Below are positions 1 through 64,000 of a stretch of 64,000 nucleotides of DNA, piece by piece. This DNA comes from Thermasporomyces composti. GTDB taxonomy: Bacteria > Actinomycetota > Actinomycetes > Propionibacteriales > Actinopolymorphaceae. The notes beneath the pieces were generated by a model that made no database searches, was not told the DNA's origin, and was given only the letters and a program-made list of their open reading frames with translations. Position 1 is the first letter of the stretch, and each line of letters opens with the position of its first letter. Both the position numbers and the translations under genes were made by a program. Location of the stretch: positions 1,364,001-1,428,000 of the forward strand of contig NZ_QTUC01000001.1 of the NCBI RefSeq assembly GCF_003386795.1, in the 5' to 3' direction.

Positions 1-17
1 GTCTCCGCGCGGCCGGC

Positions 18-383
18 GTGGGCGCGGGAGGGACCGCCACCACGACGGTCCCGGGACGGCGCGAGGCGCCTCGCGAGGCCCGTGGGACGGCGTTCCCGCC
101 CGCCCTGGTCTTCGGCCACTTCCTGCTCGCGGTCGCGGGCTTGGTCCTGTGGATCGTGTTCCTGGCCACGGGTGTCGGCCCGCTCACCTGGGTGTCGTTC
201 GCCCTGCTGCTGCTCGTCGTGGGCGGCGGAGCGGTGCTGTTCGGCCGGTGGGTCGGCGAGCACCCCGGGGACCAGGCGGAGTCGCGTCTGCCCAAGCCGG
301 TGGTCTACCTGCACGGCGTGTTCGCCGTCGTCACGCTGCTGCTGGTCCTGCTCGCCGCACTCGGTATCGGCGGACGGGCCTAG
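18..383 (+). CDS. small membrane protein, possibly 5'-truncated
   Basis: A 121-residue hydrophobic protein of no recognised family. About 30 charged N-terminal residues precede three predicted membrane helices: residues ~30-52 ([19 protein letters not shown]), ~56-76 (a Leu/Val-rich stretch ending in AVLFGRW) and ~95-117 ([20 protein letters not shown]). The only start seen is a GTG at 18, but the frame stays open to the window edge, so the true start may lie outside. It resembles the short SCO4848-like actinobacterial membrane proteins only in size and topology; I do not assign a function. It is followed by 167 bases and then tex on the same strand. Confidence 0.6.
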
Positions 384-550
384 CGCACGAGAGTCCGGGC
401 ACCGACCCCAGCGCTGGGGCCAGGCGACGTCGGGTGTCCTCGCCGTCGTCGCCTGGTCCTATGCTGCCGTTCCGCACCGAGCCACCCGAACGTCGGTGTC
501 CCAGGCCGGCGATCGGGGGCGTCCACTCGACGACGAAGGCGGATCGCAGC

Positions 551-2986
551 GTGACGACGACAACGGGGTCGCAGCTTCCTCCCGCGCCAGCCAGCGCCTC
601 GCACGCGACCGTCGGCGGCACCGCGACGGGCGGCCGCGTGCTCGCGCCGCACCAGCGCATCGCCGAGGAGCTCGGCGTCGGCGAGGCCCAGGTCAAGGCC
701 GCGGTGGAGCTGCTCGACGCGGGTGCCACCGTGCCGTTCATCGCCCGCTACCGCAAGGAAGCCACCGGCGGACTGGACGACACCCAGCTGCGCTGGCTGG
801 AGGAACGGCTCCGCTACCTGCGGGAGCTGGAGGAGCGCCGGCAGGCGATCCTCACCTCGATCCGTGAGCAGGGCAAGCTCACCGCCGAGCTCGAGGCACG
901 GATCCTGGCCGCCGACTCCAAGGCTCGCCTCGAGGACATCTACCTGCCCTACAAGCCGAAGCGGCGGACCAAGGCGCAGGTCGCGCGAGAGGCCGGGCTC
1001 GAACCACTCGCGGACGCGTTGCTCGCGGATCCCACGCTCGACCCGCACGCGACCGCCACGGCGTATGTCGCCCCCGACAAGGGCGTCGCCGACCCGGCCG
1101 CGGCCCTCGACGGCGCTCGGGCCATCCTCGTCGAGCGCTTCGCCGAGGACGCCGACCTCATCGGCGAGCTGCGCGAGCTCCTGTGGAGCCGCGGCTGGCT
1201 GGTGTCGAAAGTCCGTGCTGGTAAGGAGGAGGTCGGCGCGAAGTTCGCCGACTACTTCGACTTCGCCGAGCCGGTCACCGCGATGCCCTCGCACCGGGTG
1301 CTCGCGGTCTTCCGCGGCGAGAAGGAGGAGGTGCTCGAGCTCACCCTCCTACCTCACGAGCCGCCCGCTGACCCGGCGAGCGCCCCAACTGGCCCGAGCG
1401 AGTACGAGCGCCGCATCGCCGAGCGGTTCGGCATCGAGGACCGCGGGCGTCCCGCCGACCGGTGGCTGGCCGACACCGTTCGGTGGGCGTGGCGGACCCG
1501 CATCCTCGTCCACCTCACCATCGACGTGCGGATGCGCCTGCGGCAGTCGGCCGAAGACGAGGCCGTCCGCATCTTTGCGGCGAACCTGCGGGACCTGCTG
1601 CTCGCCGCGCCCGCCGGCAGCCGACCGACCATGGGCCTCGACCCCGGCTACCGGACCGGTGTGAAGGTCGCCGTGGTGGACGCCACCGGCAAGGTGGTGG
1701 CCACCGACACGATCTACCCCCACGAGCCGGCCCGCCGCTGGGACGAGTCGATCGCCACGCTTCGCCAGCTCGCCGAGAAGCACGCGGTCGAGCTCGTCGC
1801 GATCGGCAACGGCACCGCCTCCCGCGAGACCGACCGGCTCGTCGCCGACCTGATCCGCCGGCATCCCGAGCTGGGCCTGACCAAGGTGATGGTCTCCGAG
1901 GCTGGCGCGTCGGTCTACTCTGCCTCGGCCTACGCCGCCGCCGAGCTGCCCGACCTCGACGTCTCCCTGCGCGGCGCGGTCTCGATCGCCCGTCGGCTGC
2001 AGGACCCGCTCGCGGAGCTGGTCAAGATCGACCCGAAGTCGATCGGCGTGGGGCAGTACCAGCACGACGTGTCCCAGACCAAGCTCGCCCGGTCCCTCGA
2101 CGCGGTCGTGGAGGACTGCGTCAACGCGGTCGGCGTCGACGTCAACACCGCCTCGGTGCCACTGCTCACCCGGGTGTCGGGCATCACCGAGAGCCTCGCG
2201 GCGAACATCGTGGCCTACCGGGACGCCCACGGGCCGTTCCGCTCCCGCATGGAGCTCACCAAGGTTCCGCGGCTGGGACCGAAGGCCTTCGAGCAGTGCG
2301 CCGGGTTCCTCCGAATCCGGGACGGGGACGATCCGCTCGACTCGTCCGCCGTCCACCCCGAGGCCTACCCCGTCGTCCGCCGGATCCTCGACCGAACCGG
2401 CGGTGACATCCGCAGCCTGATCGGCAACCTGCCGGTGCTGCGTTCCCTCCGGCCGGAGGACTTCGTCGACGACACCTTCGGCCTGCCCACCGTCACCGAC
2501 ATTCTCGCCGAGCTGGAGAAGCCGGGTCGCGACCCGCGACCGGAGTTCACCACCGCGACGTTCGCAGAGGGCGTGGAGGACCTGAGCGACCTCGTGCCCG
2601 GCATGGTGCTGGAAGGAGTGGTGACGAACGTCGCGGCCTTCGGCGCGTTCGTCGACGTGGGCGTCCACCACGACGGGCTGGTCCACGTCTCGGCGATGTC
2701 GAAGAGCTTCGTCAAGGACCCCCGGGACGTCGTCAAGCCGGGCGACATCGTCCGGGTCAAGGTGCTCGACGTCGACCTCGACCGCAAGCGGATCTCTCTC
2801 ACGCTGCGGCTCGACGACGAGGTCGGAGGGGGCACCGCCGAGGGCGGAGAGGGTCGAAGCGGTGGACGTGGGACACGGCGCGCCACAGCGCGCGGCGGCC
2901 GCCGCGACGGCTCGCGGGGCACGGCCGTACCCGACACCGCCCTGGCCGACGCCCTTCGCCGCGCTGGCCTGCTCAACGGTCGCTGA
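551..2986 (+). CDS. tex: Tex-family RNA-binding transcription accessory protein
   Basis: Tex is a cytoplasmic nucleic-acid-binding protein of uncertain exact role, linked to transcription and ribosome function. Domains in order: the Tex N-terminal helical region with the hallmark [15 protein letters not shown] at ~residues 60-75, a YqgF-like RNase H fold beginning near 358 ([16 protein letters not shown]), a helix-hairpin-helix pair near 530-590 ([18 protein letters not shown]), and a C-terminal S1 RNA-binding domain near 680-755. A basic Gly/Arg-rich tail follows to residue 811, slightly longer than the usual ~780-residue family. The GTG at 551 is preferred because homology begins just after it. 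The frame is open much further upstream, but that part is low-complexity Arg-rich translation and is not counted. Confidence 0.93.
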
Positions 2987-3142
2987 CCGCCCCGTCGCTG
3001 CCGTCGCGGCTGATGTCGCTGCGGTCGCGGCCGCTCTCCCCGACGCCACGGCGATCATCCCGTCGGGGTTCGGTACCGTCCGTTGGGCACCTGCTCGTGG
3101 CCATGACGTCGACCCGTCGATCCGAAGTGGAGGCAACGCCTC

Positions 3143-4051
3143 GTGCAGCCAAGCGGAGATCAGTACTCCATCGCAGCTCTCGGCTACACCGCGACGATCA
3201 GTGAGGTCGGTGCGACCCTCCGCACCCTCCATTACCAAGGGCGGCCCCTTGTCGCCGGGTTCGCCGTCGACCAGATCCGCCCTGTGTATCGAGGCGCTCT
3301 CCTCGCCCCGTGGCCCAACCGGATCGCCGACGGGGCGTACGAGTTCGGTGGCGTCCGCCACCAGCTCCCGCTCAACGAGCCGACCCGTCACAACGCCCTC
3401 CACGGCCTGGTCAGCTGGGCCCCGTGGACGCTGCTCGAGCGGTCCGCGGACCAGGTCGTCCTCGGCTACCGCTTGTTCCCGCAGGACGGCTACCCGTTCC
3501 GGCTCGACTTCACCGTGACCTACGTCTTGTCCGTCGATGGGCTGACCATCCGGCTGCACGCGCACAACGCGGGCACGACCGAGGCCCCGTACGGCTGCGC
3601 CCCGCATCCCTACCTGGTGGCCGGCGACGGCAAGGTCGACGACTGGACGCTCCAGCTCCCCGCGCGGGAGTACCTCGAGGTGACCCCGGACCGTCTCCTG
3701 CCGGTGCGCGTGCGCTCCGTCGAGGGAACCAGCTTCGACTTCCGCGAGCCCCGTCCCATCGGGACCACCTTCATCGACCACGCGTTCACCGGCCTGGAGC
3801 CCGACCAGGACGGGCGGACGCGAGCCCGGGTGGTGGCCGGTGACGGTCATGGCGTCGAGATCTCGTGGGACAGCACCTGCTCGTGGGTGCAGGTGCACAC
3901 CGCTGACCGCCCTGAACCCGAGCTGCACCGGTCCGGCCTGGCGGTCGAGCCGATGACCTGCCCTCCGGACGCGTTCAACTCCCACATCGACCTGGTCGTC
4001 CTCGCCCCCGGGGAGAGCCACCAGGCGACCTGGACGATCACGGCGATCTGA
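3143..4051 (+). CDS. aldose 1-epimerase family protein
   Basis: A 302-residue GalM-like mutarotase that would interconvert alpha and beta anomers of free sugars in the cytoplasm. Family landmarks are visible: the LAPWPNRI segment (residues 54-61), a conserved His in NALHGLV (H87), the second His in APHPYL (H155) and the catalytic-base Glu in LAVEPMT (E269). The GTG start at 3143 has a GGAGG Shine-Dalgarno about nine bases upstream. It stands alone, convergent with the lipase gene that follows. It belongs to the GalM-like superfamily, but substrate (galactose, glucose or another hexose) cannot be told from sequence, so the symbol is left blank. Confidence 0.88.
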   Translation: MQPSGDQYSIAALGYTATISEVGATLRTLHYQGRPLVAGFAVDQIRPVYRGALLAPWPNRIADGAYEFGGVRHQLPLNEPTRHNALHGLVSWAPWTLLERSADQVVLGYRLFPQDGYPFRLDFTVTYVLSVDGLTIRLHAHNAGTTEAPYGCAPHPYLVAGDGKVDDWTLQLPAREYLEVTPDRLLPVRVRSVEGTSFDFREPRPIGTTFIDHAFTGLEPDQDGRTRARVVAGDGHGVEISWDSTCSWVQVHTADRPEPELHRSGLAVEPMTCPPDAFNSHIDLVVLAPGESHQATWTITAI

Positions 4052-4074
4052 GCGTCCGGCGGCGGTCCGCCACC

Positions 4075-4114
4075 GTGACCGGGGACCCGAGCGTGTGACC
4101 GGGGACCTGAGCGT
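4075..4114. repeat. two tandem copies of a 20-bp unit
   Basis: The unit GTGACCGGGGACCYGAGCGT occurs twice head-to-tail (4075-4094 and 4095-4114), differing at one base. It fills the space between the convergent epimerase and lipase genes and abuts the lipase stop codon at 4115-4117. The octamer CTGAGCGT also occurs once more just upstream, at the epimerase stop. A local duplication is the simplest explanation. Confidence 0.85.
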
Positions 4115-4918
4115 TCAGCCAGGCAGGTGCTGGTCGATGAACGCGGTGACGTCGGCCAGCACCTCGTCCTTGTTGGTCTCGTTGAAGATTTCGTGCCGGG
4201 CGCCGGGGTAGATCCGCTCGGTGAACCGCGAGCCGCGGATGTGGTCGATGCCGACCTGGGTCTCGGCGAGTGGGACGAGCTGGTCGTCACCGCCGTGCGC
4301 CCACAGCGTGGGCAGCTCGAGCCGCGGCCCCGCGTTGATCGTCTCCAGGCAGGTCGCCAGCGCCTGCAGGGTTGGGCGCTTGAACGGGCCATGCCACACG
4401 AGTGGATCCGCGGCGTAGCGCTGCCCCACGGCTGGGTCGCGCGAGAGCGTCGTGATGTCGAGCGGCGTGTCCGGGATCTCGTCCAGCTGGAGCAGCTTCG
4501 TCGGGGACCACACCCCGAGCACCGGCCCGGACAGCACGACACAGCACAAGGTGTCGGCGTACCGCTGGGCGTACCGCGTCGCGATCATCCCACCCATGGA
4601 GTGGCCGATCAGGACGACCGGCAGCCCGGGCCGCGCCGACCGCGCGCGCTCGTCGACGGTGTGCAGGTCGTCAACGACCTCCTCGTAGTCGGTGATGAGA
4701 ACCCGCTCGCCGGCTGAGCGTCCGTGCCCCATGTGGTCGGCGCCCACCACCTCGGCGCCGTGGCGCACCAACGTGTCCGCGACGTGCTCGTAGCGGCCGA
4801 TGTGCTCGCCATAACCGTGGACGAGCAAGGCCAGGTACCGCGCTGAGTCGTTCGGCCAGGTGCGCCCGACGATACGTCCGCGCGTGCCGTCGAAGCTCCA
4901 CTCCTGCCACGCTGCCAT
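4115..4918 (-). CDS. alpha/beta hydrolase, monoacylglycerol-lipase-like
   Basis: A 267-residue serine hydrolase of the Hydrolase_4 (monoacylglycerol lipase / lysophospholipase) type. The HGYGEHIGRY oxyanion segment (residues ~34-43), the nucleophile elbow GHSMGG (S107), an acid in HGGDDQLVP (D211 or D212) and the catalytic His in GARHEIF (H242) are all present. No signal peptide is seen, so it is probably cytoplasmic and acts on acylglycerols or related esters. ATG at 4918 is chosen over an upstream ATG because AAAGGA precedes it at proper spacing and the homologous region starts there. It lies 84 bases downstream of the oligopeptidase gene on the same strand. Confidence 0.87.
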   Translation of the reverse strand: MAAWQEWSFDGTRGRIVGRTWPNDSARYLALLVHGYGEHIGRYEHVADTLVRHGAEVVGADHMGHGRSAGERVLITDYEEVVDDLHTVDERARSARPGLPVVLIGHSMGGMIATRYAQRYADTLCCVVLSGPVLGVWSPTKLLQLDEIPDTPLDITTLSRDPAVGQRYAADPLVWHGPFKRPTLQALATCLETINAGPRLELPTLWAHGGDDQLVPLAETQVGIDHIRGSRFTERIYPGARHEIFNETNKDEVLADVTAFIDQHLPG

Positions 4919-5002
4919 CGTGTTCCTTTCGCTCCGGCGGATTGACGACATTCTCGCCACGGCACGCCGGACCGTGCCGAAGCGATGCCAGGCCGGGCCC
5001 GG

Positions 5003-7087
5003 TCAGTCCGTGAGGCGACGCCAGAGGAACTCCATCGCGAGCGCGTTCTTGAACGCCAGCTGCTCGTTGTCGGCCGCGGACCCGTGGCCGCCCTCGATGT
5101 TCTCGTAGTACGCGACGTCGTAGCCGAGGTCACGAAGCTTCGCCACCATCTTGCGCGCGTGGCCCGGATGCACCCGGTCGTCGCGGGTCGAGGTGATGAA
5201 CAGCACCGGCGGGTAGGGCCGACCGGGGCGCACGTTGTGGTACGGCGAGTACTCGCGAAGGAAAGCCCAGTCGTTCTCATCGTCGGGGTCGCCGTACTCG
5301 GCCATCCACGACGCACCCGCCAGCAGCCGGTGGTAGCGCTTCATGTCGAGCAACGGCACCTGAGCCACGACCGCGCCGAACAGCTCCGGATAGCGGGTGA
5401 GCATGACACCCATGAGCAATCCACCGTTGCTGCCACCCTGGATACCCAGCCGCTTCGGCGTCGTGATGCCCTGGCGCACCAGGTCGCGCGCGACAGCGGC
5501 GAAGTCCTCGTACGCTCGCAGGCGGTGCTCCCGCATCGCCGCCTGGTGCCACGTGGGCCCGTACTCCCCACCGCCGCGAATGTTGGCGACCACGTACGTG
5601 CCGCCGCGTTCCAGCCAGGCACGTCCGATGACCCCGCTGTAGCTGGGGGTCAGGGACAGCTCGAAGCCGCCGTAGCCGGTGAGCAGAGTCGGCCCGGCGT
5701 TGTTCACCTCCGGCCCGACCACGAAGTACGGAACACGCGTGCCATCGTCGGAGGTCGCGAAGAACTGCCGCACGCGCAGTCCGCTGGCGTCGAAAAACGC
5801 CGGCGCCCGCTTGAGCACCTGCAAGGGCCGGCCGACGTGGCCGTACCGGAGCGTCGCCGGCTCGGTGAAGCCGCTGGAGTTGACGAAGACCTCGTCGCTG
5901 TGGTCGGGGTCGGTGCTGACGATGTCGGCGTGCCCGATCTCAGGCATGTCCGGCATGCGGGCGCGCGTCCAGTCCGGCCCTGCGCCGTCACCGGGTGGCG
6001 TCAGCACCTCGAGTCGACTCTTGACATCGGTGAGCGTGTTGAGGATGAGGTGGTTGCGGGTCCAGGCGTAGTAGCTCAGCGACGTGCGCGGGTCCGGCTC
6101 GAACAGCACGGTGAGGTCGACGTCCCCCGCGAGGAAGTCGTCGAAGCGGGCGGCGAGCAAGGCACCGCCCGGGTAGGTGACGCCGTTGACGGTCCACGGT
6201 GTGCGGGTTCGGACGATCAGCCACTCCCGGTGGACGCCGGCGGAGGCGTCGAGCGGGACCCCGATCCGGCGCAGCTCGTCACCGACACGGAGATACAGCT
6301 CGCCGGTGAAGAAGTCGATGGCTCGCCGGACGAAGTCGCGTTCGTAGCCCTCGGTGGGGTCGTGCACCGCGTACACCGACACGTCGTCCGGCTTGCCCTC
6401 GAAGACCGTCTCCGCCTCCGACACCGGCGTGCCACGCCGCCACCGCTTCGCGATGCGCGGGTATCCGGACGCGGTCAGCGAACCAGGACCGAGGTCGGTG
6501 CCGACGTAGAGGTGGTCGATGTCGATCCAGCTGACGTAGGTCTTGGCCTCCGGCAGGTTGAAGCCGTCCTCGACGAAGGTCCGGGTCGTCAGGTCGAACT
6601 CGCGGATCACGGTCGCGTCGGAGCCGCCCCGCGACAGGTGCACCAGAGCGCGCGCGTAGCTCGGGCGAAGCATCGTCGCGCCCTTCCACACCCAGCTCTC
6701 GCCGTCGGCGCTGGCGAGGGCGTCGATGTCGATGAGTACCTCCCACTCCGGCTGGTCCGTGCGGTACGACTCCAACGTGGTGCGCCGCCACAGGCCTCGG
6801 GGGTGCTCCGCGTCCTGCCAGAAGTTGTAGAGGTAGTCGCCCCGGCGACGGACATAGGGGATGCGCTCGTCGGAGTCGAGCACGTCGCGAGCGGCGTCTC
6901 GAAGCTCGCGGAAGCGCGCGCCGGTGGTGAACCGAGCGAACGTCTCCTCATTACGCTCACGCACCCACGCCAACGCCGTCGGATCGGTGACCTCTTCGAG
7001 CCACAGGTACGGGTCGTCCGATCCGTCCAGGTGCGGCTCCGGTTTCGACCCCTCACCGGGGCCTGCGGCGGCATTCATGGCCGCCAT
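5003..7087 (-). CDS. prolyl oligopeptidase family serine peptidase (S9)
   Basis: About 694 residues, the usual length of an S9A prolyl oligopeptidase. The N-terminal DDPYLWLEEVTDPTALAWV motif is typical and is followed by a beta-propeller region. The C-terminal alpha/beta hydrolase domain carries GGSNGG (nucleophile Ser near 553), the acid in TSTRDDRVHPGHA and the His in EGGHG. It would cleave short peptides, mainly after proline, in the cytoplasm; no signal sequence is evident. The start is uncertain: ATG codons at 7087 and 7078 both precede the homologous region and neither has a strong ribosome binding site. The frame stays open upstream, but that part looks non-coding. Confidence 0.9.
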   Translation of the reverse strand: MAAMNAAAGPGEGSKPEPHLDGSDDPYLWLEEVTDPTALAWVRERNEETFARFTTGARFRELRDAARDVLDSDERIPYVRRRGDYLYNFWQDAEHPRGLWRRTTLESYRTDQPEWEVLIDIDALASADGESWVWKGATMLRPSYARALVHLSRGGSDATVIREFDLTTRTFVEDGFNLPEAKTYVSWIDIDHLYVGTDLGPGSLTASGYPRIAKRWRRGTPVSEAETVFEGKPDDVSVYAVHDPTEGYERDFVRRAIDFFTGELYLRVGDELRRIGVPLDASAGVHREWLIVRTRTPWTVNGVTYPGGALLAARFDDFLAGDVDLTVLFEPDPRTSLSYYAWTRNHLILNTLTDVKSRLEVLTPPGDGAGPDWTRARMPDMPEIGHADIVSTDPDHSDEVFVNSSGFTEPATLRYGHVGRPLQVLKRAPAFFDASGLRVRQFFATSDDGTRVPYFVVGPEVNNAGPTLLTGYGGFELSLTPSYSGVIGRAWLERGGTYVVANIRGGGEYGPTWHQAAMREHRLRAYEDFAAVARDLVRQGITTPKRLGIQGGSNGGLLMGVMLTRYPELFGAVVAQVPLLDMKRYHRLLAGASWMAEYGDPDDENDWAFLREYSPYHNVRPGRPYPPVLFITSTRDDRVHPGHARKMVAKLRDLGYDVAYYENIEGGHGSAADNEQLAFKNALAMEFLWRRLTD

Positions 7088-7197
7088 TCTGACGCAGGAC
7101 GACGACCGTCCGCCGACCGCAGCGGCCGGCCGGTGCCAAAGGTCGCCACGACGCGACGTCACACCCACCGCGGCCCGGAGGCCTCGCCGCGTCGCTC

Positions 7198-7962
7198 TCA
7201 GGCCTGCGAGACCGGGCCGAGGACGGAGAACGGCGTTCCCCACGGGTCGAGAAGTGAGGCCATCCGGCCGTACGGGGTGTCCCACGGCTGGCGCTCCACG
7301 TGGCCCGACATGGCGGCGGCCCTGCCGACCGCCTCGTCGGTGTCCGGAACCGCGAAGTAGGTCACCCACTGCGGCGGCAGCTCCTCGGTCTGCCAGCGAC
7401 CGCAGACCTGGTCGCCGCCGGCCTTCCAGACGCTGTAGTCGAAGTCGCCGCCGCCGATCTGCACCTGGTGGTCGTAGCCGAAGACGGCCTGGTAGAAGGC
7501 GTCAGCGGTCGGGCCGTCCGGCGTGACGAGCTCACTCCACCCCACCGCGCCGGGCTCCCGCCACAGCCCGAAGCCGGGTCGGACTCCGCCCTGCCAGAGG
7601 CAGAACTGGGCGCCGGTGGGGTCGACGGCGTGCGCCATCCGCCCCGCGTCGAGGATCTCCCGCGGGCCGACGAGCAGCTCCCCGCCGCGCTGGACCAGCC
7701 GTCGAGCGGCCGCGTCCAGGTTGCGAATGGCGAGGTAGGTGTGCCACCGAGGCTCGACGGTGGAACCCGGCCGTCGTCGCGCCAGGCCCGCGACCGGGAT
7801 GTCGTTGGCCAGGCACAAGGTGTAGTGGCCGAGATCGGGGCCCAAGTCGGTGAACGTCCAGCCGAACAGGTCACCGTAGAAGCGCCGGGCTTCGTCGAGG
7901 TCGGGCACCACCGTGTCCACCCAGCACGGGGCGCCGTCGGGAAACTCCGTCCGCTCGACCAT
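7198..7962 (-). CDS. two-domain VOC (glyoxalase-fold) protein
   Basis: A 254-residue protein made of two glyoxalase/bleomycin-resistance modules, roughly residues 8-125 (PCWVDTVVPDLDEARRFYGDLFGW) and 138-250 (GWSELVTPDGPTADAFYQAVFG). Each ends with a DPTGAQF- or DPWGTPF-type strand where metal ligands usually sit. Such proteins are often annotated as hydroxylase or 27-kDa antigen-like proteins; the substrate is unknown. ATG at 7962 directly precedes the conserved region. It lies between asd and the oligopeptidase on the same strand with gaps of about 110 bases on each side, so co-transcription is possible but not shown. Confidence 0.85.
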   Translation of the reverse strand: MVERTEFPDGAPCWVDTVVPDLDEARRFYGDLFGWTFTDLGPDLGHYTLCLANDIPVAGLARRRPGSTVEPRWHTYLAIRNLDAAARRLVQRGGELLVGPREILDAGRMAHAVDPTGAQFCLWQGGVRPGFGLWREPGAVGWSELVTPDGPTADAFYQAVFGYDHQVQIGGGDFDYSVWKAGGDQVCGRWQTEELPPQWVTYFAVPDTDEAVGRAAAMSGHVERQPWDTPYGRMASLLDPWGTPFSVLGPVSQA

Positions 7963-8072
7963 CGGCTCCGCTTCTTCGCCTCCTCGCGCCCAAGGCACGG
8001 ATCGGAGCTCCAGCCTTCCACGAGATCGGGAGGCTTCGGAGCCGATCCCGTGAACCCGGACGAGCGGTCGGC

Positions 8073-9759
<1,687 letters not shown>

Positions 9760-9819
9760 CACCCTCCCGGCATCCTTTCGACGTCCCTCGCCTGTCGTGG
9801 TGCCGTCGTCCGCTCCACC

Positions 9820-9875
9820 GGTCCGTTCATCGTGGCCCGTTCGGTGTGGTCCGTTCACTGTGGCCCGTTCATCGG
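9820..9875. repeat. four tandem copies of a degenerate 14-bp unit
   Basis: Plus-strand units are GGTCCGTTCATCGT, GGCCCGTTCGGTGT, GGTCCGTTCACTGT and GGCCCGTTCATCGG in perfect register at 9820, 9834, 9848 and 9862. The alternation GGT/GGC suggests duplication of a 28-bp pair. The array covers the stop codon of the DUF58 gene (9869-9871) and the leader of the next membrane-protein gene. Confidence 0.85.
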
Positions 9876-11227
9876 CGACCTGCCGCCATCCGGGTGATGT
9901 CCCGCAACACCAGGTCGAGACTGCCGGCGCCGGACCACCGCACGACCGGCACACCGTGCGCGAGGAGCTGGGCCACGGTGTTCTGCCGCTGGAGCCGCCA
10001 GAGCCCGAAGGCCGCGTCCGACCACGCGCTCGTGCGCGGCGGCCGGGCGCCGGTGGGGAGGGTGTCCACCGCCACGACGGACCGCCCGCTGCGCGCCAGG
10101 CGAGCGAGCAGGGCGACGCTGCGTCGGTCCACCAGGGGGGTGAGCACGACGATGAGCGCCGCGTGCGGCAGGGTGTGGCGCCGGAGGAAGTTGTCGGACG
10201 GGTCGTGCGGCCCCTCCCCGGGACTCACCGCGAGCAGCCACTCCAACACGGTGAGGACGTGCCGGCGGCCGGTTCCCGCCCGCAAGGCCCGGTTGCGCCC
10301 GCCGTACTCCAGCAATCGGACCCGGTCCCCGCGTTCGGCGTAGTGCTGGGTGATCCCAGCCGCGGCTCGCACCGTGGTGTCGGTGACGCTGGCCGAGCCG
10401 CCTGACTGGCCGACGTCCCGGTGGCCGCCGCTCCACGGCCTCGAGCTCGGGCCGTCCAGCGCGACCTCGTGGAGGACGTCGAGAATCAGCACCAGCTCCG
10501 CGTCGCGGTCGGAGAAGGTCTGGGCGACGTGCAGCTGCCGCGTCCGCAGCGACGCCCGCCAGTCGATCCGGCGGAGCCGGTCACCGGGTGCGAACTGTCG
10601 GATGCCCGCCAGCTCGCCTCCGTCGCCGTACCGCCGCGACCGGTGCACGCCGACCAGACCGGCGGCCGTGGGCATCGTCTCGTCCGCCTCGAACGGCTCG
10701 CTTCGCGGAAAGACCGCGACCGGCACCGGCTCGGAGGCGACGGGCTGGCCCTCCAGCAACGCGTCGCACGTGAACGCGAGAGCACGGACGGGGGCGATCG
10801 TGTGGCGGCCCCAGCGCAGCGCCTCCCCCTCGAAGGTGAGCTCGGCGCGTCCGCGGACGCTGGTGGCGACGCTCGTGCGCTGCTGGCCTGCCCACCAGGC
10901 CTCCGGCTCCCGGCGCACCACCACGAGGTCGAGCGGGGCCGCGTGGTCGATGGCGTCGATCGCGACATGCGCCGTCAGGCGCTCCCCCTCGGTGAGTCGC
11001 GACCGCTCGACGACGAGGGTCACCGTCGGACGCCCGCGCGGTCGGCTCCCCAGGGCGGTCGCCGTGCCCAGGACGAACGGGGCGGCGAGCACAGCGAGAT
11101 CGACTCGCCCCGTGACCACCGCGCCGACGCACAGGACGAGCACGACGATCAGAGCCCGGCGCAGGGCTGGTGTGGGAGTCCAGTCGGGTGCCACGGCGTC
11201 AGCGGGAGTACGACGGGAGGGCGTCAC
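9869..11227 (-). CDS. DUF58 domain-containing protein
   Basis: About 452 residues from the GTG at 11227; a GTG at 11194, five bases past the MoxR stop, is an equally good start. Two N-terminal membrane helices (ALIVVLVLCVGAVV and LAVLAAPFVLGTATAL) are followed by a beta-rich region. The DUF58 signature, GVHRSRRYGDGGELAGIRQFAPGDRLRRIDW, precedes a von Willebrand A-like fold starting at DAELVLILDVL. DUF58 proteins pair with MoxR AAA+ ATPases, probably as the VWA partner in assembling or activating envelope or secreted complexes; the substrate here is unknown. It overlaps the end of the MoxR gene, which implies translational coupling. Confidence 0.88.
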   Translation of the reverse strand: MTPSRRTPADAVAPDWTPTPALRRALIVVLVLCVGAVVTGRVDLAVLAAPFVLGTATALGSRPRGRPTVTLVVERSRLTEGERLTAHVAIDAIDHAAPLDLVVVRREPEAWWAGQQRTSVATSVRGRAELTFEGEALRWGRHTIAPVRALAFTCDALLEGQPVASEPVPVAVFPRSEPFEADETMPTAAGLVGVHRSRRYGDGGELAGIRQFAPGDRLRRIDWRASLRTRQLHVAQTFSDRDAELVLILDVLHEVALDGPSSRPWSGGHRDVGQSGGSASVTDTTVRAAAGITQHYAERGDRVRLLEYGGRNRALRAGTGRRHVLTVLEWLLAVSPGEGPHDPSDNFLRRHTLPHAALIVVLTPLVDRRSVALLARLARSGRSVVAVDTLPTGARPPRTSAWSDAAFGLWRLQRQNTVAQLLAHGVPVVRWSGAGSLDLVLRDITRMAAGRR

Positions 11228-12185
11228 TCGCGGGTGTCGGGACGGCCGCGAGCACGTCCCTGACCACGCGCTCCGGCTCCACCCGTTGCAACCACATCTC
11301 GGGGCGCAAGGTGAGGCGGTGGGCGAGGGCGGGCACCGCGAGCTCCTTGACGTCCTCGGGGAGGACGTAGTCGCGGCCGGCGAGGACGGCTTTGGCCCGG
11401 GCCAGCATGAGGAGCGCCACCGACCCACGCGGCGACGCACCGACGAGCACGCGCTCGTCCGCACGGGTCGCCCGCACCACGGCGACGAGGTAGCGGCCGA
11501 CGGAGTCCTCCACCGCGACCTCCTCCACAGCCGCTTGCATACGCAGCAGCGTCGGACCGTCGACGACGCGCGGGACCTCGGCTTCCTCGCGACGCCGCGC
11601 CATCCTCCGACGCAGGACGTCGAACTCCTCGTCGGAGTCGGGGTAGCCGAACGAGACCCGGAGCAGGAACCGGTCGAGCTGCGCCTCGGGAAGCGGATAG
11701 GTGCCTTCGTACTCGATCGGGTTGGCGGTGGCCAGCACGTGGAAAGGCGTCGGCAGACGGTACGTGGTTCCCTCCACCGACACTTGTCGTTCCTGCATGG
11801 CCTCCAGCAGGGCGGCTTGGGTCTTCGGCGGTGTGCGGTTGATCTCGTCCGCCAGCAGCAGGTTGGTGAAGACCGGACCGGGGCGGAACGTGAAGTCGTG
11901 GCTGCGCTGGTCGTACAGGAGGGAGCCGGTCACGTCCGCGGGAAGCAGGTCGGGAGTGAACTGGATCCGGCGGAACTCGACGCCGAGGGCCTGGGCGAAC
12001 GACCGGGCGGTCAACGTCTTGCCGAGCCCGGGCAAGTCCTCCAGCAGGATGTGCCCGCCGGCCAGCACGCCGGCGAGGACCAGCTCGAGAGCATCCCGCT
12101 TGCCGACGACCACCTGCCCCACGGCGTCGAGCACCTCACGACACAGTCGGCTGACCTCTGGGACGCTCAAGGTCGAGGTTTCCAC
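11199..12185 (-). CDS. MoxR-family AAA+ ATPase
   Basis: 328 residues, normal for MoxR. Walker A is GLGKT in LLEDLPGLGKTLTARSFAQ, the ADVTG segment follows, and Walker B is LLLADEIN with the family signature NRTPPKTQAALLEAMQE. Sensor 1 lies in ATANPIEYEGTYPLPEAQLDRF. It is a cytoplasmic chaperone-like ATPase working with the DUF58/VWA protein encoded next. The GTG at 12185 has a strong GGAGGAGGA Shine-Dalgarno. The long upstream open frame is a shadow of the preceding gene. The start overlaps the 3' end of the preceding gene by 19 bases. Confidence 0.93.
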   Translation of the reverse strand: METSTLSVPEVSRLCREVLDAVGQVVVGKRDALELVLAGVLAGGHILLEDLPGLGKTLTARSFAQALGVEFRRIQFTPDLLPADVTGSLLYDQRSHDFTFRPGPVFTNLLLADEINRTPPKTQAALLEAMQERQVSVEGTTYRLPTPFHVLATANPIEYEGTYPLPEAQLDRFLLRVSFGYPDSDEEFDVLRRRMARRREEAEVPRVVDGPTLLRMQAAVEEVAVEDSVGRYLVAVVRATRADERVLVGASPRGSVALLMLARAKAVLAGRDYVLPEDVKELAVPALAHRLTLRPEMWLQRVEPERVVRDVLAAVPTPASDALPSYSR

Positions 12186-12802
12186 ACGTCCTCCTCCAGG
12201 TGACGTCGCCGCTGCCCTATCCGTCGCTCGATCTCGCCGACCAGCGCGGCCAGCTCCGCCGGGGACGGCGGCCTGTCCCCTCCCACGCCGATCCGCTGGC
12301 CCGATCCGGCGCGGCGGGACGCCCGCACCCGGGTCGGGACAACCCCAGTCTCGAGGAATGTCCAGACCCGGTGCCCGAGGATGTCGCGGGCGCGCTCCGG
12401 ATCGCTCGCCCGCGTGATCCCGTGGGCGGTCCGCAGCCGCTCGTCGACGAGGTCGCCGATCGCCGGGAGGACGGATCGCCGGAAGTACTCCCCGTCGCCG
12501 TGGACGAGCTCCAACAGCTGCTCCCAGCGTCGGACATCGGCGAAGGGACGGTCCGGCACGCCGTACCGGGGTCCCTCGACATCCTCCCGGACGGGTGAGG
12601 CCAGTCGGGCCGGCGCGCGGACCCCCGACGCGATCCGGGCACCGAGCAGGACGGCGAGAACGAGGGCCAGGATCAGCGGGTAGGGCACGCTCCATCGGAA
12701 CAGCCCGGTCGCGACGAGGGAGAGAACAGCCGCGGTGCCCGCGGCCACGGCGAGGGTCCTAAGCGTCGGGCCGACGAACGGCCGGAGGGTCGACAACCTC
12801 AC
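12167..12802 (-). CDS. membrane-anchored protein in the MoxR cluster, unknown family
   Basis: 211 residues. Two N-terminal helices (TLAVAAGTAAVLSLVATGLF and PLILALVLAVLLGARI) are followed by a soluble part with GDGEYFRRSVLPAIGDLVDERLRTAHGI and a charged C-terminus. Its GTG start overlaps the upstream stop in GTGA (12799-12802), so it is translationally coupled. Actinobacterial MoxR/DUF58/DUF4129 clusters commonly carry such a protein at this position, so it is likely a component of the same complex. I do not recognise a catalytic motif. Confidence 0.75.
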   Translation of the reverse strand: MRLSTLRPFVGPTLRTLAVAAGTAAVLSLVATGLFRWSVPYPLILALVLAVLLGARIASGVRAPARLASPVREDVEGPRYGVPDRPFADVRRWEQLLELVHGDGEYFRRSVLPAIGDLVDERLRTAHGITRASDPERARDILGHRVWTFLETGVVPTRVRASRRAGSGQRIGVGGDRPPSPAELAALVGEIERRIGQRRRHLEEDVWKPRP

Positions 12803-13668
12803 CGCACCGAACCCTCCGGGTCTTCCGTCCGCCGCGGGTCGTCCCCGGGCGGAGCGTCTTCTCCGGGCTCGAGCTCGCGTCCCCGCCGGGTCCCCTCGGC
12901 CTCGAGCGCCGAAGACCCACCGACCACACCCGCAGTGCGGACGGGCACGTCCTTCTCGCGCGGCAGAAGCTCACCTTGGATCCGCGTCAGGGTCGTGCGC
13001 GCCCGGACACGCATCTCCTCGTCCACGTCCCCCGGCGCGAAGCGGGCGTACCGGTAGAGGCGCGCGAGCTCGTCGAGGGGCTGCGGGCTCACCCGCTGAC
13101 TGGTCAGCAGCCTCGCCACGAGGTCGGCGGGGGTGTCGTCCGGGCGCCGTTCATGTCCGGCCGCGGCGGCGGCCGTCTCCAACCGCAGCCAGCACCCGAT
13201 GACGGCGCGTCGAGGGTCCTCGGCGTCGTCGGCGAGAGCGGCCAGACCGGCCGCGACGGCGGCGCGGACCTCCTCAGCCGTCGTCGATGGCGCTTCCCCG
13301 GTCGCCACCGTCACGTCCTGAGCGGGCGTGCGCCACCCGCGTGCCCGCCGAACGTACAGGCGAAGCAGGATGACCAGCCCCGCGAGGAGTGCTGCCCCGA
13401 CGACGCAGGCCACCACCAGGACGAGTGCGGTCAGCCATGCCGGAGCCTGTCCCAGCTCCGCCGGCCCGAGCGGGGTGGGAGTCGGGAACGTGGGCGCCGC
13501 GGGCAGGGGCTCAGCGGGAGCGGGCTGGCCCGGGCGGCTCACCTCCGGGAGCGGCAGGCGCGTCGCCCGCGGTCCGGACATCATCGCCGCGGCCATGACG
13601 AGGAGGAGAAGCCCGGACGCCACGAGCGCCGGTCGCAGCCGGCGCGGGACACGCTCGACGTCCGCCAC
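12799..13668 (-). CDS. DUF4129 domain membrane protein
   Basis: 289 residues from GTG 13668 (MADVERVPRRLRPALV). One helix near residues 12-30 and a second near 80-104 (WLTALVLVVACVVGAALLAGLVILL) bracket a Pro/Ala-rich extracytoplasmic linker of about 45 residues. The DUF4129 domain follows at ~150-235 (CWLRLETAAAAAGHERRPDDTPADLVARLL, then LYRYARF), and the tail is charged and disordered. DUF4129 is often fused to transglutaminase domains in MoxR clusters; here the domain stands alone and no transglutaminase gene is seen. It heads the minus-strand cluster, so a promoter should lie in the short divergent space before the sugar-kinase gene at 13813. Confidence 0.85.
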   Translation of the reverse strand: MADVERVPRRLRPALVASGLLLLVMAAAMMSGPRATRLPLPEVSRPGQPAPAEPLPAAPTFPTPTPLGPAELGQAPAWLTALVLVVACVVGAALLAGLVILLRLYVRRARGWRTPAQDVTVATGEAPSTTAEEVRAAVAAGLAALADDAEDPRRAVIGCWLRLETAAAAAGHERRPDDTPADLVARLLTSQRVSPQPLDELARLYRYARFAPGDVDEEMRVRARTTLTRIQGELLPREKDVPVRTAGVVGGSSALEAEGTRRGRELEPGEDAPPGDDPRRTEDPEGSVR

Positions 13669-13812
13669 GCCGACACCCTAGACGCTCCGTACCGACTGGC
13701 CAGGCAGCCGAGACGAGAACCGACGGTTCCGGCCACCGCCCGCGATGACGCGCGACGACGCAGGCCGGTACCGTCCGGTCGTCCAGCGCCCGCGAGAGGA
13801 GGGACGTCGACC

Positions 13813-14760
13813 ATGATCACGGTCATCGGTGAGGCGCTCATCGACCTCGTCGGCGACGGCACGGTCTACCGCGCCACTCCTGGCGGCAGCCCGCTCAACG
13901 TCGCCGTCGGCCTGGCTCGCCTCGGCGTTCCGTGTGCCTTGCTCGCCCGGCTGTCCTCCGACACCTTCGGTAGCCAGCTTCGAGACCACCTGCGCCGCAA
14001 CGGCGTCTCGCTGCGCCACGCGGTGTCCGCGGCCGAGCCGACCACCTTGGCGTTCGCGTTCCTGGACGCCGAGGGGTCGGCACGCTACGAGTTCTACGTC
14101 GAGGGCACCGCCGACTGGCAGTGGACGCAGGACGAGCTCCCCTCGCCCCTCCCAGCGGAGGTCACCGCGGTCCACGCCGGCTCGCTGGCGGTGGCACTGC
14201 CCCCAGGAGCGCCGGTGCTCGAGGAGTTCCTGCGTCGCGAGCGCACCCGAGGCGCCGTCACGCTCAGCTACGACCCCAACATCCGACCTCACCTGTGTCC
14301 TGACAAGGAGGCCACGCGCGCGCGGGTCGAGCGGCAGGTTCGACTCGCGCACGTGGTCAAGGCGAGCGCGGAGGACGTCGCCTGGCTCTACCCCGACACC
14401 CCGCTCGACGAGGTCCTCCGGCGCTGGACCACGCTGGGTCCCCAGCTCGTGGTCCTCACGCTCGGCGCCGACGGCGCGGTCGCTCGGCAGCCGGATGGCC
14501 CCGAGGTACGAGTCGACGCTCCCACGGTGCGGGTCGTCGACACCGTGGGAGCGGGTGACGCCTTCACCTCCGCCCTCCTGGCCGGCCTCGCCCGGCGCGA
14601 CCTTCTCGCGGTGCTGCGCGACGAGCGGGCAGAGCGGCTTCGCCACGACCTGCTCGCCGAGCTCCTCGCCGCCAGTTGTCGGGTGGCGGCGTTCACCTGC
14701 ACGCGTCCTGGCGCGGACCCGCCCACCCGCGACGAGGTGGATCTCGACGCCCTCGCGTAA
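13813..14760 (+). CDS. PfkB-family carbohydrate kinase (fructokinase-like)
   Basis: A 315-residue ribokinase-fold sugar kinase, probably phosphorylating fructose or a related ketose with ATP. It begins with the typical GEALIDLV and PGGSPLNVAVGLARLG (residues 5-35). The anion-hole and catalytic-base motif DTVGAGDAF lies near 242-250 with the catalytic Asp about 247, and YDPNIRP is present mid-protein. ATG at 13813 has GGAGGG eight bases upstream. The region before it in the same frame lies over the antisense of the DUF4129 gene and is ignored. It stands alone; specificity cannot be fixed from sequence. Confidence 0.9.
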   Translation: MITVIGEALIDLVGDGTVYRATPGGSPLNVAVGLARLGVPCALLARLSSDTFGSQLRDHLRRNGVSLRHAVSAAEPTTLAFAFLDAEGSARYEFYVEGTADWQWTQDELPSPLPAEVTAVHAGSLAVALPPGAPVLEEFLRRERTRGAVTLSYDPNIRPHLCPDKEATRARVERQVRLAHVVKASAEDVAWLYPDTPLDEVLRRWTTLGPQLVVLTLGADGAVARQPDGPEVRVDAPTVRVVDTVGAGDAFTSALLAGLARRDLLAVLRDERAERLRHDLLAELLAASCRVAAFTCTRPGADPPTRDEVDLDALA

Positions 14761-15073
14761 GGCATGCCGGCACGTTGTGATCACGACGCGTCACAGCGTC
14801 GAGCGAGGCAGATCGTGCTCGACGACATCATGATCCACAATCGCGTGACCTGCGCAGTTGCGCCAACGCCCTGCGAAATTGGGAAATAAATGGCATTCTT
14901 GGTCGCCTACCCGCGAAGGCTTCCCAGACGTCGACAACGAAACCGACCACACAACCACGAGGTGCTCTCCGCGTCCGCCGACGTCGGGATCTTCACGGTC
15001 CGTCAGGGGGACGCCTGACCGGCGCCGTCTGACACGGTCACCGCAGGGATGACGAGGCGACCGGGAGATTTCA
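14761..15073. other. intergenic region, no gene seen
   Basis: About 310 bases with lower GC than its surroundings (for example the AAATTGGGAAATAAATGG stretch at about 14875). An imperfect inverted pair, TTGTGATCA at 14775 and TGATCCACAA at 14831, is visible and could be a regulator site. It likely carries the promoter for the small membrane peptide that follows. I see no convincing terminator or RNA. Confidence 0.5.
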
Positions 15074-15232
15074 ATGGGCTGGAAGATTGTCGTGGCGATC
15101 ATCGTCGCCGGGTTCGTCTGCGTCATGATCATTTCGATGATGGTCGGCGCCATTCGCAGCACCAGAGGCGGGCTCGACTGGGACCACACCACCGATCGAC
15201 GGTTCCGCCCGTGGGACGACGAGGACCACTGA
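15074..15232 (+). CDS. 52-residue single-pass membrane peptide
   Basis: A short gene with ATG at 15074 preceded by GGGAGA at six-base spacing. The protein starts MGWKIVVAIIVAGFVCVMII, giving one membrane helix at residues ~4-26. A cytoplasmic, acidic and aromatic tail follows, ending RFRPWDDEDH. The amphiphilic layout and ribosome binding site argue for a real gene; no family is recognised. Its position 88 bases before a flavoprotein gene on the same strand may be incidental. Confidence 0.6.
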   Translation: MGWKIVVAIIVAGFVCVMIISMMVGAIRSTRGGLDWDHTTDRRFRPWDDEDH

Positions 15233-15320
15233 ACGAGCCTGCGTGTCACACTGGGAGGGCGGTCCTCGTCTGCCTCTTCGGAGGATCCGAGCGGGCGAGA
15301 CGACCCAGGTGGGGGGTGTC

Positions 15321-16547
15321 ATGGCGGGTTCGCCACTTCCCTCCAGCACCACGGCCTGCGTCGTCGGCGGCGGTCCGGCGGGGATCATGCTCGGCCTCCT
15401 CCTCGCTCGGGCTGCTGTGGACGTCGTGGTCCTGGAGAAGCACGCCGACTTCCTGCGTGACTTTCGCGGCGACACCGTGCACCCCTCCACCATGACGGTC
15501 CTCGACGAGATCGGGTTGGGCGAGCGGTTCGAGCGGCTTCCGCACCAGAAGGTCACGAGAGCGCTTCTCCACCAAGCCGATCAGGCCATCCTCGTGGCCG
15601 ACTTCGGTCAACTTCCCGGGCGCCACCCCTATGTCGCGATGGTCCCGCAGTGGGACTTCCTCACCTTCCTCGCCACGGAGGCCGCGCGCTATCCGACCTT
15701 CCACCTGTGGATGCGCGCCGAGGCCTACGACGTGCTCTGGGACGCCGATCGCGTCGCGGGTGTCCGCGTGCGCGATCCGAGCGGTGAGCACGAGGTACGT
15801 GCGGCGCTCACGGTCGCCGCGGACGGCCGGGACTCCACGATCCGGCGGGCGGTCGGGGCGCGGCCGCGCGAGTTCGGTGTGCCCATGGACGTCCTGTGGT
15901 TCCGGCTGTCCCGACGCCCCGACGACCCGCGCGCCGAGCTCACCGCGTGGTTGTCCCCGGGGCAGGCGGTGGTGCTGATTCCACGTCCGACGTACTGGCA
16001 GGTCGCGTACGTGATCCGGAAGGGCGGATACGAGGACGTGCGATCCGCCGGTGTCGCCGCCCTCCGCGAGCGACTCACCCGCACCGTGCCCTTCCTCTCA
16101 GACCGCGCCGACGAGATCACCAGCCTCGCCGACGACACGCGTGTCCTGCGGGTGCGGATGAACCGGCTACGCCGCTGGCATCAGCCCGGCCTGCTGTTCA
16201 TCGGAGACGCGGCGCACGCCATGTCCCCTGTGGGCGGCTTGGGCATCAACCTCGCCATCCACGACGCGGTAGCGGCCGCCAACCGGCTCGCCGATCCCCT
16301 CCGGCGTCACCAGGAGACCGGTACGGCCGTGTCGGACGCCGTCCTCGCCGCGATCGCACGTCGCCGCCGCGTCCCCACCGTGATCACTCAGTGGTTCCAA
16401 CGCGTGGTGCAACGCGTGGGCCTCCAGCGAGCTCTCAACGCCGACTCGACGCGTTTCCAGATTCCCGGCGCCGTCCTTCCCGTCGTCCGTCCTGTCCTCA
16501 GCCGCGTCGTCGGCCTGGGCGTCATCCCCGAGCACGTGCGGATCTGA
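15321..16547 (+). CDS. FAD-dependent monooxygenase-like oxidoreductase
   Basis: 408 residues of the PHBH/UbiH class. The Rossmann motif GGGPAG (VVGGGPAGIMLGLLLARA) is at ~13-18, the Arg/Asp-containing region near FRGDTVHPSTM follows, a DG motif lies in VAADGRDSTIRRAVGA, and the FAD-phosphate motif is LLFIGDAAHAMSPVGGLGINLAIHDA. Proteins of this exact type (FRGDTVHPSTM ... GLGINLAI) are annotated as FAD-dependent oxidoreductases with aromatic or quinone-like substrates; the true substrate is unknown. ATG at 15321 has a GGTGGGGGG stretch upstream. Alternative upstream starts in frame lack homology. Confidence 0.88.
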   Translation: MAGSPLPSSTTACVVGGGPAGIMLGLLLARAAVDVVVLEKHADFLRDFRGDTVHPSTMTVLDEIGLGERFERLPHQKVTRALLHQADQAILVADFGQLPGRHPYVAMVPQWDFLTFLATEAARYPTFHLWMRAEAYDVLWDADRVAGVRVRDPSGEHEVRAALTVAADGRDSTIRRAVGARPREFGVPMDVLWFRLSRRPDDPRAELTAWLSPGQAVVLIPRPTYWQVAYVIRKGGYEDVRSAGVAALRERLTRTVPFLSDRADEITSLADDTRVLRVRMNRLRRWHQPGLLFIGDAAHAMSPVGGLGINLAIHDAVAAANRLADPLRRHQETGTAVSDAVLAAIARRRRVPTVITQWFQRVVQRVGLQRALNADSTRFQIPGAVLPVVRPVLSRVVGLGVIPEHVRI

Positions 16548-16638
16548 CGTCTGGACGACTCACTTTCGCGGGGCTCGCGGACCATCCCCAGGCGCCGAAA
16601 TCGCCCGGGCCGAAATCGTCCGTTCTGGCGCGGTGATC

Positions 16639-16668
16639 TTGTTGCACGCCGAAAAGTGCTTCTAGACT
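16639..16668 (+). promoter_or_regulatory. putative sigma-A type promoter
   Basis: TTGTTG (16639-16644) and TAGACT (16663-16668) are separated by 18 bases in an A/T-richer stretch about 70 bases before the binding-lipoprotein start. An imperfect CGAA-CCGA-TTCG symmetry at 16685-16696, just past the expected start site, could be a repressor site. Predicted from consensus only. Confidence 0.4.
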
Positions 16669-16739
16669 CCGGGCACCGTTCATGCGAACCGATTCGACCG
16701 GATTTCCGGCTAGCGGGACGCCGGAAGAGATGAGGCGCC

Positions 16740-18737
16740 ATGAACCCATTGGTGTCGCGCCCTGGTCCATTGACCAGACGAGATCTTCTGCGGGTCGGCG
16801 GAACAAGCTTGCTGCTCACCGCCTCCCTCACCGGCTGCCAGCTCCTGTCGACTGATCCGGCTCGACGCGAGGAACCCTCACGCCGCTCAGGAGGCGAACG
16901 CGGCGGTCAGGGGAAAGAGGCACCGATGCTCGCGGAGCAGGTGCGCAAGGGCACGTTGCCTCCACTGGAGGAGCGCCTCCCCGACGAACCAGTCGTCGTC
17001 AAGCCCGTCGAGCGAATCGGCGTGTACGGCGGGCAGTGGACCAGTGGGATCCTGGGTCCTTCCGACGGCGCCTGGCTCGGACGCACGGTCGGGTACGAGA
17101 ACCTCATGCGCTGGGACCCGGACTTCACCACGGTCATCCCCAATGTCGCCCGCGAGATCACGGTGCACGACGGCGGACGCAGCTATGTCGTCCAGCTGCG
17201 CCCGGGAATGCGGTGGTCGGACGGCGAGCCCTTCACCGCCGACGACCTGGTCTTCGCCTACAACGACGTGCTGCTCAACACCGACCTGTTCCCGGTGCCG
17301 CCGTCGCTGTACTTGGTCGCCGGCGAGCCTGGCGACATCGAGAAGCTGGACGACCACTCGGTGCGGTTCACCTTCCCTCGCCCGAACAGCCTCTTCATCC
17401 AAAGCCAGGCCACGCCGTACGCCAACCACATCGTGATCATGCCGCAGCACTATCTGCGGCAGTTCCACCAAAAGTACAACCCCGACGCCGACAAGCTCGC
17501 CAAGCAGGAGGGCCACGAGACCTGGGTCGAGCTGTTTCTCGCCAAGACGGATCTCTGGATGAACAAGGACCTCCCTCGGCTGCACGCGTGGATTCCCAGG
17601 CGGGTATTCGGCGAGGGCGACCGGCTCATCTTCGAGAGGAACCCCTACTACTTCAAGGTGGATACCGAGGGAAACCAGCTTCCCTATATCGACCGGCTCG
17701 TCTACCGGGTGATCGCCGACCCACAGGTCATGGTCCTCGCCGCCTCCAACGGCGAGATCGACATGCAGGACCGCACGATCAACACGCTGCAGAACAAGCC
17801 CGTGCTCGCTCGCGGGCGGGAGAGAGGCGGGTACCGGTTCTTCGACGAGATCCCCTCCGACTCCAACGCGTGCGTCATCGCGCTCAACCTCAACCATCCC
17901 GACCCGGTGAAGCGTGAGATCTTCCAGAACAAGGACTTCCGCATCGGGTTGTCGCACGCGATCGACCGCGAGGAGATCATCGACGCCGTCTACCAGCGTC
18001 AGGGTGAGCCGTACCAGGTGGCTCCGCGAGACAGCTCGCCCTACTACGACGAGGAGATGGCCAAGCAGTACACCGAATACGACCCAGACCTGGCCAACGA
18101 GTACCTCGACCGAGCGGGCTACGTCGAGCGCGATGGGGACGGCTTCCGGCTCGGTCCGGACGGGAAGCGCATCACGTTCTCCATCGAGGTCCCCACCGCG
18201 TTCCGCGCGGAGTGGCCGGACACCGCGCAGCTGGTCGCGACCCACTGGCGCAGGGTGGGCATCGACGCGCACGTCAAGAACGAGGACCGGTCCCTGTTCG
18301 ACCAGCGCACCGACGGTGGCCAGCACGACGCCGCGGTCTGGCAGGCCGAGGGCGGCGGCTGGATCGAGCCGCTCATGCGCACGGACTGGTACTTCCCGTC
18401 GGCGAACGAGTCCACCAACTACGCACCGACCTGGATGCGGTGGTACCAGACCCGAGGCAAGGAGGGAGAGGAGCCACCGCCGCCGGTGCGGCGGCAGATG
18501 GAGCTCTACGACCAGGTCCGCCAGACGATGGACGAGGAGCAGCGCGACGCGCTGCTTCGGGAGCTGCTCCGGATCGCGAAGGACTTCTTCTTCCACATCG
18601 GGACGATCCTGATGCCGCCGTCGTACGGGATCGTCAAGAACAACTTCCACAACGTGCCGAAGCAGGTTCCGCAGTCGTTCCTGTATCCGACGCCCGCGCC
18701 CACCAACCCCGAGCAGTACTTCATCAGCGACTCGTAG
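16740..18737 (+). CDS. ABC transporter substrate-binding lipoprotein, family 5
   Basis: 665 residues of the oligopeptide/nickel-type (SBP_bac_5) binding proteins, which also include many oligosaccharide binders. The N-terminus carries a twin-arginine motif (TRRDLLRVGG, residues 12-21), a hydrophobic stretch and a lipobox ending LTGC (C33), so it is probably exported by Tat and lipid-anchored. Family landmarks include VYGGQW, LRPGMRWSDGEPFTADDLVFAY, FKVDTEGNQLPYIDRLVYR and DFRIGLSHAIDREEII. The large size and the GGQW and LPYIDRL features match carbohydrate-associated members. No permease or ATPase genes are adjacent; a hairpin terminator follows directly, so it is an orphan here. Confidence 0.92.
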   Translation: MNPLVSRPGPLTRRDLLRVGGTSLLLTASLTGCQLLSTDPARREEPSRRSGGERGGQGKEAPMLAEQVRKGTLPPLEERLPDEPVVVKPVERIGVYGGQWTSGILGPSDGAWLGRTVGYENLMRWDPDFTTVIPNVAREITVHDGGRSYVVQLRPGMRWSDGEPFTADDLVFAYNDVLLNTDLFPVPPSLYLVAGEPGDIEKLDDHSVRFTFPRPNSLFIQSQATPYANHIVIMPQHYLRQFHQKYNPDADKLAKQEGHETWVELFLAKTDLWMNKDLPRLHAWIPRRVFGEGDRLIFERNPYYFKVDTEGNQLPYIDRLVYRVIADPQVMVLAASNGEIDMQDRTINTLQNKPVLARGRERGGYRFFDEIPSDSNACVIALNLNHPDPVKREIFQNKDFRIGLSHAIDREEIIDAVYQRQGEPYQVAPRDSSPYYDEEMAKQYTEYDPDLANEYLDRAGYVERDGDGFRLGPDGKRITFSIEVPTAFRAEWPDTAQLVATHWRRVGIDAHVKNEDRSLFDQRTDGGQHDAAVWQAEGGGWIEPLMRTDWYFPSANESTNYAPTWMRWYQTRGKEGEEPPPPVRRQMELYDQVRQTMDEEQRDALLRELLRIAKDFFFHIGTILMPPSYGIVKNNFHNVPKQVPQSFLYPTPAPTNPEQYFISDS

Positions 18738-18771
18738 GCGCCACGCTCGACACGCGTCGTCCCCGGGGGGT

Positions 18772-18794
18772 GCCGGGCCGGTCGCCGGCCCGGC
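18772..18794 (+). terminator. hairpin terminator after the binding lipoprotein
   Basis: Perfect 10-bp arms GCCGGGCCGG (18772-18781) and CCGGCCCGGC (18785-18794) enclose a three-base loop, 34 bases after the stop codon. There is no T-run, as is common in actinomycetes. Confidence 0.7.
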
Positions 18795-18869
18795 GTGTGC
18801 GCCGGTCCGCGCAACCCTTACGGTTCGATGCGTCCACGAGCGAGAGCTCAAGCGGTGGGAGGAGAGCCC

Positions 18870-19661
18870 ATGGGTGACTTCGACGGCAAGGTCGCGCTCG
18901 TCGCGGGCGGCGCCTCGGGCATCGGGCGGGCGGTCGTCGAGCGGCTCGCCGCCGGCGGCGCGGCCGTGGTGTTCTGCGGAAACGTGCCCGAGCAGGTGCG
19001 CACCACCGAGGCTGAGGTCGGCGGCGCGGTCACCGGGATCGTCGCCGACGTCACGAGGTCCGCCGACGTCCGCGCCTTCGTCGACGCGGCGGTCACGAAG
19101 CACGGCGGCGTCGACGTCCTGGTCAACTCCGCCGGTATTCAACGCTACGGGACCGTCGAGGAGACCCCGGAGGAGCTGTGGGACGAGGTGCTCGCCGTCA
19201 ACCTCAAGGCGATGTACCTCACCTCGAAGTACACCGTGCCGCACCTCCGGGCGCGCGGAGGTGGCGCGATCGTCAACATCGCCTCCGTCCAGGCGTACGC
19301 CACTCAAGACCGGGTGGTGGCCTACGCGGCGTCCAAGGGTGGCATTCTCGCGCTCACGAAGGCGATGGCGGTCGACCACGCCAAGGACGGGATCCGGGTC
19401 AACGCCGTCTGCCCGGGCTCGGTCGACACCCCCATGTTGCGCTGGTCGGCGGAGCTGCACCGGGGCGAGCGCACCGTCGACGAGGTGATCGCGGAGTGGG
19501 GACAGAGCCACCCGCTGGGGCGAGTCGCTCGCCCCGCCGAGGTCGCCGAGCTGGTGGCGTTCCTCGCCAGTGACCGGGCGTCGTTCATCACCGGCGCGGA
19601 GTACCGGGTCGACGGTGGGCTGCTCGCGACGATCCCGGTGGTGCTCCCCCAGCAAGTCTGA
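18870..19661 (+). CDS. short-chain dehydrogenase/reductase
   Basis: A 263-residue classical SDR. The cofactor motif is AGGASGIG (residues ~12-19; the usual first Thr-Gly is Ala-Gly), followed by NSAG, a Ser in NIASVQ, the catalytic YAASK and a PGSVDTPM segment. The C-terminal GAEYRVDGG is typical. It would oxidise or reduce an alcohol/ketone with NAD(P); the acid after the second strand could not be confidently placed. The ATG at 18870 has GGGAGGAGAG upstream. It sits 145 bases before a Gfo/DUF6807 pair, and the three may serve one sugar pathway. Confidence 0.9.
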   Translation: MGDFDGKVALVAGGASGIGRAVVERLAAGGAAVVFCGNVPEQVRTTEAEVGGAVTGIVADVTRSADVRAFVDAAVTKHGGVDVLVNSAGIQRYGTVEETPEELWDEVLAVNLKAMYLTSKYTVPHLRARGGGAIVNIASVQAYATQDRVVAYAASKGGILALTKAMAVDHAKDGIRVNAVCPGSVDTPMLRWSAELHRGERTVDEVIAEWGQSHPLGRVARPAEVAELVAFLASDRASFITGAEYRVDGGLLATIPVVLPQQV

Positions 19662-19780
19662 GGAGCCGCTCACCGTCGCGGGCACAGGGTGCGTCAGTCC
19701 ACGCGGTCGTGGCCCTCGTCACCGTGTCCGGCCGTGGCCACAGGTCTGACGAGTGAGGGGCGAAGCCGGTAGCGTGCGTG

Positions 19781-19794
19781 GGAAAGCGCATTCC
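19781..19794. promoter_or_regulatory. LacI-type operator candidate
   Basis: GGAAAGCGCATTCC is a 14-bp imperfect palindrome (GGAA-N-GCGC-N-TTCC) ending 12 bases before the start of the Gfo gene. CG-centred palindromes of this kind are bound by LacI-family repressors; the overlap with the leader would suit repression. Confidence 0.45.
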
Positions 19795-19806
19795 TCGGGA
19801 GGCTTG

Positions 19807-20883
19807 ATGACACGCATGCGGGCGGGCATCGTCGGCACCGGGGGGATCGCGGGCTCCCACGCCCGAGCGCTGTCGGCGTACGCCGACCAGGTGGAGCTCG
19901 TGGCGATCGCGGAGATCGATCCCCAGCGGCGAGAGAAGTTCGGCAAGGAATGGTCGGTGCCGGGCCGCTACCCCACGCTGGCGGCCATGCTCGAGCGTGA
20001 GCGACTCGACCTGGTGCACCTGTGCACACCGCCCGGGGTCCACGCCACGGACGCGATCACGGCGTTGGACGCGGGCGCGACGGTGATCTGCGAGAAGCCG
20101 CCCTGCCTCTCCCTCGCCGAGTTCGACTCGATCCTCGAGGCCGAGCGACGGAACCCCGGCCACTTCGTCGGGATCTTCCAGCACCGGTTCGGCAGCGCGG
20201 GACAGGCCGCGCGTCGACTGATCCGCGACGGCGTCCTCGGTCGCCCGCTGGTCGCCGTCTGCCACACGCTGTGGTACCGCGGCGACGCCTACTACCAGGT
20301 CGAGTGGCGAGGGCGCTGGGACACCGAGGGCGGCGGGCCCACCATGGGCCACGGCATCCACCAGATCGACCTGCTCGGGTACCTCCTCGGTGACTGGACG
20401 GAGATCTCCGCCCGCGCGCCACGCCTCGCACGGGACGTCGAGACCGAGGACGTCTCCCTCGCCCACATGACGTTCGCCAACGGGGCGGTCGCGAGCGTCG
20501 TCAACAGCGTCCTGTCGCCTCGCCAGGAGAGCTACCTGCGTTTCGACTTCGAGCTCGGCACGCTCGAGGTGAGCCACCTCTACGGCTACTCCGTCGACTC
20601 GTGGCGCTTCACCCCGCTGCCCGGGTCACCCGCGGAAGAGCACCCGCCGTGGCCGCCCGAGGGCGAGGACGTGCCGAGCTCCCACCGCGCCCAGCTGGGC
20701 GCCGTCCTCGCCAGCCTGCGCGCGGGCGAGCGTCCGCCGGCGACTGGAGCGAGCCTGCGGCGCACGCTCGAGATCGTCACCGGCATCTACGCCTCGGCCT
20801 TCACCGGCCGCCCGGTGCGCCGCGACGAGCTGACCGCGGACAACCCCTTCTACCACCAGCTGAACGGAGGGTCGGGCGCATGA
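19807..20883 (+). CDS. Gfo/Idh/MocA family oxidoreductase
   Basis: 358 residues. The N-terminal NAD(P)-binding Rossmann fold opens GIVGTGGIAGSHA (residues ~7-19), and the EKP motif (CEKPPCLS) marks the family. The C-terminal domain has GPTMGHGIHQIDLLGYLLG, supplying the conserved His and Asp. Such enzymes oxidise a sugar or cyclitol hydroxyl. ATG at 19807 has GGGAGG six bases before it and a LacI-like palindrome just upstream. The stop overlaps the start of the DUF6807 gene (ATGA), so the two products are made together. Substrate unknown. Confidence 0.9.
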   Translation: MTRMRAGIVGTGGIAGSHARALSAYADQVELVAIAEIDPQRREKFGKEWSVPGRYPTLAAMLERERLDLVHLCTPPGVHATDAITALDAGATVICEKPPCLSLAEFDSILEAERRNPGHFVGIFQHRFGSAGQAARRLIRDGVLGRPLVAVCHTLWYRGDAYYQVEWRGRWDTEGGGPTMGHGIHQIDLLGYLLGDWTEISARAPRLARDVETEDVSLAHMTFANGAVASVVNSVLSPRQESYLRFDFELGTLEVSHLYGYSVDSWRFTPLPGSPAEEHPPWPPEGEDVPSSHRAQLGAVLASLRAGERPPATGASLRRTLEIVTGIYASAFTGRPVRRDELTADNPFYHQLNGGSGA

Positions 20884-21782
20884 CCAGCCTCAGCCTCGTC
20901 GGGGACGACACGTCCTTGTCGATCCGCGCCGGTGACGTCGAGCTGTGTCGGTACGTCTACGTCTCCGACGTCGCGCAGTTCGAGTCGCCGCGCCCCTACC
21001 TCCACCCGGTGCGCACGCTGCGAGGTCACCTGGTCTCGCTGTACCGACCGCACGACCACGTGTGGCACAAGGGCATCTCGCTCGCCCTGCCCAACGTCGG
21101 GGAGGCGAACTTCTGGGGTGGCCCGACGTTCGTACGCGGCAAGGGCTACGTGCAGCTCCCCAACAACGGCACCCAACGGCACGAGGGCTTCGACGTCGCG
21201 GACGTCGCCGACGGTGTGGCTCGGATCCGGGAACGCCTCACCTGGGTCACCGAGCAGGGCGAGACGTGGCTGACGGAGGTGCGAGAGCTGCGCGTCTCGC
21301 CGCTCGCCGACGAGTCCGCCTGGCGGCTGTCGTTCGCGACGGCCCTCACCAACCGGCGTGGGCGTGCGATCCCGTTCGGCAGCCCCACGACCGAGGGCCG
21401 TCCCAAGGCGGGCTACGCCGGGTTGTTCTGGCGCGGGCCGCGGTCGTTCAACAAGGGAGCGATCCTCGCCTCCGACGGCCCAGGCGGGCCCGGGATGATG
21501 GGCGAGCGCGCCGCCTGGCTCGCCTACGTCGGCAAGCACGACGAGGTCGACGCCAGCTCCACCGTGGTGTTCCGCGACGCCGCGTCGAACCCCGGGCATC
21601 CGACGAAGTGGTTCGTGCGCGACGACCCGTACGCGTGCGTGTGTCCGGCTCCCTTCTTCGACGAGGTGGTGGAGCTGCCGGACGGTGAGACGCTGTCGCT
21701 CCAGTACGACGTGCTGATCGCTGACGGCGCCTGGGACAGCGAGCGGATCGCGTCCACACTGGCCGCCCTCCCCGCGCTCTAG
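20880..21782 (+). CDS. DUF6807 (PmoA-like) family protein
   Basis: 300 residues starting at the ATG of an ATGA overlap with the Gfo gene. The conserved core includes RPYLHPVRTLRGH, RPHDHVWHKGISLALPNVGEANFWGG, a GSPTTEGRPKAGYAGLFWRGPRSF segment and HPTKWFVRDDPYACVCPAPFF. This is the family once labelled methane oxygenase PmoA by similarity; it is not a methane monooxygenase. The His-rich DHVWHKG suggests metal or sugar binding. The family is usually found beside Gfo oxidoreductases in carbohydrate loci, as here, so a role on oxidised sugars is inferred. No biochemical function is claimed. Confidence 0.85.
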   Translation: MTSLSLVGDDTSLSIRAGDVELCRYVYVSDVAQFESPRPYLHPVRTLRGHLVSLYRPHDHVWHKGISLALPNVGEANFWGGPTFVRGKGYVQLPNNGTQRHEGFDVADVADGVARIRERLTWVTEQGETWLTEVRELRVSPLADESAWRLSFATALTNRRGRAIPFGSPTTEGRPKAGYAGLFWRGPRSFNKGAILASDGPGGPGMMGERAAWLAYVGKHDEVDASSTVVFRDAASNPGHPTKWFVRDDPYACVCPAPFFDEVVELPDGETLSLQYDVLIADGAWDSERIASTLAALPAL

Positions 21783-21907
21783 GACCCAGCGCCACCGGAG
21801 ACGCGGGCGGGACGGAGGCGTGCGGGACGGCCGCCGCTCGGCGACGTTCGTCCTCGCCCTTCGGGTGCAGGACACCGGCCGTCGGCTTGAGCACGTCGGC
21901 GCACTAT

Positions 21908-21923
21908 ACGAACATATGTTCGT
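21908..21923. promoter_or_regulatory. LexA (SOS) box over the dinB start
   Basis: ACGAACATATGTTCGT is a perfect 16-bp palindrome containing the actinobacterial/Gram-positive LexA core CGAAC-N4-GTTCG. The only ATG that could start the polymerase gene (21916-21918) lies inside it. This predicts direct LexA repression and DNA-damage induction of the gene. Confidence 0.85.
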
Positions 21924-23199
21924 GCTCGTGGAGCCGTCCATCCTGCACGCCGACCTCGACGCGTTCTACGCCTCGGTCGAGCAGCGCGACGATCCGTCCC
22001 TGCGCGGTCGACCGGTGATCGTCGGCGCCGGCGTGGTGCTCGCCGCGAGCTACGAGGCGAAGGCGTACGGCGTGCGGACCGCGATGTCCGTCGCCCAGGC
22101 TCGCCACCTGTGTCCGCCCGCGATCGTCGTCCCACCCCGCCTCTCCGCCTACACGGCGGCGAGCAGGGACGTGTTCGACGTCTTCCGGCGCACCACGCCG
22201 CTGGTCGAAGGGCTGTCCATCGACGAGGCGTTCCTCGACGTCAGCGGCCTGCGCCAGCTGGTCGGTCCGGCCGCCGACATCGCCGCCGACCTGCGGCGTC
22301 AGGTGCGCGAGCACGTCGGCCTGCCGATCACGGTCGGGGTGGCCACCACCAAGTTCCTCGCCAAGGTGGCCAGCGGGGTGGCCAAGCCCGACGGGTTGCT
22401 CGTCGTGCCCGCCGGCGGCGAGCTCGCCTTCCTCCACCCGCTTCCCGTCGAGCGGCTGTGGGGCGTCGGTCCGGTGACGGCGGCCAAGCTGCGTGAGCGT
22501 GGCATTCGGACGGTCGGCGACGTCGCGCGGGCCGGGGAGCCGGCGTTGGTGGCGATGCTCGGGCGCGCGCTCGGCCGACGCGTCTACGCGCTCGCGTTCG
22601 CCCGCGACCCTCGTCCGGTCCAGGTGGGACGACGCCGGCGATCCATCGGCGCGCAGCGGGCGCTGCGCCGTCAGCAGGCGACGTCGGCGACCGTCGGCGC
22701 CACCATCGTCGCCCTCGCCGACCGAGTGACTCGACGGATGCGCGCGGCGGGCCGGGTCGGCCGCACGGTCGTCCTGCGGCTGCGCTTCGGTGACTTCACG
22801 CGTGCCACCCGATCGCTGACCCTCCCCCACCCGACGGCGCGAACCGACACGATCCTCGCCGCCGCGCGACGGCTCCTGGCCGACGCGCGGCCGCTCACCG
22901 AGCGGCGTGGCCTCACCTTGATCGGCCTCGCGGTCACCAACCTCGCGGACATCCGGTCGATTCCGGCGGTCCAGCTCCCGCTTCCCTTGGAGGAACCGCA
23001 CGCGGCGGGACATCTCGCGAGGACGACACCGGCTGCGGGAACGGCGCATCGTGGGGAACTTCCGGGACTCGGTCACGTCGACTCCGCCCTCGACGCCGCG
23101 GTGGATGGCGTCCGCTCTCGTTTCGGCACCTCAGCCATCACCCGGGCGGTGCTCCTCGGGCGCGACACCGGCATCACCGTGCCCCTGCTTCCGGACTGA
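21916..23199 (+). CDS. dinB: DNA polymerase IV (Y-family)
   Basis: A 427-residue translesion DNA polymerase. Palm motifs ILHADLDAFYASVEQRDDPSLRG (metal Asp residues) and SIDEAFLDVSG carry the catalytic carboxylates. The fingers follow, then a helix-hairpin-helix thumb region (LWGVGPVTAAKLRERGI), and the little-finger domain begins near 240. A C-terminal extension has QLPLPLEE, a plausible beta-clamp-binding peptide, then a DSALDAAVDGVRSRFG segment typical of actinobacterial DinB. The start is uncertain: the ATG at 21916 lies inside a LexA box, and GTG codons at 21922 and 21928 would give a leaderless mRNA if the promoter -10 lies within the box. The gene stands alone. Confidence 0.93.
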   Translation: MFVLVEPSILHADLDAFYASVEQRDDPSLRGRPVIVGAGVVLAASYEAKAYGVRTAMSVAQARHLCPPAIVVPPRLSAYTAASRDVFDVFRRTTPLVEGLSIDEAFLDVSGLRQLVGPAADIAADLRRQVREHVGLPITVGVATTKFLAKVASGVAKPDGLLVVPAGGELAFLHPLPVERLWGVGPVTAAKLRERGIRTVGDVARAGEPALVAMLGRALGRRVYALAFARDPRPVQVGRRRRSIGAQRALRRQQATSATVGATIVALADRVTRRMRAAGRVGRTVVLRLRFGDFTRATRSLTLPHPTARTDTILAAARRLLADARPLTERRGLTLIGLAVTNLADIRSIPAVQLPLPLEEPHAAGHLARTTPAAGTAHRGELPGLGHVDSALDAAVDGVRSRFGTSAITRAVLLGRDTGITVPLLPD

Positions 23200-23213
23200 C
23201 GCGTCACCCCAGA

Positions 23214-23227
23214 GGTCCCATGGGACC
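23214..23227. repeat. perfect 14-bp palindrome after dinB
   Basis: GGTCCCA directly joined to TGGGACC, 15 bases past the dinB stop. It could be a weak terminator or a protein-binding site; there is no T-run. Confidence 0.5.
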
Positions 23228-23296
23228 GCTTGAATGCTGCGCGCAGGACCCGCGGCGGGCTGATCCGACGGCCCGAGGGGAACGGGCGTCACCTCG

Positions 23297-23326
23297 CCCT
23301 GGCGCACGGCGGTTGCGCCGCCAGGG
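23297..23326 (+). other. hairpin in the leader of the VOC gene
   Basis: CCCTGGCG (23297-23304) pairs with CGCCAGGG (23319-23326) around a 14-base loop, and CTCGCC/GGCGAG can extend it past a bulge. It lies about 140 bases before the VOC start, so it may be a terminator of dinB transcription or a structured leader. The 263-base gap holds no other feature I can support. Confidence 0.4.
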
Positions 23327-23462
23327 GGAAGGCGAGAGGCTGGAGCGTGTCGGAGTCGCCACGGACAGCGACCCCAACACCACCCGCCGCCCGTCTCCCG
23401 CCACCAAGGCCACGGCGGGCGCACGACCTCACACGCGCCACACGCGCGGGAAGGAGGCGGCC

Positions 23463-23846
23463 ATGGGACGGCCAGTCGTGCACTTCGAGATCACCGGACG
23501 AGACGGGCAAGCGCTTCGGAGCTTCTACACCCGGCTGTTCGACTGGCAGATCGACGCGGACAACCCGATGGGCTACGGGATGGTCGCCCGGGAAGGCAAC
23601 ACGACCGAGGACGGCGTCGGGATCGGCGGTGGCATCGCCGGCATGCCCGAAGGCGAAGGTGGCGGATACGTCACGTTCTACGTCTCCGTCCCGGACGTCG
23701 AGGCCACGCTCACCCAGGTCGAGAGCCTCGGCGGGAGCCGGGCGCTCGGCCCCGAGAAGATCTCCGACGACCTCGTCATCGGGCAGTTTCGGGACCCGGA
23801 GGGCAACCTGATCGGCGTCATCCAGGCGATGTCACAGTCTGCCTGA
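23463..23846 (+). CDS. single-domain VOC family protein
   Basis: A 127-residue glyoxalase-fold protein: VVHFEITGRDGQALRSFYTRLFDW at the N-terminus, a Gly-rich GIGGGIAGMPEGEGGGYVTFYV centre and the C-terminal FRDPEGNLIGVIQ. The N-terminal His and C-terminal Glu are plausible metal ligands. The family includes bleomycin-resistance-like binding proteins and glyoxalase-like enzymes; the ligand is unknown. ATG at 23463 follows a strong GGAAGGAGG. It lies between dinB and the Ada-AlkA gene but no functional link is evident. Confidence 0.88.
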   Translation: MGRPVVHFEITGRDGQALRSFYTRLFDWQIDADNPMGYGMVAREGNTTEDGVGIGGGIAGMPEGEGGGYVTFYVSVPDVEATLTQVESLGGSRALGPEKISDDLVIGQFRDPEGNLIGVIQAMSQSA

Positions 23847-23910
23847 GCACCCACATCCCGGGCTGAGCGCAGCGGGCTCCGGCACGGCGGCGTCCCCCAC
23901 GCTGGCGTCC

Positions 23911-25569
23911 ATGTCCGATTCCCGCCAGCGCCGGTGGACGCCGCGTGCCAAGCTCGGCAGTGTGCTGCCCTCGTTCGACCAGTGCTACCGAGCCGTGGAG
24001 TCGCGGGACCAGCGCTTCGACGGCTGGATCTACGTGGGGGTGACCTCCACCGGGATCTACTGCCGGCCGAGCTGTCCCGCGGTGACACCGCGACGGCGCC
24101 ATGTCCGGTTCTTCCCCACCGCGGCCGCCGCCCAGCAGGCCGGGTTCCGCGCGTGCCGGCGGTGCCGACCCGACGCCGTACCCGGCTCGCCGGAGTGGGA
24201 CGTCCGGGCCGACGTCGCCGCCCGCGCGATGCGACTGATCGACGACGGACTGGTCGAGCGGGAGGGGGTCACCGGACTCGCGGCCCGTCTCGGCTATACG
24301 ACTCGTCACCTCAACCGCATCCTGGTCGCCGAGCTCGGGGCCGGCGCACTCGCCTTGGCCCGGGCCCGTCGCGCGCACACGGCCCGACTGCTTCTGGAGA
24401 CCACGACCCTGCCCATCACCGACGTGGCGTTCGCCGCCGGCTTCGGCAGCGTTCGGCAGTTCAACGACACGGTGCGCGCCGTCTTCGGGGCCACGCCGAG
24501 CGCGGTCCGGGATGCCGCCCGACGTCAGACGCCGACGGATGGCGCGGTCGCGATCCGCCTGCCCTACCGCGGGCCCTACGACGTGGAGGCGACCTGGCGC
24601 TACCTCGCCGACCGCGCCGTGCCCGGCCTGGAGGAGGTGACCGACCAGACCTACCGACGCGTCCTCCGCCTCCATCACGGCACCGCGGTCGTCGAGCTGT
24701 CCCCGGCTGATGGGTTCATCCGCTGTGCGCTGCGCCTCGCCGACCTGCGTGACCTGGGGTCGGCCGCGGCCCGCTGCCGCAGGCTGCTGCACCTCGACGC
24801 CGATCCCGACGGGGTCGTGGACGCGCTGGGGTCCGACCCGCTCCTCGGACCGTTGGTGCGCGCCCGACCGGGTCTGCGCGTCCCGGGGAGCGTCGATCCG
24901 CTCGAGGCGGCGGTTCGCGCGATCGTCGGTCAGCAAGTCTCCGTCGCCGCGGCGCGAACGGTCGCCGCTCGGCTCGTCACCAGCTACGGCGAGCGGCTCG
25001 CCGCTCCCGTCGGCTCGCTCACGCACGCGTTCCCGTCAGCGGCGGCGTTGGCCGAGGCCGACCAGCTGCCGATGCCGCGCGCGCGGGTCCGCACGATCCG
25101 TGCGCTCGCCGCCGCTGTGGCAGCCGGGGATCTGCACCTCGACCCAGGCACGGACCTCAACGAGACCACCGCCGCCCTCCGCGCCGTCCCAGGCATCGGG
25201 CCGTGGACCGCCTCCTACATCGCGCTGCGCGGTCTGCGGGACCCCGATGCGTTCCCGGCCAGCGACCTCGGTATCCGTCGCGCGCTCGCCGGCCTCGGCG
25301 TCCCCGACGAGCCGCGTACGATCGCGACCCTCGCGGAGCGCTGGCGACCCCTGCGAAGCTACGCGGCGCAGCACCTGTGGACCTTCCGCAGCGTCGATCC
25401 CGCGGGTCGAGCCAGGAGCGATCGACCAGGGGGCGAGAGGCTGGACACCGATCGACCCAGGGCCGGTCACCCTCGAGACAGCAGCGCGGGCGCGAGGACT
25501 GGCCACGCGAAGGCTCGGCGGACGGACACCCACCACGGCACCATCCGAAGGCGAGGACACGCAGCATGA
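23911..25569 (+). CDS. Ada-type regulator fused to AlkA DNA glycosylase
   Basis: 552 residues with three modules. The Ada metal-binding domain (~25-95) has four zinc-site cysteines, C51 and C55 in GIYCRPSC and C82 and C85 in ACRRC; C51 corresponds to the phosphotriester methyl acceptor of Ada. An AraC-type helix-turn-helix (~105-205, AARLGYTTRHLNRILVAELG and ITDVAFAAGFGSVRQFNDTV) comes next. The AlkA N-domain and HhH-GPD glycosylase (~215-490) follow, with AIVGQQVSVAAARTVA, VPGIGPWTASY and the catalytic Asp in PASDLGIRRAL (D452). It should sense and excise alkylation damage. About 55 extra charged residues at the end reach an ATGA overlap with ogt. The start is weakly supported; GTG 23962 is an alternative. 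Confidence 0.92.
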   Translation: MSDSRQRRWTPRAKLGSVLPSFDQCYRAVESRDQRFDGWIYVGVTSTGIYCRPSCPAVTPRRRHVRFFPTAAAAQQAGFRACRRCRPDAVPGSPEWDVRADVAARAMRLIDDGLVEREGVTGLAARLGYTTRHLNRILVAELGAGALALARARRAHTARLLLETTTLPITDVAFAAGFGSVRQFNDTVRAVFGATPSAVRDAARRQTPTDGAVAIRLPYRGPYDVEATWRYLADRAVPGLEEVTDQTYRRVLRLHHGTAVVELSPADGFIRCALRLADLRDLGSAAARCRRLLHLDADPDGVVDALGSDPLLGPLVRARPGLRVPGSVDPLEAAVRAIVGQQVSVAAARTVAARLVTSYGERLAAPVGSLTHAFPSAAALAEADQLPMPRARVRTIRALAAAVAAGDLHLDPGTDLNETTAALRAVPGIGPWTASYIALRGLRDPDAFPASDLGIRRALAGLGVPDEPRTIATLAERWRPLRSYAAQHLWTFRSVDPAGRARSDRPGGERLDTDRPRAGHPRDSSAGARTGHAKARRTDTHHGTIRRRGHAA

Positions 25570-26111
25570 CCGCGAACACCACACGCTCCACCACGGACGC
25601 CGTGGCGCTCGGCCCCGCCGCCACGGGCCACGTCGACACCGTCACCGTCGACTCCCCGGTCGGCGCGTTGGAGCTGCGCGCGCGTGCGGGGTTCCTCACC
25701 CACGTCCTCTTCGTCGGGTCGGCGCCGATCGAGACCGTGGACACCGACAACCCGGTCCTGCGCGCGGCGGTGGAGCAGCTGAACGCCTACTTCGCCGGCG
25801 AGTCGACCGCGTTCGACCTCCCCTTGCGGCCGGAGGGAACCCCGTTCCAACAGCGGGTCTGGGCCGCGCTCGCCGACATCCCCTACGGCGAGACCCGCAC
25901 CTACGCCGAGATCGCCCGCGCGATCGGTGCACCCACCGCGTATCGAGCGGTCGGCGCGGCCAACGGACAGAACCCGCTGCCGATCGTTCTCCCCTGTCAC
26001 CGGGTCATCGGCTCCAACGGTTCGCTCACCGGATACGGCGGAGGCATGGAGCGCAAGCGGATCTTGCTCGAGCTCGAGGCGCGGGTTCGTCTCCAGCGCG
26101 AGTTCGCCTAG
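25566..26111 (+). CDS. ogt: methylated-DNA-protein-cysteine methyltransferase
   Basis: A 181-residue suicide repair protein that moves the alkyl group of O6-alkylguanine to its own cysteine. The active site is IVLPCHRVIG (C144), with the Arg-finger/recognition helix YAEIARAIGAPTAYRAVGAANGQNP before it and SLTGYGGGMERKRILLELE after it. The ATG start overlaps the stop of the Ada-AlkA gene (ATGA at 25566-25569), so translation is coupled and both alkylation-repair activities would be induced together. Length is normal. Confidence 0.95.
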   Translation: MTANTTRSTTDAVALGPAATGHVDTVTVDSPVGALELRARAGFLTHVLFVGSAPIETVDTDNPVLRAAVEQLNAYFAGESTAFDLPLRPEGTPFQQRVWAALADIPYGETRTYAEIARAIGAPTAYRAVGAANGQNPLPIVLPCHRVIGSNGSLTGYGGGMERKRILLELEARVRLQREFA

Positions 26112-26161
26112 CCGACTCCGCGGGCACGGGTCCTCGCGGCGGTGTGCCACAGTGGGAAAGC

Positions 26162-27337
26162 ATGCGGGTCGTTGTGATCGGTGCGGGGATCGTCGGCGCG
26201 AGCACCGCCTACCACCTGGCCACGCGGTACGGCACTCGCGGGGACCTCGACGTCGTCCTCGTCGACCGCGAGGACGCCGGTCGAGCGACGGACGCGGGCG
26301 CGGGCATCGTCTGCCCGTGGATCTCGCCCTACGTCGACACTCGCTCCCCCGCCTACCAGCTCAACGTGCGCGGTGCGAGCTACTACCCCCGCCTGCTCGC
26401 CCGGCTGGCGGAGGCCGGCGAACCACATTCTGGTTTCTCCGCCGTGGGAGCGGTCTTCGTCTCACCCGATCCCGACGAGGTCGCCCGCGCCTACGAACAC
26501 CTCGCGGCCCGGACCGCGCGAACTCCCGCGGCGGGCGTCGCCACACGGCTCCAGCCAGAGGAGGTTCGGAGGCTCTTCCCTCCACTGCGCGCGGACCTCG
26601 GCGGCGTCCACGTCAGTGGAGGCGGACGGGTCGACGGCAGGGTCCTCCGTGACGTCCTGCTACGTGCGGGCTCGCGGTTCGGGGTGCGGCGACTCACCCG
26701 ATCCGCCCGTCTTCTCCTCGACCACGACCGCTGCACCGGCGTCGTGGTCGACGGCCCCGGTGGCGGCAAGGCGATCAGGGCGGACGCGGTGGTGGTGGCT
26801 GCTGGAGCGTGGAGCGACCAGATTCTCGCCCCGACAGGCGTTCGCGTCGGTGTGGCGCCCCAGAAGGGTCAGATCGTCCACTTGCACGCACCGGACACCG
26901 ACACCTCGAGCTGGCCGGTGATCCAGCCGGCTGGCTCCCACTACCTGCTGGCGTTCCCGGGCGGCCGGATCGTGGTGGGCGCGACCCGCGAGGACGGGTC
27001 CGGCTACGACGTCCGGATCACCGCGGCGGGGTTGCGCGAGGTCCTCTCCGACGCCCTCGCGGTGGCGCCTGGGCTCGGTGACTTGACCGTCCTGGAGACC
27101 CGCGTCGGCCTGCGTCCGCTCAGTGACGACGGCCTGCCCGTCGTGGGACGCCTCCCCCACGACGAGAACGTCGTGGTCGCGACCGGCCTCGGTGCGACGG
27201 GACTCACCGCCGGCCCCTACGTCGGCGCGCTGGCCGCCGCCTTGGCGCTGGGCGAGGACCTCGACGTGCTCGAGGACGACACGCCCAACCAACCACCTCT
27301 CGACCTGGCGCCGTTCCGCCCGGGTCGACATCGCTGA
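26162..27337 (+). CDS. FAD-dependent amine/D-amino acid oxidase (DadA/DAO class)
   Basis: 391 residues. The N-terminal FAD motif GAGIVGASTAYHLA begins at residue 7 and is followed by VLVDREDAGRATDAGAGIVCPW. The substrate domain has PQKGQIVHL and QPAGSHYLLAFPGGRIVVGATRE, and the C-terminal RVGLRPLSDDGLPVVGRLP plus TGLGATGLTAGPYVG closes the FAD site. It would oxidise a D-amino acid, glycine or sarcosine-like amine. The ATG at 26162 directly precedes the Rossmann strand; the much longer open frame upstream is a shadow of the glycosylase and ogt genes. It lies 50 bases after ogt and may be in the same transcript. Confidence 0.9.
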   Translation: MRVVVIGAGIVGASTAYHLATRYGTRGDLDVVLVDREDAGRATDAGAGIVCPWISPYVDTRSPAYQLNVRGASYYPRLLARLAEAGEPHSGFSAVGAVFVSPDPDEVARAYEHLAARTARTPAAGVATRLQPEEVRRLFPPLRADLGGVHVSGGGRVDGRVLRDVLLRAGSRFGVRRLTRSARLLLDHDRCTGVVVDGPGGGKAIRADAVVVAAGAWSDQILAPTGVRVGVAPQKGQIVHLHAPDTDTSSWPVIQPAGSHYLLAFPGGRIVVGATREDGSGYDVRITAAGLREVLSDALAVAPGLGDLTVLETRVGLRPLSDDGLPVVGRLPHDENVVVATGLGATGLTAGPYVGALAAALALGEDLDVLEDDTPNQPPLDLAPFRPGRHR

Positions 27338-27501
27338 CCGGCAGAGTCGCCTCGGCCGGCCCGATTCCGCGGTCCGGCGCAGTCGGGCGCGGCAGGCGGT
27401 GCGCCGGGGTGACCGGATCACGCCGATCCGTGGTGCGACGCGGACGCGGGGCGAGGTGACCCGGTAGGTTGCAGGCGAGCTCGGACGCTACGGAGGCACA
27501 G

Positions 27502-28545
27502 GTGGCTACCTCGCGACTGGTCTACATCGGCTCGTTCACCAAAGGCGCCGGCGGTGAGGGCACCGGCATCAGCCTGGCCCGCCAGGACCCGACGACGGGA
27601 GCGCTTGAGCTCGTGGGGGTGGTGGCGGAGACGGTCTCCCCGGCGTTCCTCGCCTTCCACCCGAACGGCCGCTACCTGTACGCGGTCAACGAGCAGGCGG
27701 ACGCGTCCGTCGTCGCGTACGCCGTCGAGGGGGACGGGGCTCTCCGAGCGCTCGGCAGCCAGCCGACCGGCGGCAAAGGCGCCTGCCACCTGACCGTGCA
27801 CCCCTCCGGACGGTACGTGCTCACCGCGAACTACGGCAGCGGGCACGTGTCGGTGCACCCGATTGGCGACGACGGCTCGCTCGGGCCACGGAGCGACCTG
27901 GTCCAGCACGTCGGTTCCGGCCCGAACCAGGCCCGGCAGGAGGGACCGCACGCTCACCAGGTGCGGGTGGATCCCTCGGGTCGGTGGGTGCTGGCGGTCG
28001 ATCTCGGCATCGACGCGATCCTCACGTACAGCCTGGACCTCGACACTGGCCGGCTGACGCCGGGTCCGGTCGCGGCGACCGCGCCCGGAGCCGGGCCCCG
28101 CCATCTGGCGTTCGGGGCGGACAGCACCGTGCATGTGGCCGGTGAGCTGGACTCGACCGTCACCACGTACACGCTCGATGCGGAGACAGGCCGACTGGAG
28201 CGCCAAGGCGTGGCGCCGTCGACGGTGGCGGAAGCTCCGGAGACCAACTACCCCTCCGAGATCGCGATCAGCGACGACGCGCGCTTCCTCTACGTCGCCA
28301 ATCGCGGGCTGGACGTCATCGGCACGCTGTCGGTCTCAGGGACCGAGGTCAAGCCTGTGGCCGACACCCCGACCGGCGGCGCATGGCCGCGGCATCTCGC
28401 CGTCATCGGCCACCACCTCTACGTCGCCAACGAGAGGTCCCACGAGGTCACCCACTTCGTGTTGGACGAGCGGACGGGCGTGCCGCAGCAGGCGTCCGAC
28501 GTGCTCCGGACCCCAAGCCCGGCATGCATCGTGGCCGCGCCCTGA
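27502..28545 (+). CDS. lactonase (6-phosphogluconolactonase-type beta-propeller)
   Basis: 347 residues of the YbhE/Pgl seven-bladed propeller family, which hydrolyses sugar lactones such as 6-phosphogluconolactone. Repeated blade motifs FHPNGRYLYAVNE, VHPSGRYVLTANYGSGHVSV, VDPSGRWVLAVDLG and ISDDARFLYVANRGLD are clear, as is HAHQVRVDP. The GTG at 27502 has CGGAGG eight bases upstream. It is convergent with the alcohol dehydrogenase gene. Near Gfo and MDR sugar dehydrogenases it could open lactones formed by sugar oxidation, which is an inference. Confidence 0.9.
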   Translation: MATSRLVYIGSFTKGAGGEGTGISLARQDPTTGALELVGVVAETVSPAFLAFHPNGRYLYAVNEQADASVVAYAVEGDGALRALGSQPTGGKGACHLTVHPSGRYVLTANYGSGHVSVHPIGDDGSLGPRSDLVQHVGSGPNQARQEGPHAHQVRVDPSGRWVLAVDLGIDAILTYSLDLDTGRLTPGPVAATAPGAGPRHLAFGADSTVHVAGELDSTVTTYTLDAETGRLERQGVAPSTVAEAPETNYPSEIAISDDARFLYVANRGLDVIGTLSVSGTEVKPVADTPTGGAWPRHLAVIGHHLYVANERSHEVTHFVLDERTGVPQQASDVLRTPSPACIVAAP

Positions 28546-28602
28546 CCGGACGCACGCTGCCGTCCCGGCCGCGCGCTGACACCGGCCACACGCTGGCGGC
28601 GC

Positions 28603-29631
28603 TCAACTGTCACCGGGGAAGACGAGAACCTTGCTCGCCGGGTTCTCCCCTCGGGCGAGCGCGGCGAACGCCTCGGGCGCTCGCGCCAGGCTGACCCGGT
28701 CCTCGATGAGCCGAGCCAGCTCGGGTGGGGCCGTCGCCACCCACGCCGCGGTGTCAAGGAAGTCCTGCTTGGTGTAGCAGTAGCTGCCGGTCAGCGTGCG
28801 TTCCTCGATGCTCACCGCGTACGCGGAGATCGACACCTTCGGCTCGTGCATGCCGACCAAGACGACTCGCTCGCCGGGCGCGCACACGCTGAGCGCGCTC
28901 CGCAGGGAGGACGACGAGCCGACCGCGTCGAGGGCGAGCGTAGGCGCGCCGCCGAGTACCTCCGCGACGACGTCGGTGAAACCGTCGTCGTTCGGGTCGA
29001 CGCTGGGAACGCCGATGTCGGCGAGCAGAGCCCGGCGACCGGCGTGAGGTTCGGAGACGACGACACGCTCGGCACCCTGCCGCCGCGCCGCCAGCGCGCA
29101 CGCCTGCCCGATCGGCCCGCCACCCACGACGAGCACCCGGTCGGTCGGCCCGCAGCCACCCCTGGCCGCGGCGTGGTGACCGACCGCGAGCGGTTCGATG
29201 AGCGCGCCGTGCTCAGCCGGCATCGTCTCCGGCAGCTCCACGACATTGGCCGCGGGGACCGCCATGAGCTCGGCGAAGGCGGAGCTGAGCGCCGGATCCA
29301 CGCCGATGATCCTCCGCCGAGGGCAGCGATAGTCCAGCCCGGCCTGGCACGCGTCGCAGCTCCCGCACGCGAGCACCGGGTGGACGGTCGCCAGGGTGCC
29401 CGGCTCCAGACCCGTGACCTCGGGCCCGGTCGCCACGACACGGCCAACGGTCTCGTGTCCCATCACCTGGCCGGGGAAGCGCCGGCCGTTCTCGCCGGTG
29501 AACCCGTGGATATCGGATCCGCAGATGCCGGTGGACACGACGCGGAGGAGCACCTCGCCGGGGCCTGGGACGGGATCGGGCCGGTCCTCGACGGCGATTC
29601 GCCACGGTCCATGGAAGACGAGCGCGCGCAC
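28603..29631 (-). CDS. zinc-dependent MDR alcohol/polyol dehydrogenase
   Basis: 342 residues. The catalytic zinc site is STGICGSDIHG with GHETVG. The structural zinc loop has CGSCDACQAGLDYRC, and the NAD fold is VLVVGGGPIGQACALAARRQG. The GTG at 29631 is preferred over upstream codons because AGGAGG precedes it and homology starts there. It lies 167 bases after rhaB on the same strand, beyond an inverted repeat that may terminate the rha transcript. A role in rhamnose use (lactaldehyde or another alcohol) is possible by position only; the family also covers sorbitol and threonine dehydrogenases. Confidence 0.88.
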   Translation of the reverse strand: MRALVFHGPWRIAVEDRPDPVPGPGEVLLRVVSTGICGSDIHGFTGENGRRFPGQVMGHETVGRVVATGPEVTGLEPGTLATVHPVLACGSCDACQAGLDYRCPRRRIIGVDPALSSAFAELMAVPAANVVELPETMPAEHGALIEPLAVGHHAAARGGCGPTDRVLVVGGGPIGQACALAARRQGAERVVVSEPHAGRRALLADIGVPSVDPNDDGFTDVVAEVLGGAPTLALDAVGSSSSLRSALSVCAPGERVVLVGMHEPKVSISAYAVSIEERTLTGSYCYTKQDFLDTAAWVATAPPELARLIEDRVSLARAPEAFAALARGENPASKVLVFPGDS

Positions 29632-29697
29632 CAGTGTCCTCCTGTCCAGGTCGACGGACGCCCGCACCATACCCAGGGCATCCGGGTCGGGCGTATG

Positions 29698-29730
29698 CCG
29701 TGTCGACAGGCTGACACCTCCTCGACACGG
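29698..29730 (-). terminator. inverted repeat downstream of rhaB
   Basis: CCGTGTCGA (29698-29706) and TCGACACGG (29722-29730) form perfect 9-bp arms around 15 bases, 69 bases past the rhaB stop. It may be a terminator or attenuator for the rha operon, or an operator for the dehydrogenase gene that starts at 29631. No T-run. Confidence 0.45.
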
Positions 29731-29798
29731 ACCGTCCGGTTCCGGCCCGAGCGGCGTTCGCGCGAGCTGGGTCGTCGACGACCCCGAACGTGCGCCCG

Positions 29799-31253
29799 TC
29801 AGCTCAGGTGAGGCAGCCAACGCTCGTGGTCGCGCGGCTCGTATCGCCGCAACGACTGCGTCCGCCGCACCAGCTCCCGTCCGTGCGCGCGGTCGCGGAC
29901 CACACCCGCGGCGCGCGCCTGGACGAGCAGGTTGCCGATCGCCGTCGCCTCGACCGGCCCCGCCACCACCGGGCGTCCGCAGGCGTCCGCGGTGAGCTGA
30001 CACAGCAGTGTGTTCTGCGCGCCGCCGCCGACGATGTGCACGACGTCCACCCGGCGACCCGACAGACGCTCCGCGAGCCGGATCACCCGCGCGTGTGCGA
30101 GCGCCAGGCTGTCGAGGACGCACCGGGTGACCGCGGCCGGCGTGGTCGGCTCCGGCTGACCGGTCCGCCGGCAGTAGGCGCGGATGCGCCCCGGCATGTC
30201 ACCGGGCGGGAGGAACTCGTCCGACTCGGCGTCGATGACACTGCGCAGCGGTGGCTCGTGCTGGGCGGCCTCGAGCACCTGCTCCAGCGCCACCTCGTCC
30301 CCGGTGTCCCTCCAGTGTCGCAAGGACTCCTGCAGCAACCACAGACCGGTGACGTTCCGCAGGTACCGGATGGTCTTGTCGACGCCGACCTCGTTGGTGA
30401 AGTTGGCGGCGAGGCTCTCCTGCGTGCGCACCGGCGCGTCGAGCTCCACGCCCACCAGTGACCAGGTGCCGCAGGAGATGTAGGCGAAGTGCTCGTCCTC
30501 CGCGGGCACGGCGGCCACCGCGGACGCGGTGTCGTGCGAGGCGACGGTGGTGAGCAGCACCCGGTCAGTGACGCCGAGCCGGGAGCGAAGCTCTGGGCGG
30601 AGCGGTCCGAGCTGCTCCCCCGGCTCCCGCAGTGGCGGGACAAGACGCCGCGGCAGCCCCACGGCCTCGAAGACCGCGTCCGACCAGGTCCCGGCGGCGA
30701 CGTCGTACAGCTGGGTGGTGGAGGCGATCGTGCGTTCCGCGCCGATGGTTCCGCCGAGCCGGTAGCACAAGAGGTCCGGGATCAGGAGCAGGGTCTGGGC
30801 GCGCTCGAGGTCCTCGGGCCGCTCGGCCAAGAGCTGGTAGAGCGTGTTGATGGCGATGAACTGCAGCCCGGTCGCCTCGTACAGGAACGCGTCCCCCACC
30901 TGGGCGCGGACCCGCTCCATCACTCCCGTGGTGCGGCTGTCACGGTAGTGCGCCGGGGGCGCGAGCAGCATGCCCTGGTCGTCGAGCAAGCCGTAGTCGA
31001 CACCCCAGGAGTCGATCCCGATCGACTCCACCGCGCCGTGTCGGTTGGCCTCCCGGAGTCCGGTGAGCACTCCGTCCCACAGCGCTTCGATGTCCCATGA
31101 CAAGCGTCCTTTGACATCGATCGGCTCGTTGGGGAACCGGTGGACCAGCTGACACTCCAGCTGGTCCGGTCCGATCCGACCGAGCACGACCCGTCCACTG
31201 GACGCGCCCAGGTCGACAGCCGCGGCGATGAGGGAGCTCGCCATCGCGATCAC
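29799..31253 (-). CDS. rhaB: rhamnulokinase
   Basis: A 484-residue FGGY-family kinase that phosphorylates L-rhamnulose to L-rhamnulose 1-phosphate. The N-terminal phosphate loop is AAVDLGASSGRVVLG. IGIDSWGVDYGLLD and the HYRDSRT motif (substrate site) are characteristic of RhaB, as are YISCGTWSLVG and VVHIVGGGAQNTLLCQLTADACG in the C-terminal ATP site. The GTG start overlaps the stop of rhaEW (GTGA, 31250-31253); an ATG nine bases later (31244) is an alternative. It is the fourth gene of the rha operon. Confidence 0.95.
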   Translation of the reverse strand: MIAMASSLIAAAVDLGASSGRVVLGRIGPDQLECQLVHRFPNEPIDVKGRLSWDIEALWDGVLTGLREANRHGAVESIGIDSWGVDYGLLDDQGMLLAPPAHYRDSRTTGVMERVRAQVGDAFLYEATGLQFIAINTLYQLLAERPEDLERAQTLLLIPDLLCYRLGGTIGAERTIASTTQLYDVAAGTWSDAVFEAVGLPRRLVPPLREPGEQLGPLRPELRSRLGVTDRVLLTTVASHDTASAVAAVPAEDEHFAYISCGTWSLVGVELDAPVRTQESLAANFTNEVGVDKTIRYLRNVTGLWLLQESLRHWRDTGDEVALEQVLEAAQHEPPLRSVIDAESDEFLPPGDMPGRIRAYCRRTGQPEPTTPAAVTRCVLDSLALAHARVIRLAERLSGRRVDVVHIVGGGAQNTLLCQLTADACGRPVVAGPVEATAIGNLLVQARAAGVVRDRAHGRELVRRTQSLRRYEPRDHERWLPHLS

Positions 31254-33301
31254 CGTAGGAACGCCGCGGCCACGCCGCTGTCGACCGGGATGTGCAGCCC
31301 CGTGGTCAGGGACAGGTCGCCGGCGGTGAGGGCCACCACCGCCGCCGCCACGTGGGAGGGCAGCACCTCCTTCTTCAGGAGTGTCCGCTGGGCGTAGTAC
31401 TCACCCAGCTTCTCCTCGGGCACGCCGTAGACCTTGGCCCGTTCGGCGCCCCACCCACTGGCGAAGATGCCCGAGCCGCGGACCACCGCGTCGGGGTTGA
31501 TGCCGTTGACCCGGATCCCGTAACCGCCGAGCTCGGCGGCCAGCAGCCGCACCTGGTGCGCCTGGTCCGCCTTCGCCGCCCCGTAGGCGATGTTGTTGGG
31601 ACCGGCGACGACACCGTTCTTGCTGCAGATGTAGATGATGTCCCCGCCCATGCCCTGGTCGATGAGGATGCGGGCGGCCGCCTTGGAGACCAGGAACGAG
31701 CCACGGGCCATCACGTCGTGCTGCACGTCCCAGTCCTCGGCCGTCGTCTCGAGCAACGGCTTGGAGATCGACAGGCCGGCGTTGTTGACGACGAGGTCCA
31801 CGCCGCCGAAGGCGAGGACCGCTTGCTCGAGGGCGGCCCGCACCTGCTCCTCGTCGCTGACGTCCACCGTGACCGGCACCGCGACGTCGGTGGACCCGAT
31901 ACCGGCGGCCACCTCAACCGCGGCCTCTGCCTTCACGTCCGCGACGACGACGCAGGCTCCTTCGGACGCCAGTCGCTCGGCGATCGCCTTGCCGATGCCC
32001 GAGCCAGCCCCGGTGACGAACGCGACCCGCGTGGCCAGCGGCTTCGGCTTCGGCATCCGACGCAGCTTCGCCTCCTCCAGCGACCAGTACTCGATGCGGA
32101 ACTTCTCGCGCTCGTCGATCGGCTGGTACGTCGAGATGGCCTCGGCGCCGCGCATCACGTTGATGGCGTTGACGTAGAACTCGCCGGCCACCCGCGCGGT
32201 CTGCTTGTCCTTGCCGAAGCTGAACATGCCCACACCGGGGACGAGCACGATCGCCGGGTCGGCGCCGCGCATCGGCGGACTGGTCTCGTCGGCGTAGCGC
32301 TCGTAGTAGGCGCGGTACTCCTCACGGTAGGCGGCGTGCAGCTCTTTCAACCGCCGCACCACGTCGTCCAACGGCGCCGTCGGCGGAAGGTCCAGCACCA
32401 GCGGCCGGACCTTGGTGCGCAGGAAGTGGTCGGGGCAGGAGGTGCCCAACGCCGCCAGCGCCGGATGCTTCTCACTGGCGAGGAAGTCGAGGACGACGTC
32501 GCTGTCGGTGTAGTGACCGACCTGCGGTCGGTCGGTCGAGACCAGACCGCGGACGATCGGCAGCAGGGCCGCCGCACGCGCGTGCCGTTCCGCCTCCGGC
32601 AACGGCTGGTACTCGGTGATGACGGCGCCGAACGGCTCGGGGCGACCGTGCCGGTCGATGTACTCCTGGCAGGTGCCAATGATCTCCAGCGAGTTCGCCT
32701 CGCACTCCTCGGACGTGTCGCCCCACGCGGTGATGCCGTGCCCACCGAGGATCACCCCGATCGCCTCGGGGTGCTCGCGTTTGACCTTGGCGATGTCCAG
32801 CCCGAGTTGGAACCCGGGGCGACGCCAGGGCACCCACAGCACGCGGGACCCGAAGCACTCCTTGGTCAGCCGCTCCCCGTCCGCGGCGGTGGCGAACGCG
32901 ATGCCGGAGTCGGGGTGGAGGTGGTCGACGTGGACCGCGTCGACCAAGCCGTGCATGGCGGTGTCGATGGACGGGGCCGCGCCGCCCTTGCCGTGCAGGC
33001 AGTAGTCGAACGCCGCGAACATCTCGTCCTCGTACTCGACCCCCCGGTAGACCTTGGTGAGGGCGCGCAGCCGGTCCAGGCGGAGGACGGCGAGCCCGTC
33101 CTCGGTCAGCGTGCCCAGGTCACCACCGGAGCCCTTGACCCACAGCAGCTCGACGCTCTCGCCGGTCACCGGGTCGATGCCGGTCGCCTTGCACGAGGCG
33201 TTGCCGCCCGCGTAGTTCGTGTTGCGGGGGTCCGATCCGAGGCGGTGGCACCGTTCCAGCAGCTCCGCCACCGCTGGTGGCGTCGTACCCGTGGACGTCA
33301 C
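31250..33301 (-). CDS. rhaEW: bifunctional rhamnulose-1-phosphate aldolase / SDR (lactaldehyde dehydrogenase)
   Basis: 683 residues. The N-terminal two thirds (~1-420) is a class II aldolase/adducin-type domain: NYAGGNASCK, WVKGSGGDLG, a metal-binding VDHLHPDSG and GGHGITAWGD. The C-terminal third (~433-683) is an SDR with TGAGSGIG, NNAG and YGAAKADQ. The enzyme would split L-rhamnulose 1-phosphate into dihydroxyacetone phosphate and L-lactaldehyde and oxidise the latter; this RhaEW fusion is known in several bacteria including actinomycetes. The GTG at 33301 lies one base past the rhaI stop. Upstream in-frame codons would run into rhaI. Confidence 0.95.
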   Translation of the reverse strand: MTSTGTTPPAVAELLERCHRLGSDPRNTNYAGGNASCKATGIDPVTGESVELLWVKGSGGDLGTLTEDGLAVLRLDRLRALTKVYRGVEYEDEMFAAFDYCLHGKGGAAPSIDTAMHGLVDAVHVDHLHPDSGIAFATAADGERLTKECFGSRVLWVPWRRPGFQLGLDIAKVKREHPEAIGVILGGHGITAWGDTSEECEANSLEIIGTCQEYIDRHGRPEPFGAVITEYQPLPEAERHARAAALLPIVRGLVSTDRPQVGHYTDSDVVLDFLASEKHPALAALGTSCPDHFLRTKVRPLVLDLPPTAPLDDVVRRLKELHAAYREEYRAYYERYADETSPPMRGADPAIVLVPGVGMFSFGKDKQTARVAGEFYVNAINVMRGAEAISTYQPIDEREKFRIEYWSLEEAKLRRMPKPKPLATRVAFVTGAGSGIGKAIAERLASEGACVVVADVKAEAAVEVAAGIGSTDVAVPVTVDVSDEEQVRAALEQAVLAFGGVDLVVNNAGLSISKPLLETTAEDWDVQHDVMARGSFLVSKAAARILIDQGMGGDIIYICSKNGVVAGPNNIAYGAAKADQAHQVRLLAAELGGYGIRVNGINPDAVVRGSGIFASGWGAERAKVYGVPEEKLGEYYAQRTLLKKEVLPSHVAAAVVALTAGDLSLTTGLHIPVDSGVAAAFLR

Positions 33302-33302
33302 G

Positions 33303-34481
33303 TCACGCACCCCATCCCGCGGCTTGGCCGCCCTTCCGCTCCTCACGGACCCGCTCGGCGTGCCCGGAACGACGGTAGGCGGCCAGCGGGTCGGGGTCGA
33401 TGCCCATCTCCTCGCGTACCTCGGCCAGCAACGGGCGAACGTCAGTGTTGTACGCGTCCATGAGGATCGCGTTGGCCTCGAGCACGTCGCCGTTGGCCTG
33501 CGCCTTGGCGAGCGCGTCCGAGTCGACGAGCAACGCCTTCGCGGTGGCCTCCTGGACGTTCATGACCGAGCGGATCATCGCCGGCACCTTCGGCTCGATG
33601 TTGTGGCACTGGTCGAGCATGAACGCCACGTTCGCCGACGCGTCCAGCGCGCCGGCCTGCACGATCTCGTGCATGATCCGGAACAACTGGAACGGGTCGG
33701 CGGCGCCGACCATGAGGTCGTCGTCGGCGTAGAAGCGACTGTTGAAGTGGAAGCCGCCAAGCTTTCCTTGCCGAAGCAGGAAGGCGACGATGAACTCGAT
33801 GTTGGTGCCCGGCGCGTGGTGGCCGGTGTCGACGAGCACCTGTGCCTTGTCGCCGAGCTCCACGCAGTGCGCGTAGGACGTGCCCCAGTCCGGGATGTCT
33901 GTGGCGTAGAACGCGGGCTCGAAGAGCTTGTACTCCAGCAGCATCCGCTGCCCGTCACCCAACCGCTGGTAGGTCGCGGCGAGCGCCTCGGCGAGCCGAT
34001 CTTGACGAGCCCGCAGGGAGTCCTGTCCCGGGTAGTTCAGACCGTCGGCGAACCACAGGCTGAGGATCGTGGAGCCGGTCGCGTCCATGATGTCGACGCA
34101 CTCGAGCAGATGGTCGAGCGCCTTGGCGCGCACCGCCGGATCGGGGTTGCAGACACTCCCGAGCTTGTAGTCGTCCTCCTGGAAGACGTTGGGGTTGATC
34201 GCGCCGATGCTGATGCCCTTGTCCCGCGCGTAGGCCGCGAGGTCGGCGTAGTCGTCGACCTTGTCCCAGGGGATGTGCAGCGCGATGCTGGGCGCGACGC
34301 CGGTGAGCTGGTGGACGAGGGCGGCGTCGTCGATCTTCTCGTAGGGGTTGCGAGGGACGCCCTCCTGCGCGAACACCTTGAAGCGGGTTCCCGAGTTCCC
34401 ATAGGCCCACGAGGGCGTCTCGATGCGCTGGGCACGCAGAGCGGCCTTCACGGCGGCTTTGCCGCTGGCGTTCGCGGTCAT
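33303..34481 (-). CDS. rhaI: L-rhamnose isomerase
   Basis: A 392-residue isomerase of the Pseudomonas-type (RhaI, TIM-barrel) family that converts L-rhamnose to L-rhamnulose. Metal and catalytic residues are visible in [15 protein letters not shown] (Glu), [11 protein letters not shown] (Asp/His), [15 protein letters not shown] (His and Asp) and the C-terminal VFREEM-like [19 protein letters not shown]. The start ATG at 34481 is preceded by CGGAGATGAG. It is distinct from the E. coli RhaA family by sequence. It sits 23 bases after rhaM and is followed immediately by rhaEW. Confidence 0.95.
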
Positions 34482-34504
34482 CTGCTCATCTCCGTCCTAC
34501 GTGC

Positions 34505-34825
34505 TCAGTCGAGGTGGAAAACCTCGTCGAGCGGTCGCATATCGGTGTCGGCTGCCCCGGACTCCAGATTCTCGAAGAACGGTGCCATCTCAGCCTGCCA
34601 ACGACGGTTGACCTCGCGCTGGGCCATGCCGGCTTTCGCGGCCTCGAAATCCTCGGTCTCGAGGTAACCCACCAGGAGGCCGTCGTCGGACAGGAAGAGC
34701 GAGTAGTTGTGCCAGCCGGTCTCTCGCAAAGCCTGCTGCATTTCCGGCCAGACGTTGCGGTGTCGCTCGCGGTACTCCTCGAGACGGTCAGGCTTGACGC
34801 GCAACACGAAGCACACCCGCTGCAT
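34505..34825 (-). CDS. rhaM: L-rhamnose mutarotase
   Basis: A 106-residue ferredoxin-like-fold enzyme that interconverts the alpha and beta anomers of L-rhamnose. The family pattern is complete: RVCFVLRVKPDRLEEYRERH with the catalytic His, NVWPEM, GWHNYSLFL, LVGYLETEDF and RRWQAEMAPFFE, ending VFHLD. ATG at 34825 fits homologues; the frame is open upstream without homology. It is the first gene of the rha operon, preceded by a LacI-type operator about 113 bases upstream. Confidence 0.95.
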   Translation of the reverse strand: MQRVCFVLRVKPDRLEEYRERHRNVWPEMQQALRETGWHNYSLFLSDDGLLVGYLETEDFEAAKAGMAQREVNRRWQAEMAPFFENLESGAADTDMRPLDEVFHLD

Positions 34826-34937
34826 GAGTGCCGGCCCCTTCCCAGGCGCGTGGAGCGCCGCTCGATCGCCCACGACGCGAGCGACGGCTCGCGCGCCAGC
34901 CTCGTGGCGCCCGCTCGCCGCAACACTCTGGATCGCC

Positions 34938-34949
34938 TGAATCGTTTCA
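34938..34949. promoter_or_regulatory. LacI-type operator in the rhaM-Gfo divergent region
   Basis: TGAATCGTTTCA differs by one base from the perfect palindrome TGAAACGTTTCA, a classical LacI-family operator form. It lies in the 327-base region between rhaM and the divergent Gfo gene. A related 12-mer, TGAAACCTTTCA, sits between the rhamnosidase and its LacI gene at 55512. The rest of this gap shows no other gene. Confidence 0.6.
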
Positions 34950-35152
34950 TGGGATCGTAGGAACGCCCAGATACCCGGTCAACGGCGGCGTCCTCGACAG
35001 GTCAGGCCGGATTCGGCACGCGACCCGGGCCCGTGCGGTCGACGAGGACCGCACCGCCGCGAGCGCCACGTCGGCCTGGCACCATCGACCACGCAAGGGC
35101 GACCGCACAAGGGCCCGCCGGGCCTCGTGACATGACAAGGGAGCGAACGCAC

Positions 35153-36448
35153 GTGAGGGCGGACCACGCACCAATCGATCGACCAGTCACCTTCGCGATC
35201 CTCGGCGCCGGTAACCGGGGAACCGTCTACGCGGACTGGATCGCCGCGCATCCGGAGCGTGGCAAGGTCGTCGCGGTCGCCGAGCCGCGGGACCACCACC
35301 GAACCACGCTCGCCCGCCGTCACGGCATCCCCGCGGAGCGTTGTTTCTCCTCCTGGCAGGAGCTCGTCGCCGCCGGCCGCGTGGCCGACGCCGCGATCAT
35401 CGCCACCCAGGACGCCGAGCACGTGGCGCCGGCCGTCGCACTCGCCGAGCTGGGCTACCACCTCGTCGTCGAGAAGCCCATGGCGCCCGACGAGCAGGGT
35501 TGCCGGACTCTCGTCCACGCCGTCGAGAAGGCGGGCGTCATGGTCGCCGTCTGCCACGTGATGCGCTACACGCCGTACACGCGTCTGCTCAAGGAGATCG
35601 TCGACTCCGGCCGGATCGGCACCGTCGTGAGCGTGCAGCACTTGGAGCCGGTCGGCTACTGGCACCAGGCACACTCCTACGTCCGGGGCAACTGGCGCCG
35701 TGAGGACGAGTCGTCACCCATGCTGCTGGCGAAGTCCTGCCACGACATCGACTGGCTGCGCTACGTCGTGGGTGCGCCGATCGAGCGCGTCTCCAGCTTC
35801 GGTTCGCTCCTCCACTTCACCCGAGAGAACGAGCCCGAGGGAGCCGCGGACCGCTGCCTCGACTGCGCGGTGGAGCCTTCGTGCGCCTACTCGGCGAAGA
35901 AGATCTACCTCGGCATGATCGAGCGCGGCCACACCGGCTGGCCGGTGCACGTGCTGACGCACGACCTCACCGTGGAGGGGGTGACCCGCGCGCTGCGCGA
36001 GGGCCCGTACGGCCGGTGTGTCTACCGGTGCGACAACGACGTGGTCGACCACCAGGTGGTGGCCCTGGAGTTCGCCGGCGGCGTCACCGCGACCTTCACC
36101 ATGACCGCGTTCACCGAGCCCGGGCTGCACCGGCGTACCCAGATCTTCGGCACCAAAGGGAGCATCGACGGTGACGGCGTGAACATCCGGGTGTACGACT
36201 TCCTGACCGACCAGACCGAGGAGCACGTGGTGCCGTCGCTCGGGGCTGACGCCGGCTCCGGCCACGGTGGCGGTGACGCGGGTGTGATGGACGCCTTCAC
36301 CCGCGCGCTGCAGAGCGGTGACCCCTCGCACATCAAGTCCGGTCCTCTGGAGTCGTTGGAGACTCATCTCGCTGTCTTCGCCGCCGAGCGCGCGCGGCAC
36401 GCCGGCACCGTCGAGAAGGTGGGGCAGCCGGCAACGGCGCTGGCCTGA
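35153..36448 (+). CDS. Gfo/Idh/MocA oxidoreductase with a Cys-rich insertion
   Basis: 431 residues from GTG 35153, chosen because AAGGGAG lies nine bases upstream; an ATG at 35132 would add seven residues. The Rossmann motif is ILGAGNRGTVYA and the family motif VVEKPMAP. The second domain has the His/Asp pair in LAKSCHDIDWLRYVVG. A segment CLDCAVEPSCAYSAKKIY (around residues 240-260) contains three spaced cysteines and may bind a metal. This long subfamily recurs in plant-glycan loci. It is divergent from the rha operon and 202 bases before the GH2 gene. Substrate unknown; a sugar hydroxyl oxidation is expected. Confidence 0.9.
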   Translation: MRADHAPIDRPVTFAILGAGNRGTVYADWIAAHPERGKVVAVAEPRDHHRTTLARRHGIPAERCFSSWQELVAAGRVADAAIIATQDAEHVAPAVALAELGYHLVVEKPMAPDEQGCRTLVHAVEKAGVMVAVCHVMRYTPYTRLLKEIVDSGRIGTVVSVQHLEPVGYWHQAHSYVRGNWRREDESSPMLLAKSCHDIDWLRYVVGAPIERVSSFGSLLHFTRENEPEGAADRCLDCAVEPSCAYSAKKIYLGMIERGHTGWPVHVLTHDLTVEGVTRALREGPYGRCVYRCDNDVVDHQVVALEFAGGVTATFTMTAFTEPGLHRRTQIFGTKGSIDGDGVNIRVYDFLTDQTEEHVVPSLGADAGSGHGGGDAGVMDAFTRALQSGDPSHIKSGPLESLETHLAVFAAERARHAGTVEKVGQPATALA

Positions 36449-36472
36449 GAGGTGCCCAGCTCAGGACTGGCT

Positions 36473-36500
36473 CTCGGGCCGGTCTGAGGGCCGGCCCGAG
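36473..36500 (+). terminator. hairpin terminator after the Gfo gene
   Basis: Perfect 10-bp arms CTCGGGCCGG (36473-36482) and CCGGCCCGAG (36491-36500) around an 8-base loop, 24 bases after the stop codon. No T-run. Confidence 0.65.
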
Positions 36501-36607
36501 GGCTGATCTGAGCTGATCTGAGGTCGCCGCAACTGGCCACGCGCGCGGCGCTCCCCGCGCTTGCGTGCCCACGCCGGTCTGACAGGATGCGGTGCGACAC
36601 CCCTGTT

Positions 36608-36619
36608 TACATCGATGTA
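36608..36619. promoter_or_regulatory. palindromic operator candidate upstream of the GH2 gene
   Basis: TACATCGATGTA is a perfect 12-bp CG-centred palindrome within GTTTACATCGATGTAGG, 31 bases before the GH2 start. Its form suits a LacI-family repressor different from the one expected at the rha sites. Confidence 0.55.
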
Positions 36620-36650
36620 GGAACGCACGTTCACCGCGAAGGAGCCAGCC

Positions 36651-38501
36651 GTGCCGGCGGAGTCCCAGGCAGCCAGCGATCCCATCCCCACGACCACGCC
36701 GACCGCGGGGGCCGCCAGCGAGCTTCCCCGGCCCGAGTACCCTCGCCCGCAGTTCGTTCGAGCGGACTGGTTGAACCTCAACGGCTACTGGCAGTTCGAG
36801 ATCGACCCGGGCGACTCGGGTCTCGAACGCGGCCTGCTCGACCGAGAGCTCAGCGGGCGAATCCTCGTGCCCTTCGCTCCCGAGTCCAGCCTGTCGGGCG
36901 TGGGCGAGGTCGACTGGCTCCACGCGGTCTGGTACCGACGCACGGTCCGCGTCCCGGAGGCGTGGGCCGGACGCACCGTGCTGCTGCACTTCCAAGCTGT
37001 CGACTACGACACCACGGTGTGGGTCAACGGCACCGAGGTGGCCCGTCACCGCGGTGGCTGGACGCCGTTCACCGCGAACCTCGGCGAGGTCGCGGGCCAG
37101 GAGATCACGATCGTGGTCCGCGCCCGCGACCCCAAGGGCGAGCCGATCGCTCGGGGCAAGCAGTCCGACCGCTACGGCAACTACGGGTGTCTCTACACCC
37201 GCACGACTGGCATCTGGCAGACGGTGTGGATGGAGCCGGTGCCGACGACCCACCTGCGCCGGCCCCGGATCACGCCGGACGTCGCCGGGGGCGCGTTCCA
37301 CCTCGAGCTCCCGCTCGCCGGGCCGCGCCGTGGCATCACCGCCCGCGCCCGGTTGACCGACGACGCGGGGGTCGTCTCGACCGCCAGCGTGCGCGCCGAC
37401 CTCGACTTCGCCGCCCGGCTCACCCTGCCCGTCCCGGAGGAGCGTCGCCGGCTCTGGTCGCCCGAGGATCCCTTCCTCTACGGCCTCGAGCTGGAGCTCG
37501 TCGCCGAGGACGGCACCGTGGTCGACAGCGCGACCAGCTACGCCGGCCTCCGGTCGGTCACCATCGACGGCCACGCGATCCTGCTCAACGGCCAGCCGGT
37601 GTTCCAGCGACTCGTGCTCGACCAGGGCTACTACCCGGACGGCATCCTGACCGCGCCCGACGACGCCGCGCTCGTCCGTGACATCGAGCTCGCCAAGGCC
37701 GCGGGCTTCAACGGCGCCCGCCTCCACCAGAAGGTGTTCGAGGAGCGCTTCCTCTACCACGCCGACCGGCTGGGCTACCTATGCTGGGGCGAGTTCGGCG
37801 ACTGGGGCTGCAACACCGGCAAGGACGGGGACAACCAGCAGCCGGGCGCCACCTACATCACCCAGTGGCTGGAAGCCGTCGAGCGGGACTACTCCCACCC
37901 CTCGATCATCGGGTGGTGCCCGCTCAACGAGACCTGGCAGCGTCTCCACGACCGGATCACCGTCCTGGACGACGTCACCCGCGGCATGTTCCTGGCGACC
38001 AAGGCCGCCGACCAGACCCGGCCGGTCCTCGACGCCTCCGGCTACTCCCACCGGGTGCGGGAGAGCGACGTCTACGACTCGCACAACTACGAGCAGGACC
38101 CCGAGAAGTTCGCGGCCGCGATGGCCGGCTTGGCCGAGGGCCGTCCCTTCACCAACTCCGGCGGGCCCGACCGCCCGTGGTCGGTGCCGTACGCCGGACA
38201 GCCCTACTTCTGCAGCGAGTTCGGTGGCATCTGGTGGAACCCCGACGCCCGAGAGGACGAGGACTCGTGGGGCTACGGCGAGCGTCCGCGCAGCCTGGAG
38301 GAGTTCTACCAGCGGTTCGAGGCGCTGGTCAGTGTCCTGCTCGATGACCCGAAGATGTTCGGCTACTGCTACACCCAGCTCACCGACGTCTACCAGGAGC
38401 AGAACGGCATCTACCGCTTCGACCGGAGCCAGAAGTTCGACCTCGAGCGGATTCGCGCCGCTCAGACCCGGCCGGCCGCGATCGAGAAGGCGGCGCGATG
38501 A
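36651..38501 (+). CDS. glycoside hydrolase family 2 enzyme
   Basis: 616 residues without a signal peptide, so cytoplasmic. Order: jelly-roll sugar-binding domain (~30-205; WLNLNGYWQFEID, VWYRRTVRVPEAW, YDTTVWVNGTEVARHRGGWTPF), immunoglobulin-like domain (~210-300) and a TIM barrel (~300-600). The acid/base Glu is in CPLNETW (E427) and the nucleophile Glu in YFCSEFGG (E523). It would hydrolyse a beta-linked galactoside, glucuronide or related sugar; the specificity is not evident. The GTG start has GAAGGAG upstream and a palindromic operator lies just before. The stop overlaps the next start (ATGA), coupling the two proteins. Confidence 0.92.
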   Translation: MPAESQAASDPIPTTTPTAGAASELPRPEYPRPQFVRADWLNLNGYWQFEIDPGDSGLERGLLDRELSGRILVPFAPESSLSGVGEVDWLHAVWYRRTVRVPEAWAGRTVLLHFQAVDYDTTVWVNGTEVARHRGGWTPFTANLGEVAGQEITIVVRARDPKGEPIARGKQSDRYGNYGCLYTRTTGIWQTVWMEPVPTTHLRRPRITPDVAGGAFHLELPLAGPRRGITARARLTDDAGVVSTASVRADLDFAARLTLPVPEERRRLWSPEDPFLYGLELELVAEDGTVVDSATSYAGLRSVTIDGHAILLNGQPVFQRLVLDQGYYPDGILTAPDDAALVRDIELAKAAGFNGARLHQKVFEERFLYHADRLGYLCWGEFGDWGCNTGKDGDNQQPGATYITQWLEAVERDYSHPSIIGWCPLNETWQRLHDRITVLDDVTRGMFLATKAADQTRPVLDASGYSHRVRESDVYDSHNYEQDPEKFAAAMAGLAEGRPFTNSGGPDRPWSVPYAGQPYFCSEFGGIWWNPDAREDEDSWGYGERPRSLEEFYQRFEALVSVLLDDPKMFGYCYTQLTDVYQEQNGIYRFDRSQKFDLERIRAAQTRPAAIEKAAR

Positions 38502-40264
38502 CGTCACCGGCAGGAACGGCGAGCGAGGCGAGTCCGCTCGCCTTCCTCGCCGCCGCGGTCGACAGCTACGCGCCGTACCTGCAGGAGTCCGGTGAGCTCC
38601 ACGACCCGGTGTTCGGTGAGCCGACGCAGTACGGCACCGCCTACCACGCCTACTGCAACGCGGTGCTCGCCACCGTCGGACCCGCCGAGCGACGGGCGTG
38701 GTACCTCGATCGCGCGCTCCGCGGGCTGGAGGCGGCGCTCGCGCACACCGGTGACCCGGACCTGCCCGCCGCCGCCTCCGGCTTCGACCGCGCCACCGGT
38801 GCGGTGAGCAGGGGGAACCACCGCGACTTCACCTGGCCGCCGATCCTCAAGTCCTACCGCCTGCTCAAGGCCGAGGGTCGGGCCGCGGCCTTGGCCGACC
38901 GCATCGCCGCCGTCGACATCGAGCGCTCCTTCCGGTCCCGGCCACCGTCGAACTGGGCGTCAGTGTGGCTGTCCGGTGAGTGGATCCGCATCCAGCAGCA
39001 GCTCTCGCCGTTCACCGTCGACGACGTCGACGCCTGGCTGGACGTCTTCTTCGAGGACCTGCTGCGCCCTGACGACGGGTTCTACTTCGAGCCGGGCAAG
39101 CCCAACTCCTACGACCTGTTCACCCGCTTCCACGTGGCCGACCTGCTACGCGAGGGGTACGACGGTCGGTGGCGGGAGACGCTCGAGCGCCTCATGGTCA
39201 CCGGACTCGAGCGCAGTCTCGCCGTCCAGATGTCCGACGGCTCGCTCGCGTCCGCCCACCGCAGCACCGGTCAGACGTGGACGGTGGGCGCTCAGGTGGC
39301 GTACTTCACCTACGCGGCGGAGTACTTCGGCCGCCGAGGGGACAGCGACCGGGCGAGCCGCGCCGCCGAGGCCGCGCGACGCGCGTTCGCGTCGCTGCGA
39401 CGCTGGCGACGCTCCGGTGACGTGTTCAGCCCGGTCGAGAACGTGCTGCCGCCGGGATATCGGGTGGGCTACGAGCGCTACACCGCCGACGCCCACTACG
39501 GCAACCTCGCGCTGGCCTTTCTCGCCTCGGCGATCCTGGCCGGCTTCACCGACGCGGGTAGGGTCCCCGCGGAACGGTCCCCAACCGTGCGGGTCGAGGG
39601 AGCTCCCACGTTCCGCGGCGTCGCCCACGCCGGTCGCTACAGCATCGCGGTCAACGCCGACCCCGCACCCCAGTACGACGGCTTCGGCATCACGGACCTG
39701 ACCGTCGGCCCGGATCGCTACCTGCAGTTCGCGTCGAGCGTCCGGCACGTCGAGTCCGGCCGGTTCTTCAACCTCGGCACCGCGCTGCGCTCCACGCCAG
39801 GGCGAAGCCCTCTCGATGTCCTCGCCCAGCGGACGTTCACCCTCCGCGAGCCGTTGACGCCGCTGGAGGGTGACGGCTCTCGCGGCCTCCGGCTGCGTGC
39901 CCACACCGCCGGGGGAGCCGACGGCTCGACCCCCGAGCTGGACTACGAGCTCGCGGTCACCGTCGAGCCCACCGGCGTCCACGTGGAGGAGGCGACGCCC
40001 GGCCACACCACGTACCGCACCCTCCTCGTCCCCTACCCGCGCGACGTCGGCACCGGAGTCATCACCCAGGTGCAGGGGACCCGCGACGGCATCCGGCTCC
40101 TCCACGGCGGCGAAGAGGTCGACGTGACGGTCGACGCCGAGATCGAGGCGATCACCTCACTGCCGTACGGCTACGAGAATCGTCGCGGCCTGTGCGGCCT
40201 GGTCCGGATCGACCTGCGCGAGCCCGCCGACCGGGTGCGGTTCCGGCTGGCCGTCGTCCGTTGA
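38498..40264 (+). CDS. unrecognised protein, probable carbohydrate-active enzyme
   Basis: 588 residues, no signal peptide. Residues ~1-360 look like an all-helical alpha/alpha toroid with many aromatic and acidic positions (WPPILKSYRLLKAEGR, RPPSNWASVWLSGEWIRIQQQ, FYFEPGKPNSYDLFTRFHVADLL, YRVGYERYTADAHYGNLALAFLASAI). Residues ~370-588 look beta-rich (FRGVAHAGRYSIAVNADP, DLTVGPDRYLQFASSVRHV), a layout shared with heparinase-like lyases and several glycosidase families. I cannot name a family. Conserved-looking Tyr, His and Asp/Glu residues in YERYTADAHYGN and KPNSYD could be catalytic. Its ATGA overlap with the GH2 gene argues that both act on the same oligosaccharide. Confidence 0.75.
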   Translation: MTSPAGTASEASPLAFLAAAVDSYAPYLQESGELHDPVFGEPTQYGTAYHAYCNAVLATVGPAERRAWYLDRALRGLEAALAHTGDPDLPAAASGFDRATGAVSRGNHRDFTWPPILKSYRLLKAEGRAAALADRIAAVDIERSFRSRPPSNWASVWLSGEWIRIQQQLSPFTVDDVDAWLDVFFEDLLRPDDGFYFEPGKPNSYDLFTRFHVADLLREGYDGRWRETLERLMVTGLERSLAVQMSDGSLASAHRSTGQTWTVGAQVAYFTYAAEYFGRRGDSDRASRAAEAARRAFASLRRWRRSGDVFSPVENVLPPGYRVGYERYTADAHYGNLALAFLASAILAGFTDAGRVPAERSPTVRVEGAPTFRGVAHAGRYSIAVNADPAPQYDGFGITDLTVGPDRYLQFASSVRHVESGRFFNLGTALRSTPGRSPLDVLAQRTFTLREPLTPLEGDGSRGLRLRAHTAGGADGSTPELDYELAVTVEPTGVHVEEATPGHTTYRTLLVPYPRDVGTGVITQVQGTRDGIRLLHGGEEVDVTVDAEIEAITSLPYGYENRRGLCGLVRIDLREPADRVRFRLAVVR

Positions 40265-40290
40265 TCCGCCACGCTGATCGACCACGCGCG

Positions 40291-40320
40291 TGGGGGCGCA
40301 CCGGAGGCGGTGCGCCCCCA
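40291..40320. terminator. bidirectional hairpin terminator
   Basis: Perfect 13-bp arms TGGGGGCGCACCG (40291-40303) and CGGTGCGCCCCCA (40308-40320) with a four-base loop, between two convergent genes (stops at 40264 and 40341). Confidence 0.85.
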
Positions 40321-40340
40321 TCCGGCCAGGACGACGAGCG

Positions 40341-42359
40341 TCAGTCCCGCAGGTCGAGCCAGCGGACCTGCTCGGGTGTCAGCTCCACCCGCAGGGCCTC
40401 GAACGAGCTCCGGGTCTCGGCGAGCGTCCGCGGACCGATGATCGGGAACGTCGGGAAGTCCTGGTGCAGCACGTACGCCAGGGCGATCGCCGTCGGCGCG
40501 ACGTTCCACTGAGCGGCGAGCTCCCGCGCCCGGGCGAGCCGTTCGAAGTTGTCGTCGCTGTACCAGCAGCGGACCAGCTCCGGGTCGGAGCGGTCGTCGG
40601 GAGCGGCCCGCCCGGTGAAGAAGCCGCGCGCCTGGCTCGACCACGGGATGAGCGCGAGCTGGTTCTTCTCCAGCCACTGCCGCGACTCGTCGTCCGACGA
40701 CGCCAGGCAGCCCGGCCACGGCACGTCGAGCGCTCGCGCCAAGCTGAAGTTGTTGCTCACCGCGACGAACGGCGCCTTGCCGGCACGCTCGGCGTAGGCG
40801 TTGGCCTCGGCGATCCGAGCCAGGGTCCAGTTCGAGCCGCCGTAAGCGCGGATTCGGCCGGCTCGCAGGTGCTCGTCCAGCACGTCGACGAACTCCGACA
40901 CCGGGATGCTGGGGTTGTCGCGGTGCATGAAGTAGATGTCGACGTAGTCGGTCTGCAGCCGCTCCAAGCTCTCGTACAGCTGGCGGGTGATCGACTCCGG
41001 GTCGCAGTGGGGCGTGTGGGCACCCTTGCCGATGATGACGACCTCCGAGCGCAACCCGCGGTTGCGGATCCACTGGCCGAGGACCCGCTCACACAACCCG
41101 CCGCCGTAGATGTACGCCGTGTCGAACGCCGTGCCGCCCCGCTCCACGAAGTCGTCGAACATGACCGACGCGTGCGCCAGCGTCGTCTGGTTGTCCACGC
41201 CCATGACCAGGCGCGAGACGGGTTTGCCCACACCGGGCACCTCGCCGTACCGCATCCGGTGGTCGGCGCGCCGCCGCAGCGGACGACGGTGCACGATGGG
41301 TCGGTTGGCATCGATCCGCTCGTCGGGGTACGTCAATCCGATCGCGGCCCGCCAGCGGTCCAGCACCGCCATCGTGCCCAGCGTGTCGTCCCAACTCATC
41401 GCCGGTGCTTGACGCGCATCGAGATGGGCGGCGACAGTGTCGGCCTCCGCCGCGTACAGCGGGGTCGGCTCGACGTCGATCCGCTCGACATCCTCACCCA
41501 GCCGGTAGACCTCGATGCCGCACGGGCTGCCGTCGCGTCCGGGTAGCCACGGGTTCGGCACCACCAGGTAGCCCTCGCTGCCCACGACCCGGACGACGTT
41601 CTCCGCGGTCTGTCGCACACCGGTGACCACGTGCGCGGAGATGTCCCCCGGGAACACCAAGGTGGCCGCCGCCCACTCGTCGACGCCGGTCTCCCCGACC
41701 CGACCTCGCGCCGTGATCGACACCGGTTCGGCGAACGGCTTCCCCACCGCGACGCCAGCGAGCAGCCGCGCCATCGTCACCGGGTACCCGCCGACGTCCA
41801 GGATCCCTCCGCCGGCCAGCTCCGGCTCCCACAGCCGCCCGCCCGGCGTCGGCCGGGAGTGGAACGCGAAGGAGGCCTCGATGTGGTGGACCTCGCCGAT
41901 CACGCCCTCTCGAATGAGCTCCACCAGCTTCGCCGTCTGCGGAACGCAGCGGTACATGTACGCCTCCATGAGGAAGACGTCATGCTCGCGCGCCGCCTCG
42001 ATGACCGCCATCGCCTCGGCGTGATTGACGGTCAACGGCTTCTCGCACAGGACATGCTTGCCCGCCTCGGCGGCCCGGATCGCCCACTCCGCGTGCATCG
42101 GATGCGGGGTGGCGACGTAGACCGCGTCCACCTCGGGATCGGCCAACAGCTCCGCATAGCTGCCGTAACCGCGAGCGGCGCCATACTCCGCGGCGAACTC
42201 CCGCGCCTTCGCCTCGTCGCGACTTCCCACGGCGACGAGGACGCCTGTCCTCGACGCCGGGAGGTCGGCCGCGAACCTGCGCGCGATGCCGCCGGGTCCG
42301 AGGATGCCCCAGCGGAGTCGTCGAGCGTTCTGCTCCATGTCCTGTCCGTCCTGTCCCAT
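40341..42359 (-). CDS. Gfo/Idh/MocA - aldo/keto reductase fusion protein
   Basis: About 672 residues joining two oxidoreductase folds. Residues ~10-340: a Gfo/Idh/MocA enzyme with WGILGPGGIARRFAADL, CEKPLTVN and a GGGILDVGGYPVTMARLL substrate helix. Residues ~360-672: an aldo/keto reductase barrel with FDTAYIYGGGLCERVLG (catalytic Asp/Tyr), VVIIGKGAH (Lys), DYVDIYFMHRDNP (His), AYGGSNW and the NADP-binding C-terminal PIIGPRTLAETRSS. A protein that both oxidises and reduces sugars could epimerise them or recycle its cofactor. ATG 42359 follows AAAGG; ATG 42338 is an alternative. It is convergent with the GH2 pair and divergent from the sugar importer. Confidence 0.88.
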   Translation of the reverse strand: MGQDGQDMEQNARRLRWGILGPGGIARRFAADLPASRTGVLVAVGSRDEAKAREFAAEYGAARGYGSYAELLADPEVDAVYVATPHPMHAEWAIRAAEAGKHVLCEKPLTVNHAEAMAVIEAAREHDVFLMEAYMYRCVPQTAKLVELIREGVIGEVHHIEASFAFHSRPTPGGRLWEPELAGGGILDVGGYPVTMARLLAGVAVGKPFAEPVSITARGRVGETGVDEWAAATLVFPGDISAHVVTGVRQTAENVVRVVGSEGYLVVPNPWLPGRDGSPCGIEVYRLGEDVERIDVEPTPLYAAEADTVAAHLDARQAPAMSWDDTLGTMAVLDRWRAAIGLTYPDERIDANRPIVHRRPLRRRADHRMRYGEVPGVGKPVSRLVMGVDNQTTLAHASVMFDDFVERGGTAFDTAYIYGGGLCERVLGQWIRNRGLRSEVVIIGKGAHTPHCDPESITRQLYESLERLQTDYVDIYFMHRDNPSIPVSEFVDVLDEHLRAGRIRAYGGSNWTLARIAEANAYAERAGKAPFVAVSNNFSLARALDVPWPGCLASSDDESRQWLEKNQLALIPWSSQARGFFTGRAAPDDRSDPELVRCWYSDDNFERLARARELAAQWNVAPTAIALAYVLHQDFPTFPIIGPRTLAETRSSFEALRVELTPEQVRWLDLRD

Positions 42360-42532
42360 GCCTCCAAGCCTTTCAGGCCGGCCGTCAGGGACCGTCACCC
42401 GATCCGCTACCGGCCGCGCCGATGGCCGAAGCCGGACAGCGTCGGACGGGACTCCGCTCACCGCTCGCCTCGCCCGTTCGCGCCGTGTTGCCGGGAGCGG
42501 TCCCCGGTGTGATCAGGTCTTGCCAGATCACG

Positions 42533-42551
42533 TTGACAGTGCCATTGTCAA
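42533..42551. promoter_or_regulatory. TTGACA-N7-TGTCAA palindrome upstream of the importer
   Basis: Perfect 6-bp inverted repeats with a 7-base spacer, 53 bases before the importer start. The left arm is also a consensus -35 hexamer, with CATTAA 19 bases downstream as a weak -10, so a repressor here would block polymerase. It lies in the 244-base gap between the fusion gene and the importer. Confidence 0.5.
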
Positions 42552-42603
42552 GTCCCCCATTAAGGTCCGGCGCGAATGCGTCAGTCCGACTGCAGGGAGG
42601 TCG

Positions 42604-44013
42604 GTGGCCTTGTCGAGAACACCGAAAAGACTGGCCATGACCCGCCGACGCGCTTTAACGACCATGGGCGGACTCGGACTCGGCGTCCTGGGCCTGGCGA
42701 CCGGAGGCTGCACCATCACCAAGGGAACGCCGCCCATTTCCAATGTCGGCCTCGACAAGAAGCCGGCGCCGGGCCGAAAGACCACCATCACGGTCTACAG
42801 CGTGTGGGGCAGCACGGTCGGCGAGGGGATGGTCAAGCTCGCCCAGCGGTTCGAGGAAAGCCAACCGGACATTGGCGTTCGTGTCGTCTACGCGCCAGCC
42901 GGCATCGGCGGTGGTGCCGTTCAGCAGAAGCTGTTCACCGCGATCGCGGGCAACAACCCACCCGACGTCGCCCAGCTCGTCCCGTCCCAAGGACCGCAAT
43001 GGGCCGAGCTGGGAATCATGACAGACCTGACCGACCGTTACCGCGAGGCGGGTCTTGGACCAGACGACTTCTTCCCACCGGTCTGGGACAGCATCACCTA
43101 CAAGGACCGCATCTGGCAGGTGCAGTGGGACGCCGACCCGAACTTTCCGTTCTTCTGGAACAAGGATCTCTTCGAGGAGTCCGGCCTCGACCCTGAGCGA
43201 CCGCCGCAGACCATCGAGGAGGTCGACGAGTACTCCGCCAAGATTCTGCGGAAATCGGGCGCGAACGTCACCAAGATCGGCATGATCCCGTGGGACACAT
43301 ACGGGGCTTCCAACTCGCTCTTCACCTGGGGGTTCGCGCATGGCGGCACCTTCTACGACCCCGAGAAGGAGGAGGTCACCCCGGATAACGAGTACGTCGT
43401 CAAAGCGCTGGAATGGATCGCTCGGTACGCCAAGTCGGTCGGCGGCGCAGACCGGGTGACGGTCACCCCACCGGGGCTGCAGATCCATCCCTTCGGCACC
43501 GGCAACATCGGTATGGCGCCGCTGGTGGCGCCCAACTATCGGGACGTCAAGGTGAACGTCCCCGACATGAACATCGGGGCCGCTCTCCTGCCGTTCCAGG
43601 CGCCCGGAGCAGACCGGCCAGGCGCTGGAGCCTGGATCGGCGGCTGGAGCATGTTCATCCCGAAGGGGGCTCGCCATCCCGACGAGGCGTGGGAGTTCCT
43701 GCGCTGGGTCGGCGCGACCGACGAGGGCACCCGCGCACAGTGGGAGACCGTCGGCTTCCCGCCCGGCTACACGAAGGCGTCGGTGCTGGAGGAGATCAAG
43801 AACGACCCGCTCATGGGCCCGTTCTACGACGTTCTCACGACGGCGCGGAACATCCGCCCGCCCATCCCGGTCGCCGACTTCTACTTCACCCAGCTCGATG
43901 AGAACGTCAGCAAGGCGGTGCTCGGGCTCGTCACTCCGCTGGAGGCGATGCGAACCGTCAAGGAGAACGTCATGGCCGAGTGGGACAGGTTCCGGAAGGC
44001 GGTCAAGGCATGA
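42604..44013 (+). CDS. sugar ABC transporter substrate-binding lipoprotein (family 1)
   Basis: 469 residues from GTG 42604, preceded by GGGAGG (three bases away); ATG 42637 is an alternative without a ribosome binding site. The signal region TRRRALTTMGGLGLGVLGLATGGC has a Tat-like Arg cluster and a probable lipid-anchored C36. The mature part has the family-1 layout: ITVYSVWGSTVGEGMVKLAQRFEESQPDI, then PDVAQLVPSQGPQWAELG, FFWNKDLFEESGL and GGWSMFIPKGARHPDEAWEFLRW. It captures an oligosaccharide outside the cell for the two permeases encoded next, with coupled ATGA translation. Ligand unknown; neighbours point to a plant-derived glycoside. Confidence 0.92.
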   Translation: MALSRTPKRLAMTRRRALTTMGGLGLGVLGLATGGCTITKGTPPISNVGLDKKPAPGRKTTITVYSVWGSTVGEGMVKLAQRFEESQPDIGVRVVYAPAGIGGGAVQQKLFTAIAGNNPPDVAQLVPSQGPQWAELGIMTDLTDRYREAGLGPDDFFPPVWDSITYKDRIWQVQWDADPNFPFFWNKDLFEESGLDPERPPQTIEEVDEYSAKILRKSGANVTKIGMIPWDTYGASNSLFTWGFAHGGTFYDPEKEEVTPDNEYVVKALEWIARYAKSVGGADRVTVTPPGLQIHPFGTGNIGMAPLVAPNYRDVKVNVPDMNIGAALLPFQAPGADRPGAGAWIGGWSMFIPKGARHPDEAWEFLRWVGATDEGTRAQWETVGFPPGYTKASVLEEIKNDPLMGPFYDVLTTARNIRPPIPVADFYFTQLDENVSKAVLGLVTPLEAMRTVKENVMAEWDRFRKAVKA

Positions 44014-44978
44014 CGACGACCTCGATGACCCCTCCTCGCCCCGCGGCCGTGGGAGCGCGCAAGCGCCGCGTCCTGGCGTCCGTGCTCGGGGAAACGCCCC
44101 GAGAGCGCCGCAACTTCCTCTGGGGTCTGCTGTTCACGTCGCCGGCGATCATCGGGTTGGCGTGGTTCACCGCGTACCCGGTGTTCATGTCGATCTACTA
44201 CAGCTTCACCTCCGCCACCATGGTCAATCCGCCCGACTTCATCGGGCTGGACAACTACGCCGTCCTCATGTCCGACAGCACGTGGTGGAGGTCGCTCGCC
44301 AACACCGTCTACTACATCGTGGTGAGCGTGCCATTGGGCATCGCGGTGGCGCTCTTCCTCGCCATCCTGCTCAACCTCAAGGTTCGCGGGCAGTCCATCT
44401 ACCGCGTGATCTTCTACTTGCCCGCGATCGTTCCGGTCGTCGCCTCAGCCGTCGTCTGGCTGTACGTGTTCAACCCGCAGTACGGCGTTCTCAACACCGT
44501 GCTCGGCTGGTTCGGCATCACCGGGCCTGGCTGGCTGGCCAGTCCTGACTTTGCGATGCCGGCCCTCATCATCTTCAGCACGTGGGGCGCGGGGAACCTC
44601 ATGATCATTCTGCTGGCCGGTCTGCAGGACGTGCCGCAGGACCTCCAAGACCAAGCCATGGTCGACGGCGCGGGACGGTTCCGACGGTTCTGGCACGTGA
44701 CCATCCCCTTCCTCAGCCCGCACCTGCTCTTCGCCTTGGTGACCGGGCTCATCGCCGGCTTCCAGTTCTTCACACCGGTGTTCGTGCTGACGAACGGCAC
44801 CGGTGGACCAGCCGGTAGCACCCTCGTCTCCGGGCTGTACCTGTACCAGAACGCTTTCCAGTTCTTCAAAGTCGGCTACGCGTCCGCCATTGCGTGGGTG
44901 CTCTTCATCATCGTCGCTCTGGCGACCGCTCTGGTCTTCCGGTTGGTCGGCCGGCGTGTCTACTACGGAGGAGCTTAG
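44010..44978 (+). CDS. sugar ABC transporter permease (MalF type)
   Basis: 322 residues with six predicted membrane helices, from FLWGLLFTSPAIIGLAWF to the C-terminal IAWVLFIIVALATALVFRLVG. The ATPase-contacting EAA loop is DQAMVDGAGRFRRFWHVTIPFLSP. The N-terminal TSPAIIGL...AYPVFMSIYYSFT is typical of carbohydrate permeases of this class. Its ATG overlaps the binding-protein stop. No ATPase gene is adjacent; actinomycetes commonly share one MsiK-type ATPase among many sugar importers. Confidence 0.93.
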   Translation: MTTTSMTPPRPAAVGARKRRVLASVLGETPRERRNFLWGLLFTSPAIIGLAWFTAYPVFMSIYYSFTSATMVNPPDFIGLDNYAVLMSDSTWWRSLANTVYYIVVSVPLGIAVALFLAILLNLKVRGQSIYRVIFYLPAIVPVVASAVVWLYVFNPQYGVLNTVLGWFGITGPGWLASPDFAMPALIIFSTWGAGNLMIILLAGLQDVPQDLQDQAMVDGAGRFRRFWHVTIPFLSPHLLFALVTGLIAGFQFFTPVFVLTNGTGGPAGSTLVSGLYLYQNAFQFFKVGYASAIAWVLFIIVALATALVFRLVGRRVYYGGA

Positions 44979-44990
44979 GAGGCAGGTCCT

Positions 44991-45875
44991 ATGGCCGTGG
45001 CACACCGGACTGCACACGCTCTCCCCGCCCGGCGGCGTCCCGAGGGCGTCTGGCAGAAGCTGGTCGAGCGCATCGTCAGCCACACCGTCCTCATCACCTT
45101 CAGCGTGATCTTCATGATCCCGTTTTTCTGGATGGTGTCGGGCTCGCTCAAGACCGGCCAGGACCTGAACGCCTTCCCCGTCGTGTGGTTTCCCAAGACG
45201 CTCACCCTGGAGAACTACATCGCCGGGCTGCAGGTGTTCCCGTTCGTGCGATACCTGTTCAACACGCTCGTGATCTGCGTGTTCTCCATGATTGGTGCGG
45301 TCCTGTCGAGCTCCTTCGTTGCCTACGGGCTCGCCCGCATCGAGTGGCGATGGCGGACACCGCTGTTCGTCGTGATCCTCAGCACCATGATGGTGCCGTT
45401 CTACGTGACGATGGTGCCGCTGTTCACCATGTTCCGGGCGATGGGCTGGACGAACACCTACCTTCCGCTCATCGTCCCGCACTTCTTCGGGGTTCCGTTC
45501 TTCATCTTCCTGCTGCGGCAGTTCTTCTTGAGCATTCCACGAGAACTGTCGGAGTCGGCCCGCGTGGACGGCGCGAACGAGCTCGTCATCTACTGGCGAA
45601 TCATCCTGCCACTGGCGAAGCCGGCGTTGGCGGCCGTCGCGCTGTTCCAGTTCCTGACGTCGTGGAACGACCTGCTCGGTCCGCTCATCTACTTGAGCGA
45701 CGCCGACCACTACACCCTGTCGCTCGGTCTGACCTTCTTCCGCGCCGAGTACAGCTCGCAGTTCGGTCCCCTCATGGCCGCCAGCACCGTGGTCGTGCTG
45801 CCCGTCATCGTGGTCTTCTTCTTCGCTCAGCGCACGTTCATCCAGGGGATCACCTTGACGGGCATGAAGGGCTGA
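44991..45875 (+). CDS. sugar ABC transporter permease (MalG type)
   Basis: 294 residues and six predicted membrane helices. IFMIPFFWMVSGSLKTGQDLNAFP opens the protein as usual for MalG homologues. The EAA loop is ESARVDGANELVIYWRIILPLAKPALA, and the end is FFFAQRTFIQGITLTGMKG, the typical carboxy terminus of this class. ATG at 44991 lies 12 bases after the first permease with AGGAGGCAGG upstream. It closes the importer operon, with a strong hairpin 23 bases past the stop. Confidence 0.94.
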   Translation: MAVAHRTAHALPARRRPEGVWQKLVERIVSHTVLITFSVIFMIPFFWMVSGSLKTGQDLNAFPVVWFPKTLTLENYIAGLQVFPFVRYLFNTLVICVFSMIGAVLSSSFVAYGLARIEWRWRTPLFVVILSTMMVPFYVTMVPLFTMFRAMGWTNTYLPLIVPHFFGVPFFIFLLRQFFLSIPRELSESARVDGANELVIYWRIILPLAKPALAAVALFQFLTSWNDLLGPLIYLSDADHYTLSLGLTFFRAEYSSQFGPLMAASTVVVLPVIVVFFFAQRTFIQGITLTGMKG

Positions 45876-45897
45876 ACCTTCGCTGGAGGTCTTCTGT

Positions 45898-45929
45898 GGG
45901 AGCGCCGAGCATCCGGGCTCGGCGCTCCC
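45898..45929 (+). terminator. hairpin terminator of the importer operon
   Basis: Perfect 13-bp arms GGGAGCGCCGAGC (45898-45910) and GCTCGGCGCTCCC (45917-45929) with a six-base loop, directly after the permease gene. No T-run. Confidence 0.85.
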
Positions 45930-46401
45930 GTCGTCTCGGCAGCCCGACGACAGATTGCCGCCCCAGGCACCGCCGGCCTGGCGCCTCGTCTCCGCCAGAT
46001 CGGAGGGCTCACCTGTCGACACTCCCGGACCACCGCCACGCCGGCGGCACCAACGTGGGAACCAACGTGGGGAAGGTCACCTCGAATGACCTGGAACGGA
46101 CCGAGTCTGGACTTGACGTGGACTCGTTCCCACATCCAAGATCATCCCCGGCCGTGTCGCTCGGCCGTGCGCGGCAGGTCGAGTCACAGCAACAATCCCG
46201 TTGACCGTCTTCTCGCGCCGCGTTCGCGTGCCCGAGCAGGCGGCGCTGGCGCCTCGCCCGGGGGAGCCAGCCGACACGGGCCACAAGCCGGATCGTGCAC
46301 GACGGTTGGAAATCCGCGGCGCACCGACGACCACCCCTACCGTCGGTCACCGTGGACATCGACCTCGTCGCGTCGGGAGGGAAGCCCCGTCCGACGAGAC
46401 C
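45930..46401. other. non-coding stretch with short repeats
   Basis: No convincing gene. It contains a tandem 12-bp repeat ACCAACGTGGGA/ACCAACGTGGGG (46049-46072). An inverted pair AGGTCA/TGACCT lies at 46074-46092, and an 8-bp pair GTGGGAAC (46055) / GTTCCCAC (46126) spans it. The nested symmetry could reflect a structured RNA or regulator sites; I cannot decide which. Confidence 0.4.
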
Positions 46402-46453
46402 AAAAAGAGATCCCGTCGAAGGAAAGAGATCTCTTTCCGTTCAACGGGATCTC
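46402..46453 (-). terminator. canonical intrinsic terminator with T-run, minus strand
   Basis: A 47-base near-perfect inverted repeat. Outer arms GAGATCCCGT (46407-46416) and ACGGGATCTC (46444-46453) enclose the perfect 18-bp palindrome GGAAAGAGATCTCTTTCC (46421-46438) with one bulge and one mismatch. On the minus strand the stem is followed at once by TTTTT (46402-46406). It lies downstream of the LuxR-type gene and is unusual in this genome for its A/T-rich core and T-run. Confidence 0.75.
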
Positions 46454-46483
46454 CTGTAGTCCTTGGTGAGTATGGTCGCGGTT

Positions 46484-46509
46484 GCCGGTGCGCGCCGTTG
46501 CGCACCGGC
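46484..46509 (-). terminator. first hairpin after the LuxR-type gene
   Basis: Perfect 10-bp arms GCCGGTGCGC (46484-46493) and GCGCACCGGC (46500-46509) with a six-base loop, 29 bases after the stop of the small regulator gene. It forms a tandem terminator with the larger hairpin beyond it. Confidence 0.6.
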
Positions 46510-46537
46510 ACACCACACGACACAGGAGGAGAACGGA

Positions 46538-46903
46538 CTAGATCAACCCGTTCCTCGCCGCCCAGGCGACCACCTGAATGGGCGCCCGCGCTCCGAGACG
46601 GTCGCACAGCGCCCTGGAGCGCCGGCGAACCGTACGATCGGAAAGCGCTAACCGACGCGCAATAGCTTCCACGGGAAGCCCGTCGGCGAGCAGCGCGAGG
46701 AGTCGGATTTCGTCATCAGTCACCCGACGGCGAAGGTCACTCGCGTTGCCGTGGTTGTTGTTGAGGTTGTTGATGTTGGTGCTGTTGTTGTTCGCCGCGG
46801 TGTGACTTGTCGTGGTGGTGGGGGCTGGCGGGCTGTAGGATTGCTCATTCGCCACGCCGGCCGGTCGGAGTGCCCTCACTACGCCATGGCTGAGATCTGA
46901 CAT
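46538..46903 (-). CDS. small LuxR-type helix-turn-helix regulator with Asn-rich linker
   Basis: 121 residues from ATG 46903 (GAAGG nine bases upstream; ATG 46909 is too close to it). The C-terminal half (~57-121) is a LuxR/GerE DNA-binding domain: VTDDEIRLLALLADGLPVEAIARRLALSDRTVRRRSRAL, ending VVAWAARNGLI. No receiver or ligand domain is present. Residues ~22-54 form a low-complexity linker rich in Thr and Asn (TTTTSHTAANNNSTNINNLN), encoded by AAC/ACC triplet runs unlike neighbouring genes. Such short solo regulators exist in actinomycetes, but targets are unknown. A tandem repeat sits in its leader and double hairpins follow it, so it is an isolated transcript. Confidence 0.8.
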   Translation of the reverse strand: MSDLSHGVVRALRPAGVANEQSYSPPAPTTTTSHTAANNNSTNINNLNNNHGNASDLRRRVTDDEIRLLALLADGLPVEAIARRLALSDRTVRRRSRALCDRLGARAPIQVVAWAARNGLI

Positions 46904-46912
46904 GCCCATCCG

Positions 46913-46950
46913 CCTTCGCGTTGACCCCGTACCTTCGCGTTAACCCCGTG
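46913..46950. repeat. tandem 19-bp repeat in the LuxR leader
   Basis: CCTTCGCGTTGACCCCGTA (46913-46931) and CCTTCGCGTTAACCCCGTG (46932-46950) are adjacent direct copies. On the coding (minus) strand each ends in GCGAAGG, and the nearer copy supplies the Shine-Dalgarno. It may be a dimer-binding operator or a duplicated leader. Confidence 0.8.
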
Positions 46951-46978
46951 TTAGAAGTAGCGGCCTGAGTCGTTTCAA
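46950..46978 (-). promoter_or_regulatory. putative promoter of the LuxR-type gene
   Basis: On the minus strand TTGAAA (46973-46978) and TCTAAC (46950-46955) are separated by 17 bases. The predicted start site falls in the distal copy of the 19-bp repeat. Confidence 0.45.
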
Positions 46979-47739
46979 TGTGCACCTAAGGTACGGGCGC
47001 GGCACCGGCTAGTCAACGGTCGAACTCAGGAGGCTGGCTCCCGAGTTCAACTCACAACGATTCGATGACGTTACGCATCAGTGTTATTACTGTCCGCATG
47101 TGGACGGCGATTGGGCCTATTGACGTCCTCGGGCCAGCAACGTGGCCCGAGAGTGCCTCTCTCGACAGGGACGTGGCGCACTCGAGTCCCGAGTGACGTG
47201 CGTGATCGCCGATCCGGTGGCAGCCCGGGCGGCGATCCAGCGTGACGGCCGGGAACACGCCACTGACCCCACCAGCCGCGCCCTCCCCGCGCGGCGTCGG
47301 CTCGCGCGAGAGCCGACGCCATCCGTCACTGTCCGGGTTCGGTCATCTGCGAAGAGACACCAGGCCGACGCGTCGAGGGCCATGGCAGGCCTCGGCGGCG
47401 ACCTCGGCAGGCCTCGCGGGACCGTGGCCAGGTCCTTCTCGGCCCATCGTCCATGACGACGCGTCAGCGTGGCGCTGGCGGCCCCTGGCGGGCACGCGAC
47501 GGCGTCTCGCCGCTCACAACGCCCTGCGAAGGTCATCAGACGGCTCGAGGTCGTCAGATGGTCGGAGCTCAGCGGACAGTCAGCGCCCTGCCCCAGCGAG
47601 ACACCAGCTGACGTGGAGCCGGGCCCGTACGCCCTGCGCAGGCGTACAGGCCCGGCGTGTGGAGTGGGATCAGACGACGCGCCGTCGTCACACGCGCACG
47701 CCTATCCCACGGTCGGTGACGTGGCGACGCCTCGTCGAC
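46979..47739. other. intergenic region, no gene seen
   Basis: About 760 bases between the LuxR-type regulator and the Gfo gene. Open frames exist on both strands, but all show random-looking Arg/Ala/Pro-rich translation and no family motifs. The first ~110 bases are A/T-richer and promoter-like; the last ~80 hold the terminator hairpin of the Gfo gene. Confidence 0.5.
47672..47688 (-). terminator. hairpin downstream of the Gfo gene
   Basis: GACGACG (47672-47678) and CGTCGTC (47682-47688) with a three-base loop, 52 bases past the Gfo stop. The flanking pair GTGGGAT (47663) / ATCCCAC (47704) can enclose it. Confidence 0.5.
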
Positions 47740-48843
47740 TCAGGCGGCGTCGGGTGTCGCGCCCTCCGGCACCGGATCCGGGCGCTCGACAGTGCTCTCG
47801 ACGTCCACGGGCGCGCCGCCCTGGGCGGCCGACTCCAACAAGGACTCCATGACGTCGAGGACGTGGTACGCCAGCTCACCACTGGCCCGATGCTTCCCGC
47901 CCTGGCGAATCGCTCGGGCCATGTCGGCCACGCCGTACCCGCGGCCAGCGTTGGCGTACCCGCCGGCCACCTTGGCCACGGTCCACTCCCGGCTGGACGG
48001 GCTGAAGACCTCGACGTCACCGTCGAACATGTTGGGGTCCGGCACCGCCAGCGTGCCCTCGGTCCCGTAGACCTCGATGCGAGGCAGCTTCGCCGCCCAG
48101 ACGTCGAAGCTCGTGACGACCGTGGTGAGGACACCGGACTCGTGCTCGATGACGCCGGAGACGTGGGTGTCGACCTCGACCGGGAACGTGGTCCCCTGCT
48201 TCGGACCGCTGCCGACCGTGCGCTGCTCGTAGGCGCGGCTGGCTCGACCGGTCACCCGCTTGATCGGCCCGAGCAAGGTGATGAGCGCGCTGAGGTAGTA
48301 CGGGCCCATGTCGAGCAGCGGGCCGCCGCCCGGCTGGTAGTAGAACGCCGGGTCCGGGTGCCAGGGCTCGGGGCCAGGGCTGACGAAGAACGCCGTGGCC
48401 GCGGTGGGCACCCCGATGTCGCCCCGGTCGAGCAGCGCCCGCGCCGTCTGGGTACCGGTACCGAGGACGGTGTCCGGCGCGCAGCCCACGCGCAGACCGG
48501 CCTTGGCCGCCGCCTCGAGCACCGGACGGGCCTCCTCGCGGGTCACCGCCAGGGGCTTCTCGCCGTACACGTGCTTGCCGGCGCCGAGCGCAGCCAGCGA
48601 CACCGAGGCGTGCGCCACTGGAATGGTGAGGTTCAGGACCGCCTCGACCTCGGCGTCGTCGTACAGCTCGTCCGGCGTCAGGGCACGAATGCCCTCGTAC
48701 TTCTCAGCGACCGCCTTCGCCCGCGACGTGTCCAGATCCGCCGCGGCGACCACGTCGACGTTCGGCAGTCTGGTGAGGACATCGAGGTACTGCTTGCTGA
48801 TCGTGCCAACACCGACGACGCCAACCCTTAACGGCTCGCCCAT
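47740..48843 (-). CDS. Gfo/Idh/MocA oxidoreductase (ThuB-like context)
   Basis: 367 residues. The N-terminal fold is GVVGVGTISKQYLDVL, the family motif GEKPLAV (Tyr-Gly before it), and the catalytic domain has GGGPLLDMGPYYLSALITLLG. ATG at 48843 has GAGAGGA upstream and overlaps the end of the ThuA gene by 16 bases. ThuA/ThuB pairs in rhizobia convert trehalose-type disaccharides through 3-keto sugars, with ThuB a Gfo enzyme. By that analogy this protein may oxidise or reduce the C3 position of a glycoside. The exact substrate is not predictable. Confidence 0.9.
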   Translation of the reverse strand: MGEPLRVGVVGVGTISKQYLDVLTRLPNVDVVAAADLDTSRAKAVAEKYEGIRALTPDELYDDAEVEAVLNLTIPVAHASVSLAALGAGKHVYGEKPLAVTREEARPVLEAAAKAGLRVGCAPDTVLGTGTQTARALLDRGDIGVPTAATAFFVSPGPEPWHPDPAFYYQPGGGPLLDMGPYYLSALITLLGPIKRVTGRASRAYEQRTVGSGPKQGTTFPVEVDTHVSGVIEHESGVLTTVVTSFDVWAAKLPRIEVYGTEGTLAVPDPNMFDGDVEVFSPSSREWTVAKVAGGYANAGRGYGVADMARAIRQGGKHRASGELAYHVLDVMESLLESAAQGGAPVDVESTVERPDPVPEGATPDAA

Positions 48844-49511
48844 AGAAGTCCTCTCTCGATGATGGTGCGGACCTCGGGAGTGTCGAGGTCGTCAAGCTTG
48901 TGACCGACGGTGCAGACGAAGACCCGGCCCTTCCCCCAGCGACGCGTCCAGACGACGGGCATCGTGACGCCCTCGATCCAGGGGTAGTTGTCGTGGTACG
49001 GGAACGTGGTCGTCGCCAGCACGTCGTTGCTGGGATCCGCGTGGATGTAGTACTGCTCGGTGTGCACCGAGAAGCGTTCGATCCCCCGCACGATCGGGTG
49101 GTCGGCCTTCTCGGGGACGACCTCGACCTCGTAGTCGACGAAGCCGTGCGGGTGTGAGATGAACTGACCGCCGACCATGAAGTTGTACTCGAGGTCGGCG
49201 CGGAACGCGTCGGCGATCCCGCCGTGCCAGCCAGCGAAGCCGGTGCCGGCACGCACGGCGTTGTCGAGTCCCTTGCGCTGCTCCTCGGTGATCTCCCCCA
49301 TCGTCCAGATCTGCAGGATCAGGTCGGTCGAAGCGAGCAGCGCGGTGTCGAGGTAGGCGTCGAGCGTCTCCGAGACCTCGACGTCGTACCCGTTGTCTCG
49401 CAGGAAGGGAATGAACCGATCGGTGGCCTCGACCGGTGCGTGCCCCTCCCATCCTCCTCTGACGACGAGCGCTCGGCGCGGACGAGTGGCGCCTTCGGCT
49501 TCCGCGGTCAC
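48828..49511 (-). CDS. ThuA domain protein
   Basis: 227 residues from GTG 49511, preceded by GGGAGGCAGGA. It has the class-I glutamine-amidotransferase-like ThuA fold: VVRGGWEGHAPVEATDRFIPFL, LILQIWTMGEITEEQRKGL, GTGFAGWHGGIADAF, QYYIHADPSNDVL and PVVWTRRWGKGRVFVCTVGH. ThuA-family proteins accompany Gfo oxidoreductases in sugar loci and act in 3-keto-disaccharide metabolism. Here the gene overlaps the Gfo gene that follows, a strong hint of joint function. Some relatives are fused to large secreted carbohydrate-binding proteins; this one is a cytoplasmic single domain. Confidence 0.9.
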   Translation of the reverse strand: MTAEAEGATRPRRALVVRGGWEGHAPVEATDRFIPFLRDNGYDVEVSETLDAYLDTALLASTDLILQIWTMGEITEEQRKGLDNAVRAGTGFAGWHGGIADAFRADLEYNFMVGGQFISHPHGFVDYEVEVVPEKADHPIVRGIERFSVHTEQYYIHADPSNDVLATTTFPYHDNYPWIEGVTMPVVWTRRWGKGRVFVCTVGHKLDDLDTPEVRTIIERGLLWASR

Positions 49512-50588
49512 GGACGTCCTGCCTCCCTCATGCCTCCGGCGATCCGCCGGCATGGCGCGCGTGAGCCTCGAGGATGGTCACTCGAGAGCGAAACCCAGAA
49601 GTCATCGAAGACGGTAGGCGCACCGCCGAGACGCGGCAACGCCGACCTCTGTGACGTTCAGCATGTGAGCGGGATAGGCCACCGACTGTCCGGAGGTTGC
49701 CATGGCGCCGACTCAGAGCGCTGTCCGCTCTCGGCCATGGCCGTGCCAGACCTGCCTTCGTGCGCTCACCGTGTGCGAGCACCACGACACCCGACCGTGC
49801 GGGCGCGGGAGGCTCGGCTACCCGGCATCGGCCCGGGACCACGACCGTGTGGGTCACGTGCTCAAGGATCCTGCGGCGCCCGTCGAAGGCGATGGGCAGC
49901 CAGTCCACCCAGGCGAGGGTCCGAACAGCAGGCAGCCGCGGCGGGCGACGCCGTTGCTCACGCCGATCCGCAGACCTCCCTCCGTCACCACCCGCAGGCC
50001 AGGAGAGCCTTGCCGTGCGTGACGGAGGAACGCCCACGAGATGTGTCGCCCCAGACTGAGCGCCTGGACCGCGAGGGCGATCGAAAGACCGAATCAACAG
50101 GGAATCGTCGACAGGATGGACACGAGGGGGTCAGCCTAGCGGCGCTAACAGCAAGGCTCTCGTGGTCGCGAATGTCACCGCCGAGAGCGCTCGAACGCAC
50201 GGGCGTACCCCTCGATGACTTGGTCCGTCGTCCGTCATCGCCGCACCTCGTCAAGTGTGGCGCGCGCAAGGCAATGGCGGTGTCGAGGCGTCGGATCCGA
50301 CGGCGGCGGCCCGCCGCCACCGCGGCGCTTGATCCGCCACCCGGTCGCGGCCGGTGAACAAGGACCGCGAAGAACGTCTGACATCGGCGGTTCTCAGCGG
50401 TTTGCAAGGGTGATTTACCGTTGCGGTCGGTCGCATTCTTTGCCGGCGTGCTGATTTCTCGCGAAAAGGGCGCTGTCGAAAAGCCAGTCCCGGACGGACA
50501 ACGCACCTGACTGTCACGATCTTCTTTCCCCAGCTCGCCGTGACGCACGTCGTTACTGTGGGAGGTTGAGCAGAAGGGAGCTTGAACC
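49512..50588. other. long intergenic region, no assignable gene
   Basis: About 1.08 kb upstream of both the ThuA gene and dps. Several open frames are present, but none has a ribosome binding site plus recognisable domain. A minus-strand frame around 49700-49920 has less random composition (LAWVDWLPIAF, VVVLAHGERT) and might be a gene remnant. The last ~480 bases are lower in GC and likely hold the dps promoter; TACTGT at about 50555 is a possible -10. Confidence 0.4.
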
Positions 50589-51107
50589 ATGGCCGACAGG
50601 AACACGAGCGGGGCGGCCACGGGCGCCCTCGACGTCCCGACAGACCTCAGCCACAGCGGAGTCGTGGAGATCTCGGAGGAGCTGCGCAAGCTGCTCGCCG
50701 ACACCTTCGCCCTCTACATGAAGACCAAGAACTTCCATTGGCACATGACCGGGCGACACTTCCGCGATTACCACGTCCTCCTGGACAAGCAGGCCAAGCA
50801 GCTCTACCAGATGACGGACGAGATCGCCGAACGGGCCCGCAAGATTGGGGGGACGACCCTTCGCTCGATCGGCGACATCTCGCGGCACCAACGGATCAAG
50901 GACAACGACGAGGAGTTCCTGACTCCCGACCAGATGATGACGGTGCTGCGTGACGACAACCGGCAATTCACCCGGCACCTGCGCGCGGCCCACCAGATCT
51001 GCCAAAAGCACAACGACGTCGCAACCGCATCCCTCATCGAGAACTGGATCGACGAGTCCGAGAACCGCACCTGGTACCTCGCCGAGATCGTCACGACCGT
51101 GACCTGA
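50589..51107 (+). CDS. dps: Dps-family ferritin-like DNA protection protein
   Basis: 172 residues forming the four-helix ferritin-like subunit of a dodecamer that oxidises and stores iron and may bind DNA in starvation or oxidative stress. Ferroxidase ligands at the subunit interface are visible in YMKTKNFHWHMTGRHF (His) and LLDKQAKQLYQMTDEIAER (Asp/Glu). The C-terminus ENWIDESENRTWYLAEIV is typical. ATG at 50589 has AGGGAG upstream. It is followed after nine bases by a dehydrogenase gene, so the two probably share a transcript. Confidence 0.93.
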   Translation: MADRNTSGAATGALDVPTDLSHSGVVEISEELRKLLADTFALYMKTKNFHWHMTGRHFRDYHVLLDKQAKQLYQMTDEIAERARKIGGTTLRSIGDISRHQRIKDNDEEFLTPDQMMTVLRDDNRQFTRHLRAAHQICQKHNDVATASLIENWIDESENRTWYLAEIVTTVT

Positions 51108-51116
51108 CCACCGGCC

Positions 51117-52166
51117 ATGAAGGCGATCACGGTCGTACCCGGGCGGCCAGAGCAAGCGCGGGTTGACGACGTCGGTGAGCCATCGCCAGCTGAGGGAAGC
51201 GTGCTGGTCGAGGGACGGCTGCTCGGGCTCTGCGGTACCGACTACGAGATCGTCGAGATGCAGGGATACGGGTGGCCGCCACCCGGCCAGGAGCGTCTGG
51301 TGATCGGACACGAGTCCCTGGGCTCGGTACTGGAAGCCCCTGAAGGGAGCGGCTTTGCCCCAGGAGACCTTGTCTGCGGCATTGTTCGGCGACCCGACCC
51401 GGTGCCGTGCGAACCGTGCGCGAACGGGGAGTGGGACTTCTGTCGCAACGGCCGCTACACCGAGCGCGGGATCAAGGAACGCCACGGCTTCGGGTCACAA
51501 CGGTGGCGGATCGAACCGGAGTTCGCCGTCCGGCTCGACCTCGAGCTCGGCGACTGCGGTGTTCTGGTCGAGCCAGCCTCGGTGATCGCCAAGGCGTGGG
51601 AGCAGACCGAGCGGATCTTCGCCAGGGCGTCGTGGCGACCCAAGGTCGCGCTCGTCACCGGAGCCGGACCGATCGGCCTGCTCGCCGCGCTGTTCGGCGT
51701 GCAGCGCGGCCTGGAGGTGCACGTCCTCGACGTGAACGACGTCGGCGCCAAGGTCGGCCTGGTGCGCGACCTCGGCGCGACGTTCCACGTGGGCGACGTC
51801 GCGGACCTCGGCGTCATGCCGGACGTCGTCATCGAGTGCACCGGTTACGGGCCGCTGGTCTTCCAGCTGGCGAGCGTCGTCGCCCCCAACGGGGTCCTCT
51901 GCCTCACCGGCTTGTCCTCGGGCACCCGCCGCGTCCCGATCAGCGTGGACCAGCTCAACAAGGAGATGGTCCTCGAGAACACCGTCCTGTTCGGCACGGT
52001 GAACGCGGCACGCCGCCACTATGAGCAGGCGGCGGCAGCGCTCGCGCGCGCTGACCGGGACTGGCTCGCGCGGATGATCACCAAGCGGCTGCCCATGGAG
52101 GCGTTCCGGGAGGGACTCCGGAAAGGCGCCGACGACGTCAAGGTGGTGGTCGACCTCCGCGCCTGA
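51117..52166 (+). CDS. glucose 1-dehydrogenase-like MDR protein
   Basis: 349 residues of the zinc-dependent glucose dehydrogenase branch of MDR enzymes. The catalytic zinc site is LGLCGTDYEIVE with GHESLG; instead of the usual four-Cys loop it has VPCEPCANGEWDFCRNGRYTERGIKERHGFGSQ, as in archaeal-type glucose dehydrogenases. NAD(P) fold: ALVTGAGPIGLLAALFGVQRG. The C-terminal NKEMVLENTVLFGTVNA segment is also family-specific. It would oxidise glucose or another aldose to the lactone, perhaps feeding the lactonase encoded elsewhere in the window. Coupling to dps is unusual and may mean stress expression. Confidence 0.88.
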   Translation: MKAITVVPGRPEQARVDDVGEPSPAEGSVLVEGRLLGLCGTDYEIVEMQGYGWPPPGQERLVIGHESLGSVLEAPEGSGFAPGDLVCGIVRRPDPVPCEPCANGEWDFCRNGRYTERGIKERHGFGSQRWRIEPEFAVRLDLELGDCGVLVEPASVIAKAWEQTERIFARASWRPKVALVTGAGPIGLLAALFGVQRGLEVHVLDVNDVGAKVGLVRDLGATFHVGDVADLGVMPDVVIECTGYGPLVFQLASVVAPNGVLCLTGLSSGTRRVPISVDQLNKEMVLENTVLFGTVNAARRHYEQAAAALARADRDWLARMITKRLPMEAFREGLRKGADDVKVVVDLRA

Positions 52167-52178
52167 CCACCTGCGGCG

Positions 52179-55100
52179 TTAGCCGTCGACCGGGCCGACC
52201 ACGGTGGGCGACGACACGACGAACGCGTAGCTGCCCGAGCCGACCCGGACGACGGTCTCGCCGGTCTCCTTGCCGGCGTGCTCGTCGACCACCAGCCCGG
52301 CGCTCTCGCGGAGCGCGCGACCTCCCTCAGTCGCGTGGAGCTCCGAACCGCACGGCAACCACACCTCGGCGGTGGTGTTCGGCGGGATGGTCACGTCCAA
52401 CGCGAAGGTGCCGTCGACCAGCCGCCAGTGGGTGGTCACCGGGCCGTGGACCGTCTCCAGACTCGCCTCGGCCCAGGTCAACCCGCCACCAACCCTCGGG
52501 CGGACGACGATGTGCCGGTAGCCCGGCTCACCCGGGGCGATACCGCCCAACGTCTGGTACATCCACTCACCCACGGCGCCATAGGCGTAGTGGTTGAACG
52601 ACGTCATGTTCGGGTCCTGGAAACCGCGGGAGTCGCTCCAAGAGTCCCAGCGCTCCCACATCGTCGTGGCGTCGCCGTGGACGATCGGATACAGCCACGA
52701 CGGGAACGTGTCCTGGGTGAGCAGGCGGAACGCCACGTCGTCGTACCCGAACCGCGACAGCACGGGAAGGAGGTACGGCGTGCCGAGGAAGCCCGTCGCC
52801 AGGTGCCAGTTGCGGCTCGCGATCTCGTCGACCAGCCGACGTGCCGCCCGCGGCTCCTCGTCGGGGTCGAGCAACCCGAAGTGCAGCGCCAGCACGTAGG
52901 CGGTCTGGGTGCCCGAGACGACCGCACCGCCCCCACGCACGTAGCGGCGCCGGAACGCCGCCCGGACCTTGGCGTAGAGCTCCTCGTACCGCGCCTGGTC
53001 GTCAGGACGACCCAGCTCGGCCGCGAGTCGGGCGGCGAGCTTGGCGGCATAGGCGAAGAAGGCCGTGGCGACCAGGTCCCGTGGCGTGGGCGTGGGCGCC
53101 AGCCAGTCGGCGAAGCCCTCATCCGGACGGACGAAGTCCGCGCTGTGCGCGGTGAGGTAGTCGAGCCAGGCCTTCACCGCGTCCAGCGTCTCCGCGACGA
53201 GCCTGCGGTCGCCGTAGGCGCGCAGCACCTCCCACGGCACCACCGCGATCGCGTCCCCCCAACCGGCCGCGCCGGCCGCCGCGCGACCGTCCCCGGACCG
53301 GAGCGCGTGCCGGGTCAAGACGTCAGGTGCGACGTGCGGGACCGCGCCGTCGGGTCGCTGGGCGTCGCGCAGGTCGCGGAGCCACTTGCGGAAGAACGTG
53401 CGGACGTCGTAGTTGAACGCCGCGGTCGAAGCGAAGACCTGGGCGTCGCCGGTCCAGCCCAGGCGTTCGTCCCGCTGCGGGCAGTCGGTGGGAACGGTCA
53501 GGAAGTTGCCGCGTTGACCCCACACGATGTTGTGCTGGAGCTGGTTGAGGCGAGCGTCGGAACAGCGCAGCTCACCGATCTGGGCCATGTCGGCGTGGGC
53601 CACCAGCGCGGTGATGTCGTCGGCCGCGAGCCCACCGGGGTGGCCGACCACTTCGGCGAACCGGAAGCCGTGCACGGTGAACCGTGGCTCGAAGACCTCG
53701 CCCTCGGGGTCGCCTCGCAGGATGTACTCGTCGGTCGCCCGGGCACTGCGCAACGCCTCGACGTACAGCTCGCCGCGATGGTCGAGCACCTCCGCGTGCC
53801 GGAAGAGCAGCCGTGTCCCGGCCTCGCCCCGCACCCGCAGCCGGAGCCAGCCCACGAGGTTCTGACCGAAGTCAACCAGGTAACGGCCGGACGGGCGCCG
53901 CTCCACACGGACCGGACGGACCTCCCGCGTCACTCGAATCGGAGGCGCCACCTGCGCCTCCAGCCGGCCGTGCGTCGGCTCGCCCACGACGACCCTCGAC
54001 CACGCGTGGTCGTCGAAGCCGGGTCGATCCCAGCCGAGTGGCTCCAGCCGGGCGTCGACGACCTCGCCGTTCTGCAGGTCGGCGTACCGCGTCGCGCCTT
54101 CCCCGACCGTCCACGAGTCGTCGGTGACGATGACCGTCCGGGTGCCATCGACGTGCTCCACCTCGAGCCGAGCCCGGAACCACCGGCGATCGCCGTACTG
54201 GAAAGGGCCGAACCAGCAGACATTGCCGGCGTACCAGCCATCGGCGAGGACAGCACCGATCGTGTTCGCGCCCTCGTGCACGAGGTCGGTGACGTCGTAG
54301 GTCTGGTACGGCACCCGGACGTCGTAGTCGGTCCAGCCGGGCGTCAGCCGGTGGTCGCCGACGCGGACGCCGTTCAGTCGCGCCTCGTACAGGCCGAGCG
54401 CCGTCGCGTACAACCGGGCCCGGCGGACCGGCGACGCGATGGAGAACTCCCGGCGCAGGTACGGACTGGGCCGGTAGGTCAGTGGCGATCGACCGTGTGG
54501 TGCCGTTCCATGCTGGCCGACCTCCTCCGCCAGCGGCCACGCCGCGTCGTCGTACTCCGCGGCTCGCCAACCGTCGACGTCGGCGTCGAGGTCTCGGCAA
54601 CGCCAGGTGCCATCGCTCACGACCACGACGGGAGACGCGTCCTCGAGGTCGATCTGCAGCCGCACCGCCAACGCGGGTGGCACGGTGGCGCCCGCCGGCG
54701 CGTCGACGGCGACGGCGAGGACGTTCGCGCCAGCGCGGACGACCCCCGGGTCGATGTCGGAGCCGTCGACCGGCACCTGGACGTCGTTGAGGTACGCGGT
54801 GACGGCCGCTGGTGTGGCGTCGGCCAGGAGCCGTACCCGGACCACTCGTCGCCCGTCTGGCACCACGGCGACCGTCCGGAAGCGGGCACCTGTCGGGTCG
54901 AGGGAGGTGACCGGACCGGACTCGCCGACCGGCCCCGCACTGGGCAGCCAGATGCGCACGATGTCACGGCGCCGTCCGCCGTCGACGCTCACCGCGTCCA
55001 GCGACAGCGCCCCGTCCATGCCGGTTTCGGCCGGGGAGCCGATCCATCGCGCCTCGACGCCCTCGCGCCAGTCGTCCTCGGTGAGCAAGCCGGTCTCGAA

Positions 55101-55484
55101 GAACGCCGGCCGGCTCCACCTGGAATCCCGGCCGGCCTCGTCGACGACTCGCACCGCCCACGCGTAACGGGTGCGCGACTCCAGCGGGGTGCCGGAATAG
55201 GCCACGTCGACAGTCCGGGCGGACTCGACAATTCCGGTGTCCCAGACCGCCGCAAGATCTTCATTTCCGGGATCGACGGTAATGACGTCTCCGGAATTAT
55301 TCGACGTCACCAGATCGGACGGGACCTTCACGACCCGGATCCGGTAGGCGCGTTGGGCCCGACCACGACCGGTACCGGCCAGCTTCCAGGCCAGTAACGG
55401 CTGTGGCTCGTCAAGTCCGAGAGGGAAGGGAACACGCTCGGTTCGAAGGTCGTAAGGCCGAAGAGGACTTGGGGATTTCTCCAC
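52179..55484 (-). CDS. alpha-L-rhamnosidase, GH78
   Basis: 1101 residues without signal peptide, so it acts on imported oligosaccharides in the cytoplasm. Order: an N-terminal Ig-like domain with P-L-L-AWKL, an inserted beta domain of ~120 residues, the Bac_rhamnosid_N carbohydrate-binding domain (YLRREFSIASPVRRARLYATALGLYEARLNG), a second beta domain, and the (alpha/alpha)6 catalytic barrel. The general acid lies in TDCPQRDERLGWTGDAQVF (E673), and MWERWDSW is the other conserved barrel motif. It releases L-rhamnose, matching the rha operon 17 kb away. GTG start at 55484, weak ribosome site. It is divergent from a LacI gene across a shared operator-like site. Confidence 0.95.
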   Translation of the reverse strand: MEKSPSPLRPYDLRTERVPFPLGLDEPQPLLAWKLAGTGRGRAQRAYRIRVVKVPSDLVTSNNSGDVITVDPGNEDLAAVWDTGIVESARTVDVAYSGTPLESRTRYAWAVRVVDEAGRDSRWSRPAFFETGLLTEDDWREGVEARWIGSPAETGMDGALSLDAVSVDGGRRRDIVRIWLPSAGPVGESGPVTSLDPTGARFRTVAVVPDGRRVVRVRLLADATPAAVTAYLNDVQVPVDGSDIDPGVVRAGANVLAVAVDAPAGATVPPALAVRLQIDLEDASPVVVVSDGTWRCRDLDADVDGWRAAEYDDAAWPLAEEVGQHGTAPHGRSPLTYRPSPYLRREFSIASPVRRARLYATALGLYEARLNGVRVGDHRLTPGWTDYDVRVPYQTYDVTDLVHEGANTIGAVLADGWYAGNVCWFGPFQYGDRRWFRARLEVEHVDGTRTVIVTDDSWTVGEGATRYADLQNGEVVDARLEPLGWDRPGFDDHAWSRVVVGEPTHGRLEAQVAPPIRVTREVRPVRVERRPSGRYLVDFGQNLVGWLRLRVRGEAGTRLLFRHAEVLDHRGELYVEALRSARATDEYILRGDPEGEVFEPRFTVHGFRFAEVVGHPGGLAADDITALVAHADMAQIGELRCSDARLNQLQHNIVWGQRGNFLTVPTDCPQRDERLGWTGDAQVFASTAAFNYDVRTFFRKWLRDLRDAQRPDGAVPHVAPDVLTRHALRSGDGRAAAGAAGWGDAIAVVPWEVLRAYGDRRLVAETLDAVKAWLDYLTAHSADFVRPDEGFADWLAPTPTPRDLVATAFFAYAAKLAARLAAELGRPDDQARYEELYAKVRAAFRRRYVRGGGAVVSGTQTAYVLALHFGLLDPDEEPRAARRLVDEIASRNWHLATGFLGTPYLLPVLSRFGYDDVAFRLLTQDTFPSWLYPIVHGDATTMWERWDSWSDSRGFQDPNMTSFNHYAYGAVGEWMYQTLGGIAPGEPGYRHIVVRPRVGGGLTWAEASLETVHGPVTTHWRLVDGTFALDVTIPPNTTAEVWLPCGSELHATEGGRALRESAGLVVDEHAGKETGETVVRVGSGSYAFVVSSPTVVGPVDG

Positions 55485-55511
55485 GTCGGACCGCCCGCGT
55501 CGAGGAGGTGC

Positions 55512-55523
55512 TGAAACCTTTCA
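55512..55523. promoter_or_regulatory. LacI-type operator between the rhamnosidase and LacI genes
   Basis: TGAAACCTTTCA is a near-palindromic 12-mer located 28 bases upstream of the rhamnosidase start in an A/T-rich stretch (TTTCAAAGAAATA). It differs from the site upstream of rhaM (34938) at two positions, and both derive from TGAAACGTTTCA. This placement suits repression of the rhamnosidase and autoregulation of the LacI gene. Confidence 0.6.
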
Positions 55524-55627
55524 AAGAAATACTCGATCGACGCTATTGTCACCTCGTCGAGGCTGTCAAGGTTCTATCCTGTCGTTCCCACGTCGGAAGC
55601 GCTCGTTGTCGTTCTCATGGGAGGTGC

Positions 55628-56707
55628 ATGGTGGCGACAACCGCATCACAACGGGGGCCCTCTCATGCGCCCCCTGGTCGCCGGAGCATCCGCGACGTCG
55701 CTGAGCTCGCTGGCGTGTCGGTCGGCACGGTCTCCAACGTCCTCAACCGACCCTCCCTGGTCGCGCGGGAGACCCGCGAGAAGGTGGAGGCCGCGATCGC
55801 CACGCTGGGTTTCGTCCGCAACGGGTCGGCCCGCCAGCTACGAGCCGGGACCAGCCGCACGGTCGGCGCGATCGTCCTCGATATCGCCAACCCGTTCTTC
55901 ACCGACGTCGCGCGAGGTATCGAGGACCGCCTCGCCGAGGACGACCACATCCTCATCCTCGCCAGCTCCGACGAGCGCGTGGAGAAGGAGCGCCGCTACC
56001 TTCGCTTGCTCGAGGAGCAGGGCGTGTGTGGGGTGTTGATCAGCCCGGCTGAGGACGACCTCCACTGGCTCGACCAGACACGCGCCCGCGGCACCGCGGT
56101 GGTCCTGCTCGACCGCACCAGCCCGAACGACACCATGTGCTCGGTCGCGGTCGACGACGTCCGGGGTGCCGAGCTCGCAGCCACCCACCTCATCGAGCTA
56201 GGCCATCGCCGGATCGGCTTCGTCAACGGCCCCATCAAGATCCGCCAGTGCGCGGACCGCCGCAAGGGAGTCCGCAAGGCGTTGCGCTCGGCTCGCCTGC
56301 CGATCAGTGAGTGCCTCGTCGAGGTCACCACGGCCGCCCTCAACGCCGACGGCGGTGAGGAGGCCCTGCGCGTCCTGCTCGACGAGCCGGATCCGGTCAC
56401 CGCCATCTTCTGCGTCAACGACCTCACCGCCCTCGGTGTCCTGCGTGGTCTGCGCCGCCGCGGCCTGCGCATACCCGACGACATGTCCGTCGTGGGCTAC
56501 GACGACGTGGAGTTCGCGGCGGTCTTGACCACGCCGCTCACCTCGGTCCGTCAGCCCCGCTACCAGATCGGCCGGGCCGCCGCCGAGCTCCTGCTCGCCG
56601 AGGCGAGACGCCGCGATCACGAGCATCAGCAGGTCCTCTTCCAGCCGGAGCTCGTGGTCCGCGACTCCAGCGGTCCAGCGCCCAGGACGAAGCGCCGGAG
56701 TGCGTAG
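55628..56707 (+). CDS. LacI-family regulator, probable rhamnose/rhamnoside repressor
   Basis: 359 residues from ATG 55628 with GGGAGG upstream. The DNA-binding domain is SIRDVAELAGVSVGTVSNVLNRPSLVARETREKV (~20-55) with the hinge helix SARQLRAG. The effector domain starts GAIVLDIANPFFTDVARGIE, has HRRIGFVNGP and CVNDLTALGVLRGLRRRGLRIPDDMSVVGYDDV, and ends near 345. Divergence from the GH78 gene and an operator-like site shared in form with the rha operon make it the likely controller of rhamnose genes, relieved by rhamnose or a rhamnoside. That assignment is inference. Confidence 0.9.
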   Translation: MVATTASQRGPSHAPPGRRSIRDVAELAGVSVGTVSNVLNRPSLVARETREKVEAAIATLGFVRNGSARQLRAGTSRTVGAIVLDIANPFFTDVARGIEDRLAEDDHILILASSDERVEKERRYLRLLEEQGVCGVLISPAEDDLHWLDQTRARGTAVVLLDRTSPNDTMCSVAVDDVRGAELAATHLIELGHRRIGFVNGPIKIRQCADRRKGVRKALRSARLPISECLVEVTTAALNADGGEEALRVLLDEPDPVTAIFCVNDLTALGVLRGLRRRGLRIPDDMSVVGYDDVEFAAVLTTPLTSVRQPRYQIGRAAAELLLAEARRRDHEHQQVLFQPELVVRDSSGPAPRTKRRSA

Positions 56708-56710
56708 CGC

Positions 56711-57562
56711 TCACCGGCGCATCGCGAGAACGCGGCGGACCGGGACCGCGACCTCCACCCCGACCGCGCGCTCCCTCCGTTCCTCTCCACGGTGGGAACG
56801 GCTGCCATGGGCTCGTCCGGCGCCGGCTCTGGCGGCTCGCTCGGCGAGCCACCGCACCGCCGACCGCCGACGTTCCTCGGTCACATCCGGCAGGTACAGG
56901 GCGCTGAGCAAGAGCTCGGCGTCCTCCTCGCCGCGTACGCGGAACGCGAAGCGCTCTCGCGCGTCCTCGATGAGGTCGAAGCCCGCCCGGTCCAAGGCGG
57001 CGGCGAGCCCGGTGAGCTCGGCGCCACCGGGGAAGCGCGGCGGCGTCCGCAGTCGGGCCGTCAGCGGCGCCAGGACCACCAGATCGCTCAGCCGTAACGG
57101 TGCCGGCGAGGCCACCGTGGCCGCGAGCATTCCTCCAGAACGAAGGACGCGGGCGCATTCGGCGAGTGCTCGGTCGAGCGGTTGCACCACCATGAGGCCC
57201 ATCGAGCACACCACCGCGTCGAAGCTGTGGTCGGCGAAGGGAAGCGCCGTCGCGTCCGCGCACAGTGCCTGGACATCGCCACGACGCCGCGCCACACGCA
57301 GCTCGGCCATCGAGCGATCGATCCCGACGACCAGGGGGTGTGCTCGTCCTCCGTCTGGAGTCCGCTCGCTCGCGAGCTCCCGGGTCAACGGGCCGCTGCC
57401 GCACGCCAGGTCGAGCACACGCCGGCCCCGACCGGCGACCGAGCGAAGCACCCACCTGTAGGGGGTGAGGTCGCCGGCCACGCACCGGCGGAGCACCTCC
57501 TCGGTGCGTCCGGCATATCGCGCGTGGAAGGCGTCGAGGTAGGCCGACCAGTCGGAGCTCAC
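56711..57562 (-). CDS. class I SAM-dependent methyltransferase
   Basis: 283 residues. The SAM-binding motif I is VLDLACGSGPLTREL (~50-64), then VVGIDRSMAEL (motif post-I), ALCADATALPFADHSFDAVVCSMGL (motifs II/III) and LAECARVLRSGGML. The substrate is unknown. The last ~60 residues are Arg-rich and variable. The GTG start overlaps the upstream stop in GTGA (57559-57562), so it is coupled to the unknown gene before it. It is convergent with the LacI gene three bases away. Confidence 0.85.
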   Translation of the reverse strand: MSSDWSAYLDAFHARYAGRTEEVLRRCVAGDLTPYRWVLRSVAGRGRRVLDLACGSGPLTRELASERTPDGGRAHPLVVGIDRSMAELRVARRRGDVQALCADATALPFADHSFDAVVCSMGLMVVQPLDRALAECARVLRSGGMLAATVASPAPLRLSDLVVLAPLTARLRTPPRFPGGAELTGLAAALDRAGFDLIEDARERFAFRVRGEEDAELLLSALYLPDVTEERRRSAVRWLAERAARAGAGRAHGSRSHRGEERRERAVGVEVAVPVRRVLAMRR

Positions 57563-58665
57563 CGGGTGTCGTCGCGCAATGCGTCGAGGGTTTCCAGCAT
57601 CGTGTCGCGGATGGTCCGCAGCACCGTCCCCGCCCTGACCTCTCGGCCCGCGACCGCCGAGACCATGTCCGTCAGACCGGGCAGCGGCTCAGCCGCCGCT
57701 CCCGTCGTGGATGGGGGCAGCTGAGCAGACCTGGCAACGTCTTCTTGCGAAAGCTCCCTCGCCAGCAACGGGTTGGCACCGTCCTGCCACGGGCGAGTGA
57801 GCCTGACCCACGTCCGGCGCCATGCGTCAGCGATCTCCTCCGGGCTGGGGACCCCGAAGAAGTGGCCGACCGGCGCGTGGTGCCGGAGCTCCACCACCGG
57901 ACTCTCGGCGAACATGCGAGCCAGGTGAACGCGGGCGGCGAGATCGTCGCGAACGTCCTCAGGAAGCTGAGTCCAGACCGGACAGGGCGACCGGCAGACC
58001 CCAGAGAGTCGTGGCCGCCCCGGCATCGGGTGCGAGGCACATCGGGCCAGCGCGTCCGCGACTCGGGAGTGGTAACGGTCCAGGTAGGCCTGCCAACCTG
58101 GGACGTCGCCGCGGGTCGCCGTCATCACGCGGGCGCTGGCGCTGCGCTGGACGGCGTTCTGGTCGCACTCAGGCGTGCGCCCTCCCCACCGACCGCCCGG
58201 CACGGACACGAACGCCGGCAGCAGGAGCGGATCACCGGCGTGGCGCAGGACGGGCTCCCAGGCCAGGAACGGCAGGTACTCGGCGATGAGGTGGAGGAGG
58301 ACGACGACGTGGATGGGCTCCCGCCGACGCCAGCGGATCGGCAGCGCCTCCAGCATGAGCGCGTAGAGCGGGACCAGCGATCGCAGCGACCCGCGTTCGG
58401 GCTCGTCCGGCCGCCGGGGAAAGCGCGCGGCGCGGACCGGGGCGACCACCTCCTCGGGCAACGCCTTCTGGGCGGCGATGTGGTCGAAATCCTCAGCGTC
58501 CAGGTCGAGTAGTCGCTCTCCGGCAAGCGCCAAGACCTCCACCCGCTCCTTGACCGCCCCGGGCAGGTCGAGGACGCGGACGACGGTGGCGACCCCACCG
58601 AACCGATACTCGGCGAGCAAAGCCGGCAGGATGTCCGCGCCGGTGCGGGAGTGGCGCCGTCCCAC
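57559..58665 (-). CDS. conserved-looking protein of unknown function
   Basis: 368 residues from GTG 58665, but the real start may be a CTG at 58689 that overlaps the regulator stop (CTGA). That would add LTIEAFTA, which reads naturally into VGRRHSRTGADILPALLAEYRFGG. The N-terminal half is mixed alpha/beta (VVRVLDLPGAVKERVEVLALAGERLLDLDAEDFDHI), and a hydrophobic/basic middle contains RRREPIHVVVLLHLIAEYLPFLAW. The C-terminal half has a Cys/Pro segment (SGVCRSPCPVW) and AWRRTWVRLTRPW. No family is recognised. Tight coupling to a DtxR-type regulator and a methyltransferase suggests a shared, possibly metal-related, function. Confidence 0.65.
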   Translation of the reverse strand: MGRRHSRTGADILPALLAEYRFGGVATVVRVLDLPGAVKERVEVLALAGERLLDLDAEDFDHIAAQKALPEEVVAPVRAARFPRRPDEPERGSLRSLVPLYALMLEALPIRWRRREPIHVVVLLHLIAEYLPFLAWEPVLRHAGDPLLLPAFVSVPGGRWGGRTPECDQNAVQRSASARVMTATRGDVPGWQAYLDRYHSRVADALARCASHPMPGRPRLSGVCRSPCPVWTQLPEDVRDDLAARVHLARMFAESPVVELRHHAPVGHFFGVPSPEEIADAWRRTWVRLTRPWQDGANPLLARELSQEDVARSAQLPPSTTGAAAEPLPGLTDMVSAVAGREVRAGTVLRTIRDTMLETLDALRDDTR

Positions 58666-58685
58666 TGCGGTGAACGCCTCGATGG

Positions 58686-59468
58686 TCAGATCCGCTTCAC
58701 GTAGACGTGGCCCGCCTCGCGCGCAGACAGCTGGGCGGTCCGCCCGTCCGGCTGCTCGTCCCCCGGCGTCGCGTCGGACGAGCCGTCGCCGGTGACGTCC
58801 GCGGCGTCGCTTCCGGCCAACGAAACAGTCGTGCCATCAGCCGAGAGCGTCGCCGTCACGACCCGGTCCGGGAGCACACCCGCGCGTCGGAACTGTTCCA
58901 TGAGCGCCGGCATGGTCTGCAGCGGCTCGCTGATCCGCCGGATGAGCACCTTCGCCTCGCCACCCTCACCGGCCTGCTGGGCGGACGTCAGCACGTCGGT
59001 CAACGGTTCCACACCGTCCCGGAAGTCCTCCACGTCGCCGGGCTCGCCCAGCTCCTCCAGGCCGGGAATCGGGTTGCCGTACGGGGACAGTCGCGGGTGG
59101 TTCAGGATCTCGACGAGCCGACGCTCGACCTCCTCGGAGATCACGTGCTCCCAGCGACAGGCCTCGACGTGGGCGAGCTCCCAGTCCAGTCCGATCACAT
59201 CGACGAGGAGACGCTCAGCGAGGCGGTGCTTGCGCATGACTCGGGTCGCCATCTGACGACCGACGGGCGACAGCTCCAGGTGACGGTCACCCTGCACGGT
59301 GAGCAGGCCGTCGCGCTCCATCCTGGCCACCGTCTGGCTCACCGTCGGGCCGGACTGGTGCAAGCGCTCGGCGATCCGGGCCCGAAGCGGCACGATGCCC
59401 TCCTCCTCCAGCTCGAAGATGGTGCGGAGGTACATCTCGGTGGTGTCGATGAGATCGCTTTGGCTCAC
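58686..59468 (-). CDS. DtxR/IdeR-family metal-dependent regulator
   Basis: 260 residues from GTG 59468. The winged helix opens [51 protein letters not shown] (~5-55). The metal-binding/dimer domain has [40 protein letters not shown], carrying the Cys, His and Glu ligands of DtxR proteins, then [15 protein letters not shown]-terminal SH3-like FeoA region follows with an unusually long acidic insert ([20 protein letters not shown]) before the final strand. It would repress iron- or manganese-related genes when metal is bound. Metal preference cannot be read from sequence. It heads the three-gene overlapping unit. Confidence 0.92.
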
Positions 59469-59694
59469 TCCGCCCTCGCCCCTTCGTGTCCCGGCGCCAT
59501 CGTCGGTCCGTGGTGGAGCTGTCGCGGTACCTCGTCATGAAGCGGAGAGTCCACCACAGGTGACTCGGCGAGATGGAATCGCTGAACTCACAGGACAGGA
59601 TACGCGTGTGCCCGACCGAAGTCGGTCACGCCCAAAACGCCGCAAAAGACCGTCAACCTCGTGGACGGCCCGAAGCGGCGTCGGCGCGCGACAC

Positions 59695-60459
59695 TCAGAC
59701 GCGCCGCTGGCCCTGTGGCGCGTACGGCGTGAGCCAGCCGCACATGCCGTAGCGTTCGGCGGGCGCCGAACAGCTGAAGACCCCACCCTGGCGCAGGTGC
59801 GACCGGTCGCCCTCGGCCAGTGCCGCGAGCTGCCGCCCCGTCTCGTCCACGACCGCCACAGGACCGCTGCGCCACCGCTCCTTCCACGTGGCGAGCCTGG
59901 GAGCGACGAGGTTCGCCGCGGCGGCGTAGAAGTCGTCGAGCGCGCTCGGTCCCTCCGCGACCACTGCGTCCCGAAGCGCGAGGAAACCCTCGACCGCGAG
60001 GTCACGACGTCGCCGGGCGGTCGGCTCGTCCCGAGGATCGGCGCGGTCGGGGCAGGACAAGCGCACGGTCGCGGCGTACCTCCCGGGGTCGGCGAGGTAC
60101 TCGGGCGGCAGGGTGAGGACCGCGTCGCCCGCCTCGGGAAGGCCGGCGTTCTGCATGACGACGAGCACCTCGAGGCCGCCGTCGTTGACCGCTCGATGGA
60201 TCACGCCCGGCGTGAACCACACGACGTCCCCCACGCCGAGCGGGACCTCCACGGCGCCATCGGGACCGAGCGTCTGCAACCGGCCACGACCGGCGACGAC
60301 CACGTAGCCCTCAGTGCAGGTCAGGTGGACGTGCGGTGAGCCGCCGCGGAGGCCGTCGACCGTGGGCCAGTCGTAGATCCGGACTCTCGACACGGCCGTG
60401 CCACCGGGGAAGCAGCCAGTGACCCCCTGCCCCGACAGCGCGAACGGCTCAACCGCCAT
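59695..60459 (-). CDS. cupin domain protein
   Basis: 254 residues. The cupin barrel (~25-125) has the metal motif GSPHVHLTCTEGYVVVAGRGRL and the second motif PLGVGDVVWFTPGVIHRAVNDGGLEVLVVM. A helical C-terminal region (~150-230, LAVEGFLALRDAVVAEGPSALDDFYAAAANLV) follows. Start ATG 60459 lies one base after the stop of the small basic gene. The family includes sugar-binding and dioxygenase cupins; downstream of a 2-hydroxyacid dehydrogenase in a LacI-controlled unit it may act on a sugar derivative. Function not assigned. Confidence 0.8.
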   Translation of the reverse strand: MAVEPFALSGQGVTGCFPGGTAVSRVRIYDWPTVDGLRGGSPHVHLTCTEGYVVVAGRGRLQTLGPDGAVEVPLGVGDVVWFTPGVIHRAVNDGGLEVLVVMQNAGLPEAGDAVLTLPPEYLADPGRYAATVRLSCPDRADPRDEPTARRRRDLAVEGFLALRDAVVAEGPSALDDFYAAAANLVAPRLATWKERWRSGPVAVVDETGRQLAALAEGDRSHLRQGGVFSCSAPAERYGMCGWLTPYAPQGQRRV

Positions 60460-60460
60460 C

Positions 60461-60577
60461 TCACTCGCTGTTCTTGCGCGCGGCGCCCTTCGCCTCGGCC
60501 TTGCGGCGCTCACGCTCGCGCTTCTTGCGAATGCGGTCCTTGACCCAACGAACCTTCGGTCGGTCTCCTCGTCCCAT
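60461..60577 (-). CDS. 38-residue highly basic protein
   Basis: A very short gene between the dehydrogenase and cupin genes, with an 11-base gap upstream and one base downstream. The product starts MGRGDRPKVRWVKDRIRKKR and continues as a Lys/Arg/Glu/Ala-rich helix to KNSE. Peptides of this GDRxxKVxWVKDRxRKK type recur in actinobacterial genomes as conserved hypotheticals. The composition suggests binding RNA or the ribosome. There is no clear Shine-Dalgarno; translation may be coupled to the dehydrogenase. Confidence 0.7.
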   Translation of the reverse strand: MGRGDRPKVRWVKDRIRKKRERERRKAEAKGAARKNSE

Positions 60578-60588
60578 GGCGGTTCAGC

Positions 60589-61605
60589 TTACGCCAAGAT
60601 CGACAGCTGTTCCCGAAGCACCGGATGGGCGAACTCTTCGCCGCGCGCGTAGCGCTCCAGCTCACTGACCGCGAGCTTCCCCATGCGGGCGACCTCGTTG
60701 CCGAGCGACCCGGCGATGTGCGGCGTCACCACGACGTTGGGCAAGGTGAACAAGGGATGCTCGGGCGGCAGCGGCTCCGGATCGGTGACGTCGAGGATCG
60801 CGTTGATGCGTCCGCTCGCGAGTTCCTCGACAAGCGCATCCGTGTCCACCAGGGCGCCCCGGGCGGTGTTGATGAGGGTGGCGCCGGCGCGCATGAGGCG
60901 CAGCCGTCGCCGGTCGACCAGGTGGAACGTCTCGGGGATGTTCGGCGCGTGGATGCTCACCACGTCGCTCGCAGCGACCAGGTCGTCGAGCTCCACCAGG
61001 CGGACGCCGAGCGCCTGCGCCTCGGCCTGGTCGACGGTCGGATCGCTGAGCAGGATGTCCACGTCGTACGACCGCAAGAGCTCGATGACCCGACGACCCA
61101 CGCGTGAGGCGCCGACGATGCCCACCGTCCTGCGGTAGTTCCCGTAGTTGGGGTACTCGGCCGCCCAGTCCCGCCGGGCGGCCTGCGCCCGATAGGTCGC
61201 CTGGATGTCGAAGGCGCGCTTGCCCGCGAGGACGATCATGGCGACGGTGTACTCGGCCACGGGAACCGCGTTGGCGGCGGCCGCCGAGGAGACCCGGAGT
61301 CCCCGTTCCCAGCACGCCTCCGTCACGATGCCCTTCACCGAGCCCGCCGCGTGGACGATCGCCCGCAGTCGTGGCGCCGAGGCGAGGACCTGCTCGTCGA
61401 CTGGAGGGCAACCCCAGCAGGTGAACAGCACCTCGGCCGAGCGCAGCGCCGCTTTCGCGGCCGGCGTGGAGAAGTCGTCGATCACCACGCCCAGGTCGAC
61501 GTCCGCGATCTGGCTGAGCCGAGCCCGCTGCTGGTCGTCGAGGAGCCGGGGCAGGTGCGCGGGTGCCATCGCGAGGACGGTCGTGGGCCGGCGTGCAGCG
61601 ACCAT
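60589..61605 (-). CDS. D-isomer-specific 2-hydroxyacid dehydrogenase
   Basis: 338 residues of the phosphoglycerate/glyoxylate reductase family. The NAD motif is TVGIVGASRVGRRVIELLRSYDVDILLSDP (~160-190). The catalytic triad is Arg in NTARGALVD, Glu in DVTDPEPLPPEHPL and His in VVTPHIAGS. It would reduce a 2-keto acid or oxidise a 2-hydroxyacid in the cytoplasm. A LacI-type palindrome lies 20 bases upstream of the ATG, and a LacI regulator gene is immediately upstream on the same strand, so it is probably induced by a sugar. Confidence 0.9.
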   Translation of the reverse strand: MVAARRPTTVLAMAPAHLPRLLDDQQRARLSQIADVDLGVVIDDFSTPAAKAALRSAEVLFTCWGCPPVDEQVLASAPRLRAIVHAAGSVKGIVTEACWERGLRVSSAAAANAVPVAEYTVAMIVLAGKRAFDIQATYRAQAARRDWAAEYPNYGNYRRTVGIVGASRVGRRVIELLRSYDVDILLSDPTVDQAEAQALGVRLVELDDLVAASDVVSIHAPNIPETFHLVDRRRLRLMRAGATLINTARGALVDTDALVEELASGRINAILDVTDPEPLPPEHPLFTLPNVVVTPHIAGSLGNEVARMGKLAVSELERYARGEEFAHPVLREQLSILA

Positions 61606-61625
61606 GGCCGCACGCTACCGGAGAA

Positions 61626-61638
61626 GCAAGCGCTTACC
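61626..61638. promoter_or_regulatory. LacI-type operator upstream of the 2-hydroxyacid dehydrogenase
   Basis: GCAAGCGCTTACC contains the perfect 8-bp core AAGCGCTT with partly symmetric flanks (minus strand GGTAAGCGCTTGC), between the LacI gene stop (61708) and the dehydrogenase start (61605). It is a strong match to CG-centred LacI operators. Confidence 0.65.
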
Positions 61639-61707
61639 AAGTGTCCGGACCTTGGCCGGAGTCGACCACGACCGCCGGCGCGGTCGAGAGGCCGTGGCAG
61701 CGAGAGA

Positions 61708-62742
61708 TCAGCCCGAGATCCGGCGGGTGCTCTCACGGATCACGACCTCGCCCCGCACCCGGACCAGCCGCTCCTTGGGCGGCGCGTCCAGCTCGAGAGC
61801 GAGCTCCCCGGCCCGCACGCCCATCTCCTCGAGGGGCAGCCGGACGGTGGTGAGAGGCGGCACCAGGTCGCGCAGCGTCTCGATGTCGTCGAACCCCGCG
61901 ATCGACAGGTCGCGCGGCACCTCGACCCCCTGCTCGCGAAACGCCGCCATCGCGCCCACGGCCATGACGTCGTTGACCGCGAAGACACAGGTGACGTCGA
62001 GCCGGCGAGCAAGGAGCTCGCGCGCCGCGTGGTACCCGCCGTCCCGGGTGAAGGCTCCCTCGACGATGGCCTCGGGCGCCAGCTCGATGCCCTTCTCCGC
62101 CAGGCCGGCCCGGAACCCGGCGAGCCGGTCGCGAGCGGTGAGGATGGATCGGGAGCCGGCGAGGACGGCGAAGCGACGGTGTCCGAGCTCGGCCAAGCGG
62201 ATGGCGAGCTCACGGGCGCCCGCGCGGTTCTCGGGGAGGACGGTGTCGGCCGGCAGCTTGTGCTGGCTGACGCAGGCGACCCGACCCCCGGTCCGACGGA
62301 AGGCCTCGATTTCCTTGGCCAGCCGCTCCGTCTGCGCCTTGTCGGCCATCCGGCTCCCGGCCAGGATCACCGCCCGGGCCCGCTGAGCGCGGAGCATGGC
62401 GACGTACTGGATCTCCCGGTTGGGATTACGAGAGGTGGTCCCGAGCGTGACGATCAGGCCTCGTTCGTCGGCGACCCGCATGACGCCGGCCGCGATGGCG
62501 GAGAAGTACGGGTCGGCGATGTCGTGGACGACCAGGCCCACGGTGGAGCTGGTTCCGCGCGCCACCGCCTGCGCATGGAGGTTCGGGGTGTAGCCCAGCT
62601 CGTCCGCGGCCTGGAGGACGAGCGCTCGGAGGTCCTCGTTGACCCGGCGCGTGCTGCCATTGAGCACTCGCGAGGCCGTCGCGAGCGAGACACCTGCACG
62701 GCGCGCGACATCGCCGAGCGTGACCACCGAGTGAGCGCTCAT
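61708..62742 (-). CDS. LacI-family transcriptional regulator
   Basis: 344 residues from ATG 62742 (GAGG about nine bases upstream; an ATG at 62793 would add 17 residues without homology). The DNA-binding domain is VTLGDVARRAGVSLATASRVLNGSTRRVNEDLRALV with hinge HAQAVARGTSSTVGLVVHDIADPYFSAIAAG. The effector domain has HRRFAVLAGS, AVNDVMAVGAMAAFREQGVEVPRDLSIAGFDDI and ends RESTRRISG. It is divergent from an NgcE-like sugar-binding protein and upstream of the dehydrogenase-cupin genes, so it likely controls both in response to an imported sugar. Confidence 0.92.
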   Translation of the reverse strand: MSAHSVVTLGDVARRAGVSLATASRVLNGSTRRVNEDLRALVLQAADELGYTPNLHAQAVARGTSSTVGLVVHDIADPYFSAIAAGVMRVADERGLIVTLGTTSRNPNREIQYVAMLRAQRARAVILAGSRMADKAQTERLAKEIEAFRRTGGRVACVSQHKLPADTVLPENRAGARELAIRLAELGHRRFAVLAGSRSILTARDRLAGFRAGLAEKGIELAPEAIVEGAFTRDGGYHAARELLARRLDVTCVFAVNDVMAVGAMAAFREQGVEVPRDLSIAGFDDIETLRDLVPPLTTVRLPLEEMGVRAGELALELDAPPKERLVRVRGEVVIRESTRRISG

Positions 62743-63119
62743 TCCACGCGTCCTCACCTGCGACGTTGACCCGATCGTGACAGTCTCCAGCATGCCGCAT
62801 CGTGGACCATGAGGGCCCGCATGGCGGCGATTTTCTCACCACCGGACGCGCTCGCCCACAACTCATCGAGACTTCCCGCGCGGGCGCTGGTGGATGAAAG
62901 TTACGACTGTGCGACGTGCGGCCGAAAACCCTTGTTGGCAACCAGGCGCGGCACTACGCTGCCTCGCACTCCACCGACAGTGTGGAGCCCTTTGTGGCGC
63001 CCGCCGAGTGAAGCCGGCACGCCTGCATCAGCCACCTCCGGCCGCGACGTGGGGGCCGCGCACCGTGGCCCTCGACCGCGGCCTTCGAGGACCCTCGTTC
63101 GCATCAGCCAGGAGGCACG
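62743..63119. promoter_or_regulatory. divergent promoter region between LacI and the binding protein
   Basis: About 377 bases with an A/T-richer central stretch (GATGAAAGTTACGACTG near 62893 and GAAAACCCTTGTTGGCAACC near 62925). GTTG-G-CAAC there is a short imperfect symmetry. No gene is visible. Promoters for both flanking genes should lie here, but I could not place one with confidence. Confidence 0.4.
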
Positions 63120-64000
63120 ATGACCACCCACCGAACGCACGCAGGCTTCGACCGCCGCGACTTTCTGCGGCGCGCCGCGTATCTCGCCGCGGCTGCTGGA
63201 AGTACCTCGCTGCTGGGTGCCTGCGCGACCGGTGGTGGTGGCGGCGGTAGCACCGTCCCGACCACGAAACCGTCCGGCAAGGTCGATCCCGACAACCCCT
63301 TCGGCGTGGACCCCAAGGCGCCGCTCGACGTCGTCATCTTCAAGGGTGGCTTCAGCGACGAGTACGCCAAGTACCACCAGCAGATGTACAAGCGGCGCTT
63401 CCCCGAGGCGGAGATCAAGCACCTGGGGACCCAGGAGATCACCGCCCAGCTCCAGCCGCGCTTCGTCAACGGCACGCCGCCCGACGTCTTCGACAACTCC
63501 GGCGCCCAGAACCTCGACACCGCGACGCTGGTCAACCAGGGGCAGCTCCTCGACATCACGCCCCTCCTCGAGGCGCCGTCGCTGGACTTCGAGGGCAAGA
63601 CCGTCGGGGAGACCCTCATCGAGGGCGCCCTGGATCCCCTCATCTTCGACGGCAAGCCTTACGGCATTCCCTACGCGCTCAACATCAGCGGTCTGTGGTA
63701 CGACGCCAAGCTGTTCCGCGAGAACGAGTGGGAGTTCCCGAAGACGTGGGACGAGCTCATGGCGCTCGGCGAGAAGACCAAAGCGGCCGGCATCCCGGTG
63801 TGGACGTACCAGGGGCAGTACCCCCAGTACATGCTGTCCGTCTTCAACCCCATGGTGCAGAAGCACGGCGGCAACGAGGTGATGCGCAACATCGACAACC
63901 TCGAGGACGGCGCCTGGCTGCAGGACGCCTGCAAGGACGTCGCCGAGGCCCTGCACGAGCTGAAGGTGAGGGGCTTCATCATGCCGGGCACCGCCGGCCT
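63120..64000 (+). CDS. NgcE-like sugar-binding lipoprotein, cut by the window end
   Basis: 293 complete codons to the window edge with no stop, starting at ATG 63120 after AGGAGG. The Tat motif is DRRDFLRRAAY (residues 11-21) and the lipobox ends LLGAC (C35), then a Gly-rich linker. The mature sequence PFGVDPKAPLDVVIFKGGFSDEYAKYH, HLGTQEITAQLQPRFVNGTPPDVFDNSGA and PKTWDELMALGEKTKAAGI closely matches NgcE, the N-acetylglucosamine/chitobiose binding protein of Streptomyces importers. Roughly 60 percent of the family length is present. Permeases should follow outside the window. The ligand may differ from GlcNAc. Confidence 0.9.
   Translation, partial: MTTHRTHAGFDRRDFLRRAAYLAAAAGSTSLLGACATGGGGGGSTVPTTKPSGKVDPDNPFGVDPKAPLDVVIFKGGFSDEYAKYHQQMYKRRFPEAEIKHLGTQEITAQLQPRFVNGTPPDVFDNSGAQNLDTATLVNQGQLLDITPLLEAPSLDFEGKTVGETLIEGALDPLIFDGKPYGIPYALNISGLWYDAKLFRENEWEFPKTWDELMALGEKTKAAGIPVWTYQGQYPQYMLSVFNPMVQKHGGNEVMRNIDNLEDGAWLQDACKDVAEALHELKVRGFIMPGTAG

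Follow-up and report, generated by a model that had tools for sequence, protein, structure and literature searches.

The locus and its neighbourhood

The window analysed here, a stretch of 64,000 nucleotides of the Thermasporomyces composti genome (contig NZ_QTUC01000001.1, positions 1,364,001 to 1,428,000), contains the gene under study together with genes for a GH2 glycosidase, L-rhamnose catabolism, an ABC transporter and two Gfo/Idh/MocA-type proteins (Table 1). The reading frame starts with ATG, is free of in-frame stops and encodes 588 amino acids; inspection of the junction showed that the TGA stop codon of the GH2 gene shares bases with this ATG, so that frame, translation and sequence all agree with the ATGA overlap described in the original prediction. 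The G+C content at the three codon positions (0.71/0.53/0.91) matches that of a genuine high-GC gene. Ten homologues align with the protein from end to end at 49-69% identity and the frame is therefore not a chance one; it is a real protein-coding gene. The N-terminus runs into the first toroid helix with no signal peptide apparent by eye, and the starts of the orthologues fall within about 12 residues of it, suggesting that the protein is probably cytoplasmic, as had been proposed.

Table 1. Features of the locus, numbered from the first nucleotide of the window.
Feature	Position	Strand	Basis or remark
L-rhamnose catabolism: rhamnulokinase, bifunctional rhamnulose-1-P aldolase/dehydrogenase, L-rhamnose isomerase, rhamnose mutarotase	29799..34873	-	
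Gfo/Idh/MocA oxidoreductase	35132..36448	+	Start codon uncertain
GH2 glycosidase, nearest GH2_19 (furanosidase group)	36651..38501	+	Stop overlaps ATG of the gene under study
Gene under study, 588-aa protein (P0001)	38498..40264	+	ORF and translation; whole-length homologues
Alpha toroid, residues 13-347	38534..39538	+	AlphaFold model, DSSP
His108 (NHRDF motif), start of inner helix 2	38819..38821	+	Candidate substrate-binding residue (putative role)
Asn152-Trp153, start of inner helix 3	38951..38956	+	Candidate carboxylate neutraliser (putative role); cf. PL33 N238
Tyr205, start of inner helix 4	39110..39112	+	Candidate acid/base (putative role)
Antiparallel beta-sandwich, residues 364-588	39587..40261	+	AlphaFold; Foldseek and VIA matches to PL35/PL33/PL12/PL15 C-terminal domains
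Tyr393, first beta loop	39674..39676	+	Approximate site of PL33 His444/His446 motif; register interpolated from VIA alignment
His417	39746..39748	+	Approximate site of PL33 Tyr470 and PL17 Tyr450; register interpolated, low local confidence
Fused Gfo/Idh/MocA and aldo-keto reductase, 706 aa	40341..42461	-	Conserved neighbour
ABC transporter: solute-binding lipoprotein and two permeases	42637..45875	+	Starts picked by eye

The PDB chain nearest to the GH2 protein is 7xyr, called a beta-glucuronidase by its depositors and an uncharacterised GH2_19 in a paper; the placement in GH2_19 follows this nearest chain and the paper's remark, not a subfamily model. Of the NCBIfam models, beta-glucuronidase PRK10150 scores highest, but its 127.7 bits fall far short of the cut-off of 544 bits. 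A GH2 gene lies near the gene under study in all eight Actinopolymorphaceae genomes, but the ATGA overlap was seen only in T. composti; in the other seven about 0.1 to 2.7 kb separates the end of the GH2 match from the match to our protein, and at one of these loci (L029) it is on the opposite strand. The coupling to a GH2 enzyme that had been postulated thus holds as proximity but not as a conserved overlap, and the nearest group of the partner is the GH2_19 furanosidases.

Among the transporter components, the lipoprotein has a weak UgpB-like match under the cut-off, the first permease has a Pfam match, and the second was called by eye and by its conservation. The rhamnose isomerase and aldolase score above the NCBIfam cut-offs, and the kinase and mutarotase below. 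The isomerase gene is located 4.0-8.7 kb from the gene under study in 8/8 Actinopolymorphaceae genomes, where GH2 and transporter genes are also near. Its mere presence is not discriminating: all 12 carriers have it, but so do 14 of 22 non-carriers, and it is unlinked in the four searched carriers outside the Actinopolymorphaceae. The close linkage within this family is nevertheless suggestive of a role related to rhamnose. At a further locus (L036) the gene is next to one for a PL33-like protein, and the same gene row also encodes a PL22-like protein and a uronidase-like GH2.

An undescribed family with a predicted lyase-type fold

The protein sequence gave no match in Pfam, NCBIfam, PHROGs or the PDB sequences. 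A Pfam search at E<=1 returned no Hepar_II_III_C (PF07940), Lyase_8 or Glyco_hydro_88 (GH88/GH105) match; PF07940 is likewise missing from the Pfam families matched by 11 family members, and it matches five other places in the same genome. PL33 chains were not found among PDB sequences by phmmer or by a profile search, whereas the PL33-like neighbour protein (P0003) recovers them at 7.6e-60; the PL35 chains 9o3q, 8khv and 8khw, present in the same sequence set, were not recovered either. Profile alignment by hhalign against eight Lyase_8 (PL8) proteins gave an E-value of 0.13, a bridge to PL8, PL33-like and heparinase-II/III-type proteins yielded nothing significant, and neither did two family members (A6 and A1) when aligned with the PL33-like pair under other settings. 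DUF2264, an early candidate, and other known Pfam families are ruled out by the lack of any Pfam match, and a viral origin by the lack of matches in viral contigs and phage records. Literature searches combining polysaccharide lyase with DUF2264 or with Actinopolymorpha found no paper, and a search linking cytosolic lyases with rhamnose and arabinogalactan returned two general reviews.

The protein thus appears to be a member of an undescribed family, the term being judged against Pfam, NCBIfam, PHROGs and the sequences in the PDB. The absence of a family assignment noted earlier was upheld, and no match to a characterised family with a non-carbohydrate role was found. The family is rare: it occurs in all eight Actinopolymorphaceae searched, a few other actinobacteria and one PVC MAG, and the carrier counts given here are lower bounds, since only some candidates (e.g. 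3 to 6) are scored in each genome searched. A remote relative, the hypothetical protein WP_269822051.1, is encoded in a capsule locus of the Escherichia coli plasmid p13QT31-2 (hhalign P 2e-18 for the toroid), which also holds UDP-glucose dehydrogenase and dTDP-rhamnose genes. It retains N152, W153, Y205 and R255, but differs from the T. composti protein in an additional N-terminal region, a diverged beta domain and its biosynthetic setting.

The AlphaFold model of the whole chain (mean pLDDT 73.9, pTM 0.69) is helical over residues 13-347 and beta over residues 364-588, the arrangement anticipated in the original prediction; the beta domain modelled alone reaches a pLDDT of 82.6. By our reading of the DSSP assignment, which separates inner from outer helices, the six inner helices of the toroid begin near residues 44, 109, 154, 204, 260 and 332. 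A Foldseek search of the PDB with the whole model found 43 chains at E<=0.001. The 37 top-ranked ones are all toroid lyases or dermatan sulfate epimerase, headed by 9o3q of PL35 (E 3.9e-9, TM 0.55) and followed by PL33 (E 1.3e-8). With the beta domain alone, ranks 1-15 are again toroid lyases, with PL35 chains at ranks 1 and 4 (9o3q 6e-5, PL33 7e-5); VIA aligned this domain with residues 408-643 of PL33 over 200 residues (Z 15.7, 3.5 A), galactose mutarotases standing level with lyases in its list. The families best matched by both whole chain and beta domain are PL35, PL33, PL12 and PL15, and the predicted whole-chain fold is of the PL33/PL35/PL12 lyase architecture, consistent with the glycan-active layout proposed before.

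As in the predicted structure, a toroid is followed by a beta-sandwich in PL33 (BT4410; hyaluronan, heparosan, chondroitin and gellan lyases) and in PL12, PL15, PL17, PL21 and PL39 (heparinase III, alginate lyases, exo-heparinase, heparinase II), which give fold matches and in which the catalytic Tyr is preceded by Asn or another neutraliser. However, no sequence match links the protein to PL33, and it has no Hepar_II_III_C match in Pfam. PL35 (BcPL35 9O3Q, GAGase II), the best whole-chain fold match, has an Asn/Tyr spacing of 54 against 53 here, but again there is no sequence match and no recognisable equivalent of its catalytic His. In the papers examined, PL35 enzymes act on glycosaminoglycans, one of them also on alginate. 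The likeness to dermatan sulfate epimerase is one of fold only.

Conserved residues and the candidate active site

In an alignment of ten sequences that includes the E. coli relative, His108, Asn152-Trp153 and Tyr205 are identical in all rows, the local pLDDT at Tyr205 being about 64. The Asn152 to Tyr205 spacing is 53 in seven rows and 49, 56 or 57 in the others (49 in the E. coli relative). A spacing of 53 equals that of N238 (in N238-W239) and Y291 of PL33, both essential there, the two pairs being likened by distance in sequence. In a published table this distance ranges from 53 to 63 for PL35, PL12, PL17, PL39, PL15 exo-heparinase, PL8 (AC lyase) and PL23, with the PL39 Tyr, numbered 239 in one paper and 259 in another, taken as 239; the neutraliser is not always Asn, being Arg in PL15 alginate lyase, Glu in PL21 and Asp in one PL8 enzyme. 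For GAGase II, the succession of active-site residues on the helices was taken from published residue numbers and set against our DSSP reading. On ungapped diagonals against PL33-like sequences, 9.7% of 40-residue windows score higher than the N152/Y205 register, which is not significant, and 2.3% score higher than the beta-domain register; several rival diagonals, among them the one pairing residues 236-275 of our protein with 238-277 of the PL33-like sequence, outscore the favoured one.

The HNHNDVG-type C-terminal His motif, whose His444 is invariant in PL33, was by eye absent from 11 aligned orthologues. Its possible stand-ins, Tyr393 and His417, sit in low-confidence regions of the model and are placed near the His site by interpolation only. 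Both are invariant in the 11 orthologues; in the ten-row alignment Tyr393 is not conserved throughout (pLDDT <50 here), and His417 is His in nine rows and Tyr in one. The candidate catalytic pair Asn152-Trp153/Tyr205 had gone unnoticed in the original prediction, in which no catalytic signature was recognised.

The invariant toroid residues of the ten sequences are concentrated on one face: 31 of 46 lie on the side of the inner-helix starts, against 18.9 expected (p 1e-4), and the clustering persists with narrower windows (p 7e-4 and 8e-4). This is what an active-site cleft, the lack of which had been named as a possible refutation, predicts.

Proposed reaction and alternatives

We tentatively favour beta-elimination, and suggest that the protein may represent a new family whose members use the lyase fold inside the cell to act on an oligosaccharide that has a uronate linkage and probably bears rhamnose, a reading to which we give slightly less than even chances. 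The neighbouring ABC transporter would import the oligosaccharide, and in the cytoplasm its uronic acid would be held where the toroid and the beta-sandwich form a cleft. There the charge of the carboxylate would be offset by Asn152 together with Trp153, while Tyr205 would abstract the proton from C5 and then, as the acid, protonate the departing sugar at O4. Chain ends with rhamnose-(1,4)-glucuronate, like those of gum-arabic side chains, would be the favoured substrate because of the linkage to rhamnose catabolism in Actinopolymorphaceae and the rhamnose and UDP-glucuronate genes beside the E. coli relative; the L-rhamnose released could pass to RhaM and RhaI while the GH2 furanosidase trims the remainder. 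That the enzyme trims rhamnose-bearing sugars inside the cell is, on this model, probable. The fully specified version, a family freeing L-rhamnose from rhamnose-(1,4)-glucuronate ends with Asn152/Tyr205 kept, Tyr393 in place of the His motif and His417 at the PL33/PL17 Tyr site, is distinctly improbable as a whole. PL27 and PL42, the L-rhamnose-alpha-1,4-D-glucuronate lyases, share the proposed reaction and substrate. PL27 (BACCELL_00875; 5noa) also has a toroid (Z 19.8 on that of our model), but its beta-sandwich is N-terminal, the reverse of the predicted order, and PL42 is a beta-propeller; they would be functional analogues at most.

The same fold could instead serve a glycoside hydrolase in which acidic residues on the same face (D110, E161, D206, D222 and E326, all identical in 10/10 rows) hydrolyse a glycosidic bond or, in the manner of GH88/GH105, add water to an unsaturated uronide; the beta domain would then be structural only. 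GH88/GH105 enzymes are the usual partner clearing the unsaturated product of lyases, and their co-occurrence, sought as support for a lyase, was not found: a near-full Pfam profile was matched in one of the 12 carrier genomes, partial matches weakly passing the cut-off in five, and none in six, leaving in 11 of 12 a gap that this protein could fill. The missing His motif is in keeping with hydrolysis, as is the ranking with the toroid alone, where sugar epimerases and GH88/GH105 hydrolases outrank lyases (Z about 20-22), a comparison that does not discriminate. However, lyases are the best match for the complete chain and for the isolated beta domain alike, GH88/GH105 enzymes are single-domain toroids (the toroid-matched chains have about 330-400 residues), and the protein has no Pfam GH88 match, so that we consider a hydrolase the less likely, if still serious, explanation.

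Beta-elimination is also preferred to epimerisation or dehydration, by which a uronic acid would be altered and the chain left uncut, as by dermatan sulfate epimerase or the glucuronide dehydratase BcGDH. Dermatan sulfate epimerase ranks 18th for the whole model (E 3.8e-6) and reaches Z 14.4 against the beta domain. The toroid has several invariant tyrosines and arginines, and BcGDH has been proposed to employ two tyrosines and an arginine (PMC12269599). An epimerase would suit the biosynthetic locus of the E. coli relative, but the setting in Actinopolymorphaceae is catabolic, and we regard this activity as quite unlikely. A non-catalytic or binding protein retaining the lyase fold, to which the lack of a recognisable complete lyase triad might point, is the least credible of all, as 23 charged, amide, His, Tyr or Trp toroid positions are invariant across very distant relatives and the invariant positions taken together cluster on one face, a pattern not usually shown by an enzyme that has lost its activity.

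The toroid lyases known so far are mainly secreted enzymes that depolymerise glycosaminoglycans and alginate. This apparently cytosolic, rhamnose-linked family would carry the fold into a new setting and would provide a tool for plant and bacterial glycans that are capped with rhamnose. With such clear Asn/Tyr candidates the mechanism lends itself to direct tests, and the E. coli relative ties a probably degradative family to a locus for capsule synthesis.

Gene reality and predicted fold

The target gene (P0001) begins with ATG and runs for 588 codons without a stop, as the original prediction held, and its start codon shares an ATGA overlap with the stop codon of the preceding GH2 glycoside hydrolase gene, as also predicted. 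Because the G+C content of its codon positions is likewise typical and 10 full-length homologues were found (49-69% identity in the alignment), the open reading frame is real; no second copy was found in its own genome. Scans of Pfam (E<=1), NCBIfam and PHROGs (both at 0.01) returned nothing, nor did searches of PDB sequences by phmmer (below E 0.3) or with a profile (up to E 10). When all 11 aligned members were scanned against Pfam, the few hits were weak and spread over five unrelated families, the lowest E value being 0.0093 for a single member, and sequence comparison with PL8, PL33-like and heparinase-type proteins yielded no match.

The AlphaFold model, built from a five-sequence alignment (mean pLDDT 73.9, pTM 0.69), bears out the expected helical toroid (residues 13-347) and beta-rich C-terminal domain, a beta-sandwich (364-588); several conserved loops, including 199-203 just before Tyr205 and 387-416, score below 50. 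At E<=0.001, a Foldseek search of the PDB with the whole model found 43 chains; judging by titles and family membership, we take the top 37 to be toroid plus beta-sheet lyases or dermatan sulfate epimerase. The top chain was 9o3q (BcPL35; TM 0.55, rmsd 7.5), followed by the PL33 enzyme BT4410. In VIA only the toroid of the whole model aligned; sugar epimerases, GH88/GH105 hydrolases and other proteins all scored Z of about 20-22, and therefore the toroid alone cannot discriminate between families. When the beta domain was modelled separately (pLDDT 82.6), Foldseek ranks 1-15 were PL35, PL33 and PL15 chains. In VIA, Z was 15.7 for PL33 and 15.5 for PL12, followed by a galactose-mutarotase-like protein and PL15 (14.9), more mutarotases, dermatan sulfate epimerase at 14.4 and PL35 at 14.3; values within 1 of each other are tied. 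The toroid-then-beta order is that of PL35/PL33/PL12/PL15-type lyases and the reverse of that described for PL27 in PMC8377490.

Candidate active-site residues

The 10 aligned sequences, one of which is the E. coli relative, all share H108, D110, N152, W153, Y205, D206, D222, R255, W261, R322 and E326. Of the 46 invariant toroid residues, 31 lie near the six inner-helix starts, where 18.9 would be expected (p 1e-4 by Fisher's test; 7e-4 and 8e-4 in narrower windows), and the outer-helix starts hold 10 against 16.9 expected, the windows and the inner/outer assignment being our own choice.

N152 and Y205 may form the catalytic pair, as argued from their order and spacing and not from sequence significance. 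Seven of the 10 rows have a spacing of 53; the other three have 57, 56 and 49. Table 4 of PMC12088678 gives an Asn neutraliser, with a Tyr 53 to 63 residues on (differences computed here from its residue numbers), for PL35, PL12, PL17, PL39, PL15 exo-heparinase, PL8 AC lyase and PL23; Arg, Glu or Asp takes the place of Asn in the entries for PL15 alginate lyase, PL21 and one PL8 enzyme. PMC11848413 reports that N238, Y291 and H444 are invariant in PL33, that activity could not be quantified in the N238A and Y291A mutants, and that it was lowered about 17,000-fold in H444A. The NNW and Tyr motif is present in P0003, a PL33-like protein encoded beside the target homologue of a distant actinobacterium, when aligned with BT4410. 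Scored as an ungapped diagonal, the N152/Y205 register against PL33-like sequences is unremarkable, and the target lacks HNHNDVG, the His motif of the lyases. VIA aligned residues 1-231 of the beta-domain model on 408-643 of 8r6z (PL33); interpolation of this range would bring Y393 close to the His444/446 loop of PL33 and H417 close to Tyr470 of PL33, which PMC11848413 equates with the PL17 base Tyr450. Both residues fall within low-confidence stretches of the models, and at position 417 nine of the 10 rows have His while the tenth has Tyr.

Genomic neighbourhood and distribution

The window encodes rhamnulokinase, bifunctional rhamnulose-1-phosphate aldolase, rhamnose isomerase and mutarotase, together with a GH78 rhamnosidase and a LacI regulator. 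Among solved chains the GH2 protein is closest to 7xyr (E 3.4e-136), which its depositors named beta-glucuronidase, and next closest to beta-D-galactofuranosidase (9j6n/9j6m). GH2, a fused Gfo/Idh-AKR gene and transporter genes stay near the target in the seven other Actinopolymorphaceae loci, and rhamnose isomerase lies 4.0, 5.0, 8.1, 6.2, 8.2, 8.7, 6.3 and 6.2 kb from it in G000-G007, the eight searched genomes of the family. The Gfo/Idh/MocA-AKR fusion appears conserved, since each of the seven loci gave a single nearly full-length tblastn match. Pairs of Gfo/Idh and ThuA-domain proteins, one of which is also present, frequently accompany keto-sugar pathways. The genome contains four Lyase_8 and five Hepar_II_III_C matches, yet GH88/GH105 only as a weak partial match.

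In the distant actinobacterium the surroundings of the target homologue include a PL22-like protein, a GH2 similar to a beta-galacturonidase, the PL33-like protein and P0004, for which Pfam gave no match and the PDB none that was convincing; P0004 is possibly another unassigned glycan enzyme. The E. coli relative is accompanied by UDP-glucose 6-dehydrogenase and dTDP-rhamnose genes; its plasmid is typed as mobilizable.

The target is carried by 10 of 57 genomes (its own included), namely the eight searched members of its family and two of another family of the same order. Profile searches detected it in 11/196 genomes order-wide, 2/345 class-wide (both already found), 3/296 phylum-wide (one a weak match of 52 positions) and, in the family of the distant actinobacterial carrier G282, 1/39 (G282 itself). 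In a named genome collection the target was present in three species of Actinopolymorpha and in a single MAG bearing the label PVC group, whose copy may reflect horizontal transfer or misbinning; the adjoining ORF resembles a DNA methyltransferase by eye. No target was found in the viral contigs and phages searched, and the plasmid search gave one remote relative, the 741-aa E. coli protein, confirmed by hhalign over the toroid (P 2e-18).

Coordinates of the target and associated features
Location	Position	Strand	Feature
Window	38498-40264	+	Target, 588 aa
Window	40341-42461	-	Single 706-aa ORF, Gfo/Idh/MocA oxidoreductase then aldo-keto reductase
Window	47740-49553	-	Another Gfo/Idh oxidoreductase, adjoining ThuA-domain protein
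G000:C1 (own genome)	1443137-1444066		Lyase_8 (PL8-type) match, about 15 kb past window end
L036 (distant actinobacterium)	3174-4805	+	P0004, 544 aa, near PL22-like, PL33-like and GH2 genes
L005 (PVC-group MAG)	2652-4364		49% identical target copy, short contig
L015 (E. coli plasmid p13QT31-2)	11491-13716		Remote relative, annotated merely as hypothetical protein, in capsule biosynthesis locus

Proposed reaction and substrate

It is well supported that the target is a glycan-active enzyme with the architecture of a lyase. For its reaction the best guess is beta-elimination, hydrolysis being the main rival. The missing sequence match to PL8, PL33-like and heparinase-type proteins counts against a lyase, and so does the scarcity of GH88/GH105: a near-full-length match exists in only one of 12 carrier genomes, five have weak partial matches and six none, with the Pfam cut-off passed by 6/12 altogether.

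A substrate of the Rha-GlcA type is favoured because uronic acid and rhamnose recur among the neighbouring genes; the lyases known for this bond are PL27 and PL42 (PMC8377490). Counting against, rhamnose isomerase is present in 12/12 carriers but also in 14/22 non-carriers, which were chosen by us. In three carriers (G008, G052 and G409) its distance from the target is about 450 kb or greater, and in G282 it is on a different contig; tblastn with the rhamnose proteins of the window found none in L033-L036 or the MAG locus. Judged by Pfam, NCBIfam, PHROGs and PDB sequences, the target represents a new family within a fold already known, rather than a new type of system.
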